From positions 1 to 64,000 of the forward strand of contig JACNKZ010000051.1 in NCBI GenBank assembly GCA_014381785.1: a stretch of DNA of 64,000 nt, given 5' to 3'. Position numbers and translations under genes: made by a program. Under the pieces are notes generated by a model that searched no databases, was not told the DNA's origin, and saw only the letters and a list, made by a program, of their open reading frames with translations. This document shows, one piece after another, positions 1-64,000 of the stretch. This stretch comes from Kiritimatiellota bacterium. GTDB lineage: Bacteria; Verrucomicrobiota; Kiritimatiellia; Kiritimatiellales; Tichowtungiaceae. How positions within the stretch are numbered: position 1 is the stretch's first letter; each line of letters begins with the position of its first letter.

Positions 1-177
1 TTAGTTGTTTCTCAAAGGATTGTAGTCTCGATGTAAACCCCTACATAGCATCTATTATTTCGTCATTGCTGTAGGCGAGAGCGGTGACCGCGCCCGGCGG
101 ACGCGGCTACAGTTTTTCAAACATTGGACGCCACTTTGTTTCCCCCATGATTTTGCCCTTAATTATTTTGCCAAAGA

Positions 178-193
178 TCCAACCATTGGAAAA
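178..193. repeat. dispersed dyad copy, centre CCA
   Basis: CCAA-CCA-TTGG core with the full right arm (TTGGAAAA) and a shortened left arm. Intergenic. Confidence 0.75.
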
Positions 194-237
194 CCCACCC
201 CGGCCTTCGGCCACCCCTCCAGTGGAGGGGAACCTGA

Positions 238-254
238 TTTTCCAACCATTGGAA
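238..254. repeat. dispersed dyad copy, centre CCA
   Basis: TTTTCCAA-CCA-TTGGAA, intergenic, about 45 bases from the previous copy and with the same centre. Confidence 0.8.
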
Positions 255-368
255 GCTTCAAGGAGGAAGCCTTCGCGGGCGTTATAGCCCGGGCTTGCCG
301 CTGTGAAGAGGCAGGGATGCCTCTTCCACTATTTTGATTCGTGTTGATTCGCGTGATTAGCGATCTAA

Positions 369-396
369 TAAAAAAGGCGGGGTCGCGGACCCCGCC
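369..396 (-). terminator. intrinsic terminator of glyS
   Basis: A 9-bp GC-rich stem (GGCGGGGTC/GACCCCGCC, loop GCG) at 376-396. Read on the minus strand it is followed by a run of six T and further T-rich sequence, about 40 bases past the glyS stop. Confidence 0.85.
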
Positions 397-438
397 CTAC
401 AATTCACTTTTTGTGAGTTTTTGTGTTTTTCGTGGCGA

Positions 439-1974
439 TTAAAACCGCACGCGCTCGGCGATGTAGGTTTCGAGCTCGCTGATGGGCATGCGGACCTGTT
501 CCATGGTGTCGCGGTCGCGGACGGTGACGGTGTCGTCTTCCAATGTATCGAAGTCGATGGTGACGCCGAGCGGTGTGCCGATTTCGTCCTGGCGGCGGTA
601 GCGCCGTCCAATGGCGCCGGCATGGTCGTAGAAGCAGGTCCAGCGTTCGTTGAGCTGTTCAAATACTTCGCGGGCTTTACCGACGAGTTCCTCTTTGTTT
701 TTGAGCAGCGGGAAAACGGCGACTTTGTACGGCGCGATGCAGGGAGCAAAGCGCAGGACGGTGCGGGCTTCGTAGCCTTCTGGGGCGCGTTCGACGCCCG
801 GTTCGGCGGTGAGCACTTCGCCGCCGCCTTTGGGGATCCATTCAACGCGGTAGGCTTCGCAGAGCAGGGCGAGGGCGATGCGGTCAACCCCGGCGGAAGG
901 CTCGATGACGTGCGGGATGTAGCGTTCCTTGCTTTCATCGTCCAGGTATTCGAGTTTTTTGCCGCTGCATTCCTGATGCTGGGTGAGGTCGAAGTTGCCG
1001 CGCGCGGCGATTCCTTCGAGCTCCTGGGTGCCGAAGGGAAAGTCGTACATGATGTCGGTGCAGGCGCTGGCGTAGTGGGCGAGGGCGTCGCCTTCGTGGA
1101 TGTCGCGGTGCATACGGCCTTCGGGCAGTCCGACTTTTTCGTACCACTTGAGGCGCTCGGTCACCCAGTATTCATGCTGCTCGGCATCGGTGCCGGGCTC
1201 AATGAAGAATTCGAGTTCCATCTGTTCGAACTCGCGCGAACGGAAGGTGTAGTTGCGCGGGTTGATTTCGTTGCGGAAGGCTTTGCCGATCTGCGCGATT
1301 CCGAAGGGGATCTTCTGGCGCGATACGGCGTGGACGTTGCCGAACTGCGCGAAGATGCCCTGCGCGGTTTCGGGGCGCAGGTAGGCGACGCTGGCGCTGC
1401 CCTCGACCGGGCCGACGAAGGTTTTGAACATCAGGTTGAAGGCGCGTGGTTCGGTGAGCGTTCCCGGTTCGTTGGTTTCGGGGCCGACGAGGCGGTCGTA
1501 GTTTTCAACCGGGATGTCGAGCAGCGGAACGGTTTCGTAGTCGGCGACATCGCCTTTGGCGAGTTTCTTGACCTTTTTCTCGGCCGGCTCGGATGCCTCT
1601 TCATGGAAGGCAAACATCAGGGCAGAGTCGTCGGTCTTGTGCTTGAGCACAGAAATCTGGTCGGCGCGGTAGCGGCCTTTGGTTTCGCGGCAGTCGAGCA
1701 TCGGGTCCTTGAAGTTGCCGATATGACCGGAGGCTTCCCATACTTTCGGGTGCATGATGATCGAGCTGTCGAGACCGACCACGTTTTCGCGGGTCTGGAC
1801 GACGGATTTCCACCAGCTCTCTTTGATGTTCCGCTTCAGCTCAACGCCGAGCGGGCCGTAATCCCAGAAGCCGTTGATGCCTCCGTAGATTTCTGATGTT
1901 TGGAAAATAAAGCCGCGGCGTTTGCAGAGCGAGGCCAGCGCGTCCATCGAAACATGATAATCATTCGGTTTCAT
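439..1974 (-). CDS. glyS: glycyl-tRNA synthetase, single-chain class II
   Basis: Charges tRNA-Gly with glycine in the cytoplasm. The 511 residues match the homodimeric (alpha2) type found in many bacteria, archaea and eukaryotes, not the alpha/beta type. The N-terminal block has FQTSEIYGGINGFWDYGPLG (about residues 24-43). Class II motif 2 follows (FRNEINPRNYTFRSREFEQ, about 233-251), motif 3 is IEPSAGVDRIALALL, and an anticodon-binding domain forms the C terminus (APYKVAVFPL onward). The ATG at 1974 sits directly before the conserved N terminus. The gene stands alone and ends at an intrinsic terminator; a possible divergent gene starts 90 bases upstream. Confidence 0.96.
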   Translation of the reverse strand: MKPNDYHVSMDALASLCKRRGFIFQTSEIYGGINGFWDYGPLGVELKRNIKESWWKSVVQTRENVVGLDSSIIMHPKVWEASGHIGNFKDPMLDCRETKGRYRADQISVLKHKTDDSALMFAFHEEASEPAEKKVKKLAKGDVADYETVPLLDIPVENYDRLVGPETNEPGTLTEPRAFNLMFKTFVGPVEGSASVAYLRPETAQGIFAQFGNVHAVSRQKIPFGIAQIGKAFRNEINPRNYTFRSREFEQMELEFFIEPGTDAEQHEYWVTERLKWYEKVGLPEGRMHRDIHEGDALAHYASACTDIMYDFPFGTQELEGIAARGNFDLTQHQECSGKKLEYLDDESKERYIPHVIEPSAGVDRIALALLCEAYRVEWIPKGGGEVLTAEPGVERAPEGYEARTVLRFAPCIAPYKVAVFPLLKNKEELVGKAREVFEQLNERWTCFYDHAGAIGRRYRRQDEIGTPLGVTIDFDTLEDDTVTVRDRDTMEQVRMPISELETYIAERVRF

Positions 1975-2064
1975 AATGTAGTCCTATCCTTAAAACAAAG
2001 GCCGGAGGATGCCGAAAAGCGTTTGGAGTTGAAAGAATAAAGTGAAAAGGCGAGACTGCCTCCC

Positions 2065-2406
2065 GTGAAAGAAAAACGCTCATTTAATCGGTTCGATTTG
2101 TTGTCCGCACTGGCAGTGCTCGGCGTTTTGCTGGTCCTGCTGTTCGAAAGCATTTTTATTTTTGAGCTCTATAACATTCGTTTCGAGCCGCTCGAACGGT
2201 TCCTGCAGTCGACCGAAAGAGTCGTTCCTGAAGAGGCGGACGCGTCCGCCCCGGCGGAGTTGGAGGAGCCCGCCCCGACGGAGTTGGACGAGCCCGCCCC
2301 GGCGGAGTTGGAGGAGTCCGCTCCGGTTGACGACGAAACCCCGGCAGCGGTGGAAAAAGAAGATCCTGCCCCAGTTGATGTCAAAGAGCCTACACCGGTC
2401 GGCTGA
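2065..2406 (+). CDS. hypothetical single-pass membrane protein with acidic repeats
   Basis: I do not recognise a family. The 113-residue frame starts at GTG, has a basic N terminus, one clear transmembrane segment (about residues 12-33, LLSALAVLGVLLVLLFESIF) and a low-complexity tail rich in Pro, Ala and Glu. The tail contains 8-residue repeats of the type PAPAELEE from about residue 61. The topology suggests a membrane anchor with an extended acidic extracytoplasmic tail. An AAGG about 15 bases upstream is a poor ribosome-binding site, so the start and even expression are uncertain. It lies divergent to glyS. Confidence 0.5.
   Translation: MKEKRSFNRFDLLSALAVLGVLLVLLFESIFIFELYNIRFEPLERFLQSTERVVPEEADASAPAELEEPAPTELDEPAPAELEESAPVDDETPAAVEKEDPAPVDVKEPTPVG
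2245..2340 (+). repeat. 24-bp tandem repeat, four units
   Basis: Units begin at 2245, 2269, 2293 and 2317; the last is degenerate. Each encodes eight residues (S/P-A-P-x-E-L-E/D-E), so the array keeps the reading frame of the surrounding gene. Confidence 0.8.
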
Positions 2407-2555
2407 CCCGCAGATGGATTCCTCTCCTCCTTGCGTTATCAGGTGTTTTGTACCTCAAAATGATTATTTCTTAATTTTTTAGCCTCAATCCCATACGTTT
2501 AACGTATGCAAGTCCTCTTTGATCGTCAGATTGTCCTTTCCCTGACCTTATGCCG

Positions 2556-2585
2556 TTGACATACATACATGGATGTATGTATAAG
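2556..2585 (+). promoter_or_regulatory. acrR-acrAB promoter with AcrR-type operator
   Basis: A -35 box TTGACA (2556-2561) and a -10 box TATAAG (2580-2585) are separated by 18 bases. The spacer is almost filled by a perfect inverted repeat at 2561-2582: arms TACATACAT (2562-2570) and ATGTATGTA (2573-2581) around GG. The same arms form the known AcrR operator of Escherichia coli, there with a longer centre. Repressor bound here would block RNA polymerase, so the operon is probably autoregulated by the AcrR homologue starting 31 bases downstream. Confidence 0.85.
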
Positions 2586-2615
2586 TTCCTGCCTAACTGT
2601 TAATGGGGAATTGAT

Positions 2616-3296
2616 ATGGCCAGAAAAACCAAAGAAGAAGCGGCGGTAACCCGAGAACGTATGCTGACGGCGGCGCTCGATCTGTTTACTGAGAAGGGCT
2701 ATTCGCGCACAACACTGGTGGATATCGCCAAGCGCATTGGTATGACCCGCGGCGCGGTTTACTGGCATTTCGACGGCAAACCGGCCTTGCTGGCCGCGCT
2801 AATGGATCATGTCCATTTTTTAAAAGAGGACTGGGTGGAATCACAAATCCCGGATATCCAGACCCTCGAAGATTTACGCAGCGCATTCATTCTGTACGCC
2901 CGGGTGGTGGAGAGCGATCCGGTGATCCGCAAATTCGAGTTTTTCCTTAATTATCAGATGGAGTGGTCGGAAGAGCTGCTGGCCGAAACGCAGAAAAAGC
3001 TCAACGAGCTTCGTAAAAGTCCGCTGGAAAATTTTAGAGATTATTTCGAAGCACCGGCAATTGCCGTCCGCTTGCGGCCTGGAGTCGATCTGAATCAGTT
3101 GGTCATTACGCTGGCTTCCTTCTGGTGCGGGGCCTGTAAGATGTTTCTGGGGCGGCACTGTCCCGGCATCGAATTCGGACAGCGCTCGGATGAGGACATT
3201 CAGTTGCTGGGCGGAATTAATTTGGAGCAGACGATCGCAAACGGGTTCGATTTGATAATGTGCGGAGTTTTGAAAGAGGAGAGCGGTGATGAATAA
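2616..3296 (+). CDS. acrR: TetR-family repressor, AcrR type
   Basis: Predicted repressor of the downstream efflux genes. The N-terminal helix-turn-helix (about residues 12-55) reads TTLVDIAKRIGMTRGAVYWHF, very close to E. coli AcrR, including the MARKTKEEA start. The rest (to residue 226) is a helical ligand-binding domain of normal length. The start ATG follows a purine-rich AATGGGGA. The stop overlaps the acrA start by 8 bases (ATGAATAA), so repressor and pump are one transcript. An operator whose arms match the E. coli AcrR site lies just upstream. The inducer cannot be read from the sequence. Confidence 0.93.
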   Translation: MARKTKEEAAVTRERMLTAALDLFTEKGYSRTTLVDIAKRIGMTRGAVYWHFDGKPALLAALMDHVHFLKEDWVESQIPDIQTLEDLRSAFILYARVVESDPVIRKFEFFLNYQMEWSEELLAETQKKLNELRKSPLENFRDYFEAPAIAVRLRPGVDLNQLVITLASFWCGACKMFLGRHCPGIEFGQRSDEDIQLLGGINLEQTIANGFDLIMCGVLKEESGDE

Positions 3297-4476
3297 AAAA
3301 GCGGTTTTTAAAACAATTGGAGTGCTGATTGCCGGGGCGGCCATTGGCTGGTTTGTAAAAGGGATGATTCCAGCGGGCGGTCCGCCGCCGGGAATGGGTG
3401 GAATGCAGATGCCGCCGGCAACCGTGAAGATTCTCGCCGTGCAGGAAACGTTGCTCGATACGGCAGATGAATATATCGCCGCTGTCGAGCCGATGCAGGA
3501 AGTGATCCTCCGGCCCGAAGTGTCCGGACGGATTGATCAGGTGAACTTTACCGAAGGCTCTTTTGTTAAAGAGGGGGATCTGCTCTTCACCATCGACCGC
3601 TCCGCCTATCAGGCGACCGCCGATGCCGCCGAAGCCGAAATGGTTCGTGCGAAAAGGCGATACGAGCGCCTCCAGCAGGCCGACACACGCAGCGTCTCCG
3701 CCTCCGACCTCGAATCGGCCGAAAGCGACTACCTGCGCGGCAAAGCCGCATTTGAATTGGCAAAAGTTGACCTGGATTACACCGAGATCAAAGCTCCGAT
3801 CAGCGGACGCATCGGAAGCGCGATGATTAAAAAAGGCAACTACGTCACGCCCGTCACCGTTGAGCTTGCGCGTATCGTGCAGACCGACCCGATCCGTGTG
3901 GTTTTCTCGCAGACTGACCGCGATTATCTTGCTCTGCGCCGCCGCGAAATCGCCGGCGATGCCACCGCGCTCGAAGCGCGCGTGATTTTGCCGGACGGAT
4001 CCGTTTTAACGCGTCCCGCGTCACAGGTTCCACTCGAGACGAAGTCGAGAGAGGCTGGCGCTATTGCGACGGCAACGGAACGAAGGGAGGTGGCAAACAT
4101 CGGAAAAAAAGATTTTGATGATAACGCCATCAACCCCATGACCGGCACCATCGCCGTGCGCTACCTGTTTGACAATCCGGACGGGCTGCTGCTTCCGGGC
4201 GGTTATATCACGGTGCAACTCAGCAATCCTGCCGGCGAAACCGGAATCAAAATCCCGCTGCGTTCCCTGCTGATCGATCAGGACGGCGCGTACGTTTTGA
4301 CCGTTGATGAGGTGAGCGAAGTAGGTGTCATCCGAGTTGAGGCCGGCGATCAGATCGGGCCGGATGTCATCATCCGTTCCGGCTTAAAACCGGGCGACCA
4401 GGTCGTGATCGACGGCATCCAGAAAGCGCGTCCCGGCGCAACAGTTCAGGTGATTCCTTCGGAGGGTGCAGAATGA
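3289..4476 (+). CDS. acrA: RND efflux periplasmic adaptor (membrane fusion protein)
   Basis: Bridges the inner-membrane pump and the outer-membrane channel. A hydrophobic N-terminal segment (about residues 5-26) lacks a lipobox cysteine and probably acts as a membrane anchor. Then come the lipoyl-like half-motif ([19 protein letters not shown]), an alpha-helical hairpin (about 100-160), the beta-barrel and the end domain ([22 protein letters not shown]). The ATG at 3289 follows GAAAGAGGAGAG; a GTG at 3286 is a less likely start. Residues about 241-272 ([12 protein letters not shown] to VANIG) interrupt a normally short loop between the conserved LPDGS and DFDDNAINP blocks, and are encoded by dispersed repeats. 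The last 4 bases overlap the next gene. Confidence 0.93.
4008..4104 (+). repeat. in-frame repeat insertion inside acrA
   Basis: Bases 4008-4032 are identical to 20306-20330 in an intergenic region. Bases about 4046-4088 match, in reverse complement, repeat sequence near 12105-12135 and share a 14-base string with about 9050-9063. The insertion adds about 32 codons without disturbing the frame. Confidence 0.75.
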
Positions 4477-7400
4477 TTTCGCGTGTATTTATTGAACGCC
4501 CGCGACTGGCGGGTGTGATTTCCATCGTCCTGACGTTGGCGGGGATCATCTCCATCGGCTCGCTGCCGATTGCGCAGTACCCGCAGGTGACGCCGCCGCA
4601 GGTGGTCGTGCGCGCCGCCTATCCCGGTGCCGGTGCCGAAGTGCTGGCCGACACCGTCGCAGGCCCCATTGAAGACGCCGTTAACGGGGTCGATAACATG
4701 ATCTATATGTCGTCCACCTCCGACAGCTCCGGCGGGTATGGACTGACTGTGACTTTCGAGGTCGGCACCGATCCCGATATTGCGCAGGTGCAGGTGCAGA
4801 ACCGCGTCGCGCAGGCTGAACCGCTGCTGCCGATGGAGGTGACCCAGCAGGGGGTCACCGTCGAAACCGAATCGTCTGACATGCTCGGCTTCATCATGAT
4901 TCAGTCTCCGGACAATTCCCGCGAGGAGCTGTTCTTGAGCGACTACACCTTTAAGGTCATCAAGCCCGCGCTGGAGCGCATCCCCGGCGTCAGCCGCGCG
5001 CAGGTCTACGCCCCGCGCTACAGTATGCGCGTCTGGATGGATGCCGACCGCATTGCCGCGCTCGGCATGAACTCCGACGACGTGATCGGCGCGATCCGCA
5101 GCCAGAATATTCAGGCCTCGGTCGGGTCGGTCGGAGGCGCGCCCGGCAACGGCGCGATGGTCTACACGCTCAAAGCGGAAGGCCGCCTGAACGATGCGGA
5201 GAGTTTTGAGGATATTGTCATCCGCACCGGCGCCGACGGCGCGGTGGTCTACCTCAAAGATGTCGCGCGGGTTGAGAAGGGTGCGGACAATTATATGTTC
5301 GGCGCCAAATACAATGGACAACGCGCGGTGGCGATCGGCGTCAGCCGCTCCGCCGGTTCTAACGCGCTCGATACGATGGATGCCTTGCGCGACGAGCTCG
5401 ACAGTCTGACCGCGCAGTTCCCCTCCGGGATGGAAGTTATTCTGCCGTATGACGCCACCGATTTTGTGCGCTCCAGCATTCGCGAGATCGTCGCCACGCT
5501 ACTACTGACGGTTTTTCTCGTCGTGCTGGTCTGTTACATCTTTTTGCAGGACTGGCGTGCCGTGCTCATTCCGGCCATGACCATTCCGGTGTCGCTCTGC
5601 GCCACCTTCGCTGTGCTGATGGCTTTCGGCTACTCCATCAATACCTTGACGTTGTTCGGGCTGGTGCTGGCGATCGGACTGGTGGTCGATGACGCCATTG
5701 TGGTGGTCGAGCGCGTGCTGTATCTGATGGAACACGAAGGACTCGACCATAAAGCGGCCACTATTAAAGCGATGGAGCAGGTGACCGGAGCGGTCATCGC
5801 CACCACGCTGGTGCTACTGGCCATCTTCGTGCCGATCGGATTCGTCAGCGGCATCGTTGGTAAAATCTATCAGCAGTTCGCGGTTGCCATTTCCGCCGCC
5901 GTCTTCTTCTCAACCGTGAATGCGCTTACGCTCAGCCCTGCGCTTTGCAGTATTCTGCTGCGCGTTGTGAAACCTAAACAGCACGGCCCGTTGCGCTGGT
6001 TTAATACCGGACTCTCCCGGGTGCGCGGGCACTACGTGAATACTGCCGTGCGACTTTCGCGCCGACTCATTCTCACCGCCGTCATTCTGCTTGGCGTGCT
6101 GGGCGCCGCGGCTTTTCTCAGCGCGATGAACCCGACCTCCTTCCTGCCGGAAGAGGATCAGGGGGTCATCTTCGGGGCCTTGCAACTTCCGGAAGGGGCG
6201 ACTAAGGAACAAACCGAGGCGCTGATGGAGCGGGCCATTACGCCACTCGGCAAAGAGCCAGGCGTGGCTTACACCGTGGAGGTAACCGGTTTCAGCATGA
6301 TGGGCGGTTCCGGCGAAAACGTCGCCTTCTTCCTGTTCGGTCTCGACAGCTGGGACAAGCGCCGCAGTCCGGAACTTCAGATTGCCGCCATTCAGCAGAA
6401 CCTGCAGGGGCGTCTCATGATGGAGCCCGGCGCGCAGATCAACCTGTTTGTGCCGCCCGCGATCATGGGGCTCGGCGTCAGCGGCGGACTGGACATCAAA
6501 CTGCAGGCGATTGACGACGATGATCCGCAGAAGCTCAACGGTGTGATGCAGAGCTTCCTGATGCAACTCAACATGATGCCCGAAACCATGTTCGCGTTCA
6601 GCGGCTATGCCGCCAATACACCGCACCTGTTCCTTGAAGTGGATCGTGTGAAGGCCTCGCTGATGCAGGTGGAGGTCAGCGATATTTTCGCTGCGCTTCA
6701 AAACAACTTCGGTTCGCGCTATGTTAACGACGTAAACTTTGAAGGGCAGGTCAACCGGGTGGTCGTGCAGGCCGATTCGGTCTTCCGCGACAAGCAGGAT
6801 GATATTGAACGGCTGTACGTTAAAAGCCGCAACGGAGCGATGGTGCCGCTCGGCAGTGTGCTCAACATCACGCCGACCATCGCGCCGCGCGCCGTCGAGC
6901 GCTACAACAAATTTCCGTCCGCCTCCATCAGCGCCATGCTCATTCCAATTTACAGCAGTGGCGATGTGATGGCCAAAGTCAATGAGATGGCCAAGACCGC
7001 TCTGCCGACGGGTTATAATCTGGAGTGGTCGGGACTCAGCTATCAGGAGGCCAAAGCCGCCGGCGGTTCGTCCATTCTGATTGTAATGGCGCTGGTGTTC
7101 GGCTATCTGTTCCTCGTCGCTCAGTATGAGAGCTGGACCATCCCGCTGCCGGTGATGCTGTCCACCTCGGTCGCTGCGCTCGGTGCGCTGATCGCGCTTT
7201 TTGTGTTTAGAATGCCGCTCAGCATCTACGCCCAGCTCGGGCTGATCCTGCTGGTCGGCCTCGCCAGTAAAAACGCCATTCTGATTGTCGAGTTTTCCAA
7301 AACCCGCCGCGAAGAGGGGCTCTCGATTATTGATGCCGCCGCCGACGGAGCGGGCCAGCGCTTCCGCGCCGTACTGATGACCGCCTTCACCTTCATCCTC

Positions 7401-8948
7401 GGAATTTTCCCGATGGTTGTTGCCTCCGGTGCCGGCGCCAACGCGCGCCGTGCGATCGGTACGACCGTTTTCTGGGGTATGATGGCCGCCACACTCTTCG
7501 GCATTGTTCTGGTTCCCGCGCTCTACGTGCTGTTCCAGACCCTGCGCGAAAAGGGGCACCGGATTCGTCTCGGGACCGACAAGCTTCACTTGTTGGTCAT
7601 CCTGGTGATCCCGTTCTTTTTCGGCGGCTGTTTGACCGTCGGGCCGGATTACGAACAGCCCGAAGTTCCAATGGTTGGAGCTTCGGAGTTTGAAACGCCC
7701 GCCGAGTGGTGGACCACCCTCGGTGATCCGCTGCTGAGTGAACTCGTCAATGAAGCATTGACCAACAGCCCGGACGCGAAGTCGGCGGTCGCCGCCGTGC
7801 GCGCCGCCCGCGCCCAGCTTGGGCAGGTCCGCTCGTCGCTTGGTCCGGAGATTGATGCGCGCGGTAGTTTTTCGCGCAGCAGTCCGAGCGCCGAAGTGCC
7901 GATGGCCATTGATGGTGATTTGTACAGCGCCGGCTTTGACGCCGTGTGGGAACTTGACATCTTCGGCGGCGTGCGCCGCGCCAACGAAGCGGCCAAAGCC
8001 TATCTGCAGGGGCAGGATGCCATGCGTGCCGACGTTGACGTGTCGCTCGCCGCCGAAACGGCATCGGCCTATGTGCAACTGCGCGGTGCCCAGCAACTGC
8101 TATTCGTGTCCGTTAAAAATCTGGAACTGCAGCAGGAGACATTTGATCTGCTGCAGTCAAAATTTGACAGTGGGCTGATCAACGAGCTCGTGCTTCAGCA
8201 GGCGCGAGCCAACCTCGAAAGCACCCGCGCAATCGTTCCGACGTACGAAACCGGCGTCGAACAGACGCTCAATGCGCTGGCGGTGCTGATCGGCGCCATG
8301 CCCGGGTCGTTACATGAGCGCCTGAGTGCTTCCGCACACATTCCGGTGGCGACGATGGGCGACGTCACCGGCATTCCGGCCGACTTGCTGCGCCGCCGTC
8401 CCGACGTGCGGATTGCTGAGCGCAAGCTGGCTGAACAGACTGCCCGTATCGGCATCGCCAAGTCCGACTACTTTCCGAAGCTGACGCTTAACGGCTCCAT
8501 TGGCGTTGAGGCGCTCAGCTTTTCCGGACTGAGCGATCCGGGCAACGATACCTCCAGCTTCGGGCCTTCTATTCGCTGGGCGATTTTTCACAGCGGGCAG
8601 ATTCGCAATCAGGTCAAGGTGCAGACGGCGTTGCAGGAGCAAGCGCTGGCCGTTTACGAAAAGAGCGTGCTCTCTGCTGTGCAGGAAACGCGCGACGCGC
8701 TGACCGCCTTCCGCAACGAACAGTTGCGCCTCGACGCACTGACCGCCGCCACCGATGCCGCGCGCATTGCTGTTGAGCTGGTGGATGACCGTTATCAAAA
8801 CGGACTCGAGCCATTCGATACCGTGCTCGACGCGCAGCGCACACAGCTGCAGCTCGAAGAGACGAAGGTGCGGAGTCAGAGCGAAAGCACGCTCTCTGTC
8901 ATCCGCCTCTATAAGGCTCTCGGCGGCGGCTGGCAGCCGATGGAGTAG
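4473..8948 (+). CDS. acrB: fused RND multidrug pump and outer-membrane factor
   Basis: One 1491-codon frame joins two normally separate proteins. Residues 1 to about 1030 are a complete HAE1/AcrB-type proton-driven transporter: N-terminal [17 protein letters not shown], duplicated 6-TM halves with large periplasmic loops, and the TM4 proton-relay pair D406-D407 in [15 protein letters not shown] short basic linker leads to a signal-like hydrophobic stretch (about 1038-1050) and Cys1053 in a lipobox-like FFGGC. From there to the end is a NodT/OprM-type outer-membrane efflux lipoprotein ([30 protein letters not shown], two OEP repeats). No stop separates the halves. Either the junction is processed by signal peptidase II, or the second half starts independently; an AAGGGG near 7550 precedes only an ATT, with TTG/GTG codons further on. 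The gene overlaps acrA by ATGA. A sequencing slip at the junction cannot be excluded. Confidence 0.92.
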
Positions 8949-8985
8949 GGAGGTTTTCCCAAGGTCTGGAAACGAAGCGCCCTGT

Positions 8986-9006
8986 TTTTCCAATGGTTGG
9001 AAAAAT
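8986..9006. repeat. dispersed dyad copy, centre TGG
   Basis: Full-length copy with nine-base arms on both sides of TGG, 38 bases after the efflux gene stop. It may serve as its terminator hairpin. Confidence 0.9.
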
Positions 9007-9217
9007 GGGGTGTACTTTTTCCAAGCATTGCCACTTCGCTTCGCTCGTTGCCGTCGCAATTGCCAGTCGCTGCGTTCCTTGCCACACATCCGTGTGGCCT
9101 CTCTCCCGCTGGTCGAGTGCGCCAGCCTCTCTCGGCGTTTCCTCGGGTGGAAAAAGAATAAAAAATCCGGCAATGCCGGCCCCAAGGTCTGGACACGCGC
9201 GAGCGAAGCGACGCATA

Positions 9218-9232
9218 ATTTGCGTAGCAAAT
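9218..9232. repeat. short hairpin repeat ATTTGC-GTA-GCAAAT
   Basis: Six-base arms around GTA. The same element with one change (ATA centre) occurs at 48934-48948, and both are flanked by AGCGAAGCG-like sequence. Confidence 0.65.
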
Positions 9233-9298
9233 AATGACCGAAGGGAATGGTTCAGTGAGGCTGGCGCAAAGCGACAGCAGTGAAGCGGCAAACCCATG

Positions 9299-9331
9299 GC
9301 ATCCTCCTTCGCTAAAGCTTCGGAGGACAAG
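9299..9331 (-). repeat. 33-base hairpin repeat (TCCTCC family)
   Basis: The reverse complement differs from 35361-35393 at a single base of 33. TCCTCC and GGAGGA ends make it a hairpin. Diverged relatives lie at 42618-42647 and inside nadE at 27400-27429. Confidence 0.85.
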
Positions 9332-9412
9332 TAGGGGGCGTAAAAATCTTTTCAGGCGCGGGTTAAATCCGCTATCCTGAGCGTTCACGTTTTTAACCAA
9401 AGGAGTGTCTGT

Positions 9413-10498
9413 ATGAGCAAGAGCTATAATATTGCAGTGATCGGCGGAGACGGAACCGGACCGGAGGTGGCCAATGAAGGCGTCAAGGTTTTGAAGACCG
9501 CGGCGGATAAGTTTGGATTTAAACTCAATTTTGAAGATTACGATTACGGCGGTGATCGCTACTTGCGCACCAACGAAGTACTGCCCGAAAATGCGGCGGA
9601 CGAAATGCGCAAGCACGATGCCATTTTCCTCGGCGCGATCGGTCATCCGGGCGTGAAACCCGGTATTCTCGAAAAGGGTATTTTGCTCAAGTTGCGCTTT
9701 GAGCTCGATCAGTACATCAACCTGCGTCCGGTCAAGCTGTTCCCCGGCGTGGAAACGCCGATCAAAGACAAAGGCCCGGCCGAGATCGATTATGTGATCG
9801 TTCGCGAAAACACCGGCGGCATCTATACCGGTACCGGCGGCGTTTCGATGAAGGGCACGCCGCACGAAGTGGCGGTGCAGTCGATGGTTTACAACCGCTT
9901 CCAGGTGGAGCGCTGCCTGCGCTACGCCTTTGATTACGCCCGCAAGTCCGGCAAAAAATCGCGCGGCCTCAGCGATGTCAATACGCTCGGCCTTGTCGGC
10001 AAAACCAATGTGCTGACTCATGTGTTCGATCTGTGGGAGCGCGCCTTCCATGAAATAGGAGCCGCTGATTATCCGGACATCAAGCGCGACTACTACCACG
10101 TCGATGCCACCTGCATGTGGATGGTGAAAAGCCCCGAGTGGTTCGATGTGCTGGTGACCACCAATATGTTCGGCGACATCATCACCGACCTCGGCGCGAT
10201 GACGCAGGGCGGTATGGGCATCGCCGCCGGCGGAAACATCAACCCCGAAGGCGTCAGCATGTTTGAGCCGATCGGCGGGTCTGCTCCGAAGTACACCGGG
10301 CAGAACGTGATCAATCCGCTCGCCGCCATTTGCGCGGGATCGATGATGCTTAAAGAGCTTGGCGAAGTCGAAGCCGGCAACGCGATTGAAGCCGTTGTGG
10401 CTGACGTGACCGCCAACAAGCTGAAAGGCCTCGCCGCCGGACGGATGGGGTACTCCACCACCGAAGTCGGCGACCTCGTCGCCGAAGGTGTAGCATAA
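9413..10498 (+). CDS. leuB: beta-decarboxylating dehydrogenase, probably 3-isopropylmalate dehydrogenase
   Basis: Oxidative decarboxylation of a 2-hydroxyacid, most likely 3-isopropylmalate in leucine synthesis. The 361 residues show the family nucleotide site ([11 protein letters not shown]), the substrate-binding arginine cluster ([16 protein letters not shown]), [11 protein letters not shown], the metal-binding [10 protein letters not shown] and the adenine-binding [14 protein letters not shown]. Isocitrate and tartrate dehydrogenases share this fold; the [10 protein letters not shown] context fits the LeuB-like branch, but substrate is inferred. A good AAGGAG precedes the ATG. No other leu genes are adjacent, and the gene ends at an intrinsic terminator. 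Confidence 0.85.
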
Positions 10499-10541
10499 GA
10501 ATCAACGCAAAGGCGCGAAGAGCGCTGAGCTACGCAAAGAA

Positions 10542-10573
10542 CCCTGCCCGGACTCCGGGCGGGGTTTTGTTTT
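10542..10573 (+). terminator. terminator of the leuB-like gene
   Basis: A 10-bp stem CCCTGCCCGG/CCGGGCGGGG (one T-G pair) around ACT, followed by TTTTGTTTT. Confidence 0.9.
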
Positions 10574-10628
10574 ATCAGGAGACGTTGCGGCCTTTGCGTT
10601 TTTGCACCGTTGCTTTTAAAATTCCGGC

Positions 10629-10895
10629 ATGGAACCGATCCGGGAGTTGCTGAGCCGCATTCGCTGGGACGAGGAGTTCGGGCGGGGCGAGTTTGAAGTC
10701 GGCATCTATGACCGCGTGGCGGATGCCGTCTTTTTCCAACCTTTGGAAAACGTGTGTGTGGAGAAAGAAAACCACGCCGCGTTCACCCTTTGTGTGGATG
10801 AAACCGTGCAGACTATTCCTTTTCACCGCATTCGAGAGGTACACAAAAACGGGGTGTGCATCTGGCGCCGCGGAGCGTCGTCGGATGACTCCTAA
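10629..10895 (+). CDS. DUF504 / UPF0248 family protein
   Basis: A small cytoplasmic protein of 88 residues. It matches the DUF504 pattern: an N-terminal LLSRIRWD, a central [11 protein letters not shown], and the C-terminal [19 protein letters not shown] with its conserved IPxHRI. The biochemical role of the family is not settled. Residues about 35-41 (FFQPLEN) are encoded by a copy of the dispersed dyad, located where the family has a variable loop. It converges on the DUF6868 gene with a 10-base gap. Confidence 0.75.
10731..10750. repeat. dispersed dyad copy in DUF504 gene, centre CCT
   Basis: Near-perfect copy read as FFQPLEN in the host protein. Confidence 0.9.
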
Positions 10896-10905
10896 TCTGC
10901 CCGGT

Positions 10906-11148
10906 CTATCCCATGATCGTCAGGACGATCCAGGGGGTGATGCAGAAGACAAAGACGAGGCATTTGTAGAATCCGAGGAAGCAGTAGAGAACGAGGTCGA
11001 AGTGTTCCTTGGAGATGTTGAACCAGCGGCTGTGCATTTTGTAGGCCCAGTCTTTGGCCGCGACGCTGATGAAAAACATGATCATCAACATCCCGACGTT
11101 GATAATCGAGCACCACATGAAGAAGGCTTGAAGCATTTGTATTGTCAT
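10906..11148 (-). CDS. small two-helix membrane protein, DUF6868-like
   Basis: Eighty residues with two hydrophobic segments (about residues 8-30 and 52-78) separated by a polar stretch containing MHSRWFNISKEHFD. This layout resembles the DUF6868 family of small membrane proteins seen in marine and PVC bacteria; the function is unknown. The ATG at 11148 has a strong GGAGGT seven bases upstream, so it is very likely translated. Confidence 0.75.
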   Translation of the reverse strand: MTIQMLQAFFMWCSIINVGMLMIMFFISVAAKDWAYKMHSRWFNISKEHFDLVLYCFLGFYKCLVFVFCITPWIVLTIMG

Positions 11149-11288
11149 AATGGACCTCCCGTTGCTGACTGGAAGAATAGAGATTTTTTCAGCTATTGGA
11201 AAATGGTTTTTGTTGCCGAACAGGTTTGAACAATTAGAATGCCGAGAATGTCGGGCGCGCGGGGTGTCTGCAAAAAAAAGGAGGCGAT

Positions 11289-11642
11289 ATGAAAAGTTTA
11301 AAGTGGATTTTGGGGTTTGTTGCGGTCGTGCTGCTGTCGGGATGTGTTACGGGTTCCGGCGGCGGGGATGTCGCAGGGCTTGATCAGCTGGCTACAGAGG
11401 CCGCTGCAATGGGAAAAGCGGATCTTGAGGCGATGGTGTCGAAATACAAAGGGTTGATTGCGGAGAAAGTGGATGTGGCCGGCGCGCTGAAAGCGCAGCT
11501 CAAAGAGATTCCAATCGCAGATATGATGGGTGAAAAAGCCACCGCTCTGAAAACCGAGTTGAGCGATACCATGGCGCTGATATCCCAACTGAAAGACAAG
11601 TTGGCGGTGTATGCAAACGCCTTGAAAGTGGTTCAGCCGTAA
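11289..11642 (+). CDS. small lipoprotein with helical repeats
   Basis: The signal peptide ends in LLSGC (cysteine at about residue 19), marking an exported lipid-anchored protein. The mature part (about 98 residues) is Ala/Lys/Leu-rich and predicted helical, with segments such as LATEAAAMGKADLEAMVSKY and LKTELSDTMALISQLKDKL, so a coiled coil is likely. No family recognised. AAGGAGGCGAT precedes the start, and an intrinsic terminator follows. Confidence 0.8.
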   Translation: MKSLKWILGFVAVVLLSGCVTGSGGGDVAGLDQLATEAAAMGKADLEAMVSKYKGLIAEKVDVAGALKAQLKEIPIADMMGEKATALKTELSDTMALISQLKDKLAVYANALKVVQP

Positions 11643-11673
11643 CGAACGGTTGATTGTTATTTCAAACACCCTA

Positions 11674-11703
11674 AACCTGACTTAAAAAGTCAGGTTTTAT
11701 TGT
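11674..11703 (+). terminator. terminator of lipoprotein gene
   Basis: Perfect 10-bp stem AACCTGACTT/AAGTCAGGTT with loop AAA, then TTTATTGTT. Confidence 0.92.
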
Positions 11704-11789
11704 TGCGGGAAAGAAGTGGCTGTTTAGAATGCGGGAATAACGAGAGGCACATGAGGTGCCCGACAATGAGTGGGAATAAGGAGAAATTC

Positions 11790-11945
11790 ATGAAAGTAGC
11801 AAAATGGTTGATCGCCCTGATGGCTGTAATGGTTTTTGTCGGATGTGAAAAATCGGACGAGCAGAAACTGCAGGATGCAGCGGATGCTGCGCAGAAAGAT
11901 GCGGCAAAAGCAGTTGAGGGAGTGAAGGTCCCTTCTCTCAAGTAA
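11790..11945 (+). CDS. tiny lipoprotein, 51 residues
   Basis: Starts at ATG 11790 behind AAGGAGAAATTC. An upstream in-frame extension to 11700 runs through the previous terminator and is not credible. The lipobox is VFVGC (cysteine about residue 19). The mature peptide is only about 32 residues, Asp/Ala/Lys-rich (EKSDEQKLQDAADAAQKDA), reminiscent in size of entericidin-type peptides but without recognised similarity. It parallels the neighbouring lipoprotein in layout. Confidence 0.75.
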   Translation: MKVAKWLIALMAVMVFVGCEKSDEQKLQDAADAAQKDAAKAVEGVKVPSLK

Positions 11946-12325
11946 TCAGGGGACGTTTCGATGAAGCGCTTGCGCAGGAGACGGCGCAACCGTTTTTTTA
12001 TAGAATAAAAGGAGGAGTCTGCGGGTTTTCACCGCAGCAGGAGGCCGCCTCGGGATCGGGGCGGCCTTTTTATTTTTCCAATGTTTGCCGCTGCACTTTG
12101 TTCCGTTGCCGTCGCTGCGCGCCAGCCTCCCTGCCCGCAGTGCTACGCACAGCGTTGCAGGCGGGTCTCGACTGCGTCTCGGGTGGAACGCTCGACGGAG
12201 AAGTTTCCAATCATTAGAAAATTTATTGTCGCGGGCCTGCCGGGCGTGTAATCTGCATCCTTCATGCGCCGCGCGCTGTGCGTACGCGACGATTTAGACG
12301 AAACGAAAATCCAAGGAGAGCAACA
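11946..12325. other. terminator and repeat fragments before EF-G-like gene
   Basis: Holds a terminator (12042-12076). A block at 12085-12190 shares sequence with the acrA insertion and the 8949-9412 repeats (GTTCCGTTGCCGTCGC followed by GCCAGCCTC), and there is a degenerate dyad at 12204-12221. No additional gene is supported. Confidence 0.6.
12042..12076 (+). terminator. terminator after tiny lipoprotein
   Basis: Stem AGGCCGCC/GGCGGCCT (8 bp, 10-base loop) followed by TTTTATTTTT. A smaller GCGG/CCGC hairpin lies just upstream. Confidence 0.85.
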
Positions 12326-14365
12326 ATGAAGGGTCTTCCAATTGCAGGTGTGCGTAATTTCGCGTTGATGGGGCATACGGGGAGCGGAAAGACCTCATTG
12401 TTGGACGTGATGCTCAACATCCTTGGAACCAATGACCGCATCGGCTCGCCGGACGATAAAACCAGTATGGCGGACTGGACCCCCGAAGAGCAGGAACACA
12501 AGATTTCGATTTTCGCCAAACCCTTTGACGGTGTCTACACCGCCGCCAGCGGCAAACAGCGCCGCTTCGTCATCACCGACACCCCCGGCTATGCCGACTT
12601 TATCGGCCAGCTCATCTGTGCCGCCGAAACCAGTGACGCCGCGCTGCTGGTCGTCGACTCCGTCTCCGGCATTCAGGTCGGCACCAACCGTGCCTGGAAA
12701 GTATGCGAACAGCGCAACCTGCCGCGCGGTATTGTCATTAACGGATTAGATAAGGAAGATGCCAACTTCGACAAAACGCTCGCGCTGATTAAAGCGCAGT
12801 GGGGCGACAGCCGGTGCGTGCCGGTTGTTCTGCCGACCTCCGATGGCAAATCCGAAGTCGACCTGCTCAACACCCCGACCGACCAAGTGCCGGAAGATAT
12901 GGCGGATGCCGTCAAGGCCATCCGCGACCACCTGATCGAGCTCGCTGCTGAAACCGACGACGCGCTGATGGAAAAATATTTTGAGGGGCAGGAGCTCACC
13001 GCCGATGAATTTTCTGACGGTCTGCGCAAAGCGGTTCACGATGCGATCCTGATTCCTGTTTTCGCCTGCTCGGCCAAAAGCCATGTCGGCGTAAAAGAAA
13101 CGATGGATTCTATCAGCCGACTCTTCCCGTCACCGGAAGACTATCCAATTAAATGCGCTGACGGCCACGAAGTGCTCACCTGCGAAAACGAACCGTTTGC
13201 CGGCATCGTTCGCCGCTCGGTCAACGACCCCTTCGTCGGACAGCTCAGCTTTGTGCGTGTGTATCGCGGCACGCTTAAGCCCAACACCGAAGTGTTCAAT
13301 GCCACCAAAGGCGAAAAAGAGCGCATTGGCAACATCCTGTTTGTGAACGGCAAGAAACAGACCGACTGTCAGGAAGCCAAAGCCGGGGACGTTGTGGCGA
13401 TTCCCAAGTTGAAAAACACCTTCCTCAACGACACGCTCTGCGCCATCGGCGACGACACCGTGTTTAAACCGATCGAATTCCCGAACCCCGTCGCCGCCTA
13501 CGCAGTCGAACCGAAGACCAAAGGCGATGAAGACAAAATCGGAGTGGCGCTGCAGCGCGCGGCCGACGAAGACCCCTCCATTCGCGTTGAACGCAATAAA
13601 GAGACCCACGAAACCATTCTGTGGGGGATGGGCGACATGCACCTCGACGTCACCCTCGAACACATCAAGCACCGCAGCAAAGTCGACATCACCCACCACA
13701 CCCCGAAAGTGGCCTATCGCGAAACCATCACCGGTGTGGGAGAAGGACATCACAAACATAAGAAACAGTCCGGCGGTCGCGGGCAGTACGGAGAGTGCTA
13801 CATTCGCATCCGCCCGAAAAGCTCACCCGAGGAAGACGACTTTGCCAACAAGATTGTCGGCGGTTCCATTCCCGGAAACTTTATTCCCGCCTGTCAGAAA
13901 GGGTTTGTGGAAGGGATGGCCAAAGGACCGCTCGTCGGCGCAGCCGTCGGTAACGTTGTGGTTGAGCTCTATGATGGCTCCTACCACGATGTCGACTCCT
14001 CCGAGGTGGCTTTCAAAATTGCTGGCGCACGCGCGCTGCATCAGGCTATCGAAAACGCCAATCCGGTTCTGCTCGAGCCGATCATGAGCGTCAAGGTGAT
14101 GGTGCCTGACGAATTCCTGGGGGATATCAACGGCATTCTCAACACCAAGCGCGGACGCATTATTGGGATGGGTCTAGAGGACGGGATGCAAGTGATCGAA
14201 GCGGACGTGCCGCAGGTGGAAATGTTCAAATTCTGTTCCGAGCTGCGCTCCATCACCAGCGGGCAGGGTTCCTTCGAAATGAAATTCGACCGCTACGAAC
14301 AGGTTGCCGCCAACATCGCCCAGAAAGTGATCGCCGCCGCGCAGAAAGAAAAAGAAGAGGCCTGA
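12326..14365 (+). CDS. EF-G-like translational GTPase (FusA2 type)
   Basis: A ribosome-interacting GTPase paralogous to elongation factor G. The start at ATG 12326 has AAGGAG upstream; the protein is 679 residues. G1 is GHTGSGKT and G3 is DTPGYADF. G4 reads NGLD where canonical factors have NKxD, so guanine recognition may be altered. Domain II follows (FAGIVRRSVNDPFVGQLSFVRVY), then domains III to V (DEDPSIRVERNKETHETILWGMG, GGRGQYGEC, HDVDSSEVAFKIAGARALHQA). The short G domain and divergent switch regions fit the EF-G-like branch rather than true FusA. The gene stands alone with its own terminator. Confidence 0.88.
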   Translation: MKGLPIAGVRNFALMGHTGSGKTSLLDVMLNILGTNDRIGSPDDKTSMADWTPEEQEHKISIFAKPFDGVYTAASGKQRRFVITDTPGYADFIGQLICAAETSDAALLVVDSVSGIQVGTNRAWKVCEQRNLPRGIVINGLDKEDANFDKTLALIKAQWGDSRCVPVVLPTSDGKSEVDLLNTPTDQVPEDMADAVKAIRDHLIELAAETDDALMEKYFEGQELTADEFSDGLRKAVHDAILIPVFACSAKSHVGVKETMDSISRLFPSPEDYPIKCADGHEVLTCENEPFAGIVRRSVNDPFVGQLSFVRVYRGTLKPNTEVFNATKGEKERIGNILFVNGKKQTDCQEAKAGDVVAIPKLKNTFLNDTLCAIGDDTVFKPIEFPNPVAAYAVEPKTKGDEDKIGVALQRAADEDPSIRVERNKETHETILWGMGDMHLDVTLEHIKHRSKVDITHHTPKVAYRETITGVGEGHHKHKKQSGGRGQYGECYIRIRPKSSPEEDDFANKIVGGSIPGNFIPACQKGFVEGMAKGPLVGAAVGNVVVELYDGSYHDVDSSEVAFKIAGARALHQAIENANPVLLEPIMSVKVMVPDEFLGDINGILNTKRGRIIGMGLEDGMQVIEADVPQVEMFKFCSELRSITSGQGSFEMKFDRYEQVAANIAQKVIAAAQKEKEEA

Positions 14366-14398
14366 AAACCAAACGTTCCAGACTGTGGAACTTTCCGG

Positions 14399-14438
14399 CC
14401 CCGTTTTTCCAAACCTTGGAAAAACGGGGTTTCTTTTT
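14399..14438 (+). terminator. terminator built on a dispersed dyad
   Basis: A perfect 14-bp stem (CCCCGTTTTTCCAA/TTGGAAAAACGGGG) around ACC at 14399-14429, followed by TTTCTTTTT. The dyad (centre ACC) forms the top of the stem and flanking CCCCG/CGGGG extends it. Confidence 0.93.
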
Positions 14439-14479
14439 GGCGGAGCGTGGTATCCTCCTGTGTGCAACAGGAGGTTCGG

Positions 14480-15121
14480 ATGCAGGACTTCGAACAGGCG
14501 CGCAGGGAGATGGTGGAGCTGCTTCGCCGCCGCTACCGGATTCATGACGAGCGGGTGTTGGCGGTGATGGAACAACTGCCGCGACACCTCTATATCCCTG
14601 AACCCTTTCGCGGTGATGATGCCTATGACGACCATCCGTGTCCGGTCGGGTTCGGGCAGACCATTTCCCAGCCGTACATCGTGGCCTACATGACGCAGGC
14701 GCTAGCGGTGCAACCCGGTGACAAAGTGCTGGAGATCGGGACCGGCTCGGGGTATCAGGCGGCAGTGCTCGCCGGAATGGGGGCGGATGTTTTCACGATC
14801 GAGCGCATTCCGGAGCTGGCCGAACACGCCCGCGCTGTGCTGGGGGAAGAGGTGGCCATTCGTTGCGGCGACGGGACCGACGGCTGGCCGGAGGAGGCGC
14901 CGTTCGACATCATCATCGGAACCTGCGCGCCGGAGAAGGTTCCGCCTATACTGATCGATCAACTCGCCGGGGGCGGGCGCATGATGCTTCCGGTCGGCGA
15001 CTGGATTCAGCGGCTCGTCTTTTTGCGCAGGCAGGGTGGTGAAATTATCCATGAAGATGATCTGTCGGTTCGGTTCGTCCCGATGATTCAGGGAGCCGGG
15101 CCGCAATCCCAGATGTCGTAA
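14480..15121 (+). CDS. pcm: protein-L-isoaspartate O-methyltransferase
   Basis: Repairs isomerised aspartyl residues by methylating them with S-adenosylmethionine. ATG 14480 follows AGGAGGTTCGG; the longer frame from 14447 lacks a site. The 213 residues carry the PCMT signature GFGQTISQPYIVAYMT, motif I VLEIGTGSGYQAAVLA, and the post-motif DIIIGTCAPEKVPPILIDQL. Cytosolic; no operon partner is obvious, with yebC about 100 bases downstream. Confidence 0.93.
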   Translation: MQDFEQARREMVELLRRRYRIHDERVLAVMEQLPRHLYIPEPFRGDDAYDDHPCPVGFGQTISQPYIVAYMTQALAVQPGDKVLEIGTGSGYQAAVLAGMGADVFTIERIPELAEHARAVLGEEVAIRCGDGTDGWPEEAPFDIIIGTCAPEKVPPILIDQLAGGGRMMLPVGDWIQRLVFLRRQGGEIIHEDDLSVRFVPMIQGAGPQSQMS

Positions 15122-15223
15122 AAATGGACGAAAAAGGTTCCAACCTTCGGAGCTTTTAGGCTAAATAGCCCGTTCACTGCGAATTTAAGGCAAAAAGAGA
15201 CATTTTTGGATTTGGAGGACATT

Positions 15224-15973
15224 ATGGCTGGTCATAGTAAATGGGCGAATATTAAGCACAAAAAGGGGCGCGCCGACGCGGCCCGCGGCAAGGTGTTCAG
15301 CAAGATCGCCAAGGAAATTATTGTGGCGGCCTCTGCCGGTGGCGGTAATTTGGACGACAATATTCAGCTGCGCGCACTGGTGCAGAAAGCCAAAGGCGTT
15401 TCGATGCCGAAAGACAACATCGACCGCGCGATCAAGAAGGGTACTGGCGAGCTCGCGGGCGGCGCTCTTGAGGAGATGGTGTACGAAGCATACGCCTCTG
15501 GCGGCGTGCCCGTTATTGTTGAAGCATTGACCGATAACAAAAACCGCGCGGCATCCGAAATTAAGAATGTACTCACCAAAAACGGTGCCAGCCTCGCGGC
15601 GCAGGGCGCGATCAGCCGGTTGTTCCAGCGCAAGGGGCAGATTCTGATTTCCGCCGACGCGACCGATGAGGAAACGCTGATGGATCTTGTGCTCGAAGCG
15701 GGCGCGGAGGACATGCAGCGCGAAGGTGATCAGTTTGAAGTGCTGACCGCGTTCGGCGATTACGCCGCGGTAGCCAATGCCGTTTCAGATGCAGGCATTG
15801 AAACTGAATCGTCGGAGCTCACCATGCTTCCCGACATGCCGACCAATATCGCCGATAAAGAGCAGGCTCAGAAGCTGATGCGGCTGGTCGACCTGCTCGA
15901 AGAGCTCGATGACGTTCAGAATGTTTATCCCGGTTTTGAAATCGACGATTCCATCGTCGATGAATTGGATTAA
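15224..15973 (+). CDS. yebC: YebC/PmpR-family protein (TACO1 type)
   Basis: Members act as transcriptional regulators or, as shown for YebC2/TACO1-type proteins, relieve ribosome stalling. The N terminus MAGHSKWANIKHKKGRADA and the ARGKVFSKIAKEI block are diagnostic; length 249 is normal. The ATG at 15224 has GGAGGAC. The gene is followed 12 bases later by ruvC, the classical yebC-ruvC arrangement. Confidence 0.94.
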   Translation: MAGHSKWANIKHKKGRADAARGKVFSKIAKEIIVAASAGGGNLDDNIQLRALVQKAKGVSMPKDNIDRAIKKGTGELAGGALEEMVYEAYASGGVPVIVEALTDNKNRAASEIKNVLTKNGASLAAQGAISRLFQRKGQILISADATDEETLMDLVLEAGAEDMQREGDQFEVLTAFGDYAAVANAVSDAGIETESSELTMLPDMPTNIADKEQAQKLMRLVDLLEELDDVQNVYPGFEIDDSIVDELD

Positions 15974-15985
15974 CCTCCGCTCTAT

Positions 15986-16492
15986 ATGGATACCATCCGC
16001 ATTTTAGGGGTTGATACCTCATTGCGCTCATCCGGTGTGGCGGTGATTGAAGTCACCGGCCAGAAGATGCGGGCGTTGGTGTACGGTCGAATTCAGAATA
16101 AACCGGTCATGACTCACAGCGCCTGCCTGGCGGAAATCCACCGTCAGGTGGATGCACTGATTACGGAGTTCGAGCCGAATGAGGCGGCGATTGAAGGCGC
16201 CTTCTTTGCCAAAAATGCCAAAACCGCGATGATTCTGGGGCAGGCGCGCGGTTCAGTGCTGGCTTGCTGTTCGCTGCGCACGCTACCGGTGTATGAATAT
16301 TCCCCGAAATCGGTAAAACAGGCCGTAGTCGGGGTCGGTTCCGCGCAAAAGGACCAGGTGGCTAAAATGGTGATGCGCCTGCTGGGGTTGACAGAGCAAC
16401 CGCAGGAAGATGCCGCCGATGCGCTCGCCATTGCCATTACGCATGCCCATCAACGCGGGGTCCCCGAGGCCTTGCGTTCAAAAGCCATTTGA
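15986..16492 (+). CDS. ruvC: Holliday junction resolvase RuvC
   Basis: Cuts Holliday junctions together with RuvAB. The 168 residues begin with the catalytic-aspartate strand RILGVDTSLRSSGVAVIE, contain AAIEGAFFAKNAKTAMILGQARG (second acidic residue and the conserved loop), and end with the EDAADALAIAITHA acidic pair. The usual partners ruvA and ruvB are 28 kb away at 44.2 kb, so the ruvCAB genes are split. No clear Shine-Dalgarno; coupling with yebC is likely. Confidence 0.93.
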   Translation: MDTIRILGVDTSLRSSGVAVIEVTGQKMRALVYGRIQNKPVMTHSACLAEIHRQVDALITEFEPNEAAIEGAFFAKNAKTAMILGQARGSVLACCSLRTLPVYEYSPKSVKQAVVGVGSAQKDQVAKMVMRLLGLTEQPQEDAADALAIAITHAHQRGVPEALRSKAI

Positions 16493-16536
16493 TGATAGTT
16501 TCAAAACTCGAAAATAATAATAAGGAGAAACACCTG

Positions 16537-16989
16537 ATGGAACTCAAAGATATCAAAAAAGTCGTTCAGATGATGAAGGAGAACGATCTGACAGAATTTT
16601 TGCTTGAAGACGAAGACTGTACCCTGCAACTCAAGCGCGGTGGCGGTGAAATCCAACAGGTCGTGGCTGCCGCTCCGCAGATGATGGCCGCTCCGCAGAT
16701 GATGGCCGCTCCGGCCGCCGCCCCTGCTGCTCCATCCGTTGATGACGGTCTGGTCGAAATTACTTCTCCGATGGTTGGAACATTCTATAACGCCCCGTCA
16801 CCGGATTCCGATTCCTTTGTGGAAGTCGGTGCGGAAGTCGGCGAAGACACGGTCGTTTGTATTGTGGAAGCGATGAAAGTGATGAACGAAATCAAGGCGG
16901 ATGTGAAAGGCACGATCAAAAAGATTCTGGTCGACAACGCCACGCCGGTTCAGTTCGGTCAGCCGCTGTTCCTCGTGGACCCTGCTTAA
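16537..16989 (+). CDS. accB: biotin carboxyl carrier protein of acetyl-CoA carboxylase
   Basis: Carries biotin between the carboxylase and transferase sites in the first step of fatty-acid synthesis. The N-terminal dimer region is [17 protein letters not shown]. An Ala/Pro/Met-rich linker holds a short repeat ([20 protein letters not shown]), and the biotinyl domain ends with the EAMKVMNE motif whose lysine is biotinylated. The ATG at 16537 follows AAGGAGAAA. accC starts 32 bases downstream, beyond a 12-C run. Confidence 0.95.
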
Positions 16990-17001
16990 CCCCCCCCCCC
17001 C
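16990..17001 (+). repeat. poly-C tract of 12 between accB and accC
   Basis: Twelve consecutive C start right after the accB TAA, 20 bases before the accC ATG. No Shine-Dalgarno is visible in the remaining spacer. The length may be variable in the organism or uncertain in the assembly. Confidence 0.85.
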
Positions 17002-17021
17002 TTGCTGAAACGGATCATTCC

Positions 17022-18386
17022 ATGTTTGATAAAATACTGATTGCCAATCGCGGCGAAATTGCGCTGCGAATTATCCGCGCCTGTAAGGAGATGGGCATTC
17101 GCTCCGTCGCGGTTTATTCCGAGGCCGATGCGGAGTCGCTTCATGTTGCGATGGCCGACGAGGCCATCTGCATCGGGCCTGCATCCTCCACCGAGAGTTA
17201 TCTGAAGGTTGCCAACATCATCAGCGCCGCCGAGGTAACGGATGTGGACGCGATCCATCCAGGCTACGGCTTCCTGGCCGAAAATGCACATTTCGCGGAA
17301 ATCTGCGAAAGCTGCAACATCACCTTTATCGGGCCGTCGCCGGATCTCATCCGGAACATGGGTGATAAAGCGATTGCCCGCGACACCATGAAGGCCGCCG
17401 GTGTTCCGATTACGCCCGGCAGCGACGGAATTCTTGCGACAAAAGAAGACGCCATTAAATTGGCTCAGGAAATGGGATATCCCGTTCTGGTCAAAGCGGT
17501 CGCCGGTGGCGGCGGCAAAGGGATGCGCGTGGCGCATAATGATGTCAGCCTGGCGCAGGGGTTCATGATGGCCACTGCTGAAGCGGAGAGCGCATTCGGG
17601 AACGGCGATTGTTTCATGGAAAAATACATCGAGTCCGCTCGTCACGTTGAGGTGCAGATCATCGGTGATAAACACGGGAATGTGGCACATCTCGGCGAGC
17701 GCGACTGCTCCATTCAGCGCCGCCATCAGAAGCTGGTTGAAGAGTCGCCCTGTCCGACCCTGACCGATGAGCAGCGCAAAGAGCTCGGCGATATCGCTGT
17801 GCGCGCCGCCAAAGCGGTGAACTACAACAGCGCCGGAACTATCGAATTCCTTTACGACGAAAAAGAAGAGAAATTCTATTTCATGGAAATGAACACCCGC
17901 ATTCAGGTGGAGCACACCGTGAGTGAAGAGGTGACCGACATCGACCTGATGAAAGAACAGATCCGCGTGGCAGCGGGCGAGAAACTTTCCTTCACCCAGG
18001 ATGATGTAAAGGTGCGGCACCACGCCATAGAGTTCCGGGTGAATGCGGAAGATCCATATAACAATTTCATGCCATCGCCCGGTAAGGTGGAAGCCATTCA
18101 CTTCCCCGGCGGACCCGGAATCCGTATTGATTCCCACGTGTACAGCGGATACACCATTTCGCCTTATTACGACAGCATGATCGCTAAGATCATCGCCCGC
18201 GGTGCCAATCGCGAAGAGGCGCTCAACCGCCTGCACCGCGCGCTGGAAGAGTTTGATATCAGCGGCCCGCACACCAGTGTTCCGCTGGGCGAAGCCCTGC
18301 TGATGGATGATCGTTTTCGCAAGGGCGAATACAATACCGCTTTCCTCGAGAAGTTTATGCACGACAACTTTATTGTTGAACGATAA
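17022..18386 (+). CDS. accC: biotin carboxylase of acetyl-CoA carboxylase
   Basis: ATP-dependent carboxylation of biotin on AccB. The 454 residues start [20 protein letters not shown] and show the ATP-grasp glycine loop ([13 protein letters not shown]), [18 protein letters not shown], and the metal/catalytic block [27 protein letters not shown]. The length and C-terminal biotin-carboxylase domain are normal. The start at 17022 matches the conserved N terminus but lacks a clear ribosome-binding site. Confidence 0.96.
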
Positions 18387-18401
18387 GAAGGAGACATCGA
18401 C

Positions 18402-18833
18402 ATGAGTGAGAAAGAAAACAAAAACACGCTTCCGCCCGGACAGAATTATTCGGTTCCTGAAGCCAAACGGGATGATGCCGGACTCGGCTCCGTTCGAATT
18501 CATAACAATGTTATTTCGGTTATCGCTCACGAAGCGGCCGATCGCGTTCCCGGTGTCATCGAACTTTCCGGGACGCTGGTGGACGGTCTTGCCGACATCA
18601 TCGGCAAGGGATCCCGCGACCGCGGCATTCGGGTCGCTGTGGAGTCGGAAAACACCATTACGGTGGAGCTTACGGTTGTGCTGCAGTACGGCGTAAACAT
18701 TCCGGAAACCTGCGGGCAACTTCAGAACGAAGTCCGCAAGTCGGTTGAGGATATGACCGGAAAAAAAGTGCAGGCCGTGAACGTTTCCGTGCAGGGCATT
18801 CGCCGCGCGGCTCCTGAGACGGAGGAGGCTTGA
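18402..18833 (+). CDS. Asp23/Gls24-family envelope stress protein
   Basis: A 143-residue protein of the Asp23 family (DUF322): the core reads GSVRIHNNVISVIAHEAADRVPGVIELSG, then a region with DRGIRVAVE and the QNEVRKSVEDMTGKKVQAVNVSVQGI ending. In Gram-positives Asp23 sits under the membrane, anchored by AmaP, and is linked to cell-wall stress. Here the next gene is an AmaP-like membrane protein two bases downstream, supporting the same pairing. An AGAAGGAGAC site precedes the start. Confidence 0.9.
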   Translation: MSEKENKNTLPPGQNYSVPEAKRDDAGLGSVRIHNNVISVIAHEAADRVPGVIELSGTLVDGLADIIGKGSRDRGIRVAVESENTITVELTVVLQYGVNIPETCGQLQNEVRKSVEDMTGKKVQAVNVSVQGIRRAAPETEEA

Positions 18834-18835
18834 AC

Positions 18836-19375
18836 ATGAAAAGAATCCTGCATGCGCTGACCGGACTGCTGATTTTCCTGACCCCGCTGGTATGGGGCGG
18901 GTTGATGATCTATGGCAACGGCGTCGATACTGAATTCCGGGACTTCCTCTTTGATACGGTGGACACTAGCCCTGCAGTGGGCGTGATTGCCGGGCTGGTG
19001 CTGGTTCTGATTGTTCTGACCTATCTGGGAACCTTCGGTTCTTCCCGTCCGCGTAAGCGGTTCATTTCGTTCGATTCTGATAATGGATCGGTTTCCATCA
19101 GTGTGAATGCGGTGCGCGACTTCGTCCGGAAGATTGGCGACGAGTTCGGCGCGGTTATCAGCATGGATCCTCAGATCCGCTCAGAAAAAAATCTGATCAG
19201 TATTGATCTGAATGTGAAACTTCAGACCGGCTCCCGGATTCCGGAACTGTCGCAGATGCTGCAGGATCGCGTCCGCGAAAGCATCCGCGACGGCCTTGGA
19301 ATTATTGAGGTGCGCGAAATCAAAGTGAAGGTTCAGGAAATTGTCGGTGCGCCGCTGCCGTCATCGACTAAGTAA
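18836..19375 (+). CDS. amaP: AmaP-like membrane anchor for Asp23 protein
   Basis: Two N-terminal transmembrane helices (about residues 4-26 and 45-66) are followed by a cytoplasmic Asp23-like domain (FISFDSDNGSVSISVNAVRDFVRKIGDEF to LGIIEVREIKVKVQEIVG). The 179-residue size and gene order match the alkaline-shock anchor AmaP. ATG 18836 lies behind GGAGGAGG; an in-frame TTG at 18830 is unlikely. Probably recruits the adjacent Asp23 homologue to the membrane. Confidence 0.82.
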   Translation: MKRILHALTGLLIFLTPLVWGGLMIYGNGVDTEFRDFLFDTVDTSPAVGVIAGLVLVLIVLTYLGTFGSSRPRKRFISFDSDNGSVSISVNAVRDFVRKIGDEFGAVISMDPQIRSEKNLISIDLNVKLQTGSRIPELSQMLQDRVRESIRDGLGIIEVREIKVKVQEIVGAPLPSSTK

Positions 19376-19380
19376 ATCGT

Positions 19381-20301
19381 ATGAATTCATCCAGCGCCCC
19401 CGAATTGGTCATTGTCGGCTCGATCGGCATCGACACCATCGAAACCCCGCGCGAAAAACGCGTGAAAATCCTTGGCGGCTCCGTCAGCTACGCCTGCGCT
19501 GCCGCCTCATTTTTTGTTCAGACCGGCATGGTCGGTGTGGTTGGAACCGACTTCCCGGCGGAGCACTGTGAACTCTGGGAAAGCATGGGCATTGATCTGG
19601 CCGGCCTGCAGGTCGAAGAGGGAAAGACATTCCGATGGTCCGGTGTCTATGAGGAGAATATGGACAACCGTCGCACCCTGCTGACCGAACTCAACGTATT
19701 TGAGACCTTCTCGCCCGAACTGCCGGAAGCCTACCGCGATGCGCCGTATCTTTTTCTCGGCAATATTCATCCCGGCCTTCAGCTCCACGTGCTCGAACAG
19801 GTGCACTCGCCGAAATTCGTGCTGATCGACACCATGGACCTGTGGATCAACATCGCCCGCGATGAACTGGTCGACGTGGTCGGCAAATGCGATATGCTCA
19901 CCCTGAACGAATCCGAGGCGCGGCTGTTCACCGGCAAGCAGTCGCTGGAGGAGGCCGCAGAGGCGCTGCTCGCCATGGGGCCGACCTTTGTGCTGATCAA
20001 AAAAGGCGAGAGCGGCAGCGTGCTGGTTTCCCGCGAAAACAGTTTTTCGATTCCGGCGTACAAGCTGGACGACTTCAAAGATCCCACCGGTGCGGGCGAC
20101 ACGTTTGCCGGCGGCCTGATGGGTGCGCTCGCCGAATCGGGCGGAACGGATGAAGACGCCATCCGGCAGGCGATGCTCTATGGTAGTGTCACCGCGGCAT
20201 TCGGGGTGGAAGAATTCAGCCTGGAGCGGCTCGCGGTTCTCGACCGCATGCAGATCGACGAGCGCTACGCCTCATTCCGCTCCACCTGCCTAGCGGACTG
20301 A
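19381..20301 (+). CDS. PfkB-family sugar kinase
   Basis: A ribokinase-fold kinase of 306 residues. The N-terminal GSIGIDTIETP and GGSVSYACAAASFF substrate motif, KKGESGSVLV, and the C-terminal signature DPTGAGDTFAGG with its catalytic aspartate are all intact. The substrate (sugar or nucleoside) cannot be told. It follows amaP by 5 bases and is probably the last gene of the 18.4-20.3 kb transcript. Confidence 0.88.
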   Translation: MNSSSAPELVIVGSIGIDTIETPREKRVKILGGSVSYACAAASFFVQTGMVGVVGTDFPAEHCELWESMGIDLAGLQVEEGKTFRWSGVYEENMDNRRTLLTELNVFETFSPELPEAYRDAPYLFLGNIHPGLQLHVLEQVHSPKFVLIDTMDLWINIARDELVDVVGKCDMLTLNESEARLFTGKQSLEEAAEALLAMGPTFVLIKKGESGSVLVSRENSFSIPAYKLDDFKDPTGAGDTFAGGLMGALAESGGTDEDAIRQAMLYGSVTAAFGVEEFSLERLAVLDRMQIDERYASFRSTCLAD

Positions 20302-20305
20302 TTTC

Positions 20306-20395
20306 AACGCGTCCCGCGTCACAGGTTCCAACTGACCTGTGGTGCGCCTGCCGAACCATTGGAGCTTTTCAGCCTGTTTTTCCAAGCGCTGGAAA
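20306..20395. repeat. composite repeat block
   Basis: Bases 20306-20330 repeat 4008-4032 of acrA exactly. An ACAGGT/ACCTGT hairpin follows (20321-20341), then GAACCATTGGA and a dyad with a decayed right arm (20377-20395, CCAA-GCG-CTGG). Lies between convergent genes and may terminate both. Confidence 0.7.
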
Positions 20396-20415
20396 CTCTA
20401 TTCGTTTCCGTACAA

Positions 20416-21090
20416 TCAGTGTGGTAAAAGGTGGCTTTGGCTGAAGATGTCGATGCCGAGGTAGCTCTTCACGAAGTAGATAATCAACATGATGCAGATA
20501 CCGATGCTCAGCGCGATGACCCCGAGAGCAAGCAGCAGAGCCAGCACGTTCCCGAACAGCGGGGCGCCGTAGCGGAATGATTGCTGGGCGATCACACGCA
20601 GGCGGTAAAGCCAGTAGGGGGCGGCGGTGCTGTAAATCTGTTTATCGATATCTTTTTGATCAATCAGCAGCTGCTGTTGAAGATCTTCGATGTCGTATTG
20701 ACGGACGGCGTCGTGCACAACGCCGGCAATGTCATCGGGCGAGGCCGGTTTTTTGATGAAGCGGAAGACTTCACCGTGGTTGATCGCTTTGATGAATTGC
20801 TCGGTTTCCAGCGCAGCGCTGAACAAAACCGTTTTGATCTGCTTGTTGCGCTGGCGCAGAGTAATTAGAAAATCCAGTCCGTTTTGGCCCGGCAGAAGAT
20901 GGTCGCACAGAATGGCTTTCACATGCCGCCCGCGCAGCACTTCAATCGCCTCTTCGGCGGAGCTGGCTTGATAGAGCGTATAGTCTTTCTGAAGGACCCG
21001 GTAGAGCACTTTCAGCATAAAGGCATCGTCATCCACAATAAGGACGGAGTCCTTCTTTGGGGTCGAGGTACTCTGAGGCGTCGTTGTCAT
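20416..21090 (-). CDS. response regulator with C-terminal membrane anchor
   Basis: An N-terminal CheY-like receiver (about residues 15-135) has the acidic pocket VLIVDDDAFML, the phospho-acceptor aspartate in ILCDHLLPGQNG, the switch serine in LFSAA and the lysine in FIKKPA. There is no DNA-binding or enzymatic output domain. A helical linker leads to one strongly hydrophobic segment (about residues 183-213, NVLALLLALGVIALSIGICI), so the receiver is tethered to the membrane. The start is ATG 21090, overlapping the stop of the upstream gene by ATGA; a longer TTG-initiated form is unlikely. Last gene of the coupled 25.3-20.4 kb operon, with no histidine kinase nearby. Confidence 0.85.
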   Translation of the reverse strand: MTTTPQSTSTPKKDSVLIVDDDAFMLKVLYRVLQKDYTLYQASSAEEAIEVLRGRHVKAILCDHLLPGQNGLDFLITLRQRNKQIKTVLFSAALETEQFIKAINHGEVFRFIKKPASPDDIAGVVHDAVRQYDIEDLQQQLLIDQKDIDKQIYSTAAPYWLYRLRVIAQQSFRYGAPLFGNVLALLLALGVIALSIGICIMLIIYFVKSYLGIDIFSQSHLLPH

Positions 21091-22265
21091 AATTCGGGAA
21101 TAGCGGGGTCGCACGGACTCCAACCAAGCTCCTTCCTCATTAGATGATAGATTTCATGTATCTTTGTCAAGCCTGCGGGCAGGGGGCGGTTCGAAGAAAT
21201 GGCGGCGGCGGAGTCCGCATCGGCCGGATGATACCCGTGCATCCCCTTGATTTGTTTGACTCCCATGAAGCTCGGAACGATCTGGATGCCGGAGTGGATC
21301 AAAAAGATTAACTCGCCATACATTCCGTCTGCGAAAAAGACTCCCTCTGCTTTTAATTCGTCTTCCGAAAGGATTTTTCCTTTGGGATGACCGGTCAGCG
21401 CGGCGGTGATCTTTTCTTTCCCCGTTTCGTTCAGGAACCAGAAACGCGCCATGGTGGAGTCGTAGAAGGCGACGTAATCCTCGTTCCAGATCAGCCCGGT
21501 CTGTTCAATATCGGCGATGAGGTTATAGCCTTCGGTGATGTCGTGCATGCCGTGATCGGTGAAAACATACCAGACCACCTCTTCGTAGTGCTCCTCGGCA
21601 GTTTGGATCAGTTTTTCAAGTTGCTGGTCATACCAATGCACCAGTTCGGTTACTTTTGCGTCCTGTGTGCCGACGGCATGCATGAGGGCGTCGAGCTTGC
21701 CGAGAGAGCAGTAGGCTAAGTCGATCCGTTGAGATTCGATGTCTGCGGTCAGGCGCGCGAGCTTGGTTTCATCGCTTACGGCGCTGTCGTGCACATAATG
21801 GGGCACCCCCTGACGATGGAGCTCATCGAAGATGGTTTCGCCGCGCAGCAGTCCGTTGGGCTCCCAGATTCGTTTCTGCTCCGCGTAGTTAAACAGCGGA
21901 AGGGTTTTGAAGGGTACACCGTAGAGCTGGAAGTAGCCGGTGAATCCAAGCGCCTTCTTGATCAGTTTGCTCAGAACATGCCGTACCCGTCCGCGCCGGA
22001 AAATGGCATCGGGAAGAATCGCCAGCGCCTTGGTCCATTTAAAGGGCGAGCCGTCTGGGTCGTAGTAAAAGGAGGACCACATCAGGTGCTCCTGCGGCAG
22101 GCGGCCGGAAATGATCGATGGATCGCAGGCGGAGGAGTAGCCGAGAATCGTTTCGAGTTTTTTCTGATCGCAGGTGCGGTCGTTCAAGAAGAATGGGTGG
22201 CGCTTCCGGACTTCCCATCCGAAAGCGTCTATAAACAGAAACAGACTCAGCTTTTCTTTTTTCAT
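21087..22265 (-). CDS. type I phosphodiesterase/nucleotide pyrophosphatase-like enzyme
   Basis: A member of the alkaline phosphatase superfamily (392 residues). The N-terminal metal-site aspartate is in LSLFLFIDAFGWE, a second pair in WYVFTDHGMHDI, and a C-terminal histidine in KGMHGYHPADADS. The nucleophile is probably a serine in YSSACDPSIISGR. No signal peptide, so probably cytoplasmic. Such enzymes hydrolyse phosphodiesters, pyrophosphates or phosphonates; the substrate here is unknown. Overlaps its neighbours on both sides by ATGA, meaning tight translational coupling with the nucleotidyltransferase and the response regulator. Confidence 0.82.
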   Translation of the reverse strand: MKKEKLSLFLFIDAFGWEVRKRHPFFLNDRTCDQKKLETILGYSSACDPSIISGRLPQEHLMWSSFYYDPDGSPFKWTKALAILPDAIFRRGRVRHVLSKLIKKALGFTGYFQLYGVPFKTLPLFNYAEQKRIWEPNGLLRGETIFDELHRQGVPHYVHDSAVSDETKLARLTADIESQRIDLAYCSLGKLDALMHAVGTQDAKVTELVHWYDQQLEKLIQTAEEHYEEVVWYVFTDHGMHDITEGYNLIADIEQTGLIWNEDYVAFYDSTMARFWFLNETGKEKITAALTGHPKGKILSEDELKAEGVFFADGMYGELIFLIHSGIQIVPSFMGVKQIKGMHGYHPADADSAAAISSNRPLPAGLTKIHEIYHLMRKELGWSPCDPAIPEL

Positions 22266-23377
22266 GAGAACCGTTGCTGAAGTTTAACGAAGTCGTCACA
22301 TAGGCCATCAAACGTGCCCTGCTTGGAGCACAGCAGCCAGCGAACATCAGCCGGGTCTGTATGATCATTCAACAGAAGTGCGATCGCGGGGTAGAGGCGG
22401 ATGCGCGGGTGGACAAACAGGTGGGGGAAGGCGCCGAAGCCGAAGGTTTTCAGATTATGCGCGGCATTTTTCAATGCCGAGCCTTCATTGCCGAGATGCG
22501 GAAATGCGCGGGCGTATGTTTTAATGTTACGGAATTTCCGGTTAAGCCCCCGCCGTTCGTACCAGAGAAACACATCTTGAAAATGCCGCAGAGCTTCGTC
22601 GAGCCATATATGGATATTCGCGGTTTCCAAGGGTTGGGAATCACCGTATTCCTTAAAGTCGACGGCCCTCAGGTAGGCACTAATCACTCCGCGCGCATCG
22701 TTGAGACCGTCCAGACCGAGATGTTTAATCCGTTCCTTTTTGACCGTATAGGAGATGTCGTAGGCATCCCGCAGCAGCAGGGCGCAGTCGCCAAACGCCA
22801 GATTGGCTTTAAAAATAAATTTGATGAATCGGCGCCGCTCCTCTGGTGTCAGCGGCGCGCCCACGGTCATGCGGCGTTTGATATCCAGTAGCAGCTTGCC
22901 GCGGTTCATCAGCAGGCGGGTTCCCTCAGAGAGCGGAATCTGGTCGTGCGGATAGTCCGGCATCCGGCCGAGAATTTTTTCATCGCCGCGGATCACCATA
23001 TGCCCGTATTTCATTTCATAATTCAATAGGGAGAACTCGCATTTCGGGAGGTTCTTCTTGAGGTAGGGGCAGAGGTCGACCGGCAGTCCGAGCTCCGCCG
23101 TCAGTCGTTGTTCCAGATGCTTTAGAGCCCCCAGAATGAGCGGATCGATCCGGTCGGTCACCACAACCAGATCATAGTCGTTAAACGGCATCTCTTGACC
23201 GTTTCTGCCGATCAGAGGTGTTCCTTCTCCGCGTCCGTAGCCGCCGAGCAGGACCAGCGCTTTCCAATGTTTGGAATATGACGACGTCCACACCTCGTCC
23301 GCGATGCGCTGCATGTGCCGGTCAATCAGCGCATCGAATGCCGGAGATCCTTTGACTGAATACTTACCCACGTGCAC
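22262..23377 (-). CDS. predicted nucleotidyltransferase (pol-beta fold)
   Basis: The N-terminal region has LVLLGGYGRGEGTP followed by MPFNDYDLVVVTD, the GG...(D/E)xD pattern of DNA polymerase beta-type nucleotidyltransferases. The rest of the 371 residues is helical (RRRFIKFIFKANLAFGDCALLLRDAYD) with no recognised domain. The acceptor is unknown; with sugar-transfer enzymes around it, a nucleotidylated lipid, sugar or protein is possible. Two dyad copies lie inside (22624-22640; 23261-23276, read as SKHWK just before the GG motif). It overlaps the GT2 gene by 14 bases. Confidence 0.78.
   Translation of the reverse strand: MHVGKYSVKGSPAFDALIDRHMQRIADEVWTSSYSKHWKALVLLGGYGRGEGTPLIGRNGQEMPFNDYDLVVVTDRIDPLILGALKHLEQRLTAELGLPVDLCPYLKKNLPKCEFSLLNYEMKYGHMVIRGDEKILGRMPDYPHDQIPLSEGTRLLMNRGKLLLDIKRRMTVGAPLTPEERRRFIKFIFKANLAFGDCALLLRDAYDISYTVKKERIKHLGLDGLNDARGVISAYLRAVDFKEYGDSQPLETANIHIWLDEALRHFQDVFLWYERRGLNRKFRNIKTYARAFPHLGNEGSALKNAAHNLKTFGFGAFPHLFVHPRIRLYPAIALLLNDHTDPADVRWLLCSKQGTFDGLCDDFVKLQQRFS
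22624..22640. repeat. dispersed dyad copy in nucleotidyltransferase gene, centre GGG
   Basis: TTTCCAA-GGG-TTGG with a shortened right arm. Confidence 0.65.
23261..23276. repeat. dispersed dyad copy in nucleotidyltransferase gene, centre TGT
   Basis: TTTCCAA-TGT-TTGGAA, encoding SKHWK on the minus strand. Confidence 0.8.
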
Positions 23378-24203
23378 CTTCTTTCACTCCTTGATAGAGC
23401 CCGTTATGAATCACCGCCCGGTAGGCGATGTTGTACGGGATCGTTTGAAGTTTACCTTTGCGCACGGCGTAGAGGAAGTCGCGCGCCCATTCTTTAAAAA
23501 GTTCCAAGGTTTGGAAAAACAGATTGGCGCGCCGGCCGTATTCCCGGGCAAAGGTCACTCCGTGACGGAACTTTTTCCGGTAGAGCTCTTTGAGCGTGTA
23601 GTTATGTGAATGTTCCACCACCGAATCGGTCACCAGCTTAAAGCGGGCGCCTTTGGCGCGGCAGTTTTTGGCCCAGGCCACATCCTCGGCGTATCCTTTT
23701 TCCGGGAAATGGGTTCCCTCCCACAGCTCGCGCTTGAACGCGCAGGTGACGGCGGAGAAAAAGTCGGCGTTGTCGCCCTTGATGTTTTTGGGATCGTAGG
23801 CGCGCAGGTAATCGTAGGTAACAACGAATTTTGCATTGGAGCGTGTCACTTGCGAGCACATCGTCGCCTCCGCTTCGCCGCTGAGAATGGGCGCGAGCAG
23901 CTTTTCGAGCGCGTCATCGCTTTGAAAAATCGAGTCGGCGTTTTGCAAAACGATGATCTCCTGCGTGGTGCGCGCGATCATCTCGTTGAGCACTTTGCCG
24001 GGAATGTATTCCTCGGGACGGATTTGAATCAGCCGGGCTTCCGGCACCACGTTTTGCAGTTCTTCGAGCGATCCGTCACTGGAGCCGGAATCCACCGCCC
24101 ACAGCTCGACGTCCTGAAGGGTCTGGCTGCGCAGACTCTTCAGAGCCATCGGCACATATGGCATTTCGTCTTTGGAACGCATGATGACGGCAACCTGACT
24201 CAT
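23364..24203 (-). CDS. glycosyltransferase family 2
   Basis: A GT-A fold transferase of 279 residues: N-terminal VAVIMRSKDEMPYVPMALKSL, the nucleotide-binding AVDSGSSDGS, a metal-site region IIVLQNADSIF, and a later acidic residue in PEKGYAEDVAWAKNC. The C terminus is basic and may touch the membrane. The dyad at 23502-23519 encodes FFQTLEL. Overlaps the GT4 gene by ATGA and the nucleotidyltransferase by 14 bases, so the three are made together. Confidence 0.88.
   Translation of the reverse strand: MSQVAVIMRSKDEMPYVPMALKSLRSQTLQDVELWAVDSGSSDGSLEELQNVVPEARLIQIRPEEYIPGKVLNEMIARTTQEIIVLQNADSIFQSDDALEKLLAPILSGEAEATMCSQVTRSNAKFVVTYDYLRAYDPKNIKGDNADFFSAVTCAFKRELWEGTHFPEKGYAEDVAWAKNCRAKGARFKLVTDSVVEHSHNYTLKELYRKKFRHGVTFAREYGRRANLFFQTLELFKEWARDFLYAVRKGKLQTIPYNIAYRAVIHNGLYQGVKEGARG
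23502..23519. repeat. dispersed dyad copy in GT2 gene, centre GGT
   Basis: TTCCAA-GGT-TTGGAAAAA, read FFQTLEL. Confidence 0.8.
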
Positions 24204-25333
24204 CGCACGGCCCTTTCATAGATTTCGAGCGTTTTGTGTGCCGCCACATTCCAGTTGAACTGCGCGGCGTAGGCCAGCCTGGCCTGACGCTTCGCTTCGC
24301 TCCAGCCTTCGGACAGCGTTTTTTCCAAACATTGGAAAATCGAGGCGGTACTGTACGGGTCAAATTTCGGCACCACATCGCCCGCGATCTCACGCATGGA
24401 GGATGTATCGGAGCAGATTACCGGCGCGCCGCAGGCCAGCGCTTCCACAATCGGAAAGCCGAAGCCTTCGAACAGCGACGGAAACGCCATCAGATCACAG
24501 GCGCTGTAGAAGGCGGGCAGGTCGGCCAGCGGAACAAAGCCGGGAAATACAATGTCGTCGTGCACCGGGCTGGTGGCCGCCCGCTCGCGGATGGCGTCCG
24601 CACCGTTCCAGTCCGCGCCCGGCAGCACCAGCTTGTGCGCGCTGTCGGTTTCGGCTTTGTAACGCTCGAACGCCTCAATCAGCCGGACATGGTTTTTGGC
24701 AGGGTGCTCCAGCCGTGAGAGATAAATGATGAAGGGGGCATCAAGGCCGTAGTTTTCGGCCAGTCGCGCGCGGGCCGCCTCTTTTTCCACTGGTCGGAAA
24801 ATGCTGTGGTTAATCCCGGAGTAAATCACCGTCACTTTTTCCTCCGGTACACCGACCAGTTCCACGATGTCTTTTTTGGAGTAGTGACTCACTGTGATGA
24901 TTTCATCGGCGTTGCGGATTTGTGCCGGAACGATGCGGCGGTTGTAGAACATCCGCGCGGCATCATATTTCGCATCCATTGTCAGCGTGGCGACATCATG
25001 CACCGTCGCGACAATCGGACAGGGTTTAACCAGCGGAATACGGCGGTAGCTCGGCACGTGCAACAGATCGAACTTCCTCTTTTTCCCCAGCATTGGAAGA
25101 ATCGTGTTGTGCCAGGCGATATTGACGACTGGATTGGCGATCAGGCCGGGATAGAGCGATTTGCGGAAGTTGGGGGCTGTCAGTTCAATCAGATCCGCCT
25201 CACGCAGCGGCATCATGATGTCGTAGCGGTTGGCGGAATCTTCTATTTGAAGCGTCCGGATCAGTTCGCGGATATACGAGGCGACACCGGAGCGCCCTCC
25301 CTGCATTACAAACGCTGAAAAACCAATGTTCAT
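24200..25333 (-). CDS. glycosyltransferase family 4
   Basis: A GT-B fold retaining transferase (377 residues). The N-terminal glycine loop is MQGGRSGVASYIRELIRTL and the central ITVSHYSKKDI is typical. The donor-site block SLFEGFGFPIVEALACGAPVI has the EGFG-x7-E motif. The dyad at 24319-24339 is read as FQCLEK in the C-terminal helix region. First gene of the overlapping set that ends with the response regulator; UDP-glucose dehydrogenase is 50 bases upstream, suggesting uronic-acid-containing glycans. Confidence 0.9.
   Translation of the reverse strand: MNIGFSAFVMQGGRSGVASYIRELIRTLQIEDSANRYDIMMPLREADLIELTAPNFRKSLYPGLIANPVVNIAWHNTILPMLGKKRKFDLLHVPSYRRIPLVKPCPIVATVHDVATLTMDAKYDAARMFYNRRIVPAQIRNADEIITVSHYSKKDIVELVGVPEEKVTVIYSGINHSIFRPVEKEAARARLAENYGLDAPFIIYLSRLEHPAKNHVRLIEAFERYKAETDSAHKLVLPGADWNGADAIRERAATSPVHDDIVFPGFVPLADLPAFYSACDLMAFPSLFEGFGFPIVEALACGAPVICSDTSSMREIAGDVVPKFDPYSTASIFQCLEKTLSEGWSEAKRQARLAYAAQFNWNVAAHKTLEIYERAVR
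24319..24339. repeat. dispersed dyad copy in GT4 gene, centre ACA
   Basis: Full-length copy, read FQCLEKT. Confidence 0.9.
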
Positions 25334-25383
25334 TAAGAACGGATTTTAGACAGGTTGCCGCTCTTTTAAAATAAACTTCCGAT

Positions 25384-26751
25384 TTAAATATGCTTCAACG
25401 GGGCTTTGCCGATGGAGTAGACATTGAAGCCGATTTCGTGGAGCGCGGCGTGGTCGAGATGATTGCGTCCGTCGAACAGGAAGGCTGGCTGAACCATGCT
25501 GTCGAAAATCTTCTGATAATCGAGGGTTTTGTATTCTTTCCATTCAGTCAGCAGGGCGACCGCATGCGCGCCCTCAGCCGCCTTATAGGGGTCGGGCTCG
25601 AAGGTGACGTGTTCCGCCACATCTGCTAAGTCGATCTTGGCGTGCTCCAGCGCCTGCGGGTCTGTGATGATCACCTCGGCATTTTCCGCCAATAGTTCGC
25701 GGGTAATCAGAATGGCCGGGCTTTCGCGCGTGTCGCCGGTGTCGGCCTTGAAGGCAAACCCGAGCAGGGCGATCCGTTTGCCGGCAATCGTATTGAACAT
25801 CTCTTTGAGCATACGGGCGACAAAGCGACGCTCCTGATACTCGTTCATTTTCACCACCTGATGCCAGTATTCCGCCACCTCGGTCAGTCCGTAGGTCTGG
25901 CAGAGGTAAACCAGGTTGAGAATGTCCTTTTTAAAGCAGGAACCGCCAAAGCCGACGCTGGCTTTCAGGAATTTCGGGCCGATACGGCTGTCGGTACCGA
26001 TCGCGTGCGCCACTTCGCCCACATCCGCTTCCGTCGCTTCACACAGCGCGGAGATACTGTTGATCGAACTGACGCGCTGCGCGAGAAATGCGTTGGCCGT
26101 CAGTTTAGACAGCTCACTCGACCACAGGTTGGTGGTCAGAATTCGTTCCTTCGGCACCCATGCGGCATACACATCGACTAGTGCCTGAACCGCTTTTTGA
26201 CCTTCCGGGGTCGGGTGTCCGCCGATCAGAATGCGATCCGGATTATCGAGGTCGGCAATCGCCGTGCCTTCGGCCAGAAACTCGGGGTTGGAAAGCACGT
26301 CAAAGCGGACTCCCTTTTTGCCGCTTTCCAGAATGCGCTCCATGGCTGCCGCCGTGCGGACAGGCAGGGTGCTCTTTTCGACCACGATTTTATCGGTGGT
26401 GGAGACTTCGAGAATGCGGCGCGCGCATTTTTCCCAGAACTGCAGGTCGGCCGCGCAGCCCGCGCCGTGCCCGAAGGTTTTTGTAGGGGTGTTGACGCTG
26501 ACGAAAATGATGTCCGCCTCGGCGATGCCTTTGTCGACATCCGTGGAGAAGAACAGATTGCGGCCACGGGCTTCTTTAACCACCTCGTCGAGGCCCGGTT
26601 CATAAATCGGAAGGTTGTCGGAATTCCATTCATCGATGCGCTGCTGGTTGATGTCCACCACCGTCACTTCAACGTCCAGGTTTTTTTTGGCAATCATCGC
26701 CATCGTCGGGCCACCGACATATCCGGCACCAATGCATAGAATTTTCGTCAT
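25384..26751 (-). CDS. ugd: UDP-glucose 6-dehydrogenase
   Basis: Oxidises UDP-glucose to UDP-glucuronate with two NAD. The 455-residue form resembles the eukaryote-like branch: Rossmann motif [38 protein letters not shown], the catalytic cysteine in [11 protein letters not shown], and [20 protein letters not shown] 26751 has GGAG 10 bases upstream and begins [13 protein letters not shown] 26769 lacks a site. It heads the minus-strand glycan block and probably supplies its sugar donor. Confidence 0.94.
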
Positions 26752-26854
26752 AGGGAGTATCTCCATCAAATTAAGCGCTAATTAATACAGATTTTAATCG
26801 GGTAGGGAAAGGAAAAGAGCGTCAGCGGATTGGGAGTAGCAAGTGATGACGCAG

Positions 26855-28459
26855 TCACCCGCGGTAGCGGTTGGTGATGGGCATGCGGCGGTCACGGCCG
26901 AAGGATTTCGGCGTGATCTTGATGCCGGGCGGGCCTTGGCGGCGTTTGTACTCACTCAGATCGACCAGCCGGACCGCCTGATGCACGGCGGCTTCGTCGA
27001 AGCCGGCGGCCAGCATGGCGTCGATGCCCATATCTTTTTCCACATAGGCTTCCAGAATGGGGTCGAGCACCTCGTAAGGCGGCAGGCTGTCGGTGTCCTG
27101 CTGGTTGGGCCGCAACTCGGCCGACGGAGGGCGCTCAATGGTGGACGGCGGAATAACCACGCTCTGTTCGTTGCGCCAGCGGCAGAGGTCGAACACGAGC
27201 GTTTTGGGGACGTCTTTGATGACGGCAAGACCGCCGGCCATATCGCCGTAGAGCGTGCAGTAGCCGGTGGCGTATTCGCTCTTGTTTCCGGTCGAGAGCA
27301 CCAGCCAGCCGTTTTTGTTGGATAGAGCCATGATGAGTGTGCCTCGGATCCGGGCCTGTAAATTCTCTTCCATCAAGCCGGTTTGATCGTTTGGGTTGGC
27401 TTGCCCGCCGCAGCCTTGGCAAAGGCGGGAAAGTTCGTCGGTGAATTTTCCAAAGATTGGAAAAATCGGGATGGTGTGGAATTCCACGCCGAGATTGGCG
27501 GCGATTTCTTCGGCGTCGGAGAGGGTTTCGTCCGATGAATATTGCGACGGCATGGTGACGGCGGCGACGCGGTCGGCTCCGAGCGCGTCGACGGCGATCG
27601 CCAGCACCAGCGCCGAGTCGATGCCCCCGCTGACGGCAACTACGGTTTTTTTGAAACCGTTTTTGTCGACGTAGTCGCGCAATCCGGTCTTCAGCGCTTC
27701 GTAGACCTCTTCGAGTGGTTCCAATGCTTGGAAAATTCCCGTGCCGGCGGTTAGTGTGCCCTCCTGAAACAGCGGAGCGCACGCGGCGAGCGTGCCGTCG
27801 ACTTCAAACGCGGCGCTTCCGCCGTCGAAGACGAGCTCGTCCTGTCCGCCGACCTGATTGCAGAAGAGCAGGGGGGCGCTCATCGCGCGGGCGGCGGCGG
27901 AGAAGACGGCTTCGCGTTCGAGCCGTTTGCCGCGGTGATAGGGCGAGGCGGAGAGGTTGACGACCAGATCGGGTTGCTTCGCCGCCAGCGCTTTGCAGGC
28001 TTCGCCGTCGGCGAGCCAGGAGTCTTCGCAGATGTGGATGCCGACCTTTGTGCCGAAGGCATCGAAAGTGAAGGGTTCGTTCCCGGCATCAAACACGCGT
28101 TTTTCGTCGAAGACGCCATAGTTGGGCAGTAGCATTTTGCGGTAGATGCCGATGATTTTTCCGCCGTGGAAAACTGCGGCGGCGTTAAAGCGGTCGACCG
28201 GTGCGCCGACGATGCAGAAGGCATCGGCGGGCAGCTCGTTGGCCAGACGGTCGAGTTGCTTGGCGCAGTCCTTAATGAAGTGCGGGCGCAGAATCAGATC
28301 TTCCGGCGGATAGCCGCACAGCGAGAGTTCGGGGAAGACAATTAGTTGCGCGCCGTCTGCGGCGGCGGATTTTGCGTAGTCGATCATCCGGTCAGCATTC
28401 TGCTCCAGCGCCCCGACGGTCGGGTTAAACTGAATCAGCGCTGTTTGCAGAGCGTGCAT
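26855..28459 (-). CDS. nadE: glutamine-dependent NAD+ synthetase
   Basis: Amidates deamido-NAD using glutamine. An N-terminal nitrilase-type glutaminase (Glu in FPELSLCGYPPEDL, Lys in YRKMLLPNYGVF, Cys in GIHICEDSW) precedes the synthetase with P-loop VAVSGGIDSALVLAIA. Total 534 residues, normal for the family. Two dyad copies are read in frame: FQALEP (27719-27735) in the interdomain linker and FPIFGK (27446-27464). Next to the latter lies an in-frame hairpin repeat (27400-27429) read as RLCQGCGGQAN, in the variable loop before the conserved ENLQARIRG. The start overlaps the guaB stop by one base. Confidence 0.95.
   Translation of the reverse strand: MHALQTALIQFNPTVGALEQNADRMIDYAKSAAADGAQLIVFPELSLCGYPPEDLILRPHFIKDCAKQLDRLANELPADAFCIVGAPVDRFNAAAVFHGGKIIGIYRKMLLPNYGVFDEKRVFDAGNEPFTFDAFGTKVGIHICEDSWLADGEACKALAAKQPDLVVNLSASPYHRGKRLEREAVFSAAARAMSAPLLFCNQVGGQDELVFDGGSAAFEVDGTLAACAPLFQEGTLTAGTGIFQALEPLEEVYEALKTGLRDYVDKNGFKKTVVAVSGGIDSALVLAIAVDALGADRVAAVTMPSQYSSDETLSDAEEIAANLGVEFHTIPIFPIFGKFTDELSRLCQGCGGQANPNDQTGLMEENLQARIRGTLIMALSNKNGWLVLSTGNKSEYATGYCTLYGDMAGGLAVIKDVPKTLVFDLCRWRNEQSVVIPPSTIERPPSAELRPNQQDTDSLPPYEVLDPILEAYVEKDMGIDAMLAAGFDEAAVHQAVRLVDLSEYKRRQGPPGIKITPKSFGRDRRMPITNRYRG
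27400..27429 (-). repeat. hairpin repeat (TCCTCC family relative) inside nadE
   Basis: CTTG-CCCGCC-GCAGCCTTGGCAAA-GGCGGG has the architecture of 35361-35393 with complementary changes in the arms. It is read on the minus strand as part of RLCQGCGGQAN. Confidence 0.7.
27446..27464. repeat. dispersed dyad copy in nadE, centre AGA
   Basis: Perfect TTTTCCAA/TTGGAAAA arms; read FPIFGK. Confidence 0.92.
27719..27735. repeat. dispersed dyad copy in nadE, centre TGC
   Basis: TTCCAA-TGC-TTGGAAAA; read FQALEP. Confidence 0.88.
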
Positions 28460-29949
28460 TACCGCCGGTAATTGGGTGCTTCTTTGGTGATGCGGATGTC
28501 GTGCGCATGCGCTTCGGTGGCCCCAGCGGCGGAAACGCGGACAAATTGTCCGGTTGCCTGCAGGTCGGGAATGGTGCGGTTGCCGCAGTAGCCGAGGCTG
28601 GCCTGCAGCCCGCCCGTGTACTGTTTGAGCACTTTGCTGACCGCGCCGGCGTACGGAACGACGCCTTCGATGCCTTGGGGTACGAGATCGTCGTCTTTGC
28701 TGTCCTTGAGGCCGTAGCGCTGACGGGATCCTTCGCGCGATTTCATGGCATCGAGACTGCCCATGCCGCGGTAGACAACAAACTGGCGGCCTTCATAGAG
28801 AATTTTTTCGCCGGGACTTTCATCGGTTCCGGCCAGTACGGAGCCCATCATCACGCTGGAGGCGCCGGCAACCATTGCTTTGGCCACATCACCGGAGTGG
28901 CGGATGCCGCCGTCGGCAATGATGGGGATGGAGCCCTTGAGCGCGTGGGCGCAGCTGTAGATGGCGCTGATCTGCGGGATGCCGACGCCGGCCACCACGC
29001 GGGTGGTGCAGATAGAGCCGGGGCCGATGCCGACTTTGACGGCGTCTGCACCCGCTTTTTGCAGTTCGAGCGCCGCTTCACCGGTGGCGATGTTTCCAGC
29101 GATCACATCGATTTCCGGGAAATTCTTTTTGACCCAGGCGGTCATTTCGATGACGCCTTTGCTATGGCCGTGGGCTGTGTCGACCGTGAGTACATCCACA
29201 TCCGCATCTGCGAGGGCTTCGGCGCGGGCGTAGTCGCCAGGGCCGACGCCGGCGCCAACGCGCAGGCGGTAGTATTCATCCCGGTTATAGAGCGGGCGGG
29301 TGTTTTCGATTAGGTCGGCTACATCGGTGTAGCTGTAAAGCCCGATGAGCTTGTCGCCTTCCACCAGCGGCAGTTTGCCGATCTTGTTTTCGCGCATGAT
29401 CTTGTACGCTGTTTCCAGATCGGTGTCTTTCGGGGCGGTGATGACATCGGTGGTCATGATGTCACCGGCGCGCATTTCGAGGCTGGGGGCGAATTTAATA
29501 TCCTTGGTGGTCAGAATTCCGGCCAGCAGGCCCTGATCGTTGAGAATCGGGAAACCGCTGAAGCTGTAGCCTTTTTCAGCGCGTAACATCTGGATCTGCT
29601 CCAGGGTCTGACCCTCATTAAAGGTGATCGGGCTGGTGATGAGTCCGTTGAGGAAGTGCTTCACTCTAGAAACGGCACCGGCCTGTTCTTCCGGTTCGAG
29701 GTTCTTATGAATAATCCCGATTCCGCCGTGCAGGGCCATGGCAATCGCCATGTTGGCTTCCGTCACTGTATCCATCGCCGCGCTGATAAACGGGATGTTG
29801 ATTTTGATGTTGGAGGTCAGATTGGTCTGAATATTGGCGTCACCCGGAAGGAAATCCGCGTACTGGGTAATCAGGGAAACGTCGTCAAAGGTGAGCCCTT
29901 CATAAGGGAAGGTGCTCATAAACTTATCGAGGTACTTATTTTGGCTCAT
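28459..29949 (-). CDS. guaB: inosine-5'-monophosphate dehydrogenase
   Basis: Converts IMP to XMP, the committed step of guanine nucleotide synthesis. The 496-residue protein from ATG 29949 (MSQNKYL, behind AAAGGAAAC) has the TIM barrel interrupted by two CBS domains (about residues 100-220: [30 protein letters not shown]). The catalytic loop is [17 protein letters not shown] and the active-site flap follows GMGSLDAM. A longer start at 29976 has no support. Forms a two-gene operon with nadE. Confidence 0.96.
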
Positions 29950-30144
29950 GGAATGTTTCCTTTTGCCGACACACATTGGAGCTTACAACGAAGCGAGTCA
30001 ATATGGAAAAATGGAAGAGTGGAAGGATGGAGTGCGGGAGAGCTGGAACAACAGGCCGGTTTCTGATATTCTCTTTACTCCAATTAACCCAACAATCCCC
30101 ATGATTCTGTAAAAAAACAGCCCTGTTCGTTTCCGGTCCAGCTT

Positions 30145-31065
30145 ATGAAATCAACCAGCAGATCAATCAGCCCATCAACGGTGAGTCTTCCCGAGGGAGA
30201 TGATTTTACAACGGTATATGAGTTCATGGTGTTTCGCTTTCCCCGCATTGCAGAACCGGTTTGGCGTGAGCGGATTGAGCTTGGCAAGGTTCATTTCGAC
30301 GATGGAGAGCCGGTCGGCTTCGATACCCCGTATCAGGCACACCGCCGTATTTGCTATTACCGCGAAGTTCCCCACGAAACGAAGATTCCCTTTGAGGAAG
30401 AGATACTCTTTGAGAATGAGGATTTTGTGGTGGTCGATAAACCCCACTTTTTGCCGGTTCACCCCGCCGGGAAATATGTAAACGAGACGCTGGTGACGCG
30501 ATTGCGCATGAAGACAGGATGTGAGGAGTTGAGCAGCGCGCACCGGATCGACCGCTCGACGGCTGGTTTGGTGCTGTGTGTCAAAACCCGCGCGAAGCGC
30601 GGGTTGTATCAGCAGCTGTTTATGGACGGCGCGGTTAAAAAGATGTATCTCGCGGCGGGAAAGCTTCCGGAGCAGACCGATCTGACGCATTGGCACGTTC
30701 AGGTGCGCATGGAACCTCGCGATGACTTTTTCCGTATGCAGATTGTCCCGGAAGGGCCGGTCAACTCAGAGAGCATCATCGATCTTATCGAATGCCGTGA
30801 CGAGATGGGATTGTTTCGCCTTCAGCCGGTCACAGGGAAAAAGCATCAACTGCGTGTGCATCTGTGTTCCATTGGCTCAGGCATCCTCAACGACCCGTTG
30901 TATCCGGACTATTTAGAGGAGGCGTCTCCGGATGAAACTGATCGACCGATGCAACTGCTCGCTCAATCCCTTGCATTCGTCGATCCGGTCACAGGCGAAC
31001 CAATGGAATTCAAAAGCAAACGCTCACTCCAGAGTTTTGTAGCCGACACGCCGGGGAGTTGGTAG
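30145..31065 (+). CDS. RluA-family pseudouridine synthase
   Basis: Isomerises uridines in rRNA or tRNA. The signature HRIDRSTAGLVLC contains the catalytic aspartate; VVDKPHFLPVHPAG and GKKHQLRVHL are also typical. An N-terminal region (ELGKVHFDDGEPV) looks like a reduced S4-type RNA-binding domain. The target site cannot be assigned. No Shine-Dalgarno is obvious at 30145, so the start is tentative. lplA follows 10 bases later. Confidence 0.88.
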   Translation: MKSTSRSISPSTVSLPEGDDFTTVYEFMVFRFPRIAEPVWRERIELGKVHFDDGEPVGFDTPYQAHRRICYYREVPHETKIPFEEEILFENEDFVVVDKPHFLPVHPAGKYVNETLVTRLRMKTGCEELSSAHRIDRSTAGLVLCVKTRAKRGLYQQLFMDGAVKKMYLAAGKLPEQTDLTHWHVQVRMEPRDDFFRMQIVPEGPVNSESIIDLIECRDEMGLFRLQPVTGKKHQLRVHLCSIGSGILNDPLYPDYLEEASPDETDRPMQLLAQSLAFVDPVTGEPMEFKSKRSLQSFVADTPGSW

Positions 31066-31075
31066 TTTCCCCCCC

Positions 31076-31909
31076 ATGTTAATTGTTCGATCCAAAAGCA
31101 CGGATGTGTACCGCAATCTGGCGGTGGAAGAGTGGTTGCTTGATCATGCGCCGTCGATGCCGGTTCTATTCCTCTACGTCAACGACCCGTGCGTGGTGAT
31201 CGGCAAAAACCAAAACCCGTGGCGCGAATGCAAACTCACTCTGATGGACGAGGAGGGCGTTCCGCTGGCGCGGCGCATTTCCGGTGGCGGCGCGGTCTAT
31301 CACGACCCCGGCAATCTCAACGTCAGCGTGATGGTTCCGCGCACGGAGTACGTGGAACAAAAACAGTACGACCTGATTTTGCAGGCCCTCGAAGCGCGTG
31401 GCATTCGCGGCTCCAAAATGGGCCCCAATTCATTGGCCGTCGAAGACCGGAAATTTTCAGGGCAGGCGTTTTGTCATCGTCGTGAGCGCACGCTGCACCA
31501 CGGCACGATTCTGGTGAGCACCGACCTCGCGCGGCTCGGTCGCTACCTCGGCCCGGAGCTTGACGGCATCGAAACCAAAGCCGTGGCTTCGGTTCCCGCC
31601 AACGTGGTCAACCTTTCGCAGTTCGCCCCCGAGCTGACGGTTGAGCGTTTATCTGAAGTACTTATTGAACAGTTCAACGAACTGTATGGGAGTGATGGCG
31701 TGGTGGAGTGTTGGGCGGATGAGGATATTCATAAAAACTGCACTGCAACGCAGTTTCTTCCAATCATTGGAAAAATTTCTTCCAAGGATTGGAAACTCGG
31801 GCATACTCCAAAATTTACGTTTCAGGATCTGGAGGTCGAAAGAGGCCGGGTCGTGAATATAGAGGGGTCGCCCTCATTTGATGATTTTTTGAGAACAAGG
31901 AGCCTTTAA
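31076..31909 (+). CDS. lplA: lipoate-protein ligase A family
   Basis: Attaches lipoate to E2 subunits or the glycine cleavage H protein. The 277 residues include the substrate loop VPLARRISGGGAVYHDPGNLN, the KFSGQAF motif and a C-terminal accessory domain. Two dyads in tandem (31758-31772 and 31780-31794) encode LPIIGKISSKDWK in the C-terminal part. A C7 tract lies directly before the ATG in place of a ribosome-binding site. The stop overlaps the next start by one base. Confidence 0.9.
   Translation: MLIVRSKSTDVYRNLAVEEWLLDHAPSMPVLFLYVNDPCVVIGKNQNPWRECKLTLMDEEGVPLARRISGGGAVYHDPGNLNVSVMVPRTEYVEQKQYDLILQALEARGIRGSKMGPNSLAVEDRKFSGQAFCHRRERTLHHGTILVSTDLARLGRYLGPELDGIETKAVASVPANVVNLSQFAPELTVERLSEVLIEQFNELYGSDGVVECWADEDIHKNCTATQFLPIIGKISSKDWKLGHTPKFTFQDLEVERGRVVNIEGSPSFDDFLRTRSL
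31758..31772. repeat. dispersed dyad copy in lplA, centre TCA
   Basis: First of two adjacent copies; read LPIIGK. Confidence 0.9.
31780..31794. repeat. dispersed dyad copy in lplA, centre GGA
   Basis: Second copy seven bases on, in a different reading phase (SKDWK). Confidence 0.9.
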
Positions 31910-32430
31910 TGGACACGATGACTGCAATAATGACCCGCCGGAGCATTCGGGCGTTTAAAGACGCTCCGGTGACGGATGAACAGATGAAGACGCTGCTTGA
32001 AGCGGCAATGAACGCGCCGAGTGCGGGTGACGGCCGTCCGTGGCACTTTGTGGTGACCACCGACCGGGCGCAGCTCGACGCGCTGGCTGATGAGGTGGAT
32101 GAGGGCAACGCGATGTTTAAGCAGGCGCAGGCCGCCGTGCTGATCTGTCTCGACGAGTCGCTCGAAGGCTTTAAGGGGTTTGGCCCGCAGGACTGCTCCT
32201 GTGCCGCTCAGAACCTGCAGCTGGCCGCGCATGACATGGGTCTTGGCACGGTCTGGATCGCCATCATCAATGTGCCGCCGCGTGTGGCTGGCTGCCGCAA
32301 GGTGTTCGGCGTGCCGGAAGAGATGACACCATTTGCTTTGTTCCCGATCGGTGTGCCGGGCGAAGAGCTCAAGGCGGAAGTTCGCTACGACGAGTCACGC
32401 ATTCATAACGGTCGGTGGGTTAAACGATGA
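31909..32430 (+). CDS. nitroreductase-family flavoprotein
   Basis: An FMN-dependent oxidoreductase of 173 residues: MTRRSIRAFKDAPV with the FMN-phosphate arginines, NAPSAGDGRPWHFVVTTD, and the C-terminal LAAHDMGLGTVWIAI. Acts on nitro compounds or quinone-like substrates; the physiological substrate is unknown. Sits in a tight rluA-like/lplA/nitroreductase/CpXC operon, overlapping both lplA and the CpXC gene. Confidence 0.9.
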   Translation: MDTMTAIMTRRSIRAFKDAPVTDEQMKTLLEAAMNAPSAGDGRPWHFVVTTDRAQLDALADEVDEGNAMFKQAQAAVLICLDESLEGFKGFGPQDCSCAAQNLQLAAHDMGLGTVWIAIINVPPRVAGCRKVFGVPEEMTPFALFPIGVPGEELKAEVRYDESRIHNGRWVKR

Positions 32431-33131
32431 GTGCACAAAAAACCTATTCGATCCGCTGTCCGCAGTGCAATCACACACAGAATGCGGAGCTGTACGAGTC
32501 CATTAATGTGGCGCAGCAGCCGGAGCTGAAGAAAGCCCTGTTCGAGAACCGACTCAACCGGGTGGTATGCGAAGCCTGCAAAGCCAGCTTCCGTCTCGAC
32601 AAACCGCTGCTCTATCACGACCCCGACCGCAATATTCTGATCCACTGGATGCCGGACAACGCGGTGTCGCGTGACGAAATTCTCGATGAGTTCGACAAAA
32701 GCATGGAGGAGCTGCGCGCCGCGCTTCCGGAAGGGATGGAGCCACCCCGTGTGCGGCTGGTTTTTGACCGTGTTGAGCTGGTTGAGCTTATTTTTATTAT
32801 TGAGGCGGGCATGGATGAGCGGGTGGTGGAATACATCAAATACACGGTTCATGCGCAGAATCCGTCGCGCCTGCCGCCGGCGAAAAAGCAGCTACTACTG
32901 AATGTGCAGGACTCCACCGCCGACGATTTGCTTTTCGCTATTCGCGATCTGGAAACCGCGGAGCTGGAGGACATTCTGCGTTATCCGCGTGAGGCGTATC
33001 GCGGTGTTCAAAAAATGTACCGCGACAATCCCTCCGAGTTCGAGGAGTTGTTTCCCGGGCCCTACATCAACGCACGCACCACACTCCTTGCAGAAGAGGT
33101 GGAGGATAGCGAAGGCGAAGATACCCAATAA
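32427..33131 (+). CDS. CpXC-domain protein
   Basis: The N terminus binds metal: SIRCPQCNHTQNAELYESINV and VVCEACKASFRLDKPLLYHDP carry the two Cys-x2-Cys pairs of the CpXC family. The remaining part of the 234 residues is acidic and helical and ends in EEVEDSEGEDTQ. Function unknown. It overlaps the nitroreductase by four bases and ends the operon at a long hairpin. Confidence 0.8.
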   Translation: MSAQKTYSIRCPQCNHTQNAELYESINVAQQPELKKALFENRLNRVVCEACKASFRLDKPLLYHDPDRNILIHWMPDNAVSRDEILDEFDKSMEELRAALPEGMEPPRVRLVFDRVELVELIFIIEAGMDERVVEYIKYTVHAQNPSRLPPAKKQLLLNVQDSTADDLLFAIRDLETAELEDILRYPREAYRGVQKMYRDNPSEFEELFPGPYINARTTLLAEEVEDSEGEDTQ

Positions 33132-33139
33132 TCACTATT

Positions 33140-33203
33140 CAACTCTCAATGTTCAGGTGACGAATACCTGTACGTTGCAAATTGAAGTTTGAGAGTTGTT
33201 TAT
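33140..33203. terminator. bidirectional terminator hairpin
   Basis: Outer arms CAACTCTCAA (33140-33149) and TTGAGAGTTG (33189-33198) enclose a second hairpin (CAGGT/ACCTG, 33154-33170). TTTATTTG follows on the plus strand. Lies between convergent genes. Confidence 0.75.
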
Positions 33204-33844
33204 TTGCCGAGCTGTTGCAGTGAAACTTCTGCGGCTCCGGCCCACCGGGAGTCGGCGTTCTGCGCCAGAAAATCTTCCAGTACAATGCGGGCTTCGTTGG
33301 TACGGCCCGCCTGTTCTAGGCAACGGGCCATCGCCAGCACGGCCGGGGATTCCAGATAATGGCCCGGGTTGTCGGCGAGGAAGGTTTTGAATTCGCTTGC
33401 CGCCTCATCAAAGCGGCCCTCCGCTTCGCTGCAGTAGGCAAGGCCGAACACCGCGATCGGAAGCTGATCGCTCTTTTTGTAATCGTCCACAAAGCGTTCA
33501 TACTGTGCACGCGCCTGAGCGGTTTCGCCCTCATTGAACAGGGTTTTGGCCAGATTGAGCAGTGCAACCGGTGCGGTCGGGGTCGATTTGTAGTTGTTCA
33601 CCACCTCTTCGAGCTGTTGCGGCGTTTGCGCGGAGAGCAGCATCTGTTCGGCCTCGGCGATTTTCGCGGCCTTGTTGGCGGCTAGGGCGTGAGAGGCCAG
33701 CACCGCCACCGTAGCGGCGACAATTCCTGCCCCGATCAACGTCCCGTAGCGCTTTAGAAAATTGAGAACCTGTTTGACCTCATGCTGTTCGAGGGCATGT
33801 TTTTTTTGCAGCTCATCATGTTTCGGCTTGGTGTCTTTGCTCAT
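33200..33844 (-). CDS. membrane-anchored TPR protein (YfgM-like)
   Basis: One N-terminal transmembrane helix (about residues 33-55, YGTLIGAGIVAATVAVLASHAL) after a charged cytoplasmic segment, then TPR-like repeats (VALLNLAKTLFNEGETAQARAQYERFVDDY; AGRTNEARIVLEDFLAQN). This is the layout of YfgM, which assists secretion-linked chaperones in E. coli; the match here is by architecture. AGGAGTG precedes the start. Followed by aroK upstream in the same direction. Confidence 0.78.
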   Translation of the reverse strand: MSKDTKPKHDELQKKHALEQHEVKQVLNFLKRYGTLIGAGIVAATVAVLASHALAANKAAKIAEAEQMLLSAQTPQQLEEVVNNYKSTPTAPVALLNLAKTLFNEGETAQARAQYERFVDDYKKSDQLPIAVFGLAYCSEAEGRFDEAASEFKTFLADNPGHYLESPAVLAMARCLEQAGRTNEARIVLEDFLAQNADSRWAGAAEVSLQQLGK

Positions 33845-33890
33845 ATCGGTTCACTCCTGATTTAAAAGCGGTTACTTTAGCGGTTCGGGG

Positions 33891-34403
33891 TCAGGTTTCA
33901 AGGTTGTACAGTCTGAGAATCGCATCGGCCCGACCGGCGGGGTCGAGGCGGTCACCATCGATTTGATGCTCAATGGCATCGTACAGCGGTTGGCGGGTTT
34001 GGAGAATCCCGCTGATCTGCTCCTTTTTATCGCCGGAGAGCAGGGGGCGGGTTGTATCGTTTCCCAAACGTTGGAAAATGGTTGCCGGCGAGGCGGTCAG
34101 GCAGACCACCAGACCGTTCTGCTGAAAGTCGGCCACGTTATCGGGATTAAGAACCACGCCGCCGCCGGTTGAAATAATCAGCCCTTCGCGCTGCGACAGT
34201 TCATGAGCCAGTGCCCGTTCCATTTCGCGGAACGCCGGTTCACCGTCGGTTGCGAAAATCTCTGAAATCGGCTTCCCGGCGCGCTCTTCGATGATGGAAT
34301 CCATATCCACCAGCTCCATGCCGGTGCGTTCGGCCAGTACACGGCCGGTCACCGTCTTGCCGGTTCCCATAAACCCGATCAAAATAATATTTCGTTTGCT
34401 CAT
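33891..34403 (-). CDS. aroK: shikimate kinase
   Basis: Phosphorylates shikimate in aromatic amino-acid synthesis. The 170 residues have the P-loop IGFMGTGKTVTGR, the shikimate-binding DMDSIIEERAGKPISEIF, and STGGGVVL. The dyad at 34060-34078 is read as FQRLGND in the lid region, before TTRPLL, whose arginine is conserved. Cytosolic; no other aro gene is adjacent. Confidence 0.94.
   Translation of the reverse strand: MSKRNIILIGFMGTGKTVTGRVLAERTGMELVDMDSIIEERAGKPISEIFATDGEPAFREMERALAHELSQREGLIISTGGGVVLNPDNVADFQQNGLVVCLTASPATIFQRLGNDTTRPLLSGDKKEQISGILQTRQPLYDAIEHQIDGDRLDPAGRADAILRLYNLET
34060..34078. repeat. dispersed dyad copy in aroK, centre ACG
   Basis: CCAA-ACG-TTGGAAAA with one change in the left arm (TTTCCCAA). 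Confidence 0.78.
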
Positions 34404-34413
34404 CTGCCTTATC

Positions 34414-34444
34414 TCAACAAAAAACGCCCCGAAACCGGGGCGTT
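34414..34444 (-). terminator. terminator of small basic protein gene
   Basis: Stem AACGCCCCG/CGGGGCGTT (34423-34444). On the minus strand it is followed by TTTTTTGTTG. Confidence 0.9.
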
Positions 34445-34473
34445 ATACACAACATCAGACCGTCTGGAACAGA

Positions 34474-34665
34474 CTAAGCACTGATTTTATTCGGACGCTG
34501 CAGTGCGGCGCGAATCTGCTGGGTGTTCATTTTCCGGATCTGTTCTGCTGTAAGACCCAGTTCCGCCAGACGTTTCTTCTGCTGCGCGACACGGTAGCGG
34601 CGGGCTCCCGGGCTTTTGATCGGGCGACGAAGCGGTTTTTTGCGCATAGCTCTGCGAATTCTCAT
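34474..34665 (-). CDS. small highly basic protein, 63 residues
   Basis: Arg/Lys-rich (MRIRRAMRKKPLRRPIKS) with a helical C-terminal half (LAELGLTAEQIRKMNTQQIR). The ATG at 34665 lies behind GGAGATAAGTC and an own terminator follows, so it is a real single-gene unit. Composition suggests RNA or ribosome binding. I do not recognise the family. Confidence 0.75.
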   Translation of the reverse strand: MRIRRAMRKKPLRRPIKSPGARRYRVAQQKKRLAELGLTAEQIRKMNTQQIRAALQRPNKISA

Positions 34666-34844
34666 GACTTATCTCCAAAAAATAGTTTTTTTAAAACGAG
34701 CGACGTAACCTACCTATGCGGATGGCCTCTGGCAACCCTTAAATCATGAAATTCGAAACTCGAAATCCAAAGGAATTCAACAGAATATGAGCTCCGAACT
34801 GAGAACTGTGAACTGAGAGCGCTGAACTCTCTGAAAGGAGCCCC

Positions 34845-35270
34845 ATGACACGTATCAAACTTGAACTTCCGGAAACCTTTCCCTTCAGCACGGAGCTCAC
34901 CGTACGCATCACCGACCTTAACTACGGCGGCCACCTCGGTAACGCCGACACCCTTGTGTTGATTCATGAGGCCCGCGTCCGCTTTCTCAAATCATACGGC
35001 TACAGCGAAATCGACATTGAAGGCTACGGCACCATCATGCTCGACGCCGTCATCCAGTTTAAAGCTCAGGCCTTCGCCAGCGACGTGCTCATAGCCGAAG
35101 TCGCCGCCGCCGACTTCTCCCGCCTTGGTTGCGATATCTATTACCGCCTCACCAACAAAGAGACCGGCGTCGTTGTCGCCGTTGCCAAAACCGGCATCTC
35201 CGTCTTCGACTACGAAAACCAGAAACGCATCTCCCCGCCCGAAGCTTTCGTTAAAAAGCTCGGAGGGTAG
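34845..35270 (+). CDS. acyl-CoA thioesterase, 4HBT hotdog fold
   Basis: A 141-residue hotdog protein with the 4-hydroxybenzoyl-CoA thioesterase type active site: VRITDLNYGGHLGNADTLVLIHEARVRFLKS, where the aspartate in ITDLNY-GGH-GN is catalytic. Likely cleaves acyl-CoA or acyl-ACP thioesters; the substrate is unknown. AAGGAG precedes the ATG, and a dyad-based terminator follows. Confidence 0.87.
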   Translation: MTRIKLELPETFPFSTELTVRITDLNYGGHLGNADTLVLIHEARVRFLKSYGYSEIDIEGYGTIMLDAVIQFKAQAFASDVLIAEVAAADFSRLGCDIYYRLTNKETGVVVAVAKTGISVFDYENQKRISPPEAFVKKLGG

Positions 35271-35310
35271 GGGGTGGAGGCTCAGCCCCCTTCCGAACCT
35301 AGGAAAAAAT

Positions 35311-35350
35311 AAGGCCGGATTTTCCAAACATTGGAAAACCCGGCCTTAGT
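35311..35350 (+). terminator. terminator built on a dispersed dyad
   Basis: AAGGCCGG (35311-35318) and CCGGCCTT (35340-35347) extend a perfect dyad TTTTCCAA-ACA-TTGGAAAA (35320-35338), giving a 17-position stem with one mismatch. Only a weak T-rich tail follows. It lies between convergent genes. Confidence 0.8.
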
Positions 35351-35360
35351 TCGTGTCTGA

Positions 35361-35393
35361 CTTGTCCTCCGAAGCGTTAGCGAAGGAGGATGC
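35361..35393 (+). repeat. 33-base hairpin repeat (TCCTCC family)
   Basis: Differs at one base from the reverse complement of 9299-9331. The TCCTCC and GGAGGA arms pair. Seven bases from the lemA stop. Confidence 0.88.
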
Positions 35394-35399
35394 AACAGA

Positions 35400-35966
35400 C
35401 TAGAACTCGACGGTTGGAACATTCGCGGCCTCCGGCGCGGCCTCAAACGCGGTGCGTTTATCGAAGCCGAACAGGTTGGCGATGATCACGCCCGGGAACT
35501 TGCGGATGGCCGTGTTATAGGCGCGGACGCTTTCGTTGTAGCGACGGCGCTCCACCGAGATCCGGTTTTCGGTTCCGGCCAGCTCATCCTGCAATGCGAG
35601 GAAGTTCTGGTTCGATTTCAAGTCCGGATAGTTTTCCGCCACCAGCATCAGGCGGCCCATTGCGCCCTGCATCTGGTTGGCTACGCCGACTTTTTCATCC
35701 GGGGTGCCGGCTGCGGCCCACTGGCTGCGCAGACGGGTCACTTCCGTGAAAATCCCCTTTTCCTGTTCGGCGAAACCTTTCACCGTATTGACCAGATTGG
35801 GGATCAGGTCAAAGCGACGCTGTAGAACCGTTTCGATATTTGCCCATTGCGCATCCACGCCTTCCTGTAGACCGACGAATTTGTTGTAGTTTCCTCTGAC
35901 GATCGACAACGGAATGACGACCAGGATAAGGATGATAACTCCTACGATAATCAGTGTTTTCTTCAT
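35400..35966 (-). CDS. lemA: LemA family protein
   Basis: An N-terminal transmembrane helix (about residues 3-23, TLIIVGVIILILVVIPLSIV) then the LemA helical bundle: NYNKFVGLQEGVDAQWANIETVLQRRFDLIPNLV, KSNQNFLALQDELAGTENRI, RRRYNESVRAYNT. The 188 residues are normal for the family, whose cellular role is not established. It overlaps the upstream nucleotidyltransferase by ATGA; a TPM-domain gene is first in the operon, a common partner of lemA. Confidence 0.93.
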   Translation of the reverse strand: MKKTLIIVGVIILILVVIPLSIVRGNYNKFVGLQEGVDAQWANIETVLQRRFDLIPNLVNTVKGFAEQEKGIFTEVTRLRSQWAAAGTPDEKVGVANQMQGAMGRLMLVAENYPDLKSNQNFLALQDELAGTENRISVERRRYNESVRAYNTAIRKFPGVIIANLFGFDKRTAFEAAPEAANVPTVEF

Positions 35967-36682
35967 ACTGCATTCTCCTTCTGGATGTGTGCGTCAACCG
36001 CGTCGGTTACGCATTCAATGGTTTTTGTATATTTTTCAAACAGCGCCTCCGCATCAACCGCTTTCGGTTTGAGCGATCCGTTTTTAAGCTTCTCGACGGT
36101 TTGGAACACTTCGAGCGGTACCGGCACCACTTCGTTCAGTTTTTCCAATGCCTGGAACTTTTTCTGCGGAATATCGTTCGAGAACAACCGCAGACTGGCG
36201 CGGAATAGCACCAGGAACGACGAAAGCGAGCGCACCATTAGGCTGCATACCTCCTTGGCGTTTCCGGCGGAGAGCAGATACTGCTGGCGCAGCTGAATCA
36301 GGTTGCCGCGCAGTTCGTGCTCAATCTGCAACCGTAAATTGTCCGTGCTGATCTCTAGATTGCTCACCACATCCTCGCCGGTCAGGATTTTGTGACACTC
36401 TTTGATGTCGAGCAGTTCGACCGGAAAGACATCGGTAGATTTATTGAGCCGCTCCATTGTGAACAGCAGCGGGGGCGGATTGCCCGCGCGCGCCCAGGCT
36501 TTGGCGGTTTTTGAAAAAGCCTTTAGCGCCTCGCTGCGGAGATGGTCTGTTACAACCAACACGTTGTAGTCCGAACGCTTGCCGGTGTGATCGCCCGCCG
36601 CCGCGGAGCCGTATAGAACCACTGATTTCAAATTGGTTCCACACGCCTTTTCCAGTTCCTGTGTCAGTTTCTCGAGTTTCAT
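35963..36682 (-). CDS. nucleotidyltransferase-like protein between TPM and lemA genes
   Basis: ATG 36682 has GGAGGAAC just upstream, giving 239 residues. The N terminus holds VVLYGSAAAGDHTGKRSDYNVLVVTD, a pol-beta nucleotidyltransferase pattern (GSxxxG...SDxD-like), but the second acidic residue is Asn (SDYN), which may cost activity. The rest is helical (IEHELRGNLIQLRQQYLL). The decayed dyad at 36140-36158 is read as FQALEK. The gene is inserted in the usual lemA-TPM pair and coupled to lemA by overlap. Confidence 0.78.
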   Translation of the reverse strand: MKLEKLTQELEKACGTNLKSVVLYGSAAAGDHTGKRSDYNVLVVTDHLRSEALKAFSKTAKAWARAGNPPPLLFTMERLNKSTDVFPVELLDIKECHKILTGEDVVSNLEISTDNLRLQIEHELRGNLIQLRQQYLLSAGNAKEVCSLMVRSLSSFLVLFRASLRLFSNDIPQKKFQALEKLNEVVPVPLEVFQTVEKLKNGSLKPKAVDAEALFEKYTKTIECVTDAVDAHIQKENAV

Positions 36683-36698
36683 AGTGTTCCTCCAAAGT

Positions 36699-37445
36699 TT
36701 ATCGGCTTGCTCCGCCACCGCCGGACATTCCCCCGCCGAAGCCGCCGAAGCCGCCGCCAAATCCGCCGCCACCGCGGGATCCGCCGCCGCGTCCGCTCAT
36801 CAGGATCATCAGCAGCAGCAGGCGTGGGTGGCGAATGGCCATATAAATAAAGCCGATGATAAAGAGTACATTCATGATCGGATTGGATTTTCGCGGCGGT
36901 TGCGAGCCGTAGCCGCGGTTGTACTGCGGCACGCCGGAGAGTTGGATTCCCTTGTCGGCGGCCACCCGCTGTGCGATGGCCGCGCCGCCGCTGGCTATGG
37001 CGGATCCGTATTGCTGTTGATTCCACGCCGGAACCACATACTGGTCTAGAATACGTCCCGCAGCCGCATCGTTGAGCACGCCCTCCAGTCCGTAGCCGAC
37101 TTCAATGCGCAGCCGGTTGCCGCGCTGCTCATCCGTGGCGCCGAGCAGGAGGATCCCGTTATCCTTGCCTTTTTGCCCGATCCCCCAGCGCTCAAACAGC
37201 CGATTGGCAAAATCATCGATCTGCCCGCCGTCGAGTGAGGGCAGTGTTACCACCACCACCGCGTCGCCGGTTTTCTGTTGCAGCTCGGTCAGAATGGCCG
37301 CTAGCTGGTTTTCCTCCGCCGCGGGAATCACATTGGCGAAGTCATTCACCGGCCCGCGCGGACGCAGACTGTTCAGCAGGGTGTCGGACGCTTGCGCCGA
37401 ACAGGCCAACAGCACAATCAAAACCGTTTGTTTTAAAAATCGCAT
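36699..37445 (-). CDS. TPM-domain membrane protein (YgcG type)
   Basis: A signal peptide (VLIVLLACSAQAS) is followed by the TPM domain: GPVNDFANVIPAAEENQLAAIL, VVVVTLPSLDGG, LLLGATDEQRGNRLRIEVGYGLEG. A transmembrane segment comes near residue 195, then a glycine-rich C terminus (GGGFGGGFGGFGGGMSGGGG). In other bacteria YgcG-like proteins pair with LemA; the domain is extracytoplasmic. 248 residues. First gene of a three-gene operon. Confidence 0.9.
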   Translation of the reverse strand: MRFLKQTVLIVLLACSAQASDTLLNSLRPRGPVNDFANVIPAAEENQLAAILTELQQKTGDAVVVVTLPSLDGGQIDDFANRLFERWGIGQKGKDNGILLLGATDEQRGNRLRIEVGYGLEGVLNDAAAGRILDQYVVPAWNQQQYGSAIASGGAAIAQRVAADKGIQLSGVPQYNRGYGSQPPRKSNPIMNVLFIIGFIYMAIRHPRLLLLMILMSGRGGGSRGGGGFGGGFGGFGGGMSGGGGASR

Positions 37446-37623
37446 AGGCAGAACATTACCGAAACGTCTGCCGCATTCAACCTTTACCGAAACTCAACTG
37501 CCGGATTTAAAAGTGGTGAATGATGTTTCTTAATACCGGGAACGTGATACTGTTGCTTTGCCTCATCCAGACACAGGACGTGTCAGGGGAGAGCATTAAT
37601 ACGAGTACAAGGATGGTAGTAAT

Positions 37624-37827
37624 ATGAGTAAAGGCACAGTAAAATGGTTCAACGCAGACAAAGGTTTCGGATTCATCACACCCGATGAAGGCTCCGCAGA
37701 TCTTTTCGTGCATCATTCCGAAATCAAAACCGGCGGCTATGCCACGCTCGCCGATGGTCAAGCTGTAGAGTTTGAAGTGGGAGAAGGCCAGAAAGGCCCT
37801 TGCGCGAAAAACGTTACGCTTGCGTAA
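37624..37827 (+). CDS. cspA: cold-shock domain protein
   Basis: A 67-residue single-stranded nucleic acid chaperone with RNP1 (KGFGFI) and RNP2 (LFVHHSEI) intact and the [15 protein letters not shown] start. AAGGATGG lies upstream. The 178-base leader region has an inverted repeat GACAC/GTGTC but no recognisable cold-shock box. Ends at a strong terminator. Confidence 0.95.
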
Positions 37828-37851
37828 TTCGGTTTTACACCGAAACAGAAA

Positions 37852-37883
37852 ACAGTCCGGCTTCACGCCGGGCTGTTTTTTTG
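37852..37883 (+). terminator. terminator of the cold-shock gene
   Basis: Stem ACAGTCCGGC/GCCGGGCTGT (10 bp, one mismatched or wobble position) with loop TTCAC, then TTTTTTT. A TTCGGT/ACCGAA hairpin lies just before it. Confidence 0.92.
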
Positions 37884-37960
37884 TGCCTAGAGATTTCTGC
37901 GCACGGGTTTCAATACTTGGAAGATTCGTGTGCTTCGTGTTTTTCGTGGTTCAAAACCTT

Positions 37961-37987
37961 CCAACACTCCACTACTCCACCACTCCA
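37961..37987 (+). repeat. CCAACACTCCAC-type repeat
   Basis: CTCCAACACTCCACCACTC-like sequence. The reverse complement of 43308-43327 matches it closely. Both are in gene-proximal spacers. Confidence 0.55.
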
Positions 37988-37990
37988 ATC

Positions 37991-40546
37991 TTACTTCCAC
38001 TCATGCTTGGGATATCTTCCCTTCAGCTCTTTTTTAATGAGCGGGTAGGAGTTGGCCCAGAAGCTTTTCATGTCGGTGGTTTTTTGCTGCGGGCGTTGAT
38101 TGGGCGCGAGGGCCTCCACCACCACCGGGATTTGACCGAAGCCGATGCGCGGGCTTTCTTCGAGCCCGTAGAGCTTCTGGATGGTGGCAGCGATGACGGG
38201 CGGGAGTCCCGCTTCGTAACGAACCTGTGCGCTGATGCCGCTGGGCAGTTTGATTCGTTCGGGGGCTTGTTTGTCGACCATCTCGCGCTGAACCGGCGTC
38301 AGCCACGACTTAACGACTTTTTTGACTGGGCGCTCTTTGAGGTCCTTGCGGCAGACCGCGCCGAAGCAGATTTCCTGAATCATCGCTTCGCGCGCTTCAT
38401 CGTCGATTTTCGGTATTCCATAATCCGGGCAGTTTGTTGCCAGACAGTTAACCCGCGCGATCCATTTTTCAATCTGCTCATCCCACATCGGGATGGTCAG
38501 CCGCCCGGCAATGACCTCGGCGGCAATGATCTCAGCGGCCTGCTGCGGGTCGACATCCTGCGTGCATTTCGACTCCAGCTCGAGCCCGCGGAATTCTTTC
38601 CACTGTTTGGAAACCACCCGCTTGAGAATCGGATTAAACACCGCCTCGGTTTTTTCGATCACATCGTCGGGGAACAACTCTTCGAGCCATTCCTCTTCAA
38701 TGGCGGTGCAGAGGTTGAGGCGCACGTTCAAATCGCGGCTGCCCTCAATTTCGGCGATTTCGGCGGCAACGAACAGCTCGGCGTCGCGCACCATGCTGTC
38801 GCGGTCGAGATCGCCGACCCGGCCGTGAACCACCTGACAGTGCAGCGTGCCCTGATCGCGCCGCTTGGCGACATGATCCGAAAAGGCGACCAAAATGCAC
38901 TTTTGCAGATCTTCATCCTCGGGCGGGCGGGAATTAATTTTTAGTCCTTCGCCCGCGGCGATTTTGAGGAACCGTTCGTAGAGCGGCTTCACCTGTCGCG
39001 CGGCCCCGCCGTGCACACCGAGCTTGCGGCAGGCGTCGGCGCGGTAATTGTTTTTATCGGCAAAGCTCCAGGCGCGCATCAGACGCTTGAAATCGGAGAT
39101 GTCGTCGTCGCCGAGCAGATCGTCGCGCTCGCCGCGCGTCTGTTTGCCTTGGTTGCGTTCGAGAATGCTACGCCCCTGTGTGAGCGCGGCGATCAGGCAG
39201 GCCTGCCGAACACATTCATATTGTTCGGCGGCGATGAGCATGCGCGCATAGCGCGGATGCATGGGGAACGAAACCATTTTCCGCCCGATCTCGGTCAGTT
39301 GACCTTCATGATCCAACGCGCCCAAATCCGTGAGCAGGGTCAGCGTGCGTTCCAGCGATTCCGGATTCGGTTTTTCCAACCATTGGAAACCTTCGATGTC
39401 TTCGATGCCGCCAGCCTTTAAGGTTAAGACTACTTCGGCCAGATCGTGCCGCAGAATCTCGGGCAGCTCCTGCGCGGGACGGGCGGCGTGTTCTTTTTCG
39501 GTCCAGAGGCGCATGCAGGTTCCGGGGGCGGTGCGCCCTCCGCGTCCGGCGCGCTGCGCGGCCGAGGCCTGGCTGATGCGCTCGACGAGCAGGGTGTCGA
39601 TCCCGCGGCGCGGGTCGTAGCGCGCGATGCGCGCGAGGCCGGAGTCGATCACCACGCGGATGCCGTCGATGGTGATCGAGGTTTCGGCCACGTTGGTGGA
39701 GACGACGACTTTGCGTTGGCCGACATCACCGACCGCCGCGTCCTGTTCGTTGGCGCGCAGCTCGCCGTGCAGAGGCAGTACCGCAAATTCGCGCGCGCAT
39801 TTTTTTCCACGGATCGCTTCGACGGTGCGGGCGATTTCATAGGCGCCGGGCATAAAGACCAGCACATCGCCCTCGGCGCCGCTCTTGATTGCCTGTTCAA
39901 ACGCATCGGCGGCGGCTTCCCAGACGGGGTGATGATTAAAGTCGATCCGTTTGGGCGAATACTCGATTTCGACCGGATACATGCGTCCTTCGCTTTTGAG
40001 CTCGCGGCAGGGGGCGAGGTAGTCGCGCAGCGGCCCGGCGTCGAGCGTGGCCGACATGACGATCACCTTCAGATCGGGTCGGGTTTTTTGCAGAAGCAGG
40101 GCGCGGGCGAGGGTGATGTCGCCGTAGATGTGGCGCTCGTGAAATTCATCAAAAATGATGGTCGAGATACCTTTGAGGTCCGGGTCGGAGAGAAACTGGC
40201 GCAGGAGAATTCCTTCGGTGACGTAGCGGATCAGGGTATCTTTGGAGATGTGGCGCTCCATGCGAACCTGATAGCCGACTTCGCCGCCGAGTTCGACCCC
40301 GCGCTCAAAGGCGACGCGTTTAGCAAGTAGGCGTGCCGCCAGCCGTCGCGGCTGCAGCACGACCACTTCGCCGGGCCCGGCTTCGCCGCAATCGAGCACC
40401 ATCTGCGGAATCTGGGTCGACTTGCCCGATCCGGTCGGCGCTTCAATCAGTAGCCGGTTCTCGCAGCGCAGCGCAGCGGTCAGCTCATCGCGCAGTTCAT
40501 AAATTGGAAGTTCTTTGGGGTTCATGAAGGGAAAGAGTTTAACCAT
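37991..40546 (-). CDS. hrpB: DEAH-box ATP-dependent helicase, HrpB/HrpA type
   Basis: An RNA helicase of 851 residues. Walker A is IEAPTGSGKSTQIPQ, motif II is IIFDEFHERH (DEFH variant, usual in this group), motif III MSATLD, and motifs IV to VI run through TNVAETSITIDGIRVVIDSG and QRAGRGGRTAPGTC. The winged-helix and HrpB C-terminal region follow. The dyad at 39371-39389 encodes FQWLEK in the ratchet region. Start 40546 or the in-frame ATG at 40525 are both possible; neither has a strong site. Confidence 0.88.
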   Translation of the reverse strand: MVKLFPFMNPKELPIYELRDELTAALRCENRLLIEAPTGSGKSTQIPQMVLDCGEAGPGEVVVLQPRRLAARLLAKRVAFERGVELGGEVGYQVRMERHISKDTLIRYVTEGILLRQFLSDPDLKGISTIIFDEFHERHIYGDITLARALLLQKTRPDLKVIVMSATLDAGPLRDYLAPCRELKSEGRMYPVEIEYSPKRIDFNHHPVWEAAADAFEQAIKSGAEGDVLVFMPGAYEIARTVEAIRGKKCAREFAVLPLHGELRANEQDAAVGDVGQRKVVVSTNVAETSITIDGIRVVIDSGLARIARYDPRRGIDTLLVERISQASAAQRAGRGGRTAPGTCMRLWTEKEHAARPAQELPEILRHDLAEVVLTLKAGGIEDIEGFQWLEKPNPESLERTLTLLTDLGALDHEGQLTEIGRKMVSFPMHPRYARMLIAAEQYECVRQACLIAALTQGRSILERNQGKQTRGERDDLLGDDDISDFKRLMRAWSFADKNNYRADACRKLGVHGGAARQVKPLYERFLKIAAGEGLKINSRPPEDEDLQKCILVAFSDHVAKRRDQGTLHCQVVHGRVGDLDRDSMVRDAELFVAAEIAEIEGSRDLNVRLNLCTAIEEEWLEELFPDDVIEKTEAVFNPILKRVVSKQWKEFRGLELESKCTQDVDPQQAAEIIAAEVIAGRLTIPMWDEQIEKWIARVNCLATNCPDYGIPKIDDEAREAMIQEICFGAVCRKDLKERPVKKVVKSWLTPVQREMVDKQAPERIKLPSGISAQVRYEAGLPPVIAATIQKLYGLEESPRIGFGQIPVVVEALAPNQRPQQKTTDMKSFWANSYPLIKKELKGRYPKHEWK
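39371..39389. repeat. dispersed dyad copy in hrpB, centre CCA
   Basis: TTTTTCCAA-CCA-TTGGAAA; read FQWLEK on the minus strand. Confidence 0.9.
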
Positions 40547-40641
40547 CCGCCGTCGCTTTACAAGCTATGGCGGACAGGCGAATCGCGCGCGCGCGAAGCG
40601 ACTCATAAGAGATGTGGATGCAGGCTTTAGGCCGTGGCGAG

Positions 40642-41253
40642 TTAAACGTTAGCCATGAGTGCGATGAGCACCACTTTAGAAAGGATCTCCGCGACGATCA
40701 GACCAATGATGAATGTTTTCTTGGCTTTTCCTTCCGCCGGATCGCATGAGACTTTGTAGCTCATGTACATGAGCCGAACGGTCCAGCAGAGCACGGCTAG
40801 CATGACGAATACGACGAGCCCGAAAACGCTGGCATCAATCAGGCTGAAGGTTTCGGGCATTTTCTGGGTGCGTGTAAGTTCGATGAGCGTGTGTATGAAG
40901 CGCGTATAGGCCAGAATGGTGCAGGCGAGGGCCGTAAAAATTAAGGGCCAGCGTGCGAGAGCCTGTGTCCCGAACAGGTCGATGGATCGGAAGGTCCCTT
41001 TTGAGGCTTTTTTCCCGAAGAGCCACAGCACCACTCCCATACACAGCCAGTTGATGATGCCGGTTATGAGAAAAAACCAGAGGGGGGCGGAGCGGCCGGT
41101 GTGGGTATCGAGGACTCCGTCGAAGTGAGTGTTGCTTAGAGAGCCGATATATCCCGTGACGAGGATTAGAATCAGTCCGATCAGCAGGGCCTGCCATCCG
41201 GCGATATACGTGAAGGGATTGAACAGCCACGTCGATTTTTTTGAATTAACCAT
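40642..41253 (-). CDS. Yip1-like multi-pass membrane protein
   Basis: A 203-residue protein with five hydrophobic segments (for example WQALLIGLILILVTGYIGSL, LWFFLITGIINWLCMGVVLW, SVFGLVVFVMLAVLCWTV). The NPFTYIAGW start fits Yip1/YIPF-type families. Role unknown. It overlaps the upstream DUF2089 gene by 8 bases (ATGGTTAA), so it is co-translated with a small HTH regulator. Confidence 0.8.
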   Translation of the reverse strand: MVNSKKSTWLFNPFTYIAGWQALLIGLILILVTGYIGSLSNTHFDGVLDTHTGRSAPLWFFLITGIINWLCMGVVLWLFGKKASKGTFRSIDLFGTQALARWPLIFTALACTILAYTRFIHTLIELTRTQKMPETFSLIDASVFGLVVFVMLAVLCWTVRLMYMSYKVSCDPAEGKAKKTFIIGLIVAEILSKVVLIALMANV

Positions 41254-41542
41254 TTTCAGCTCCTTGACTGGTTTCGAGGGTTTGGATTTTTTCGATAATT
41301 TCGTTGAGCCGGTTGCGAACGGTCGGGTAGCTCACACCCATGAGCTTAGCCATTTCCTTGAGGCTGCCGCTGGCTTTAATGAAGTTTAGGATAAACGCCT
41401 GCTCCTCGTTTGCCAGACCGCTGAGGGGAGGCAACGGATAGAGGCCTTCGACTTCTGTTTCGCAGGTTTCGCACTGCAACCGTTTTACGGAGAGCGGGGA
41501 GGAGCAGCTGGGGCAATATTTGGGCAGATTTTTCATAAACAT
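41246..41542 (-). CDS. DUF2089-family zinc-ribbon/HTH regulator
   Basis: The N-terminal zinc ribbon (PKYCPSCSSPL, LQCETCETEVEG) is followed by a helix-turn-helix (GSLKEMAKLMGVSYPTVRNRLNEII), the DUF2089 layout, about 98 residues. ATGs at 41542 and 41536 are both possible and neither has a Shine-Dalgarno. The predicted -10 box ends seven bases before 41542, so the mRNA may be leaderless. A dyad at 41543-41575 suggests self-regulation. The downstream Yip1-like gene overlaps. Confidence 0.85.
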   Translation of the reverse strand: MFMKNLPKYCPSCSSPLSVKRLQCETCETEVEGLYPLPPLSGLANEEQAFILNFIKASGSLKEMAKLMGVSYPTVRNRLNEIIEKIQTLETSQGAENG

Positions 41543-41577
41543 GATCAACTAATAAATAATGTTAATTAGTTGGTCAA
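41543..41577 (-). promoter_or_regulatory. promoter/operator of DUF2089-Yip1 operon
   Basis: Inverted arms GATCAACTAAT (41543-41553) and ATTAGTTGGTC (41565-41575), with one wobble, flank an AT-rich 11-base centre. On the minus strand TTGACC (41577-41572) and TATTAG (41554-41549) are 17 bases apart and fit -35 and -10 boxes overlapped by the dyad. Confidence 0.6.
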
Positions 41578-41623
41578 TATTATTAATTAAAAATCTAATT
41601 TTATTGTATTATCAGTCGGAAGG

Positions 41624-41642
41624 TTTCCAATGCTTGGAAAAA
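41624..41642. repeat. dispersed dyad copy, centre TGC
   Basis: First of three copies in 113 bases between the DUF2089 and rdgB genes. Confidence 0.9.
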
Positions 41643-41652
41643 CGGTTCGCTA

Positions 41653-41671
41653 TTTTTCCAATGATTGGAAA
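41653..41671. repeat. dispersed dyad copy, centre TGA
   Basis: Second of the three; TTTTTCCAA-TGA-TTGGAAA, intergenic. Confidence 0.9.
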
Positions 41672-41706
41672 GCCATATAGCATGGTGGCATCTGTTTTGC
41701 GCGCAT

Positions 41707-42315
41707 CTATGCAATAGACATCCAAAGGTTGGAAAATGCGGCGAGGGCGCGGGCGCGGTGGGAGATTTTGTTTTTGGTTTCGGCCGGGAGCTCGGCGAAG
41801 GTTTGGTCGAATCCATCGGGAACGAAGAGGGGGTCGTAGCCGAAGCCGTGTTCGCCGCGCAGTTCGTCGATGATGGTTCCTTCGCATTTTCCTTCGACGG
41901 TGAGGGGCTCTTCGCCGGGGCGGGCGAGGGCCATAACGGTGCGGAAGCGGGCGCGGCGGTTGTTTTGGCCGGCGAGCTCGCGTAGGAGCTTGGCGTTGTT
42001 GTTTTCGTAGTCGCAGGGTTCGCCGGCGTAGCGGGCGGAGTAAACACCGGGCGCACCGTCCATGGCTTCGACTTCGAGGCCGGAGTCGTCAGCCAGAGTC
42101 ATCAGGCCGGTGGCGTCGCACAGTTCCTGCGCTTTTTTGATGGCGTTGCCTTCGAGGGTGTCGCGGTCTTCGATAGTGTCGGGAACGTTCGGAAAATCGA
42201 GAGCGGATAAGACGTCGAGACTCTCGCCTGTGCTGAGCATCGTCGAAGGGGTGTCGAAAATGGCACGGATTTCTTCCAGTTTATGGGCGTTTCGGGTGGC
42301 GATTACAAATTTCAT
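41707..42315 (-). CDS. rdgB: dITP/XTP pyrophosphatase (Ham1/RdgB)
   Basis: Removes non-canonical purine nucleotides. ATG 42315 gives MKFVIATRNAHKLEEI; 202 residues. LADDSGLEVEAMDGAPGVYSARYAG is the substrate and metal site, and HGFGYDPLFVPDG is also diagnostic. The C terminus reads AAFSNLWMSIA, encoded by a dyad copy (41721-41736), so the repeat supplies the last residues and the stop lies just past it. Confidence 0.95.
   Translation of the reverse strand: MKFVIATRNAHKLEEIRAIFDTPSTMLSTGESLDVLSALDFPNVPDTIEDRDTLEGNAIKKAQELCDATGLMTLADDSGLEVEAMDGAPGVYSARYAGEPCDYENNNAKLLRELAGQNNRRARFRTVMALARPGEEPLTVEGKCEGTIIDELRGEHGFGYDPLFVPDGFDQTFAELPAETKNKISHRARALAAFSNLWMSIA
41721..41736. repeat. dispersed dyad copy at the rdgB 3' end, centre AGG
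   Basis: TCCAA-AGG-TTGGAAAA; encodes FSNLWM of RdgB. Confidence 0.8.
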
Positions 42316-42532
42316 AGGGCCAGAGTTTGGCATTCTATTTCTAAAATTCAAAAAGAAAGAGTGTTGGATCGCGAATTCCGCTAATTTACACGAATTGGAG
42401 TGTTCGGGCTCTTGATTTGCGAAAATTCGCGGGATTCGTGATCAAAGAAATGCTACGTACGGTTTTTTGAATATCGGCTTGCGCAGGGTGGGGTCAGCAG
42501 TTATGTTCTCGCCTTCAATTTTCCAATCGATT

Positions 42533-42620
42533 GCTCGGGTGGCGGAATTGGTAGACGCGCTAGGTTGAGGGCCTAGTGGCCGTTAAGGTCGTGCGGGTTC
42601 GAGTCCCGCCCCGAGCACCA
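42533..42620 (+). tRNA. tRNA-Leu (anticodon GAG)
   Basis: The acceptor stem GCTCGGG pairs with CCCGAGC, followed by discriminator A and an encoded CCA (42618-42620). The D-arm is GGCGGAATTGGTAGACGC. The anticodon loop TTGAGGG between CTAGG and CCTAG gives GAG at 42567-42569. A long variable arm typical of class II tRNAs and a GGTTCGAGTCC T-arm complete it. 88 bases. Confidence 0.97.
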
Positions 42621-42647
42621 GCCTTCGCCAAGGCTTCGGCTGGCAAG
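42618..42647 (-). repeat. hairpin repeat (TCCTCC family relative) after tRNA
   Basis: Reverse complement CTTGCCAGCC-GAAGCCTTGGCGAAGG-CTGG shares the architecture of 35361-35393. It abuts the CCA end of the tRNA. Confidence 0.7.
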
Positions 42648-42658
42648 CCATAGAGATC

Positions 42659-42687
42659 AGCAGACCTGTCGGTCTGCTTTTTTTTGT
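42659..42687 (+). terminator. terminator after tRNA-Leu
   Basis: Stem AGCAGACC/GGTCTGCT with loop TGTC, then TTTTTTT. Confidence 0.92.
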
Positions 42688-42689
42688 GT

Positions 42690-43271
42690 CTAGCCGAAGT
42701 AGTCCGGTGCGTTGCCGGGTTTCCACTTGATGTTGCAGCCGGTGGCGGGCAGCTGGCTTTCGGTGATTTCTTCGCCCGCCAGAGTCGAGTCGATAGCAGC
42801 GCGCAGGTTTTTTCCATCGACCGGTTTGTTGTTGCCGGGCCGGGCGTCATCGAGCTGGCCGCGATAGACCAGTTCCATGTTTTTATTGAACAGGTAGAGG
42901 TCGGGCGTGCAGGCGGCGCGGTAGGCTTTGGCGGCCTGCTGATCTTCGTCGTAGAGGTAGGGGAAGTTGAAGTCGAGCCGTTCCGCCTGATCTTTCAGCC
43001 GGTTCGGGGCGTCATCCGGATAGTGGTCCGCATCGTTGGCGCTGATGGCGACCATGCCGAGCCCGCGATCCGCATAATCCCGTCCGATGGCGGCGAATTC
43101 GCTTTCAACCAGTTTAACGAAGGGGCAGTGCGCGCACATAAAAATGACGAGCAGGGCGTCTTTGCCTTCAAAGTCATTTAGTGAAACGGTCCGGCCGGTG
43201 CAGACCTCCGGCAGCGCGAAGTCCGGCGCACGGGTTCCAAGTTCCAGCATGGTGGATGGTGTCAGGCTCAT
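42690..43271 (-). CDS. thioredoxin-like redoxin (AhpC/TSA family)
   Basis: A 193-residue cytoplasmic redoxin from ATG 43271 (AAGGAGCGCAAC upstream). LGTRAPDFALPEVCTGRTVSL is the usual redoxin entry. The active site is VIFMCAHCPFVK, a CxxC pair. DDAPNRLKDQAERLDFNFPYLYDEDQQ and ACTPDLYLFNKN continue the thioredoxin fold. Probably a thiol peroxidase or disulfide reductase. The longer upstream frame (to 43496) is not coding. Confidence 0.88.
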   Translation of the reverse strand: MSLTPSTMLELGTRAPDFALPEVCTGRTVSLNDFEGKDALLVIFMCAHCPFVKLVESEFAAIGRDYADRGLGMVAISANDADHYPDDAPNRLKDQAERLDFNFPYLYDEDQQAAKAYRAACTPDLYLFNKNMELVYRGQLDDARPGNNKPVDGKNLRAAIDSTLAGEEITESQLPATGCNIKWKPGNAPDYFG

Positions 43272-43307
43272 GTTGCGCTCCTTGCGGCTGGCACCCCTGC
43301 GGAGCGC

Positions 43308-43327
43308 GGAGTGGTGGAGTGTTGGAG
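43308..43327 (-). repeat. CCAACACTCCAC-type repeat, second copy
   Basis: Reverse complement matches 37961-37987 closely; in the spacer between two minus-strand genes. Confidence 0.55.
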
Positions 43328-43392
43328 AGAGAATCGCTGTTCCGGATTCCATTACTCCAACAATCCTGCATTCCATTACTCCATGGTTGTTT

Positions 43393-43893
43393 TTATTCGG
43401 GGATGAACAGCTTCTGTCCGATGGAAAGGCGGTCGGGGTTTTTGATCTGATTGGATTCAATGATGGCTTTGGGTGTGACGTTATAGGCCTTCGCAATGGT
43501 GGAGAGGGTTTCTCCCTGCCGCACGATATGCTCGTAGCCCTGAACGGCTCCCCCGCTGGAAGCGGGCCGGGCCGGAGACGCCGCAGGGGTCTGAGATAGT
43601 AGTTTTTCGATCTGCGCGCTGAGACGGGCGATCAGCTCGCGTTTATCTTCCTCACTCTTGCGTTCAATATCGTTGCAACGGGTGTCGAGAGTCTGGCGCA
43701 GGGTGTCGAGTTCTTGACTGATACGTCCGATTTCCCGTTCAAGGAGTTCAACCCGTCCGGCCATGCGGCGCTGGTTTTCCTGTTGGATAAGCTGATCCTC
43801 GGTCTGGTTCGTGCGGGTGGCCTGGGTTTGGTAGGGTTGGCAGCCGCTGAGAAGCAGGGTGGCGGTCAGGGCGGTGAGTATGGTTTTTGTCAT
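43393..43893 (-). CDS. LysM-domain lipoprotein with coiled coil
   Basis: The signal peptide ends in LLLSGC (lipid-modified cysteine near residue 18). A long coiled coil follows (about residues 33-100, ELDTLRQTLDTRCNDIERK), then a C-terminal LysM domain (HIVRQGETLSTIAKAYNVTPKAIIESNQI) that binds peptidoglycan. 166 residues. GGAGAACCC precedes the start. Likely tethers an envelope membrane to the cell wall. Confidence 0.88.
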   Translation of the reverse strand: MTKTILTALTATLLLSGCQPYQTQATRTNQTEDQLIQQENQRRMAGRVELLEREIGRISQELDTLRQTLDTRCNDIERKSEEDKRELIARLSAQIEKLLSQTPAASPARPASSGGAVQGYEHIVRQGETLSTIAKAYNVTPKAIIESNQIKNPDRLSIGQKLFIPE

Positions 43894-43964
43894 AAGGGTT
43901 CTCCGTAAAAGCTGAATGTATTCTAGAAGCCGTGTCGGCGAAATCCAGTTTTTAGCAAAAGCAA

Positions 43965-43993
43965 TTGACGTGGAGGGTTGCTTCAGCTACAAC
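43965..43993 (+). promoter_or_regulatory. sigma-70-type promoter before the 32-residue gene
   Basis: TTGACG (43965-43970), a 17-base spacer, then TACAAC (43988-43993). The expected transcription start is near 44000, only about four bases before the ATG of the small gene. Confidence 0.7.
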
Positions 43994-44003
43994 CTTCCGC
44001 GCT

Positions 44004-44102
44004 ATGGGACAACAACTCAGACAACGTAAGAAGCAGCGCCGCCGTGTTCTCCGCAAGAAACGTCTTGCCGAACGCGCTCGCGAAGCCGTTTCCAAAAAGT
44101 AA
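44004..44102 (+). CDS. very small basic protein, 32 residues
   Basis: Encodes MGQQLRQRKKQRRRVLRKK followed by RLAERAREAVSKK, almost wholly Arg/Lys/Gln and helical. There is no Shine-Dalgarno, but a near-consensus promoter places the transcript start just before the ATG (leaderless or nearly so), and a terminator hairpin follows at 44135. Size and charge recall tiny ribosome-associated proteins such as the AURKAIP1/COX24-like family, but I cannot assign it. Confidence 0.65.
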   Translation: MGQQLRQRKKQRRRVLRKKRLAERAREAVSKK

Positions 44103-44134
44103 CGAACCTGCGGGTTTCGTCTTTTCAGATCGCA

Positions 44135-44170
44135 CCTCATGAAATCAGTTTCATGGGGCTTTTCTGTTTC
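44135..44170 (+). terminator. terminator of the 32-residue gene
   Basis: Stem CCTCATGAAA/TTTCATGGGG (one wobble) around TCAG, followed by CTTTTCTGTTT. Confidence 0.7.
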
Positions 44171-44194
44171 CATCCGCTTTGATAGACTGAATCA

Positions 44195-44785
44195 ATGATT
44201 ACTTTTCTGGACGGCATTCTTGAGGAAAAACAGCCCGCTCGCGTTGTGATGAACGTTGGCGGGGTTGGTTATGAGCTGGCGGTTCCGCTCAGCAGCTTCG
44301 ATCAACTGCCGCCTGAAGGCGAAAAAGCCCGTGTGCTGATTTACCATCACATTACCGATGCGTCGCAGGCGCTGTTTGGTTTTTCTTCTGAAGAGGAGCG
44401 CCGGATGTTCACTCTCTTGCTGGGCGTAAACGGGATCGGCCCGAAGATTGCCGTCAGCGCGCTGTCCGGCCTCTCGGTGCGCGAGCTGAAAACCGCGCTT
44501 GTTGAAAGTGACGTGAAGCGAATCTCTTCAATTTCCGGAATCGGTAAAAAGACCGCTGAACGGGTGATTGTGGAATTGCGTGATAAATTCACCACGGGTG
44601 AAACGCTCGAAGCGCTGGCCGGTGCGGGCGCAGAGCCGGGCGACACTCGCCTGCGCGACGCCGCCCTTGCACTCATTTCTCTCGGCTATAAACAGGACGA
44701 CGCCCGCAAGATGGTGCAGAAGTTCGCTGGAGATACAGAAGCCTCCGTTGAGGAGATCATTCGGAAATCGCTGACAGGGAAATAA
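44195..44785 (+). CDS. ruvA: Holliday junction DNA helicase subunit RuvA
   Basis: Binds the four-way junction and loads RuvB. 196 residues: N-terminal OB domain (MITFLDGILEEKQPARVVMN, VGGVGYELAVP), two helix-hairpin-helix motifs (LLGVNGIGPKIAVSAL and ISSISGIGKKTAERVIVEL) and the C-terminal RuvB-binding domain (DAALALISLGYKQDDARKMV). ruvB begins at the next base. Confidence 0.96.
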   Translation: MITFLDGILEEKQPARVVMNVGGVGYELAVPLSSFDQLPPEGEKARVLIYHHITDASQALFGFSSEEERRMFTLLLGVNGIGPKIAVSALSGLSVRELKTALVESDVKRISSISGIGKKTAERVIVELRDKFTTGETLEALAGAGAEPGDTRLRDAALALISLGYKQDDARKMVQKFAGDTEASVEEIIRKSLTGK

Positions 44786-45796
44786 ATGGACCATACCGTC
44801 ACTACACTTAATCGCCCCGATCAGGATTTCGACATCAAACTGCGTCCGGCGCGGTTCGAGGATTTTACGGGCCAGGAAAAGATCAAAGAGCGGCTCGAGC
44901 TGTTCGTTGAGGCGGCGAAGGCGCGCGACGATGTGCTGGATCATGCATTGCTCTCCGGCCCGCCCGGCCTCGGCAAAACCACGCTGGCCTATATCATTGC
45001 CAATGCGATGGGGGCGAATATCAAATGCACCTCCGGCCCGGTAATTGATAAGCCCGGTGATCTGGCCGGACTGCTGACTAGTCTGGAGCGCGGCGACGTG
45101 CTTTTCATCGACGAAATTCACCGCATGCAGAAAACCGTTGAGGAATATCTTTATTCCGCAATGGAGGATTTCGTGATCGATATTGTGATCGATCAGGGCC
45201 CCAACGCCCGTTCGGTGCGGCTGAATATCGAGCCGTTTACGCTGATTGGCGCGACGACCCGCAGCGGTCTGCTCTCCGCGCCGATGCGCTCGCGTTTCGG
45301 CCTGCTCAACCGGCTCGACTACTACGATGCCGCGACCCTCAAGATCATTATTGAACGCTCCGCCCGCATTTTGAATGTGGACATTGAACCGGAGGGCGCG
45401 CTGGAGATTGCCCGCCGCTCGCGCGGCACGCCGCGTATCGCCAACAACCTGCTGCGCCGCGCCCGCGACTACGCGCAGGTCAAGGCGGATAACATCATCA
45501 CCGAAGAGATCGCCGCCAAAGCGCTGGCCCTGCTCGACATTGACGACAGCGGTCTCGACGAAATGGATAAGCGGATCCTTGAAACGATGATCGAGAAATT
45601 CGGCGGCGGCCCGGTGGGCATCGGCTCGCTGGCGGTTTCGGTTGGCGAAGAAGCCGGCACGATCGAAGAGGTGTATGAGCCGTACCTGATTCAGGAAGGC
45701 TTTCTAAAACGCACGCCGCAGGGGCGCGTTGTTCTGCCGCGCGGCTATACGCTCTTTGGGCTCGCTCCCGGCGGAACTCAACAGGATTTGCTATGA
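44786..45796 (+). CDS. ruvB: Holliday junction DNA helicase subunit RuvB
   Basis: The AAA+ motor of branch migration, 336 residues. [19 protein letters not shown] starts the domain, Walker A is [14 protein letters not shown], Walker B is [11 protein letters not shown], sensor I is [17 protein letters not shown], and the winged-helix domain ends [17 protein letters not shown]. Immediately follows ruvA and overlaps the next gene by ATGA. Confidence 0.97.
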
Positions 45797-46194
45797 AACT
45801 TGAAACTCGAAATTTGAAACTCGGAACAACAGCTCTTCTGCTGCTTCTTTTTCCAATGCTTGGAAAAGCGGTGGAGGGCTACAACCTGGTTTGCGACGCG
45901 CCGGTCTATACGTTCGGAACGGTTGATCAAACGGCGGTCATCACCAATGTGTTTATGATTCGCAACGAGGGCGACCTCACGTATGTTCATAAATATACTC
46001 ACACCTCGTGTGGCTGCACCAAAGGACAGCTGGAAAAGCGGATGATCGGGCCGGGTGAGACGGTAAAGATGACCGCGGTGTACAAAGCAGAAAACCGTAA
46101 AGGAAAGCAGAAAAAGGCCCTGCGGCTGATTTCGATGGATTCTATAGAGCCGGCGATTATCCTTTATATGGAAGGGTTTGTGAACATTCCCTGA
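45793..46194 (+). CDS. DUF1573-family exported protein
   Basis: 133 residues with a signal peptide and a DUF1573-type beta domain: [23 protein letters not shown], then [24 protein letters not shown] with the conserved SCGC. Localisation is probably periplasmic. The N terminus ([11 protein letters not shown]) is encoded by a GAAACTCGAAATTTGAAACTCG simple repeat seen elsewhere. The hydrophobic core and cleavage region ([13 protein letters not shown]) are encoded by a dyad copy at 45848-45867. Overlaps ruvB by ATGA. Confidence 0.82.
45848..45867. repeat. dispersed dyad copy in DUF1573 signal peptide, centre TGC
   Basis: Full copy; read FPMLGK at the end of the signal peptide. Confidence 0.92.
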
Positions 46195-46201
46195 TCTCGT
46201 G

Positions 46202-47215
46202 ATGCTTAAGCCGCTCCAGTTTGGAAATGTGACGATTGACTTCCCCGTTGTGCTTGCGCCAATGGCGGGCTATACCGATGCCGCTTTCCGGTCTATCTGT
46301 AAAGAGCAGGGCGCGGGCGCCTGCTACACCGAGGTGACCAGTGCCGAAGGCATTCGCCGCGACTCAAAGAAAACGTTTCAATTGCTCAGTGTGTCTGAGA
46401 TGGATCATCCAATCGCCGGGCACATCTTCGGCAAGTCGGTCGAGGCGATGGTGGAGGCCGCGCAATACGTTGAACAGCTCGGCTTCTTCGACTGGATTGA
46501 TCTAAACTGCGGCTGTCCGGTCAAAAAGGTGGTTAAACGCGGCGCGGGAGCCGCGCTGATGAAAGAACCGGACGAGATTGGAAACATCGTGCGCGCGGTC
46601 AAAAAAGCGGTTTCACTTCCCGTCACTGTAAAAACCCGCATCGGCTTCAGTCCGGCGTTTGCGGATCATCTGACGATTGCCAAAATCGTTGAAGACGCGG
46701 GGGCGGATATGATCGCCGTGCACGGGCGGCTCGCCTGCAATTTCCATAAAGGCGACGCTGACTGGGAGAAGCTGGGCGAAATCAAGCAGGCACTTAAAAT
46801 TCCAGTCATTGGAAACGGCGGCGTCTTCGCACCGGAGGATGCAACCGAGATGGTGCGCGTGTCGGGCGTCGACGGCGTGATGATCGGCCGCGGCGCGGTC
46901 GGTAATCCCTGGTTGTTTGATCAAATTAAGACTCCGGCCTCGACGCCGCCAACCCTTGGAAAACGGCGGGACGTGATCGAGGCGCATCTGCGTCGACTGG
47001 TTGAGCTGAATGAGGTCTCGACCTCGAAACGCCGCGGTAAAAATAAATTTATCCCGGAAGAGGCGGCCTGCCTGACCTTCCGGCCGCATCTGGCGCAATA
47101 CCTCAAGGGGCTGCGCGGCCGCCGCGAGCTGATGCAGCACCTGAATGAAATGCGCGATGTACAAACAGTAATGGACGCGGTAGATAAGGTTTTGGAGAAA
47201 AACAATGACGGATAA
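46202..47215 (+). CDS. dusB: tRNA-dihydrouridine synthase
   Basis: Reduces uridines in the tRNA D-loop with FMN and NADPH. 337 residues from ATG 46202. VVLAPMAGYTDAAFRSICKE binds FMN, DLNCGCPVKKVVKRGAGAAL holds the catalytic cysteine, VKTRIGF and the IAVHGRL and IPVIGNGGV blocks follow. Assignment to DusB rather than another Dus is by overall pattern. A shortened dyad (46949-46964) encodes PPTLGK near the end of the barrel. The next gene overlaps by 11 bases. Confidence 0.92.
   Translation: MLKPLQFGNVTIDFPVVLAPMAGYTDAAFRSICKEQGAGACYTEVTSAEGIRRDSKKTFQLLSVSEMDHPIAGHIFGKSVEAMVEAAQYVEQLGFFDWIDLNCGCPVKKVVKRGAGAALMKEPDEIGNIVRAVKKAVSLPVTVKTRIGFSPAFADHLTIAKIVEDAGADMIAVHGRLACNFHKGDADWEKLGEIKQALKIPVIGNGGVFAPEDATEMVRVSGVDGVMIGRGAVGNPWLFDQIKTPASTPPTLGKRRDVIEAHLRRLVELNEVSTSKRRGKNKFIPEEAACLTFRPHLAQYLKGLRGRRELMQHLNEMRDVQTVMDAVDKVLEKNNDG
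46949..46964. repeat. partial dyad copy in dus gene, centre CCC
   Basis: CCAA-CCC-TTGGAAAA; the left arm is replaced by CGCCG, which pairs with CGGCG downstream. Confidence 0.6.
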
Positions 47216-47438
47216 ACAATTGGAGTACGGAGTCCAGCCTCTCGATAAGATTTTAGAGGAGCTGGGGCTGAAAAACCACGATTTGGTGGCGGCCTCGACC
47301 GACGGGTTGACCCATAAGCAGGTGCAGAAGGGCCGCAAAGGCAGGCGATTAACCCGCAACATTCAGGATAAAATCGTGACGGCAATTTGTACCGCAACAA
47401 ACAATGGCTATACCCGAAGCGATCTTTTCACTTATTAA
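47205..47438 (+). CDS. conserved small protein, 77 residues
   Basis: Contains LKNHDLVAASTDGLTHKQV and GRKGRRLTRNIQDKIVTAI, a pattern I associate with short proteins of Verrucomicrobia and Lentisphaerae of unknown function; it looks like a small helical DNA-binding fold. It overlaps the dus gene by 11 bases in another frame, so it is translated from the same mRNA. The function is not known. Confidence 0.75.
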   Translation: MTDKQLEYGVQPLDKILEELGLKNHDLVAASTDGLTHKQVQKGRKGRRLTRNIQDKIVTAICTATNNGYTRSDLFTY

Positions 47439-47533
47439 TTAGACTCAGTTCAAATAGCGAAATGCTTGTTTTTTATATGTATTTCTGCAGAGGAATTCGT
47501 TAAAAACCCCTCCTCATTCCTAAGGGGGGGTGT

Positions 47534-47719
47534 ATGAGCTTGAAATTACATACAAGTAATAGCTGCCCGAATTGCGGATGGAACGATTGTTCCGAACGTG
47601 TGAAGCGGAGCCGGTTGATTCGTCTCTTTCTTCCTGAAACTAAACTGATGAAATGCCGACTCTGTCAGTGCCGCTTTCTGGTCCGCAGGGCCAGTGTCGG
47701 AGCCAGCGCTAGGGCCTGA
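47534..47719 (+). CDS. small zinc-ribbon-like protein, 61 residues
   Basis: Two Cys-x2-Cys pairs (SCPNCGWNDC and MKCRLCQCRF) flank a basic, hydrophobic middle (RSRLIRLFLPETK). This resembles short zinc-ribbon proteins in which a membrane-near segment separates the two halves. A G-rich GGGGGGTG precedes the ATG, but it can pair with CCCCTCC at about 47504-47512, which would hide the site. The 3' end overlaps the convergent pdxB gene by 11 bases. Confidence 0.6.
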   Translation: MSLKLHTSNSCPNCGWNDCSERVKRSRLIRLFLPETKLMKCRLCQCRFLVRRASVGASARA

Positions 47720-48857
47720 AGCCTGTCGCGATAACTTTTTCATCTAATCCGTTTCGTGGTTCTGTCAGAACAATACGGGTGTTTTTGAACTCACGCCGTA
47801 CGCCGTAGTTGGCGCGCAGTTTGTCGAAGTCGGGAATGTCTTTTTCCGAAAGTTGATCCGCTTCGATGTTGTAGACGGCTGTAACGGCCTCTGCCAGAAC
47901 CTCATTATCCGTTTTGCCGCGCGGATCGATTTCGAGCTCCGGCACTTCGACTGCAGGCAGCAGCGGCTGTGGATCCCATGTTGGTTTAACCTCAAAGAAA
48001 TGACACGCCTCGCGATAGACCTGAATGGTCCCATTCAGCTTGCCTTCCAATGAATGCCCCGCAATGTGCGGCGTGCCGATATCGGCGGCGGCCAGCACGT
48101 CCGCGCGGATCTGTGGTTCCGGATCCCACACATCGAGTACGGCGTGCGAAACAATGCCGTTGGCTTTGGCGTGGAGCAGGGCGTCGGCATCGAGTACCTT
48201 GCCGCGTGCGGTGTTGATGAAGACCGAGCCGGGCTTCATTTGTTCAAAAAAGCGGCAGTCCGCCATGTTGAGCGTCGGCCATGGTTTTTCAGAAACCAGT
48301 GGCACATGCATTGTTACGATGTCTGACTCTGTCAGCAGTTTTCCCAATGTTTGGAACCCCATAGCATGGGGGGGCATATTTTTTTCATGGCTGGAGCACT
48401 CGCGCGCGGCGCGCGGCGGGTCGTTGAGCAGAACACGCAGGCCGAGGGCTTCGGCGCGTTTGGCAACGCGGTTGCCGACCTGTCCGGCGCCGATAATTCC
48501 AAGGGTTTTTCCATCGAGTTCCACACCTTTAAAGGTATGGGACCAGAGCAGGGCGGCGGTGACGTAGTCGGCAACGCTGTCGGCGTTGCAGCCCGGTGAT
48601 GCGCACCAGCCGATGCCGCGTTTTTCCAAACATTGGAAGTTGATGTGCTCAAAACCGGCGGTGGCGGTGCCGATAAAGCGCACCGGAGATCCCTTGATCA
48701 GTTCAGGGGTCACGTTGGTTTTGGAGCGGATCACCAGCGCGTCGGCATCCCAGAGGTGCTCCGGTTCGATTTGGCGATCGGGGATCACCACGACTTCGCC
48801 CAGCGTTTCAAACGCTTCGCGGCCCAGCATCACAGTTTCTGCTACAACAGTTTTCAT
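47709..48857 (-). CDS. pdxB: erythronate-4-phosphate dehydrogenase
   Basis: Second step of pyridoxal-phosphate synthesis. 382 residues from ATG 48857 (MKTVVAETVMLG). D-2-hydroxyacid dehydrogenase fold with NAD site LGIIGAGQVGNRVAKRAEAL, catalytic Arg in INTARGKVLD, Glu in DVWDPEP and His in GTPHIAGHS, plus the PdxB C-terminal dimerisation domain. ASPGCNADSVADYV is also diagnostic. Two dyads are read in frame: FQCLEK before RGIGW (48621-48638) and FQTLGK (48339-48356) at the end of an extended loop, ECSSHEKNMPPHAMG, that looks longer than usual. Confidence 0.9.
   Translation of the reverse strand: MKTVVAETVMLGREAFETLGEVVVIPDRQIEPEHLWDADALVIRSKTNVTPELIKGSPVRFIGTATAGFEHINFQCLEKRGIGWCASPGCNADSVADYVTAALLWSHTFKGVELDGKTLGIIGAGQVGNRVAKRAEALGLRVLLNDPPRAARECSSHEKNMPPHAMGFQTLGKLLTESDIVTMHVPLVSEKPWPTLNMADCRFFEQMKPGSVFINTARGKVLDADALLHAKANGIVSHAVLDVWDPEPQIRADVLAAADIGTPHIAGHSLEGKLNGTIQVYREACHFFEVKPTWDPQPLLPAVEVPELEIDPRGKTDNEVLAEAVTAVYNIEADQLSEKDIPDFDKLRANYGVRREFKNTRIVLTEPRNGLDEKVIATGFRP
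48339..48356. repeat. dispersed dyad copy in pdxB, centre TGT
   Basis: CCAA-TGT-TTGGAA with one left-arm change; read FQTLGK. Confidence 0.75.
48621..48638. repeat. dispersed dyad copy in pdxB, centre ACA
   Basis: TTTTTCCAA-ACA-TTGGAA; read FQCLEK. Confidence 0.9.
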
Positions 48858-48933
48858 AAGCAGTAAGCTAAATGTTTTTTGACAGGATAGACAGGATTTC
48901 TTGACCACGGCTTTGGAGCGAAGCGGAAAAATA

Positions 48934-48948
48934 ATTTGCATAGCAAAT
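48934..48948. repeat. short hairpin repeat ATTTGC-ATA-GCAAAT
   Basis: Second copy of the element at 9218-9232, between divergent pdxB and prmA, again flanked by AGCGAAGCG-type sequence. Confidence 0.65.
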
Positions 48949-49051
48949 AGCGAAGCGGTTCAAACACGGAATACACAGAAAAACGGGATGGGTTGTTTTC
49001 ATTATAAATTCTTCCGTGTTTTCAGTGTGTTCCGTGGTACATATCTTTCCC

Positions 49052-49936
49052 ATGAAAACTGAAAATCCAACAGGCGGCGCAATTCTGACGCTGGCAACAA
49101 AACAAAGCGAAGCGGAAGCCATCAGCGACTGGATCGCCGAACACCTCGAAAAAACTGTGGTGGAGCTGCTGAAGCCCGGCGGTGTGGATGTCATGCTGGA
49201 GGTTTACTTCGATAACACCATCGAGGCGGAGATCGCTGCGCGGGCGTTGAGTGACTTTCCCCTTCGACAAGGCTCAGGGCAGGCAATCTCCGGCACATTT
49301 GTACGCGAGTATGCCGCCGAGGAGTGGGCGGAGAGCTGGAAAAAGCATTTTAAGCCGATGGATATCGGCGACAACTTGCGGGTCTGTCCGCCGTGGCTGG
49401 CGGGCGAGAGCGACCGCATGGAGCTGGTGATCAATCCGGGCTTAAGTTTTGGAACCGGCAATCATTTCACCACGCGCTTCTGCCTGGAGCAGCTCGACCG
49501 CTTTGTGCCGGAGAGCGGCGCGAAGACGATGCTCGATATCGGCACCGGCTCCGGGATTCTGGCGATTGCCGCGATCCGGCTCGGCGCCGAATCCGCGCTG
49601 GGGGTGGACTTCGATGAGTTGTGCGTGGAGCAGTCGATTCTGAACGCCGAAGTCAATGGGGTGGCGGAGCAGACGGAGTTTCGTCAGCACGACATCACTG
49701 ACGGATGGTCTGATGAGAAGTATGACATCGTCTGTGCCAACATCTACGCCTCGCTGCTGATCGATAATGCGGCGACCCTGTTGCGGGTGACCAAAAACTA
49801 CTTGCTTCTGACCGGTATTCGTGAGGTGGAGCTCGACGGGGTGGCCGACACCTTTGTGCAGCTCGGCGGACGGGAAATTGTTCGCGACTGCGACGGCGAG
49901 TGGTCAGGTCTGGTAATCGCTGCAGGGAACCGCTAA
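49052..49936 (+). CDS. prmA: ribosomal protein L11 methyltransferase-like
   Basis: 294 residues from ATG 49052. The PrmA pattern is clear: LVINPGLSFGTGNHFTTRFCLEQL, motif I MLDIGTGSGILAIAAIRLGA, and DIVCANIYASLLI (the NIxxxxL-type substrate site). An in-frame stretch at residues about 70-78 (LRQGSGQAI) is encoded by a CCTTCGACAAGGCTCAGGGC-type repeat in the N-terminal domain. Divergent from pdxB; converges on icd with a 15-base gap. Confidence 0.92.
   Translation: MKTENPTGGAILTLATKQSEAEAISDWIAEHLEKTVVELLKPGGVDVMLEVYFDNTIEAEIAARALSDFPLRQGSGQAISGTFVREYAAEEWAESWKKHFKPMDIGDNLRVCPPWLAGESDRMELVINPGLSFGTGNHFTTRFCLEQLDRFVPESGAKTMLDIGTGSGILAIAAIRLGAESALGVDFDELCVEQSILNAEVNGVAEQTEFRQHDITDGWSDEKYDIVCANIYASLLIDNAATLLRVTKNYLLLTGIREVELDGVADTFVQLGGREIVRDCDGEWSGLVIAAGNR
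49259..49284 (+). repeat. CCTTCGACAAGGCTCAGGG repeat inside prmA
   Basis: A short repeat type found in many bacterial genomes, here in frame within the prmA N-terminal domain (PLRQGSGQ). Its outer bases can form a CCC/GGG-type hairpin. Confidence 0.6.
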
Positions 49937-49951
49937 GAACCCTGCCTTCGA

Positions 49952-52276
<2,325 letters not shown>

Positions 52277-52283
52277 CTATTTG

Positions 52284-52302
52284 TTTCCAAACCTTGGAAA
52301 AA
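52284..52302. repeat. dispersed dyad copy, centre ACC
   Basis: Between divergent icd and the glycosyltransferase gene, 33 bases before the latter's chosen start. Confidence 0.88.
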
Positions 52303-52334
52303 TTGATTCGGAAAGCGCGGCGCCGGAGGGCATG

Positions 52335-54083
52335 ATGAGCCCCAAGATGAAACGAACGGGTTGGACTTCTCTAGTTGTATTTGCGGTCGTGCTGAGTGTG
52401 CTGCTCAGCGCGGCTAATCTGTTTCTCGGCGATCTGAATCAGGACGAGGGGTGGTATCTATATGCCGCGCGTCAGATTACAGAGGGTCGTGTGCTCTACC
52501 GCGACTTCATGTTCACGCAAGGTCCGGCACTGCCGTATGTGTACGGAGTGCTTTTTCCAATCATTGGAAAACTCGGTGTTGCCGGCGGACGGCTGATTAC
52601 ATCGTTGTTCGGTCTGGCGTCTGTCGGTTGCGCGGCGTGGCTGGCCTTTCGTTCGGCCAAGCGATTTCAAAAGACAGCGGCGTTGTGCGCACTGATTCTG
52701 GCGGGCGTGAATGTGTATCAGAGTTATTTCACGACGATAGTGAAGACCTACGGTTTGTGCGCGTTTTTCCTGACGGCGGGTTTTGTGGCGTTGAGCTATG
52801 CGAATAGTAAACGCGGGGCGATGGCTTCGTTCTGGGGCGGTTTTCTGCTGGCGCTGGCGGCCTGCACACGCCTTTCGGCCGGTATTGCACTGCCCATTGT
52901 CGGGATTTGGCTGATTTGCAACCGCAAGAAGGTTTACCCCTTCGGGGCAAACTCTGTGGGAGGTGGAATGTTGAATGTGAGAGGTCAGGTTCAACGTCCC
53001 ACATCCCACTTCTCACGTTTCACAACTCTCCCCGCCTGGGTGGCGTTCGGGTTGGGCGGTGGTTTTATTCTGCTGATCGGGCTGGCACCCTTTTTCCTGA
53101 TGGCTCCGGAAAATACGCATTTTGCTTTATTTGGTTATCATGCAGGTCGCTCGCCCGGTGGAGTGATAGAGCTGGCGGCGCTGAAGGCCGGGTTCGTTTC
53201 TCGCTTTGTGCAGGCCTATTTCATTTTCGCGGCGGGGTGTGTTGCGGCCTTTATTTTCCGGAAGCATCACAGTCACATTCGCGAACGCGATCTATCCGGG
53301 CCGGACAGCCGTCCGCGTTTGACGGAGCTTTTGCAACAGGCCAATCAGAAGGAGTCTCCATTTACGCATAGCTTTATTTCGCTACTTTGGATGGCGGGGC
53401 TGGGGATTACGCTGGTTCATTTCGCGGCGCCATTTCCGTATGACGATTATCAGGTGATTGTTTTTCCGGTGTTGTGCGCCGCGCTGGCCGCCACGTTGAT
53501 CCCGCGCTGTCCCGAAAAACAGTTGGTGCGCACGGCGTGGGCCGTGTTGCTGATTTCGACAGCCGCCTCATTTTCGTCGCCGATCAATCAGAACTGGATG
53601 GTTCGCGGGCGCGACCGGATCTGGTGGAAGTTTAAGGAGACGCCCGATTTGATGGCTCTGCAGAAGGCGGGGGCGCAGATTCGAAAAGAGCTGGGCGAGG
53701 ACGGGCTGCTGCTGACGCAGGATACGTATCTGGCGGTCGAGGCGGGCGCTCGCGTTCCGCACGGAATGGAGATGGGGCCGTTTTCCTATTATCCGGATCT
53801 ACCGCGCGAGCAGGCGGAGCAGTTGAACCTGCTCAACAAGGAAATGCTGCTCGAAACGCTGTCACGCGCCCGTGCGCCGATGGCGGCCATCAGCGGCTAC
53901 GGGTTGACGATCCGTTCGCCGGAGGTTGCCGAGCTTTCTTCCAATGATTGGAAGGCACTGCGGATGGCTCTGGAAAAAAACTATATCAAGACTGACGAGG
54001 TTGAACATTTTGGGCAGGCCCACACTACGCTCGAACTATTCGAGCGAATCCCGAAACTCGAAACCCGAATCCCGAAAAAATGA
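52335..54083 (+). CDS. GT39-like membrane glycosyltransferase
   Basis: An ArnT/PMT-like integral membrane transferase that uses a polyprenyl-phosphate sugar. DLNQDEGWYLYAARQITEG is the first periplasmic loop with the catalytic Asp-Glu; about ten transmembrane segments and a soluble C-terminal part follow. ATG 52335 sits five bases after GGAGGG. Dyads encode FPIIGK (52552-52571) and SNDWK (53939-53953). Residues about 206-232 (NSVGGGMLNVRGQVQRPTS) come from a hairpin-forming insertion between two transmembrane helices. The C terminus RIPKLETRIPKK is read from a CCCGAAACTCG simple repeat. Overlaps the next gene by ATGA. Confidence 0.85.
   Translation: MSPKMKRTGWTSLVVFAVVLSVLLSAANLFLGDLNQDEGWYLYAARQITEGRVLYRDFMFTQGPALPYVYGVLFPIIGKLGVAGGRLITSLFGLASVGCAAWLAFRSAKRFQKTAALCALILAGVNVYQSYFTTIVKTYGLCAFFLTAGFVALSYANSKRGAMASFWGGFLLALAACTRLSAGIALPIVGIWLICNRKKVYPFGANSVGGGMLNVRGQVQRPTSHFSRFTTLPAWVAFGLGGGFILLIGLAPFFLMAPENTHFALFGYHAGRSPGGVIELAALKAGFVSRFVQAYFIFAAGCVAAFIFRKHHSHIRERDLSGPDSRPRLTELLQQANQKESPFTHSFISLLWMAGLGITLVHFAAPFPYDDYQVIVFPVLCAALAATLIPRCPEKQLVRTAWAVLLISTAASFSSPINQNWMVRGRDRIWWKFKETPDLMALQKAGAQIRKELGEDGLLLTQDTYLAVEAGARVPHGMEMGPFSYYPDLPREQAEQLNLLNKEMLLETLSRARAPMAAISGYGLTIRSPEVAELSSNDWKALRMALEKNYIKTDEVEHFGQAHTTLELFERIPKLETRIPKK
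52552..52571. repeat. dispersed dyad copy in GT39-like gene, centre TCA
   Basis: Full copy; read FPIIGK. Confidence 0.92.
52956..53016 (+). repeat. hairpin insertion in GT39-like gene
   Basis: GTGGGA/TCCCAC, GTTGAA/TTCAAC and GTGAGA/TCTCAC pairs can fold this stretch. It is in frame and lies in a cytoplasmic or periplasmic loop. Confidence 0.5.
53939..53953. repeat. dispersed dyad copy in GT39-like gene, centre TGA
   Basis: TTCCAA-TGA-TTGGAA; read SNDWK. Confidence 0.9.
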
Positions 54084-54850
54084 AACTCTCCATCATCATT
54101 CCCGCCCACAATGAAGAGCATCGGTTGCCGCCGATGCTGGAGGCGTATGCCGTCTATTTTCAAGAAAAGTACGGTAATGAGGCGGAGTTAATCGTGGTGC
54201 CGAATTTTTGTGAGGACCGCACGGCAGAGGTGGCGCGGGCGTTTGCGGAACGTTTCCCGAATCTCAAGGTGCTGGATGATCCGGGATATGTCGGTAAGGG
54301 CGGCGCGGTGGTGCTCGGTGCACAGGCTGCCGAAGGCGATTTGATCGGCTTTGTGGACGCGGACGGCGCAACTTCGCCGGAGGCGTTTGATGATCTTGCT
54401 GAGAAAATCAGTGTTGATGGCTGCATTATTGCTTCGCGCTGGTTGAAGGAATCTAAAATGAGCCCGAAGCAACCGTTGTCGCGGCGGGTGGCGTCGAGAT
54501 GTTTTAATTTGATGGTGCGGGTGATGTTTGGGTTGCGGGTGACAGATACGCAGTGCGGGGCCAAGGTGTTTCGGCGTGAGGTGCTTCAGCAGGTGATGCG
54601 CAATATGGGCGTTACGAACTGGGCTTTCGATGTGGATATGCTGTTTCAGGTGAAACGGCTTGGCGCTTCGATCCGGGAAGTTCCAACGATCTGGAATGAT
54701 GTGGCGGGGTCGAAAATTCAGGTGTGCCGTTCATCTGTGCAGATGTTTGTGGCGATGGTTCGGTTACGGATGTTCTATTCACCGCTGCGTTTTATGATTC
54801 CGCTTATTTCGCGGGCGGTTGGAATGATTTCCCCGTATCGGAAGAGATAA
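54080..54850 (+). CDS. family 2 glycosyltransferase, dolichyl-phosphate-glucose synthase type
   Basis: Makes a polyprenyl-phosphate sugar from a nucleotide sugar. 256 residues: MKLSIIIPAHNEEHRLPPML, GYVGKGGAVVLGAQAAEG, the DADGATSPE metal site and VTDTQCGAKVFRRE, as in eukaryotic ALG5-like enzymes. A hydrophobic C-terminal region probably lies on the membrane. Coupled by ATGA to the GT39-like gene, whose donor it probably supplies. Confidence 0.9.
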   Translation: MKLSIIIPAHNEEHRLPPMLEAYAVYFQEKYGNEAELIVVPNFCEDRTAEVARAFAERFPNLKVLDDPGYVGKGGAVVLGAQAAEGDLIGFVDADGATSPEAFDDLAEKISVDGCIIASRWLKESKMSPKQPLSRRVASRCFNLMVRVMFGLRVTDTQCGAKVFRREVLQQVMRNMGVTNWAFDVDMLFQVKRLGASIREVPTIWNDVAGSKIQVCRSSVQMFVAMVRLRMFYSPLRFMIPLISRAVGMISPYRKR

Positions 54851-54882
54851 AAAAAGCGACGCACCGAAGTGCGTCGCTTTTT
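54851..54882. terminator. bidirectional terminator
   Basis: A 14-bp perfect stem AAAAAGCGACGCAC/GTGCGTCGCTTTTT with a CGAA tetraloop, serving both the GT2 gene and the convergent RRM gene. Confidence 0.95.
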
Positions 54883-54903
54883 AGTCGTGTTGACGAGTCG
54901 CTG

Positions 54904-55254
54904 TTACCAGCGGCCTCCGCCACCACCACCGCCGCCGCCGCCGTAGCCACCGCCACCACCGCCGCCGCCGTAGCCGCCGCCACCGCCACCACCGCCACGA
55001 CGATCGCCTTGGGGTTTGGGTTGGGATTCGTTCACGCGGATCGCACGACCCTGGAAGTCAGCGCCGTTGAGGGCGTCGATTGCTGCCTGTGCTTCAGTTG
55101 CATCGGGCATTTCGACAAAGCCGAAGCCTTTTGAGCGACCCGACATACGGTCGAGGATCACGCGAGCCGATGAAACGGCACCGTGTTGTTCAAAAAGTTC
55201 CTGCAGGTCAGGGTCGGTTGCCTGGTAAGGCAAGTTTCCTACGTAGATGTCCAT
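54904..55254 (-). CDS. glycine-rich RRM RNA-binding protein
   Basis: 116 residues from ATG 55254 (GGAGAAG upstream). One RNA recognition motif (residues 1-80): RNP2 is IYVGNL and RNP1 is KGFGFVEM. The tail is a Gly-Tyr repeat (GGGGYGGGGGGGGYGG) ending in GRW. Such proteins are cold-induced in cyanobacteria and occur widely in PVC and other phyla; they probably act as RNA chaperones. Single gene. Confidence 0.94.
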   Translation of the reverse strand: MDIYVGNLPYQATDPDLQELFEQHGAVSSARVILDRMSGRSKGFGFVEMPDATEAQAAIDALNGADFQGRAIRVNESQPKPQGDRRGGGGGGGGYGGGGGGGGYGGGGGGGGGGRW

Positions 55255-55531
55255 CTGTTCTTCTCCATGTGTCATATATACTTCAATTTCAAAACCAATT
55301 CCCAACCTATGACACCCTGCCGGAGAACCGATGCGACATCTCTTTCGACGAACGCAATCGGGAAGATGACACAAAGCTATCGAAAAGGAAACTGTTATTT
55401 TCTAATGCTTTAGGGGCTGAAAAACGAATTTTTGACTGCCGTCATTGCGTGAGTATCGTTATTGTTTCGTTTCTAGCTGGCGCGAGTTCGTGCCGGACAT
55501 ACGGTCTGTTTATTCGACATTTTGAGGTGCC

Positions 55532-56566
55532 ATGAAAAAAGCGTTGATTACAGGAGTTAATGGGCAGGATGGATCTTATCTTTCCGAGCTGTTGCTTGAG
55601 AAGGGGTACGAGGTACATGGAATGGTTCGGCGATCCAGTGCGCTGAACCGTCAGCGGATTGATGCGCTTCGCACCCCAGCGGGGCAGGAGGGAGCATTTC
55701 ATTTGCACTATGGAGACATGGGGGATGATCGCAATCTCCTTCGTTTGATGGAGAAAGTTGTGCCGGATGAGGTATATAACCTCGCGTCGCAGTCACATGT
55801 TCAGATTTCGTTTGAGATGCCTCAGTATTCTTTCGATGTCAATGCGGCTGGAACATTGAGATTGTTAAGTGCGATACACGAGGTGTGTTCCGCCGCCCGT
55901 TTTTATCAGGCCTCCAGTTCAGAGTTGTTCGGTCGGGCAGCTGAATCTCCGCAGACGGAGCAGACTCCTTTTCACCCCTGTTCTCCGTATGCCGTTTCCA
56001 AGTTAAGCGCTTTTTGGACCACGGTTAATTATCGCGAAACGTACGGGTTGCATGCCAGTAACGGGATTCTGTTTAACCATGAATCGCCGCGGCGGGGAGA
56101 AAATTTTGTGACCCGTAAGATTACCCGGGCGGTTGCCTGTATTGTCTCCGGTGCTGATGAAGTCCTTTCGATTGGTAATTTGGAGGCCCGGCGTGACTGG
56201 GGCTATGCTCCGGACTATGTGGATGCCATGTGGCGGATTTTACAGCAGGATGCGCCGGATGATTATGTGATTGCAACGGGTCAGGCGCATTCTGTCCGCG
56301 AGTTTATCGATGCGGCATTTAAAAGTGTCGGAATTCGCGTGGAATGGAACGGCGAAAAAGATCAGGCCTGCGGGGTGAACGCCGAAACCGGCCGCAAACT
56401 GGTTCAGGTGGATCCGAGTTATTATCGTCCGCTTGAGCCGGGGCTGCTGGTGGGCGATGCGTCCAGAGCGCGCGATGTTCTGGGGTGGGAGCCCCGGGTA
56501 GGGTTTGATGAGCTGGTCGGGATTATGGTTCAAGCTGATTTGGTTGCATATGGGGCGGGGCAATGA
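55532..56566 (+). CDS. gmd: GDP-mannose 4,6-dehydratase
   Basis: Makes GDP-4-keto-6-deoxymannose for fucose or rhamnose-type sugars. 344 residues of the short-chain dehydrogenase fold: [37 protein letters not shown], the SSSELFG serine, YAVSK with catalytic Tyr and Lys, and the Gmd hallmark [18 protein letters not shown]. No downstream epimerase/reductase is visible here. First gene of the surface-polysaccharide cluster; overlaps the flippase by ATGA. Confidence 0.96.
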
Positions 56567-57822
56567 TCAAGGGGCTCATGGAGCGACAAAAATTGGCAAA
56601 AGTGTTTTGCAGGTTCGGGTTTGCCCGTGATTCTTTGATTTTGGTCTGTGTTAACGGATTGAGTGGGTTGTTGTTTCTGTTGGTGCATATGGTGGCTGGC
56701 CGGCTCCTCGAGGGGGAGATTTACGCATCTTTCACCTCCCTTCTGGGGCTTCTGTTTGTGCTAAATGTCGCTTCGGGTTCGATCCAGACGGCAGTGGCTC
56801 GTTACGCAGCCGAACATGCGCATGAAGAAAAGCATATGCTGTGGGCGGCATTGATTCGCCGAGTTAGCCTGTATATTACGACAGGAGGGGTCATTGTTTT
56901 TTTGATCTGGTGTTTGCTTTCTTCCCGGCTGACCGCATGGCTACATGCGCCTTCGGTGCTGAGTTTGATTCTATTGGGTGTTGTCGCATTACTTGGCCTC
57001 TATGCTCCGGTTCTCAATGGCGGGTTGCAGGGGGCAAGACGTTTTGGGTGGCTGGCGCTGGCCGGACTGGCTCCCGCAGCGGCTCGACTGGGCGGCGTGG
57101 TGCTGGCGGCTCTACTGTTCGGGAGTGTGAATGCATTGATCTGCGGGGTAATTTTCAGTGTTCTTGTTGGTGTGCTAGTTGCACTGATTCCTGTTTGGTC
57201 GTTGCTTAAAATCCGTCCGCAGGAACACTATGATTTACGTCCGGTTCTGCGCTACTTCCTTCCGGTGCTCGCGGGGCGCTTTGTGATCCAGAGTCTGATG
57301 AATGCGGACGTGATTTTATTCCCCCGGTTACTTTCCGGGGAGGACTTCGCAGTGTATGGAAAAGCGGCGATGCTGGCCAGAACGGTTCTTTTTCTTCCGC
57401 TCCCGATTGCGGTGGCGATGTTTCCCCGCGCCGTGGTTTCACGCAGCCGGGTTCTCCTGTTCGGCCCGCTTTTTTTTACCGGGAGTGTCTGCAGTGCTGC
57501 CGCGCTTTTTATTACTCTGTTCCCTGATGTGCCGATGAAGCTTATGTATGGTGTTGAAGGAAGCGCGTATGTTCAGATTCTCCAGCGATATGTCTGGGCG
57601 GTGATCCCGATCGCGCTGATCCAGATTGTCAGTCAGTACATCTGGGCTCGGCATCATCCGTTCTGGATACTCTCGATGCTTCCGTTACTGTGTCTCTACG
57701 TTTATGTTTTGTCGCAGACGTCGTCGGCGTTTCAGATTGTCTCTGCTCTGGGCTGGTTCTCCCTTTCGTCGCTGGCGGTGTTGTTCGTTTGTGTTCTATT
57801 TGGCCGCAGGCAGAGCTCCTGA
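56563..57822 (+). CDS. polysaccharide flippase (Wzx/MATE-like)
   Basis: 419 residues with about twelve transmembrane helices and the Wzx/MVF-like layout: [23 protein letters not shown] at the start, [18 protein letters not shown] in the middle, [32 protein letters not shown] in the second half. Expected to move lipid-linked oligosaccharide across the inner membrane. Followed by three transferases. Confidence 0.85.
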
Positions 57823-57838
57823 GATTTTAGGTTTTTTA

Positions 57839-58945
57839 ATGAATATTTTGATTTTTAACTGGCGCGACATGACACACCCCCAGGCAGGCGGGGCCGAAAT
57901 CTATTTGCATGAACAGGCTCGGCTTTGGGTTGAGCAGGGGTATCGTGTTGCATGGATTTGCGGAGCATCTTCCGGGCATCCTGCGCGAGATGTCCGCGAC
58001 GGCATCGAGATTTTACGTATGGGTGGAACCTATGGCGTATATCTTTGCGCATGGTGGCAGTATATCCGTCTGGGATGGAAGCCGGATGTGATTGTTGATG
58101 CGGAAAACGGAATCCCGTTTTTTACTCCGCTGTATACAAGGGTTCCGGTTGTTCTGCTGATCTTTCATGTGCATACCGATGTTTGGAAGCGCGAGTTCTC
58201 CGGATTGGCGGCCCGCGTTGGCAACTGGCTGGAGAGCTGGCTGATGCCGCGCGTCTATAGGAAAAATCAGATCGTCACCATTTCGAAAAGTTCAGAAAAA
58301 ATGGTGCGGGAGTTATTTCCCTCGAACCCGCTGGAACTGGTCTACAGTGCGGTGGATGAAAATTATCACCCTGGGGTTAAATCGGACTCGCCTGAACTTT
58401 TGTATGTGGGACGACTGAAGCGCTATAAATACATTGATGTGATTTTACGGGCCATGGCTGAGCTGAAGGATTCTGATTGTATGTTGAACATTGTCGGTCA
58501 GGGAGATGATGAATCACGACTTCGAACATTATGTGATGAGCTAGGGCTCAATGGCCGGGTTTGTTTTCTCGGGTTTGTTTCTGAAGAGAAAAAAAAGGAA
58601 CTACTGCAACGGGCCTGGATTTTCGTCAATCCGAGCAGTATGGAGGGCTGGGGAATAACCAATATCGAAGCGAATGCCTGCGGAACTCCCGTGTTGGGAG
58701 CGGATGTCCCTGGAATCCAGGAGTCGGTTTCCACGGGGAAGAGCGGATGGTTGATTCCGTGCGGGGATGTACACGCTTTAACGGACAACCTGCAGAGACT
58801 ATTGCGGCACCCGGAAGAATTGGATGCATTGAGGGAGTCTAGTCTCCAGTGGGCAGATAAATTTTCATGGAAGGAATCCGCCGCGATATTTCTGGATGTG
58901 TTGAAAAAAGCAGTTTCAGCAAAGTCAGACCAACCGGGAAAATAA
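57839..58945 (+). CDS. glycosyltransferase family 4
   Basis: 368 residues from ATG 57839. MTHPQAGGAEIYLHEQARLW is the acceptor-side glycine loop, ITISKSS-like VTISKSSEKMVRE follows, YVGRLKRYKYIDVIL starts the second Rossmann domain and SSMEGWGITNIEANACGTPVLG is the donor EGWG-x7-E-type motif. The longer frame from 57626 lies within the flippase gene and is not used. Confidence 0.93.
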   Translation: MNILIFNWRDMTHPQAGGAEIYLHEQARLWVEQGYRVAWICGASSGHPARDVRDGIEILRMGGTYGVYLCAWWQYIRLGWKPDVIVDAENGIPFFTPLYTRVPVVLLIFHVHTDVWKREFSGLAARVGNWLESWLMPRVYRKNQIVTISKSSEKMVRELFPSNPLELVYSAVDENYHPGVKSDSPELLYVGRLKRYKYIDVILRAMAELKDSDCMLNIVGQGDDESRLRTLCDELGLNGRVCFLGFVSEEKKKELLQRAWIFVNPSSMEGWGITNIEANACGTPVLGADVPGIQESVSTGKSGWLIPCGDVHALTDNLQRLLRHPEELDALRESSLQWADKFSWKESAAIFLDVLKKAVSAKSDQPGK

Positions 58946-58946
58946 T

Positions 58947-59675
58947 ATGGATATAAAATTTTATCAGGAACGATATAAGCAAGGGGATCAGTACGGACGT
59001 GCTGAGTATAATCTGGACTCTTTTTTGAAAACGGGGTGTGTAAAGCAATGGTTGTCTCGAAAAGAGGCCCTGCGAGTGCTCGATGTGGGGTGTGGGTCTG
59101 GGCTGTTTCTACGGCAGATTTCCGCCTGTCTGGGCGGGTCGGATCGGATCAGTAAGCTTGCAGGTATTGATCTGGTTAATGTGTTGGATGAAGCGATTGC
59201 GCCAGATGTTGATTTTGGCTCTGCAGATTTGAACAAAGATACAGTTCCTCTGCCTGAGTCCAGTCACGACCTGATTTTCTGTAATCATTTGATTGAGCAC
59301 CTTTTTGAAACGGAACATTTGATGGGTGAGCTACATCGGCTGGCCGCACCGGATAGTCTTGTGGTGATCAGTACTCCGAATTTGGCTTGGTGGGCGAATC
59401 CATTCTTTTTGTTTTTAGGCCTGCAGCCGATCGGTACAGAAGTCGGGTCAAAGACGATTACATACGGACTGGGCCCGTTGGGCAAGCGATTGAAGGGGTA
59501 TGGGACTGCCGGGCATATCCGGGCGTTTACTCCTCGGGCATTGAGTGATATGGCGAAAGCGGTTGGGTTTGAGCCGATTGGTTGGTGGAGCCAGAACCGT
59601 TCGCGAATTTTACAGCTTCTTCCCCGGCGGGAGCGAAATATGGGTTTGATTTTGCAAAAGAAGAAGCTCGGCTGA
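58947..59675 (+). CDS. class I SAM-dependent methyltransferase
   Basis: 242 residues. Motif I is VLDVGCGSGLFLRQI, the acidic ribose-binding residue follows in AGIDLV, and LIFCNHLIEHLFETEHLMGELHRL is the Methyltransf_11/23-type post-motif. C-terminal RRERNMGLILQKKK is basic. Probably methylates a sugar or lipid-linked glycan of the cluster. Confidence 0.9.
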   Translation: MDIKFYQERYKQGDQYGRAEYNLDSFLKTGCVKQWLSRKEALRVLDVGCGSGLFLRQISACLGGSDRISKLAGIDLVNVLDEAIAPDVDFGSADLNKDTVPLPESSHDLIFCNHLIEHLFETEHLMGELHRLAAPDSLVVISTPNLAWWANPFFLFLGLQPIGTEVGSKTITYGLGPLGKRLKGYGTAGHIRAFTPRALSDMAKAVGFEPIGWWSQNRSRILQLLPRRERNMGLILQKKKLG

Positions 59676-59702
59676 GCCGTATAAACGATTGAGGAATTTG
59701 CG

Positions 59703-60818
59703 GTGAATATTTTGATCATGAATAATGGCTATCTGGCGCATTCGGTCAGTGGCGGGACGAACCATCTCTTCGGTTTGGCGGAGGGGTTTGCCGTGGAACA
59801 CCAGGTTTCTTTTGTTGCACCTTCACTGGCCGCCGACCTGCTTCCCGAACAGACGAAGCACATTTGCTATCCGAGCTTCATCCCCCGATCTGTTGTAGAG
59901 ACAATTTTGGTTTATCTGACGCGCATCGTAAAGGCGAGTCGACGGGTGCGGCGTGAGCCGGCTGAGATGGTGTTAACACTGTCGCTTCTGTTCGATGTTA
60001 TACCCGCGTTTGTTCATCGAACTGTGTTTAAGTCGTCCGTCGGTATTTTTGTTTTTCATTTGATTCCCTTGAGGCGCGGCGGATCGTTTTCACAGAAACT
60101 TCAGTTTTTTAGCTCTTACGTTGCCCAGCGAATGGCTTTTTTCTTTTACAGGCGTGCCGATGTGATCTTCCCCGGCAACAGTCAGGTGAAACAACAGCTG
60201 ATTGAACTGGGGATCTCTGAAGAGCGGATGGAAATGCAGTACCCGGCGGTAAATATAGACGGTGTGCGGCAGGCGGCTTCAATTCCCCGCTATGATGTGA
60301 TTTTCATCGGCCGGATGGTTGCCCGAAAAGGGATTTATGATTTGGTCGATACCGTTCGGGATTTAGGTTTGCGGGTGGGGTTGATTGGAGAAGGCGAGGA
60401 GCGGCTCCCGTTGCAGGCGTATATCGCGGAGCGCGGCCTGAGTAGTCAGTTCGATGTTCTGGGGCATTTATCGATTCCGGAAGCCTACGGCCTGCTCAAA
60501 GGCAGTCGCTGCCTTGCATTCCCGAGTTATGAAGAAGGCTATGGAATCGCTATTGCAGAGGCGATTCTGGCCGGGAAGCCCGTGATTACTTATGAGCTTC
60601 CGCACTATCGGGAAGCTTTCGGGGACGGCCCCGTTTATGTTCCGGTTGGCGACAAAGAAAAGCTGCGCACAGCCTTTCAGGATCTGGTCGCCGGGCGGAT
60701 CAATGAGTGCAAAATAAAAGGCGCTTATAAATCCGTAATCATTTTAGATAGTGCGGCAGCGGCGAAGCAGGTTTTTATAAAAATGACCGATGAGATTCAT
60801 CGGAAAGGAAGAGAATGA
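59703..60818 (+). CDS. glycosyltransferase family 4
   Basis: 371 residues starting at GTG 59703. SVSGGTNHLFGLAEGF is the N-terminal loop; VIFIGRMVARKGIYDLVD and SYEEGYGIAIAEAILAGKPVI carry the second-domain and donor-site motifs. Its central hydrophobic segments (AFVHRTVFKSSVGIFVFHLI) suggest membrane association. Overlaps the FkbM gene by ATGA. Confidence 0.9.
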   Translation: MNILIMNNGYLAHSVSGGTNHLFGLAEGFAVEHQVSFVAPSLAADLLPEQTKHICYPSFIPRSVVETILVYLTRIVKASRRVRREPAEMVLTLSLLFDVIPAFVHRTVFKSSVGIFVFHLIPLRRGGSFSQKLQFFSSYVAQRMAFFFYRRADVIFPGNSQVKQQLIELGISEERMEMQYPAVNIDGVRQAASIPRYDVIFIGRMVARKGIYDLVDTVRDLGLRVGLIGEGEERLPLQAYIAERGLSSQFDVLGHLSIPEAYGLLKGSRCLAFPSYEEGYGIAIAEAILAGKPVITYELPHYREAFGDGPVYVPVGDKEKLRTAFQDLVAGRINECKIKGAYKSVIILDSAAAAKQVFIKMTDEIHRKGRE

Positions 60819-61564
60819 GTTTGATTACAACGATTTTAGGAAAATTACAGGCCGGGTCGCTGGCCCCCCTGTGGCACCGTTTTGCTCCGTCGATTACGCT
60901 GTCCAGAAAGTTCAAAGGATTGCGTTTGTATTTTGATTCCAGAGACAACGCTGCCGCATTGGTTATCCCGGCACGTATGCTTGAGCAACGGGAATGGCCA
61001 TTGCTGGAGCTTCCTAAATATGTAGATGGATCCGTGTGGGATATTGGTGCAAATATTGGATACCTGACGCTGGTGGCTGCAGGGCTTGGACGGGGGGTCA
61101 TCGCGTTTGAAATGTCAGCCCGAGCATCGGAACTTCTGGAAAAAAGCCGCGATGCCAACGGGCTGCACTTTGACATTGTTCCGAGAGGCTTCGCCGTGGA
61201 AGAAAAAAGTTACCAGGCGCCCGACACATCACACCCGGGCAATCAAATCGAGTTTTCAGATGAGGGATCTGTGTGCACGATTACCTATGCCGAAGCGGAG
61301 GCCTCTTATGGAACTCCTGCATTGATCAAAATGGATATTGAGGGAATGGAGAAAGGGTTTTTTGAAAATCCGGAGTTTAAAAAATGGATCATCGAAAAGC
61401 AGATTGTTTTCGTTGTTGAGGTGCATACCGGCTTGTTGGGATGTACTCCCTGCTGGGAAGATGTTCCTCACGTTCAGCTCCCCTCTACACATTTTCTATA
61501 TTGCTCCGACACAATCAGATTGAATCGTTTGCTGGAGCAGTTGGGTGTGGAGTTGCGGGTTTAG
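60815..61564 (+). CDS. FkbM-family methyltransferase
   Basis: 249 residues. Motif I WDIGANIGYLTLVAAGLG, IAFEMSA with the acidic SAM residue, and the FkbM-type IKMDIEGMEKGFFEN. FkbM enzymes usually O-methylate sugars or polyketides. Its stop overlaps the stop of the convergent membrane-protein gene by four bases, leaving no room for a terminator. Confidence 0.9.
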   Translation: MSLITTILGKLQAGSLAPLWHRFAPSITLSRKFKGLRLYFDSRDNAAALVIPARMLEQREWPLLELPKYVDGSVWDIGANIGYLTLVAAGLGRGVIAFEMSARASELLEKSRDANGLHFDIVPRGFAVEEKSYQAPDTSHPGNQIEFSDEGSVCTITYAEAEASYGTPALIKMDIEGMEKGFFENPEFKKWIIEKQIVFVVEVHTGLLGCTPCWEDVPHVQLPSTHFLYCSDTIRLNRLLEQLGVELRV

Positions 61565-64000
61565 CGTTCAGACGAATTTCTCTTTAGTGTCGATGCTCCG
61601 AAAAGGAGCAACAGGGCCATTTGAATGCCCCAGCTTGCGATGGAGACCGTCAGGGCAATCTTCGGCGGTTGATATCTCAATACGACTTCATGGGTTCCCG
61701 CCGGTAACCGGACACTTTGTAAAATTCCGTCAGCGCGATAAACGGGCGTTTGCTTTCCATCAATTTCAGCAATCCATTGAGGATCAAATTTTTCGGCGAT
61801 AATCAGGAAGCTTTCCGCAGTTGATTCAGTTTTTAAGCGAAGTTCCGCCGGGGTCTTACTCAGCACGTGAACTTTCCCCGTGATGTTCTCAGTCAATCGT
61901 ATGGGTGCGACATTTGGACCGTCAATGTAATCGATCCACTCGTCCGATGAGTTTTCTTTAAGCGCATTCAATGCAGCGGCTTGTCCGGCAGCGCCCGGCG
62001 GCATCGGTTCAACAGCTCGGCTGATCCGGACGTGTGGAAATGCGTCGCGGTATTCCAACAGCACAAAATAGAAGTTATTAGCTGGCGGGGTGGTGATGAC
62101 TTTCGGACGAATGATGCCGCTTGCCGACTGTGTGAACGTAAATAGAGTCTTTTGTGAAAATCCTGAAGGGAATTGCCTGTAAAGCTGGGCGGCGATTTGG
62201 GGCGTGCAGATAAAATAGCGCACGGCACCCATTTTCCACAGTGTGTCCGGACGGGTCTGAAGCTGATCAAGCAGCAGAGTGTAGTCGGCGGGCATATTTC
62301 GAACAGATACAGGGTCGAATAGGCTGAAGTTTTGCGCCCGAAGCCATGAGAGCCGGAAGTTGTTGAGCAGAGGATCCTGTGGCGGAATCACTTTAATCCG
62401 ATTGTTCGGAGCCTCTTTTTTGAGCAGGTCGATCAGCTCATTTTTTTCAAGCAGATGCCGATATTGATACGGCATGACATAGGGTTTTGCGGCCTGCGAC
62501 AGCTCGATGATGGATAGTAAAATCAGGATGCCTGAAACAATCGGAATCAGCTTTTTCTTTTTTTGTATCAGCAGCAGAGAGATGGCCGCGCCGGCGATGA
62601 TCGCGCAGAACAGCGCGAGCAGCAGAGTGTGCAGGCTGTTGGCATATACGGGATCCACATCCGCTCCGAATCCTTCAGAATGTAGATGTTGAATGAATGG
62701 GGTTCTTTTTAAAAGATAGATGAGGTTGAAAAAGAGCAGTGTCGGGAGAAGTCCTGCCGCCACCCAAAGGCCTTTTGACCCGGATTTTTTTTGTGTTGGT
62801 TCGGACGGCTGAGCCCGATGCAGAAGAAAATCAAAAGAGGCGGCGATGGCCAGAATGATGAAAACATAAAAACCGCACATCCACTTTTCAGGATTCCGGA
62901 TGGATCCCATCAGCGGCAGCTTAAAAAACAGTCTGTAGAGGAAAAAATATTTCCCCCAGCTCAGGGCCAGACAGAGAAGCGCCATCCCGTTCAATATATA
63001 AAATGGAATGCGCTTTTCCTGCGGTTCCCGCCGCGAAAAAACCCATCCGTAGAGCAGGAGAATAAACGGCACGGTTCCAAGGGCATAACCTGCCAATCTG
63101 AAATTCCGATAACCTTGATGATGATCTTCCCATCCGGCAGAGCGTCCCATGCGTCCCCAGTAGGGATTTGTTTCGGATCGGGATGACGCTCCGTGGAAGT
63201 CGCAGGCAATCAGCGACCAGGTTTCATTGGCCGGCAGGCTCCACTGAGTGGCCCATTCATAGGACTGTTCGTCGGCGGAAGGGGACTTTTCCGCCACGGG
63301 GCTGTTTGCTGAGGGTTTCACATAGAGTTCGAACATGTTCAAAACCGTCTGGTTCGCCATGAGGGCGCAGAAGGTGCCGTAGATCAGAAGCTTTCCGACC
63401 GTTTGGAGCGCAGCATTTCTACGAAATGCGGCTTTGGATGAAAAATGGTACAGAACAAAATACAGCGCACAGCAGAGTGCTGCCAGAATGCCGACGTCCG
63501 GAGAATCTGTAATAGCCATGCCGAGAAACCCGCCCGCAAGCATATAGGGGAGCCACTTGCCCGTTCGCTTTCCGTAATGAATCAGGCCGATGGATAGGAG
63601 CATCCAGCTCAGCAGCCAGGCGCGCGCCGTGAGGCCCGCCATGGGAAAGGTAACGGTCCACCCGCAGAGACCGGCAATGATCCCCGCGATAAATGAAGCG
63701 GGTTTTGATCGGGCGGAAAGGCGGCAGGCGGCATAGGCGGCCCATCCCGCGAAGATGATTGCGAGAAGGACTCCGACCCGCCGGTACTGGTGTGCTCCCA
63801 GTGTCCATTCAAGCAGGTTGACCGTATTAAAACTGGATGTTTTCATCCCCAGGCCAAGGAAAAACTGGTTGTTCCAGTGGTGCTGAAATGTGTCCGGAGG
63901 ATGCGAGCCTTCGGCCAGTTGGGTCTCAATGGAGCCGTCATTGAAGGAGAATACGCTGTCACGTTCAGACAGAACCGGAAGGGAGATCATCGTGGCAGTA
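61561..64000 (-). CDS. large multi-pass membrane protein, YfhO-like (5' partial)
   Basis: At least 809 residues. The frame stays open to the window edge and the first in-window ATG (63990) lies inside what looks like an N-terminal periplasmic loop, so the true start is probably outside. About ten transmembrane helices, then a periplasmic C-terminal part (AEKFDPQWIAEIDGKQTPVYRADGILQSVRLPAGTHEV, like the YfhO C terminus) and a last helix. YfhO-like proteins modify lipoteichoic acid or surface glycans in Gram-positives; here a role in glycan transfer is inferred from context. Confidence 0.8.
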   Translation of the reverse strand, partial: TATMISLPVLSERDSVFSFNDGSIETQLAEGSHPPDTFQHHWNNQFFLGLGMKTSSFNTVNLLEWTLGAHQYRRVGVLLAIIFAGWAAYAACRLSARSKPASFIAGIIAGLCGWTVTFPMAGLTARAWLLSWMLLSIGLIHYGKRTGKWLPYMLAGGFLGMAITDSPDVGILAALCCALYFVLYHFSSKAAFRRNAALQTVGKLLIYGTFCALMANQTVLNMFELYVKPSANSPVAEKSPSADEQSYEWATQWSLPANETWSLIACDFHGASSRSETNPYWGRMGRSAGWEDHHQGYRNFRLAGYALGTVPFILLLYGWVFSRREPQEKRIPFYILNGMALLCLALSWGKYFFLYRLFFKLPLMGSIRNPEKWMCGFYVFIILAIAASFDFLLHRAQPSEPTQKKSGSKGLWVAAGLLPTLLFFNLIYLLKRTPFIQHLHSEGFGADVDPVYANSLHTLLLALFCAIIAGAAISLLLIQKKKKLIPIVSGILILLSIIELSQAAKPYVMPYQYRHLLEKNELIDLLKKEAPNNRIKVIPPQDPLLNNFRLSWLRAQNFSLFDPVSVRNMPADYTLLLDQLQTRPDTLWKMGAVRYFICTPQIAAQLYRQFPSGFSQKTLFTFTQSASGIIRPKVITTPPANNFYFVLLEYRDAFPHVRISRAVEPMPPGAAGQAAALNALKENSSDEWIDYIDGPNVAPIRLTENITGKVHVLSKTPAELRLKTESTAESFLIIAEKFDPQWIAEIDGKQTPVYRADGILQSVRLPAGTHEVVLRYQPPKIALTVSIASWGIQMALLLLFGASTLKRNSSER

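Follow-up and report, generated by a model that had tools for sequence, protein, structure and literature searches.

The window that we analyzed, i.e., the whole stretch of 64,000 nucleotides, contains one open reading frame in which an AcrB-like efflux pump reads into an outer-membrane factor (OMF), and this raises the question of whether the joint is real and, if so, how one chain could supply proteins to two membranes. We consider it likely that the locus encodes a tripartite-efflux polyprotein, in which Lgt would acylate an internal signal and signal peptidase II would then cut it, so that a pump for the inner membrane and a lipoprotein channel would arise in equal amounts. The operon has the order TetR-family regulator, adaptor, fusion, with the following features:

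2616-3296, + strand: TetR-family regulator, the likely local repressor of the operon (Pfam TetR_N, E 1.4e-16).
3286-4476, + strand: periplasmic adaptor (RND_mfp), a separate gene (TIGR01730, 222 bits, cut-off 94.9).
4473-7538, + strand: HAE1-type RND permease part, complete, residues 1-1022 (ACR_tran, TIGR00915).
7539-7589, + strand: basic linker after transmembrane helix 12 (TM12), n-region of the predicted internal signal peptide (charge, variability).
7590-7628, + strand: hydrophobic h-region and lipobox, 13 residues (PROSITE PS00013 match).
7629-7631 (TGT), + strand: Cys1053, the predicted acylation site and position +1 of the predicted cut G1052/C1053 (invariant).
7629-8945, + strand: NodT/OprM/OprN-type OMF, complete, 439 aa when mature (TIGR01845, OprN alignment).

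Stop-to-stop translation showed that positions 4473-8948 on the + strand form a single ORF of 1491 aa, which begins with ATG and has no internal stop. In a profile search of the fusion, Pfam ACR_tran spans residues 2-1022 end to end (E 3e-301) and Pfam OEP matches the C-terminal part (E 7e-47). The permease part scores 1086.7 bits against NCBIfam TIGR00915 (HAE1), above the cut-off of 940.35, and 321.8 bits against the heavy-metal family TIGR00914 (CusA/CzcA), below the cut-off of 701.45, while the OMF part, from about residue 1074, scores 338.2 bits against TIGR01845 (NodT), above the cut-off of 210.05. These findings bear out the claim of an earlier, sequence-only reading that a complete AcrB-like pump is fused to a complete OprM/NodT-like factor. 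AcrB/MexB-type PDB chains align with the pump part along its length, and the closest PDB match of the OMF part is OprN (5IUY), of which residues 2-446 align with OMF residues 3-438 (E 3e-73); this alignment begins at the residue next to the lipid Cys, i.e., mature residue 2, and runs to the end of the OMF. The predicted folds of both parts are settled by these matches to solved AcrB/MexB and OprN. The proton-relay motifs of the permease are intact (VVDDAIVV from residue 404, with further motifs from 932 and 962), and equivalents of AcrB D407, D408, K940, R971 and T978 are all present. By sequence, the permease and the OMF are each complete within the fusion, and we predict drug efflux as the function of the fused pump and channel.

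The stop codon of the adaptor gene overlaps the ATG of the fusion (ATGA). In about 19 fused loci the gene immediately before the fusion is an adaptor with 33-65% identity, and the two adjoin in most fused relatives whose sequence extends that far; a TetR homologue is likewise found upstream in several of them. The best NCBIfam likeness of the window's regulator is of the MtrR/AcrR type, at a score under the cut-off. PADLOC gave no match, and a reading of the locus as a defence system was rejected on this ground.

Inspection of the joint revealed the order basic linker, 13-residue hydrophobic stretch, FFGG/C1053, where the slash marks the predicted cut. We compared this region across 35 NodT-type fusion loci, with each contig counted once. 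The Cys is kept in 35 of 35, in all lineages, and 31 of 35 match the PS00013 pattern, the window's fusion among them, so that the retained lipobox with Cys1053 which had been proposed for this joint is upheld. In an alignment of 20 sequences over the joint (A1; 52-79% identical to the window over the joint and OMF), Gly1052 and Cys1053 are invariant (20/20, pairwise identity 1.00 each). The mean pairwise identity is 0.78 in the last 75 pump residues, 0.345 in the linker, where no column is invariant, 0.49 in the hydrophobic stretch and 0.395 at positions +2/+3, then 0.97 in the VGP motif and 0.35 in the following 20 residues, i.e., the lipobox is a conserved island inside a variable joint. The hydrophobic stretch is 12-21 residues long (mean 15) in the 35 fusions, and is preceded by a net positive charge in 34 of them, with a mean of +2.8 over 12 residues, as against a mean of -1.7 across the 20 residues past the Cys. 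This difference follows the positive-inside rule and fits an Nin-Cout insertion. The joint has the make-up predicted for a lipoprotein signal peptide, in the orientation that would be needed behind a cytoplasmic C terminus. The predicted signal is internal (residues 1023-1052) and falls outside the class of N-terminal signals with a start codon of their own. Genes for LspA (PF01252, E 6e-40) and Lgt (PF01790, E 4e-73) are present in the same genome, both above cut-off. Two small predicted lipoproteins elsewhere in the window (11289-11642 and 11700-11945), with ordinary N-terminal signals, illustrate the lipobox style of the organism (LLSGC and VFVGC).

One objection to a natural fusion is that a frameshift, a missing base or a missed stop has joined two genes in the assembly. 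The source genome is a draft of 88 contigs, and in other phyla the pump and OMF are encoded by neighboring genes, some of them in the same frame with one stop between (L130, L138, L096). We therefore sought the same fusion in relatives, as the sequence-only reading had proposed. About 20 related loci, drawn from independent assemblies, contain it with no stop, at 59-82% identity. Full-length, one-frame matches among 58 relatives were confirmed by stop-to-stop translation, for example in the closed single-contig genome G009 and in G003, G004, G033, G008, G007, G017, G020, G016, G026, G015 and others. The same joint is thus present in about 20 independent assemblies, including a closed genome, and in several other lineages. 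The frameshift or missing base that might have revealed two genes at the junction was not seen, and the frame is conserved in the relatives; this conservation refutes an artefact, to which we now assign a practically negligible probability.

Only loci verified by stop-to-stop translation are included in our fusion counts. The open-frame length given by the genome search was rejected as proof of fusion since the length given may run across one stop codon or take in an overlapping frame that is unrelated; it was misleading for this reason in L096, L138, L130, L170, L172 and L173, and L074, L075, L076, L077 and L170 were not fusions once translated. Among the best matches listed, at least 21 of the 388 genomes of the phylum contain a verified NodT-type fusion, as do at least 4 of 149 Planctomycetota genomes. 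None was verified among the matches listed for 150 Pseudomonadota genomes, where five long-frame candidates (among L171-L176) each proved to be two genes.

By parsimony, a tree of 78 pump domains requires 10 or more changes of the fused state, 8 of which are forced by well-supported branches; these changes include losses as well as gains, and long branches leave some deep joins unsure. The window's clade contains 16 fused and 5 unfused rows. Other fused lineages are L089 (Lentisphaerae); L097; L066 with L071/L073; L169 (Planctomycetota); a distant RND family (L067-L070, L072, L107 (Brocadiaceae), L167 and L168); and L083 and L084, in which the channel is of the TolC type. The pumps of these lineages are as little as 23-30% identical to one another, and each NodT-type fusion retains the lipobox. 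On this tree, several separate lineages carry the fusion, both in Verrucomicrobiota sensu GTDB and in Planctomycetota. In L090, L113, L130, L138 and L096 the OMF frame follows right after the pump stop in the same frame, so that loss of that one stop codon would suffice to create a fusion. The reverse may also have occurred: the unfused pumps L020-L024 (in G024, G019, G018, G023 and G014), 71-73% identical to the window's pump, are nested among fused pumps; each stops just short of where the signal peptide would be and is not followed directly by an OMF gene. The simplest reading is that these five have secondarily lost their OMF part, with independent fusions as the alternative, and a pump left alone indicates that the pairing of pump and OMF can be given up. 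G020 contains both a fused and an unfused copy. Two fusions from another family of the class (G303:C42, i.e., L078/L085, and G336:C123, i.e., L079) are 75-79% identical to the window over the joint and OMF, and copies from the same genus are mostly 63-70% identical over this region (75% in G009); this closeness hints at possible horizontal transfer within the class. The window's own genome encodes another RND permease (G000:C75:14731-17778), with an in-frame TAG within the matched stretch.

If the frame is genuine, the OMF could still be made, additionally or mainly, from an internal non-ATG start, which would yield two proteins with no cleavage. Weak candidates exist in the window (TTG 7590, TTG 7593, GTG 7605 and, less likely, ATT 7563), and AAAAGGGG at 7549-7556 is suitably spaced for ATT 7563. 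However, when we looked for in-frame ATG, GTG or TTG in the 31 codons that lie 10 to 40 residues ahead of the Cys, no start codon was conserved at the junction of the 35 fusions: the candidates vary by locus in both position and codon, and 6 of 35 (L015, L017, L027, L097, L066 and L073) contain none of the three codons. The conserved start near 7563-7590 that the sequence-only reading had considered as a sign of separate genes is therefore missing. None of the window's four candidates is conserved in the relatives, in which the position of ATT 7563 is mostly ATC, TTC, CTC or GTT, and a Shine-Dalgarno-like word precedes a candidate start in only one of the 35 fusions (L167), well upstream, leaving 34 with none at a candidate. 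Internal initiation would also leave the open frame between the two parts unexplained, and we give it only a slim chance.

The nature of the cleavage signal bears on the two other alternatives, i.e., that the chain is never cut, with pump and OMF covalently joined in a single trans-envelope unit, or that it is cut by a different enzyme, either signal peptidase I or a quality-control protease, with the OMF not acylated. One open frame in all relatives is what an uncut chain would give, and sequence alone does not prove cleavage. However, the variable linker contrasts with the conservation of the Cys and of the small residue at -1, and the alignment with mature OprN begins directly past the Cys. 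In OprM, OprN and CusC the lipid Cys sits at the outer membrane, and because the mature OMF would begin at this Cys there is essentially no spare chain to cross the periplasm, which makes an intact joint sterically unlikely. In addition, we identified four fusions in the phylum with a TolC-type, i.e., non-lipoprotein, channel (L083, L084, L178 and L185), and these contain, at the position of the lipobox, a hydrophobic stretch followed by a different and equally functional-looking site of the AxA/Q type that resembles those cut by signal peptidase I (GNARA/QT in L084, AVA/QT in L178, AKARA/QE in L185 and NLSA/QD in L083). Internal signal and channel type correspond in 39 of the 39 fusions examined (35 NodT-type and 4 TolC-type). 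Such a match is predicted by selection for cleavage by the matching peptidase and is predicted neither by an uncut chain nor by internal initiation alone; an uncut chain is, in our judgment, very improbable. The AxA-like sites of the TolC-type fusions, and the four lipobox regions of 35 that do not strictly fit PS00013, could be taken to favor another protease for the NodT-type fusions as well, but a Cys that is invariant in 35 of 35 is expected if acylation matters, and cutting by another enzyme seems to us hardly credible.

The preferred reading therefore remains a lipoprotein signal that is cut behind the pump, in agreement with the proposal that the polyprotein would need internal translocation and cleavage, which the conserved signal supports. 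We infer the following route of translocation, acylation, cleavage and outer-membrane targeting from the sequence. Pump and OMF would be translated as one chain; TM12 of the pump would end in the cytoplasm, where the basic linker would remain; and the 13-residue hydrophobic segment would enter the Sec translocon as a 13th membrane segment with its C-terminal side out, acting as a lipoprotein signal peptide with no start codon. Lgt would then acylate Cys1053, signal peptidase II (LspA) would cut between Gly1052 and Cys1053, and the released OMF, now a lipoprotein, would follow the usual sorting route to the outer membrane; the pump would stay in the inner membrane with a short additional C-terminal tail. 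Residue +2 to Cys1053 is Leu and not Asp, which in E. coli holds lipoproteins back at the inner membrane, a rule that may not be that of the host phylum. Together with the separate adaptor, pump and OMF would form an exporter resembling AcrAB-TolC. The recurrence of the arrangement in related bacteria makes it most likely that a single chain is produced in the cell and cut, each half then going to a different membrane. To our knowledge, no Lgt/LspA substrate with an internal lipoprotein signal behind a polytopic protein has been described experimentally.

The fusion would also fix the pump-to-channel ratio at 1:1, which is what a tripartite assembly of 3:6:3 stoichiometry (PMC4446572) requires. 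Equimolar supply of pump and channel is thus a plausible benefit, and the adaptor, needed in twofold amount, is encoded separately and upstream; this stoichiometric advantage is again one that we infer. Beyond what the sequence-only reading had noted, the fusion appears in several lineages and always with an internal segment that resembles a signal peptide. We lean towards the broader view that RND pump-OMF fusions of the PVC bacteria are a general, repeatedly formed class of signal-peptidase-processed polyproteins, in which the signal would always match the channel (signal peptidase II for NodT, signal peptidase I for the TolC type), the products would reach two membranes in equal amounts, and Lgt and LspA would act behind a 12-helix protein. 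If cleavage is confirmed, the locus would clearly exemplify a bacterial polyprotein with its halves in different membranes, and a signal peptide behind a large polytopic protein would have to be an acceptable substrate for Lgt and signal peptidase II. Natural 1:1 pump-channel units would be useful for understanding how tripartite pumps set their stoichiometry, and for annotation they are a warning that a second protein is concealed in long "RND permease" entries.

A further feature of the window is a dispersed palindrome, TTTTCCAA-N3-TTGGAAAA, with about 15 sites in 64 kb where shuffled sequences predict none. Sites are located at 8986-9004, 10732-10750, 14405-14423, 24321-24339, 27446-27464, 31756-31774, 34060-34078, 35320-35338, 39372-39390, 41623-41641, 41654-41672, 45849-45867, 52283-52301 and 52553-52571. 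One lies 38 bp 3′ of the fusion stop and another 40 bp 3′ of a gene for an EF-G-like GTPase (12278-14365; start read as GTG, full set of EF-G domains), with others inside open frames. Exact sites number 168 in the window's own genome and 5-219 in genomes of the same genus, against zero for the reversed control pattern.

We found no description of natural RND-OMF fusions or of their processing in the literature searched, which is weak evidence since subscription papers lay mostly outside it, and in the reviews PMC8277102 and PMC4446572 the passages found are silent on natural RND-OMF fusions. Plasmid searches showed two-gene systems, with mexF and oprN, for example, listed separately. The locus shares with MexEF-OprN, AcrAB-TolC and MexAB-OprM three complete parts, a TetR gene upstream, a pump of family TIGR00915 and an OMF closest to OprN, but in those systems pump and OMF are separate genes, whereas here they are in one frame and the OMF has no start of its own. 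Fusions of CzcA/CusA-type pumps with TolC-like domains in Bacteroidota are plausible, since similar domain architectures exist, and would have the same layout, with the OMF behind an RND permease in one chain; here, an HAE1 pump is instead joined to a NodT-type lipoprotein with a lipobox, while the TolC-type fusions have AxA/Q. Among RND-OMF fusions, what appears to be new here is that the pump is of the HAE1 type, the channel is a lipoprotein and a lipobox is conserved inside the chain. FbcH, the cytochrome b/c1 precursor of Bradyrhizobium, also joins a polytopic inner-membrane protein to an exported protein through an internal signal peptide that is cleaved; in FbcH, however, the enzyme is signal peptidase I and both products are at the inner membrane, whereas here the signal is a lipobox and the products would be in two membranes. 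With OprM, OprN and CusC, lipoproteins of the NodT family, the OMF part shares the order n-region, h-region, lipobox and the mature start C-x-[ST]-V-G-P, but here the signal peptide has no start codon and is located behind the 12th transmembrane helix of the pump.
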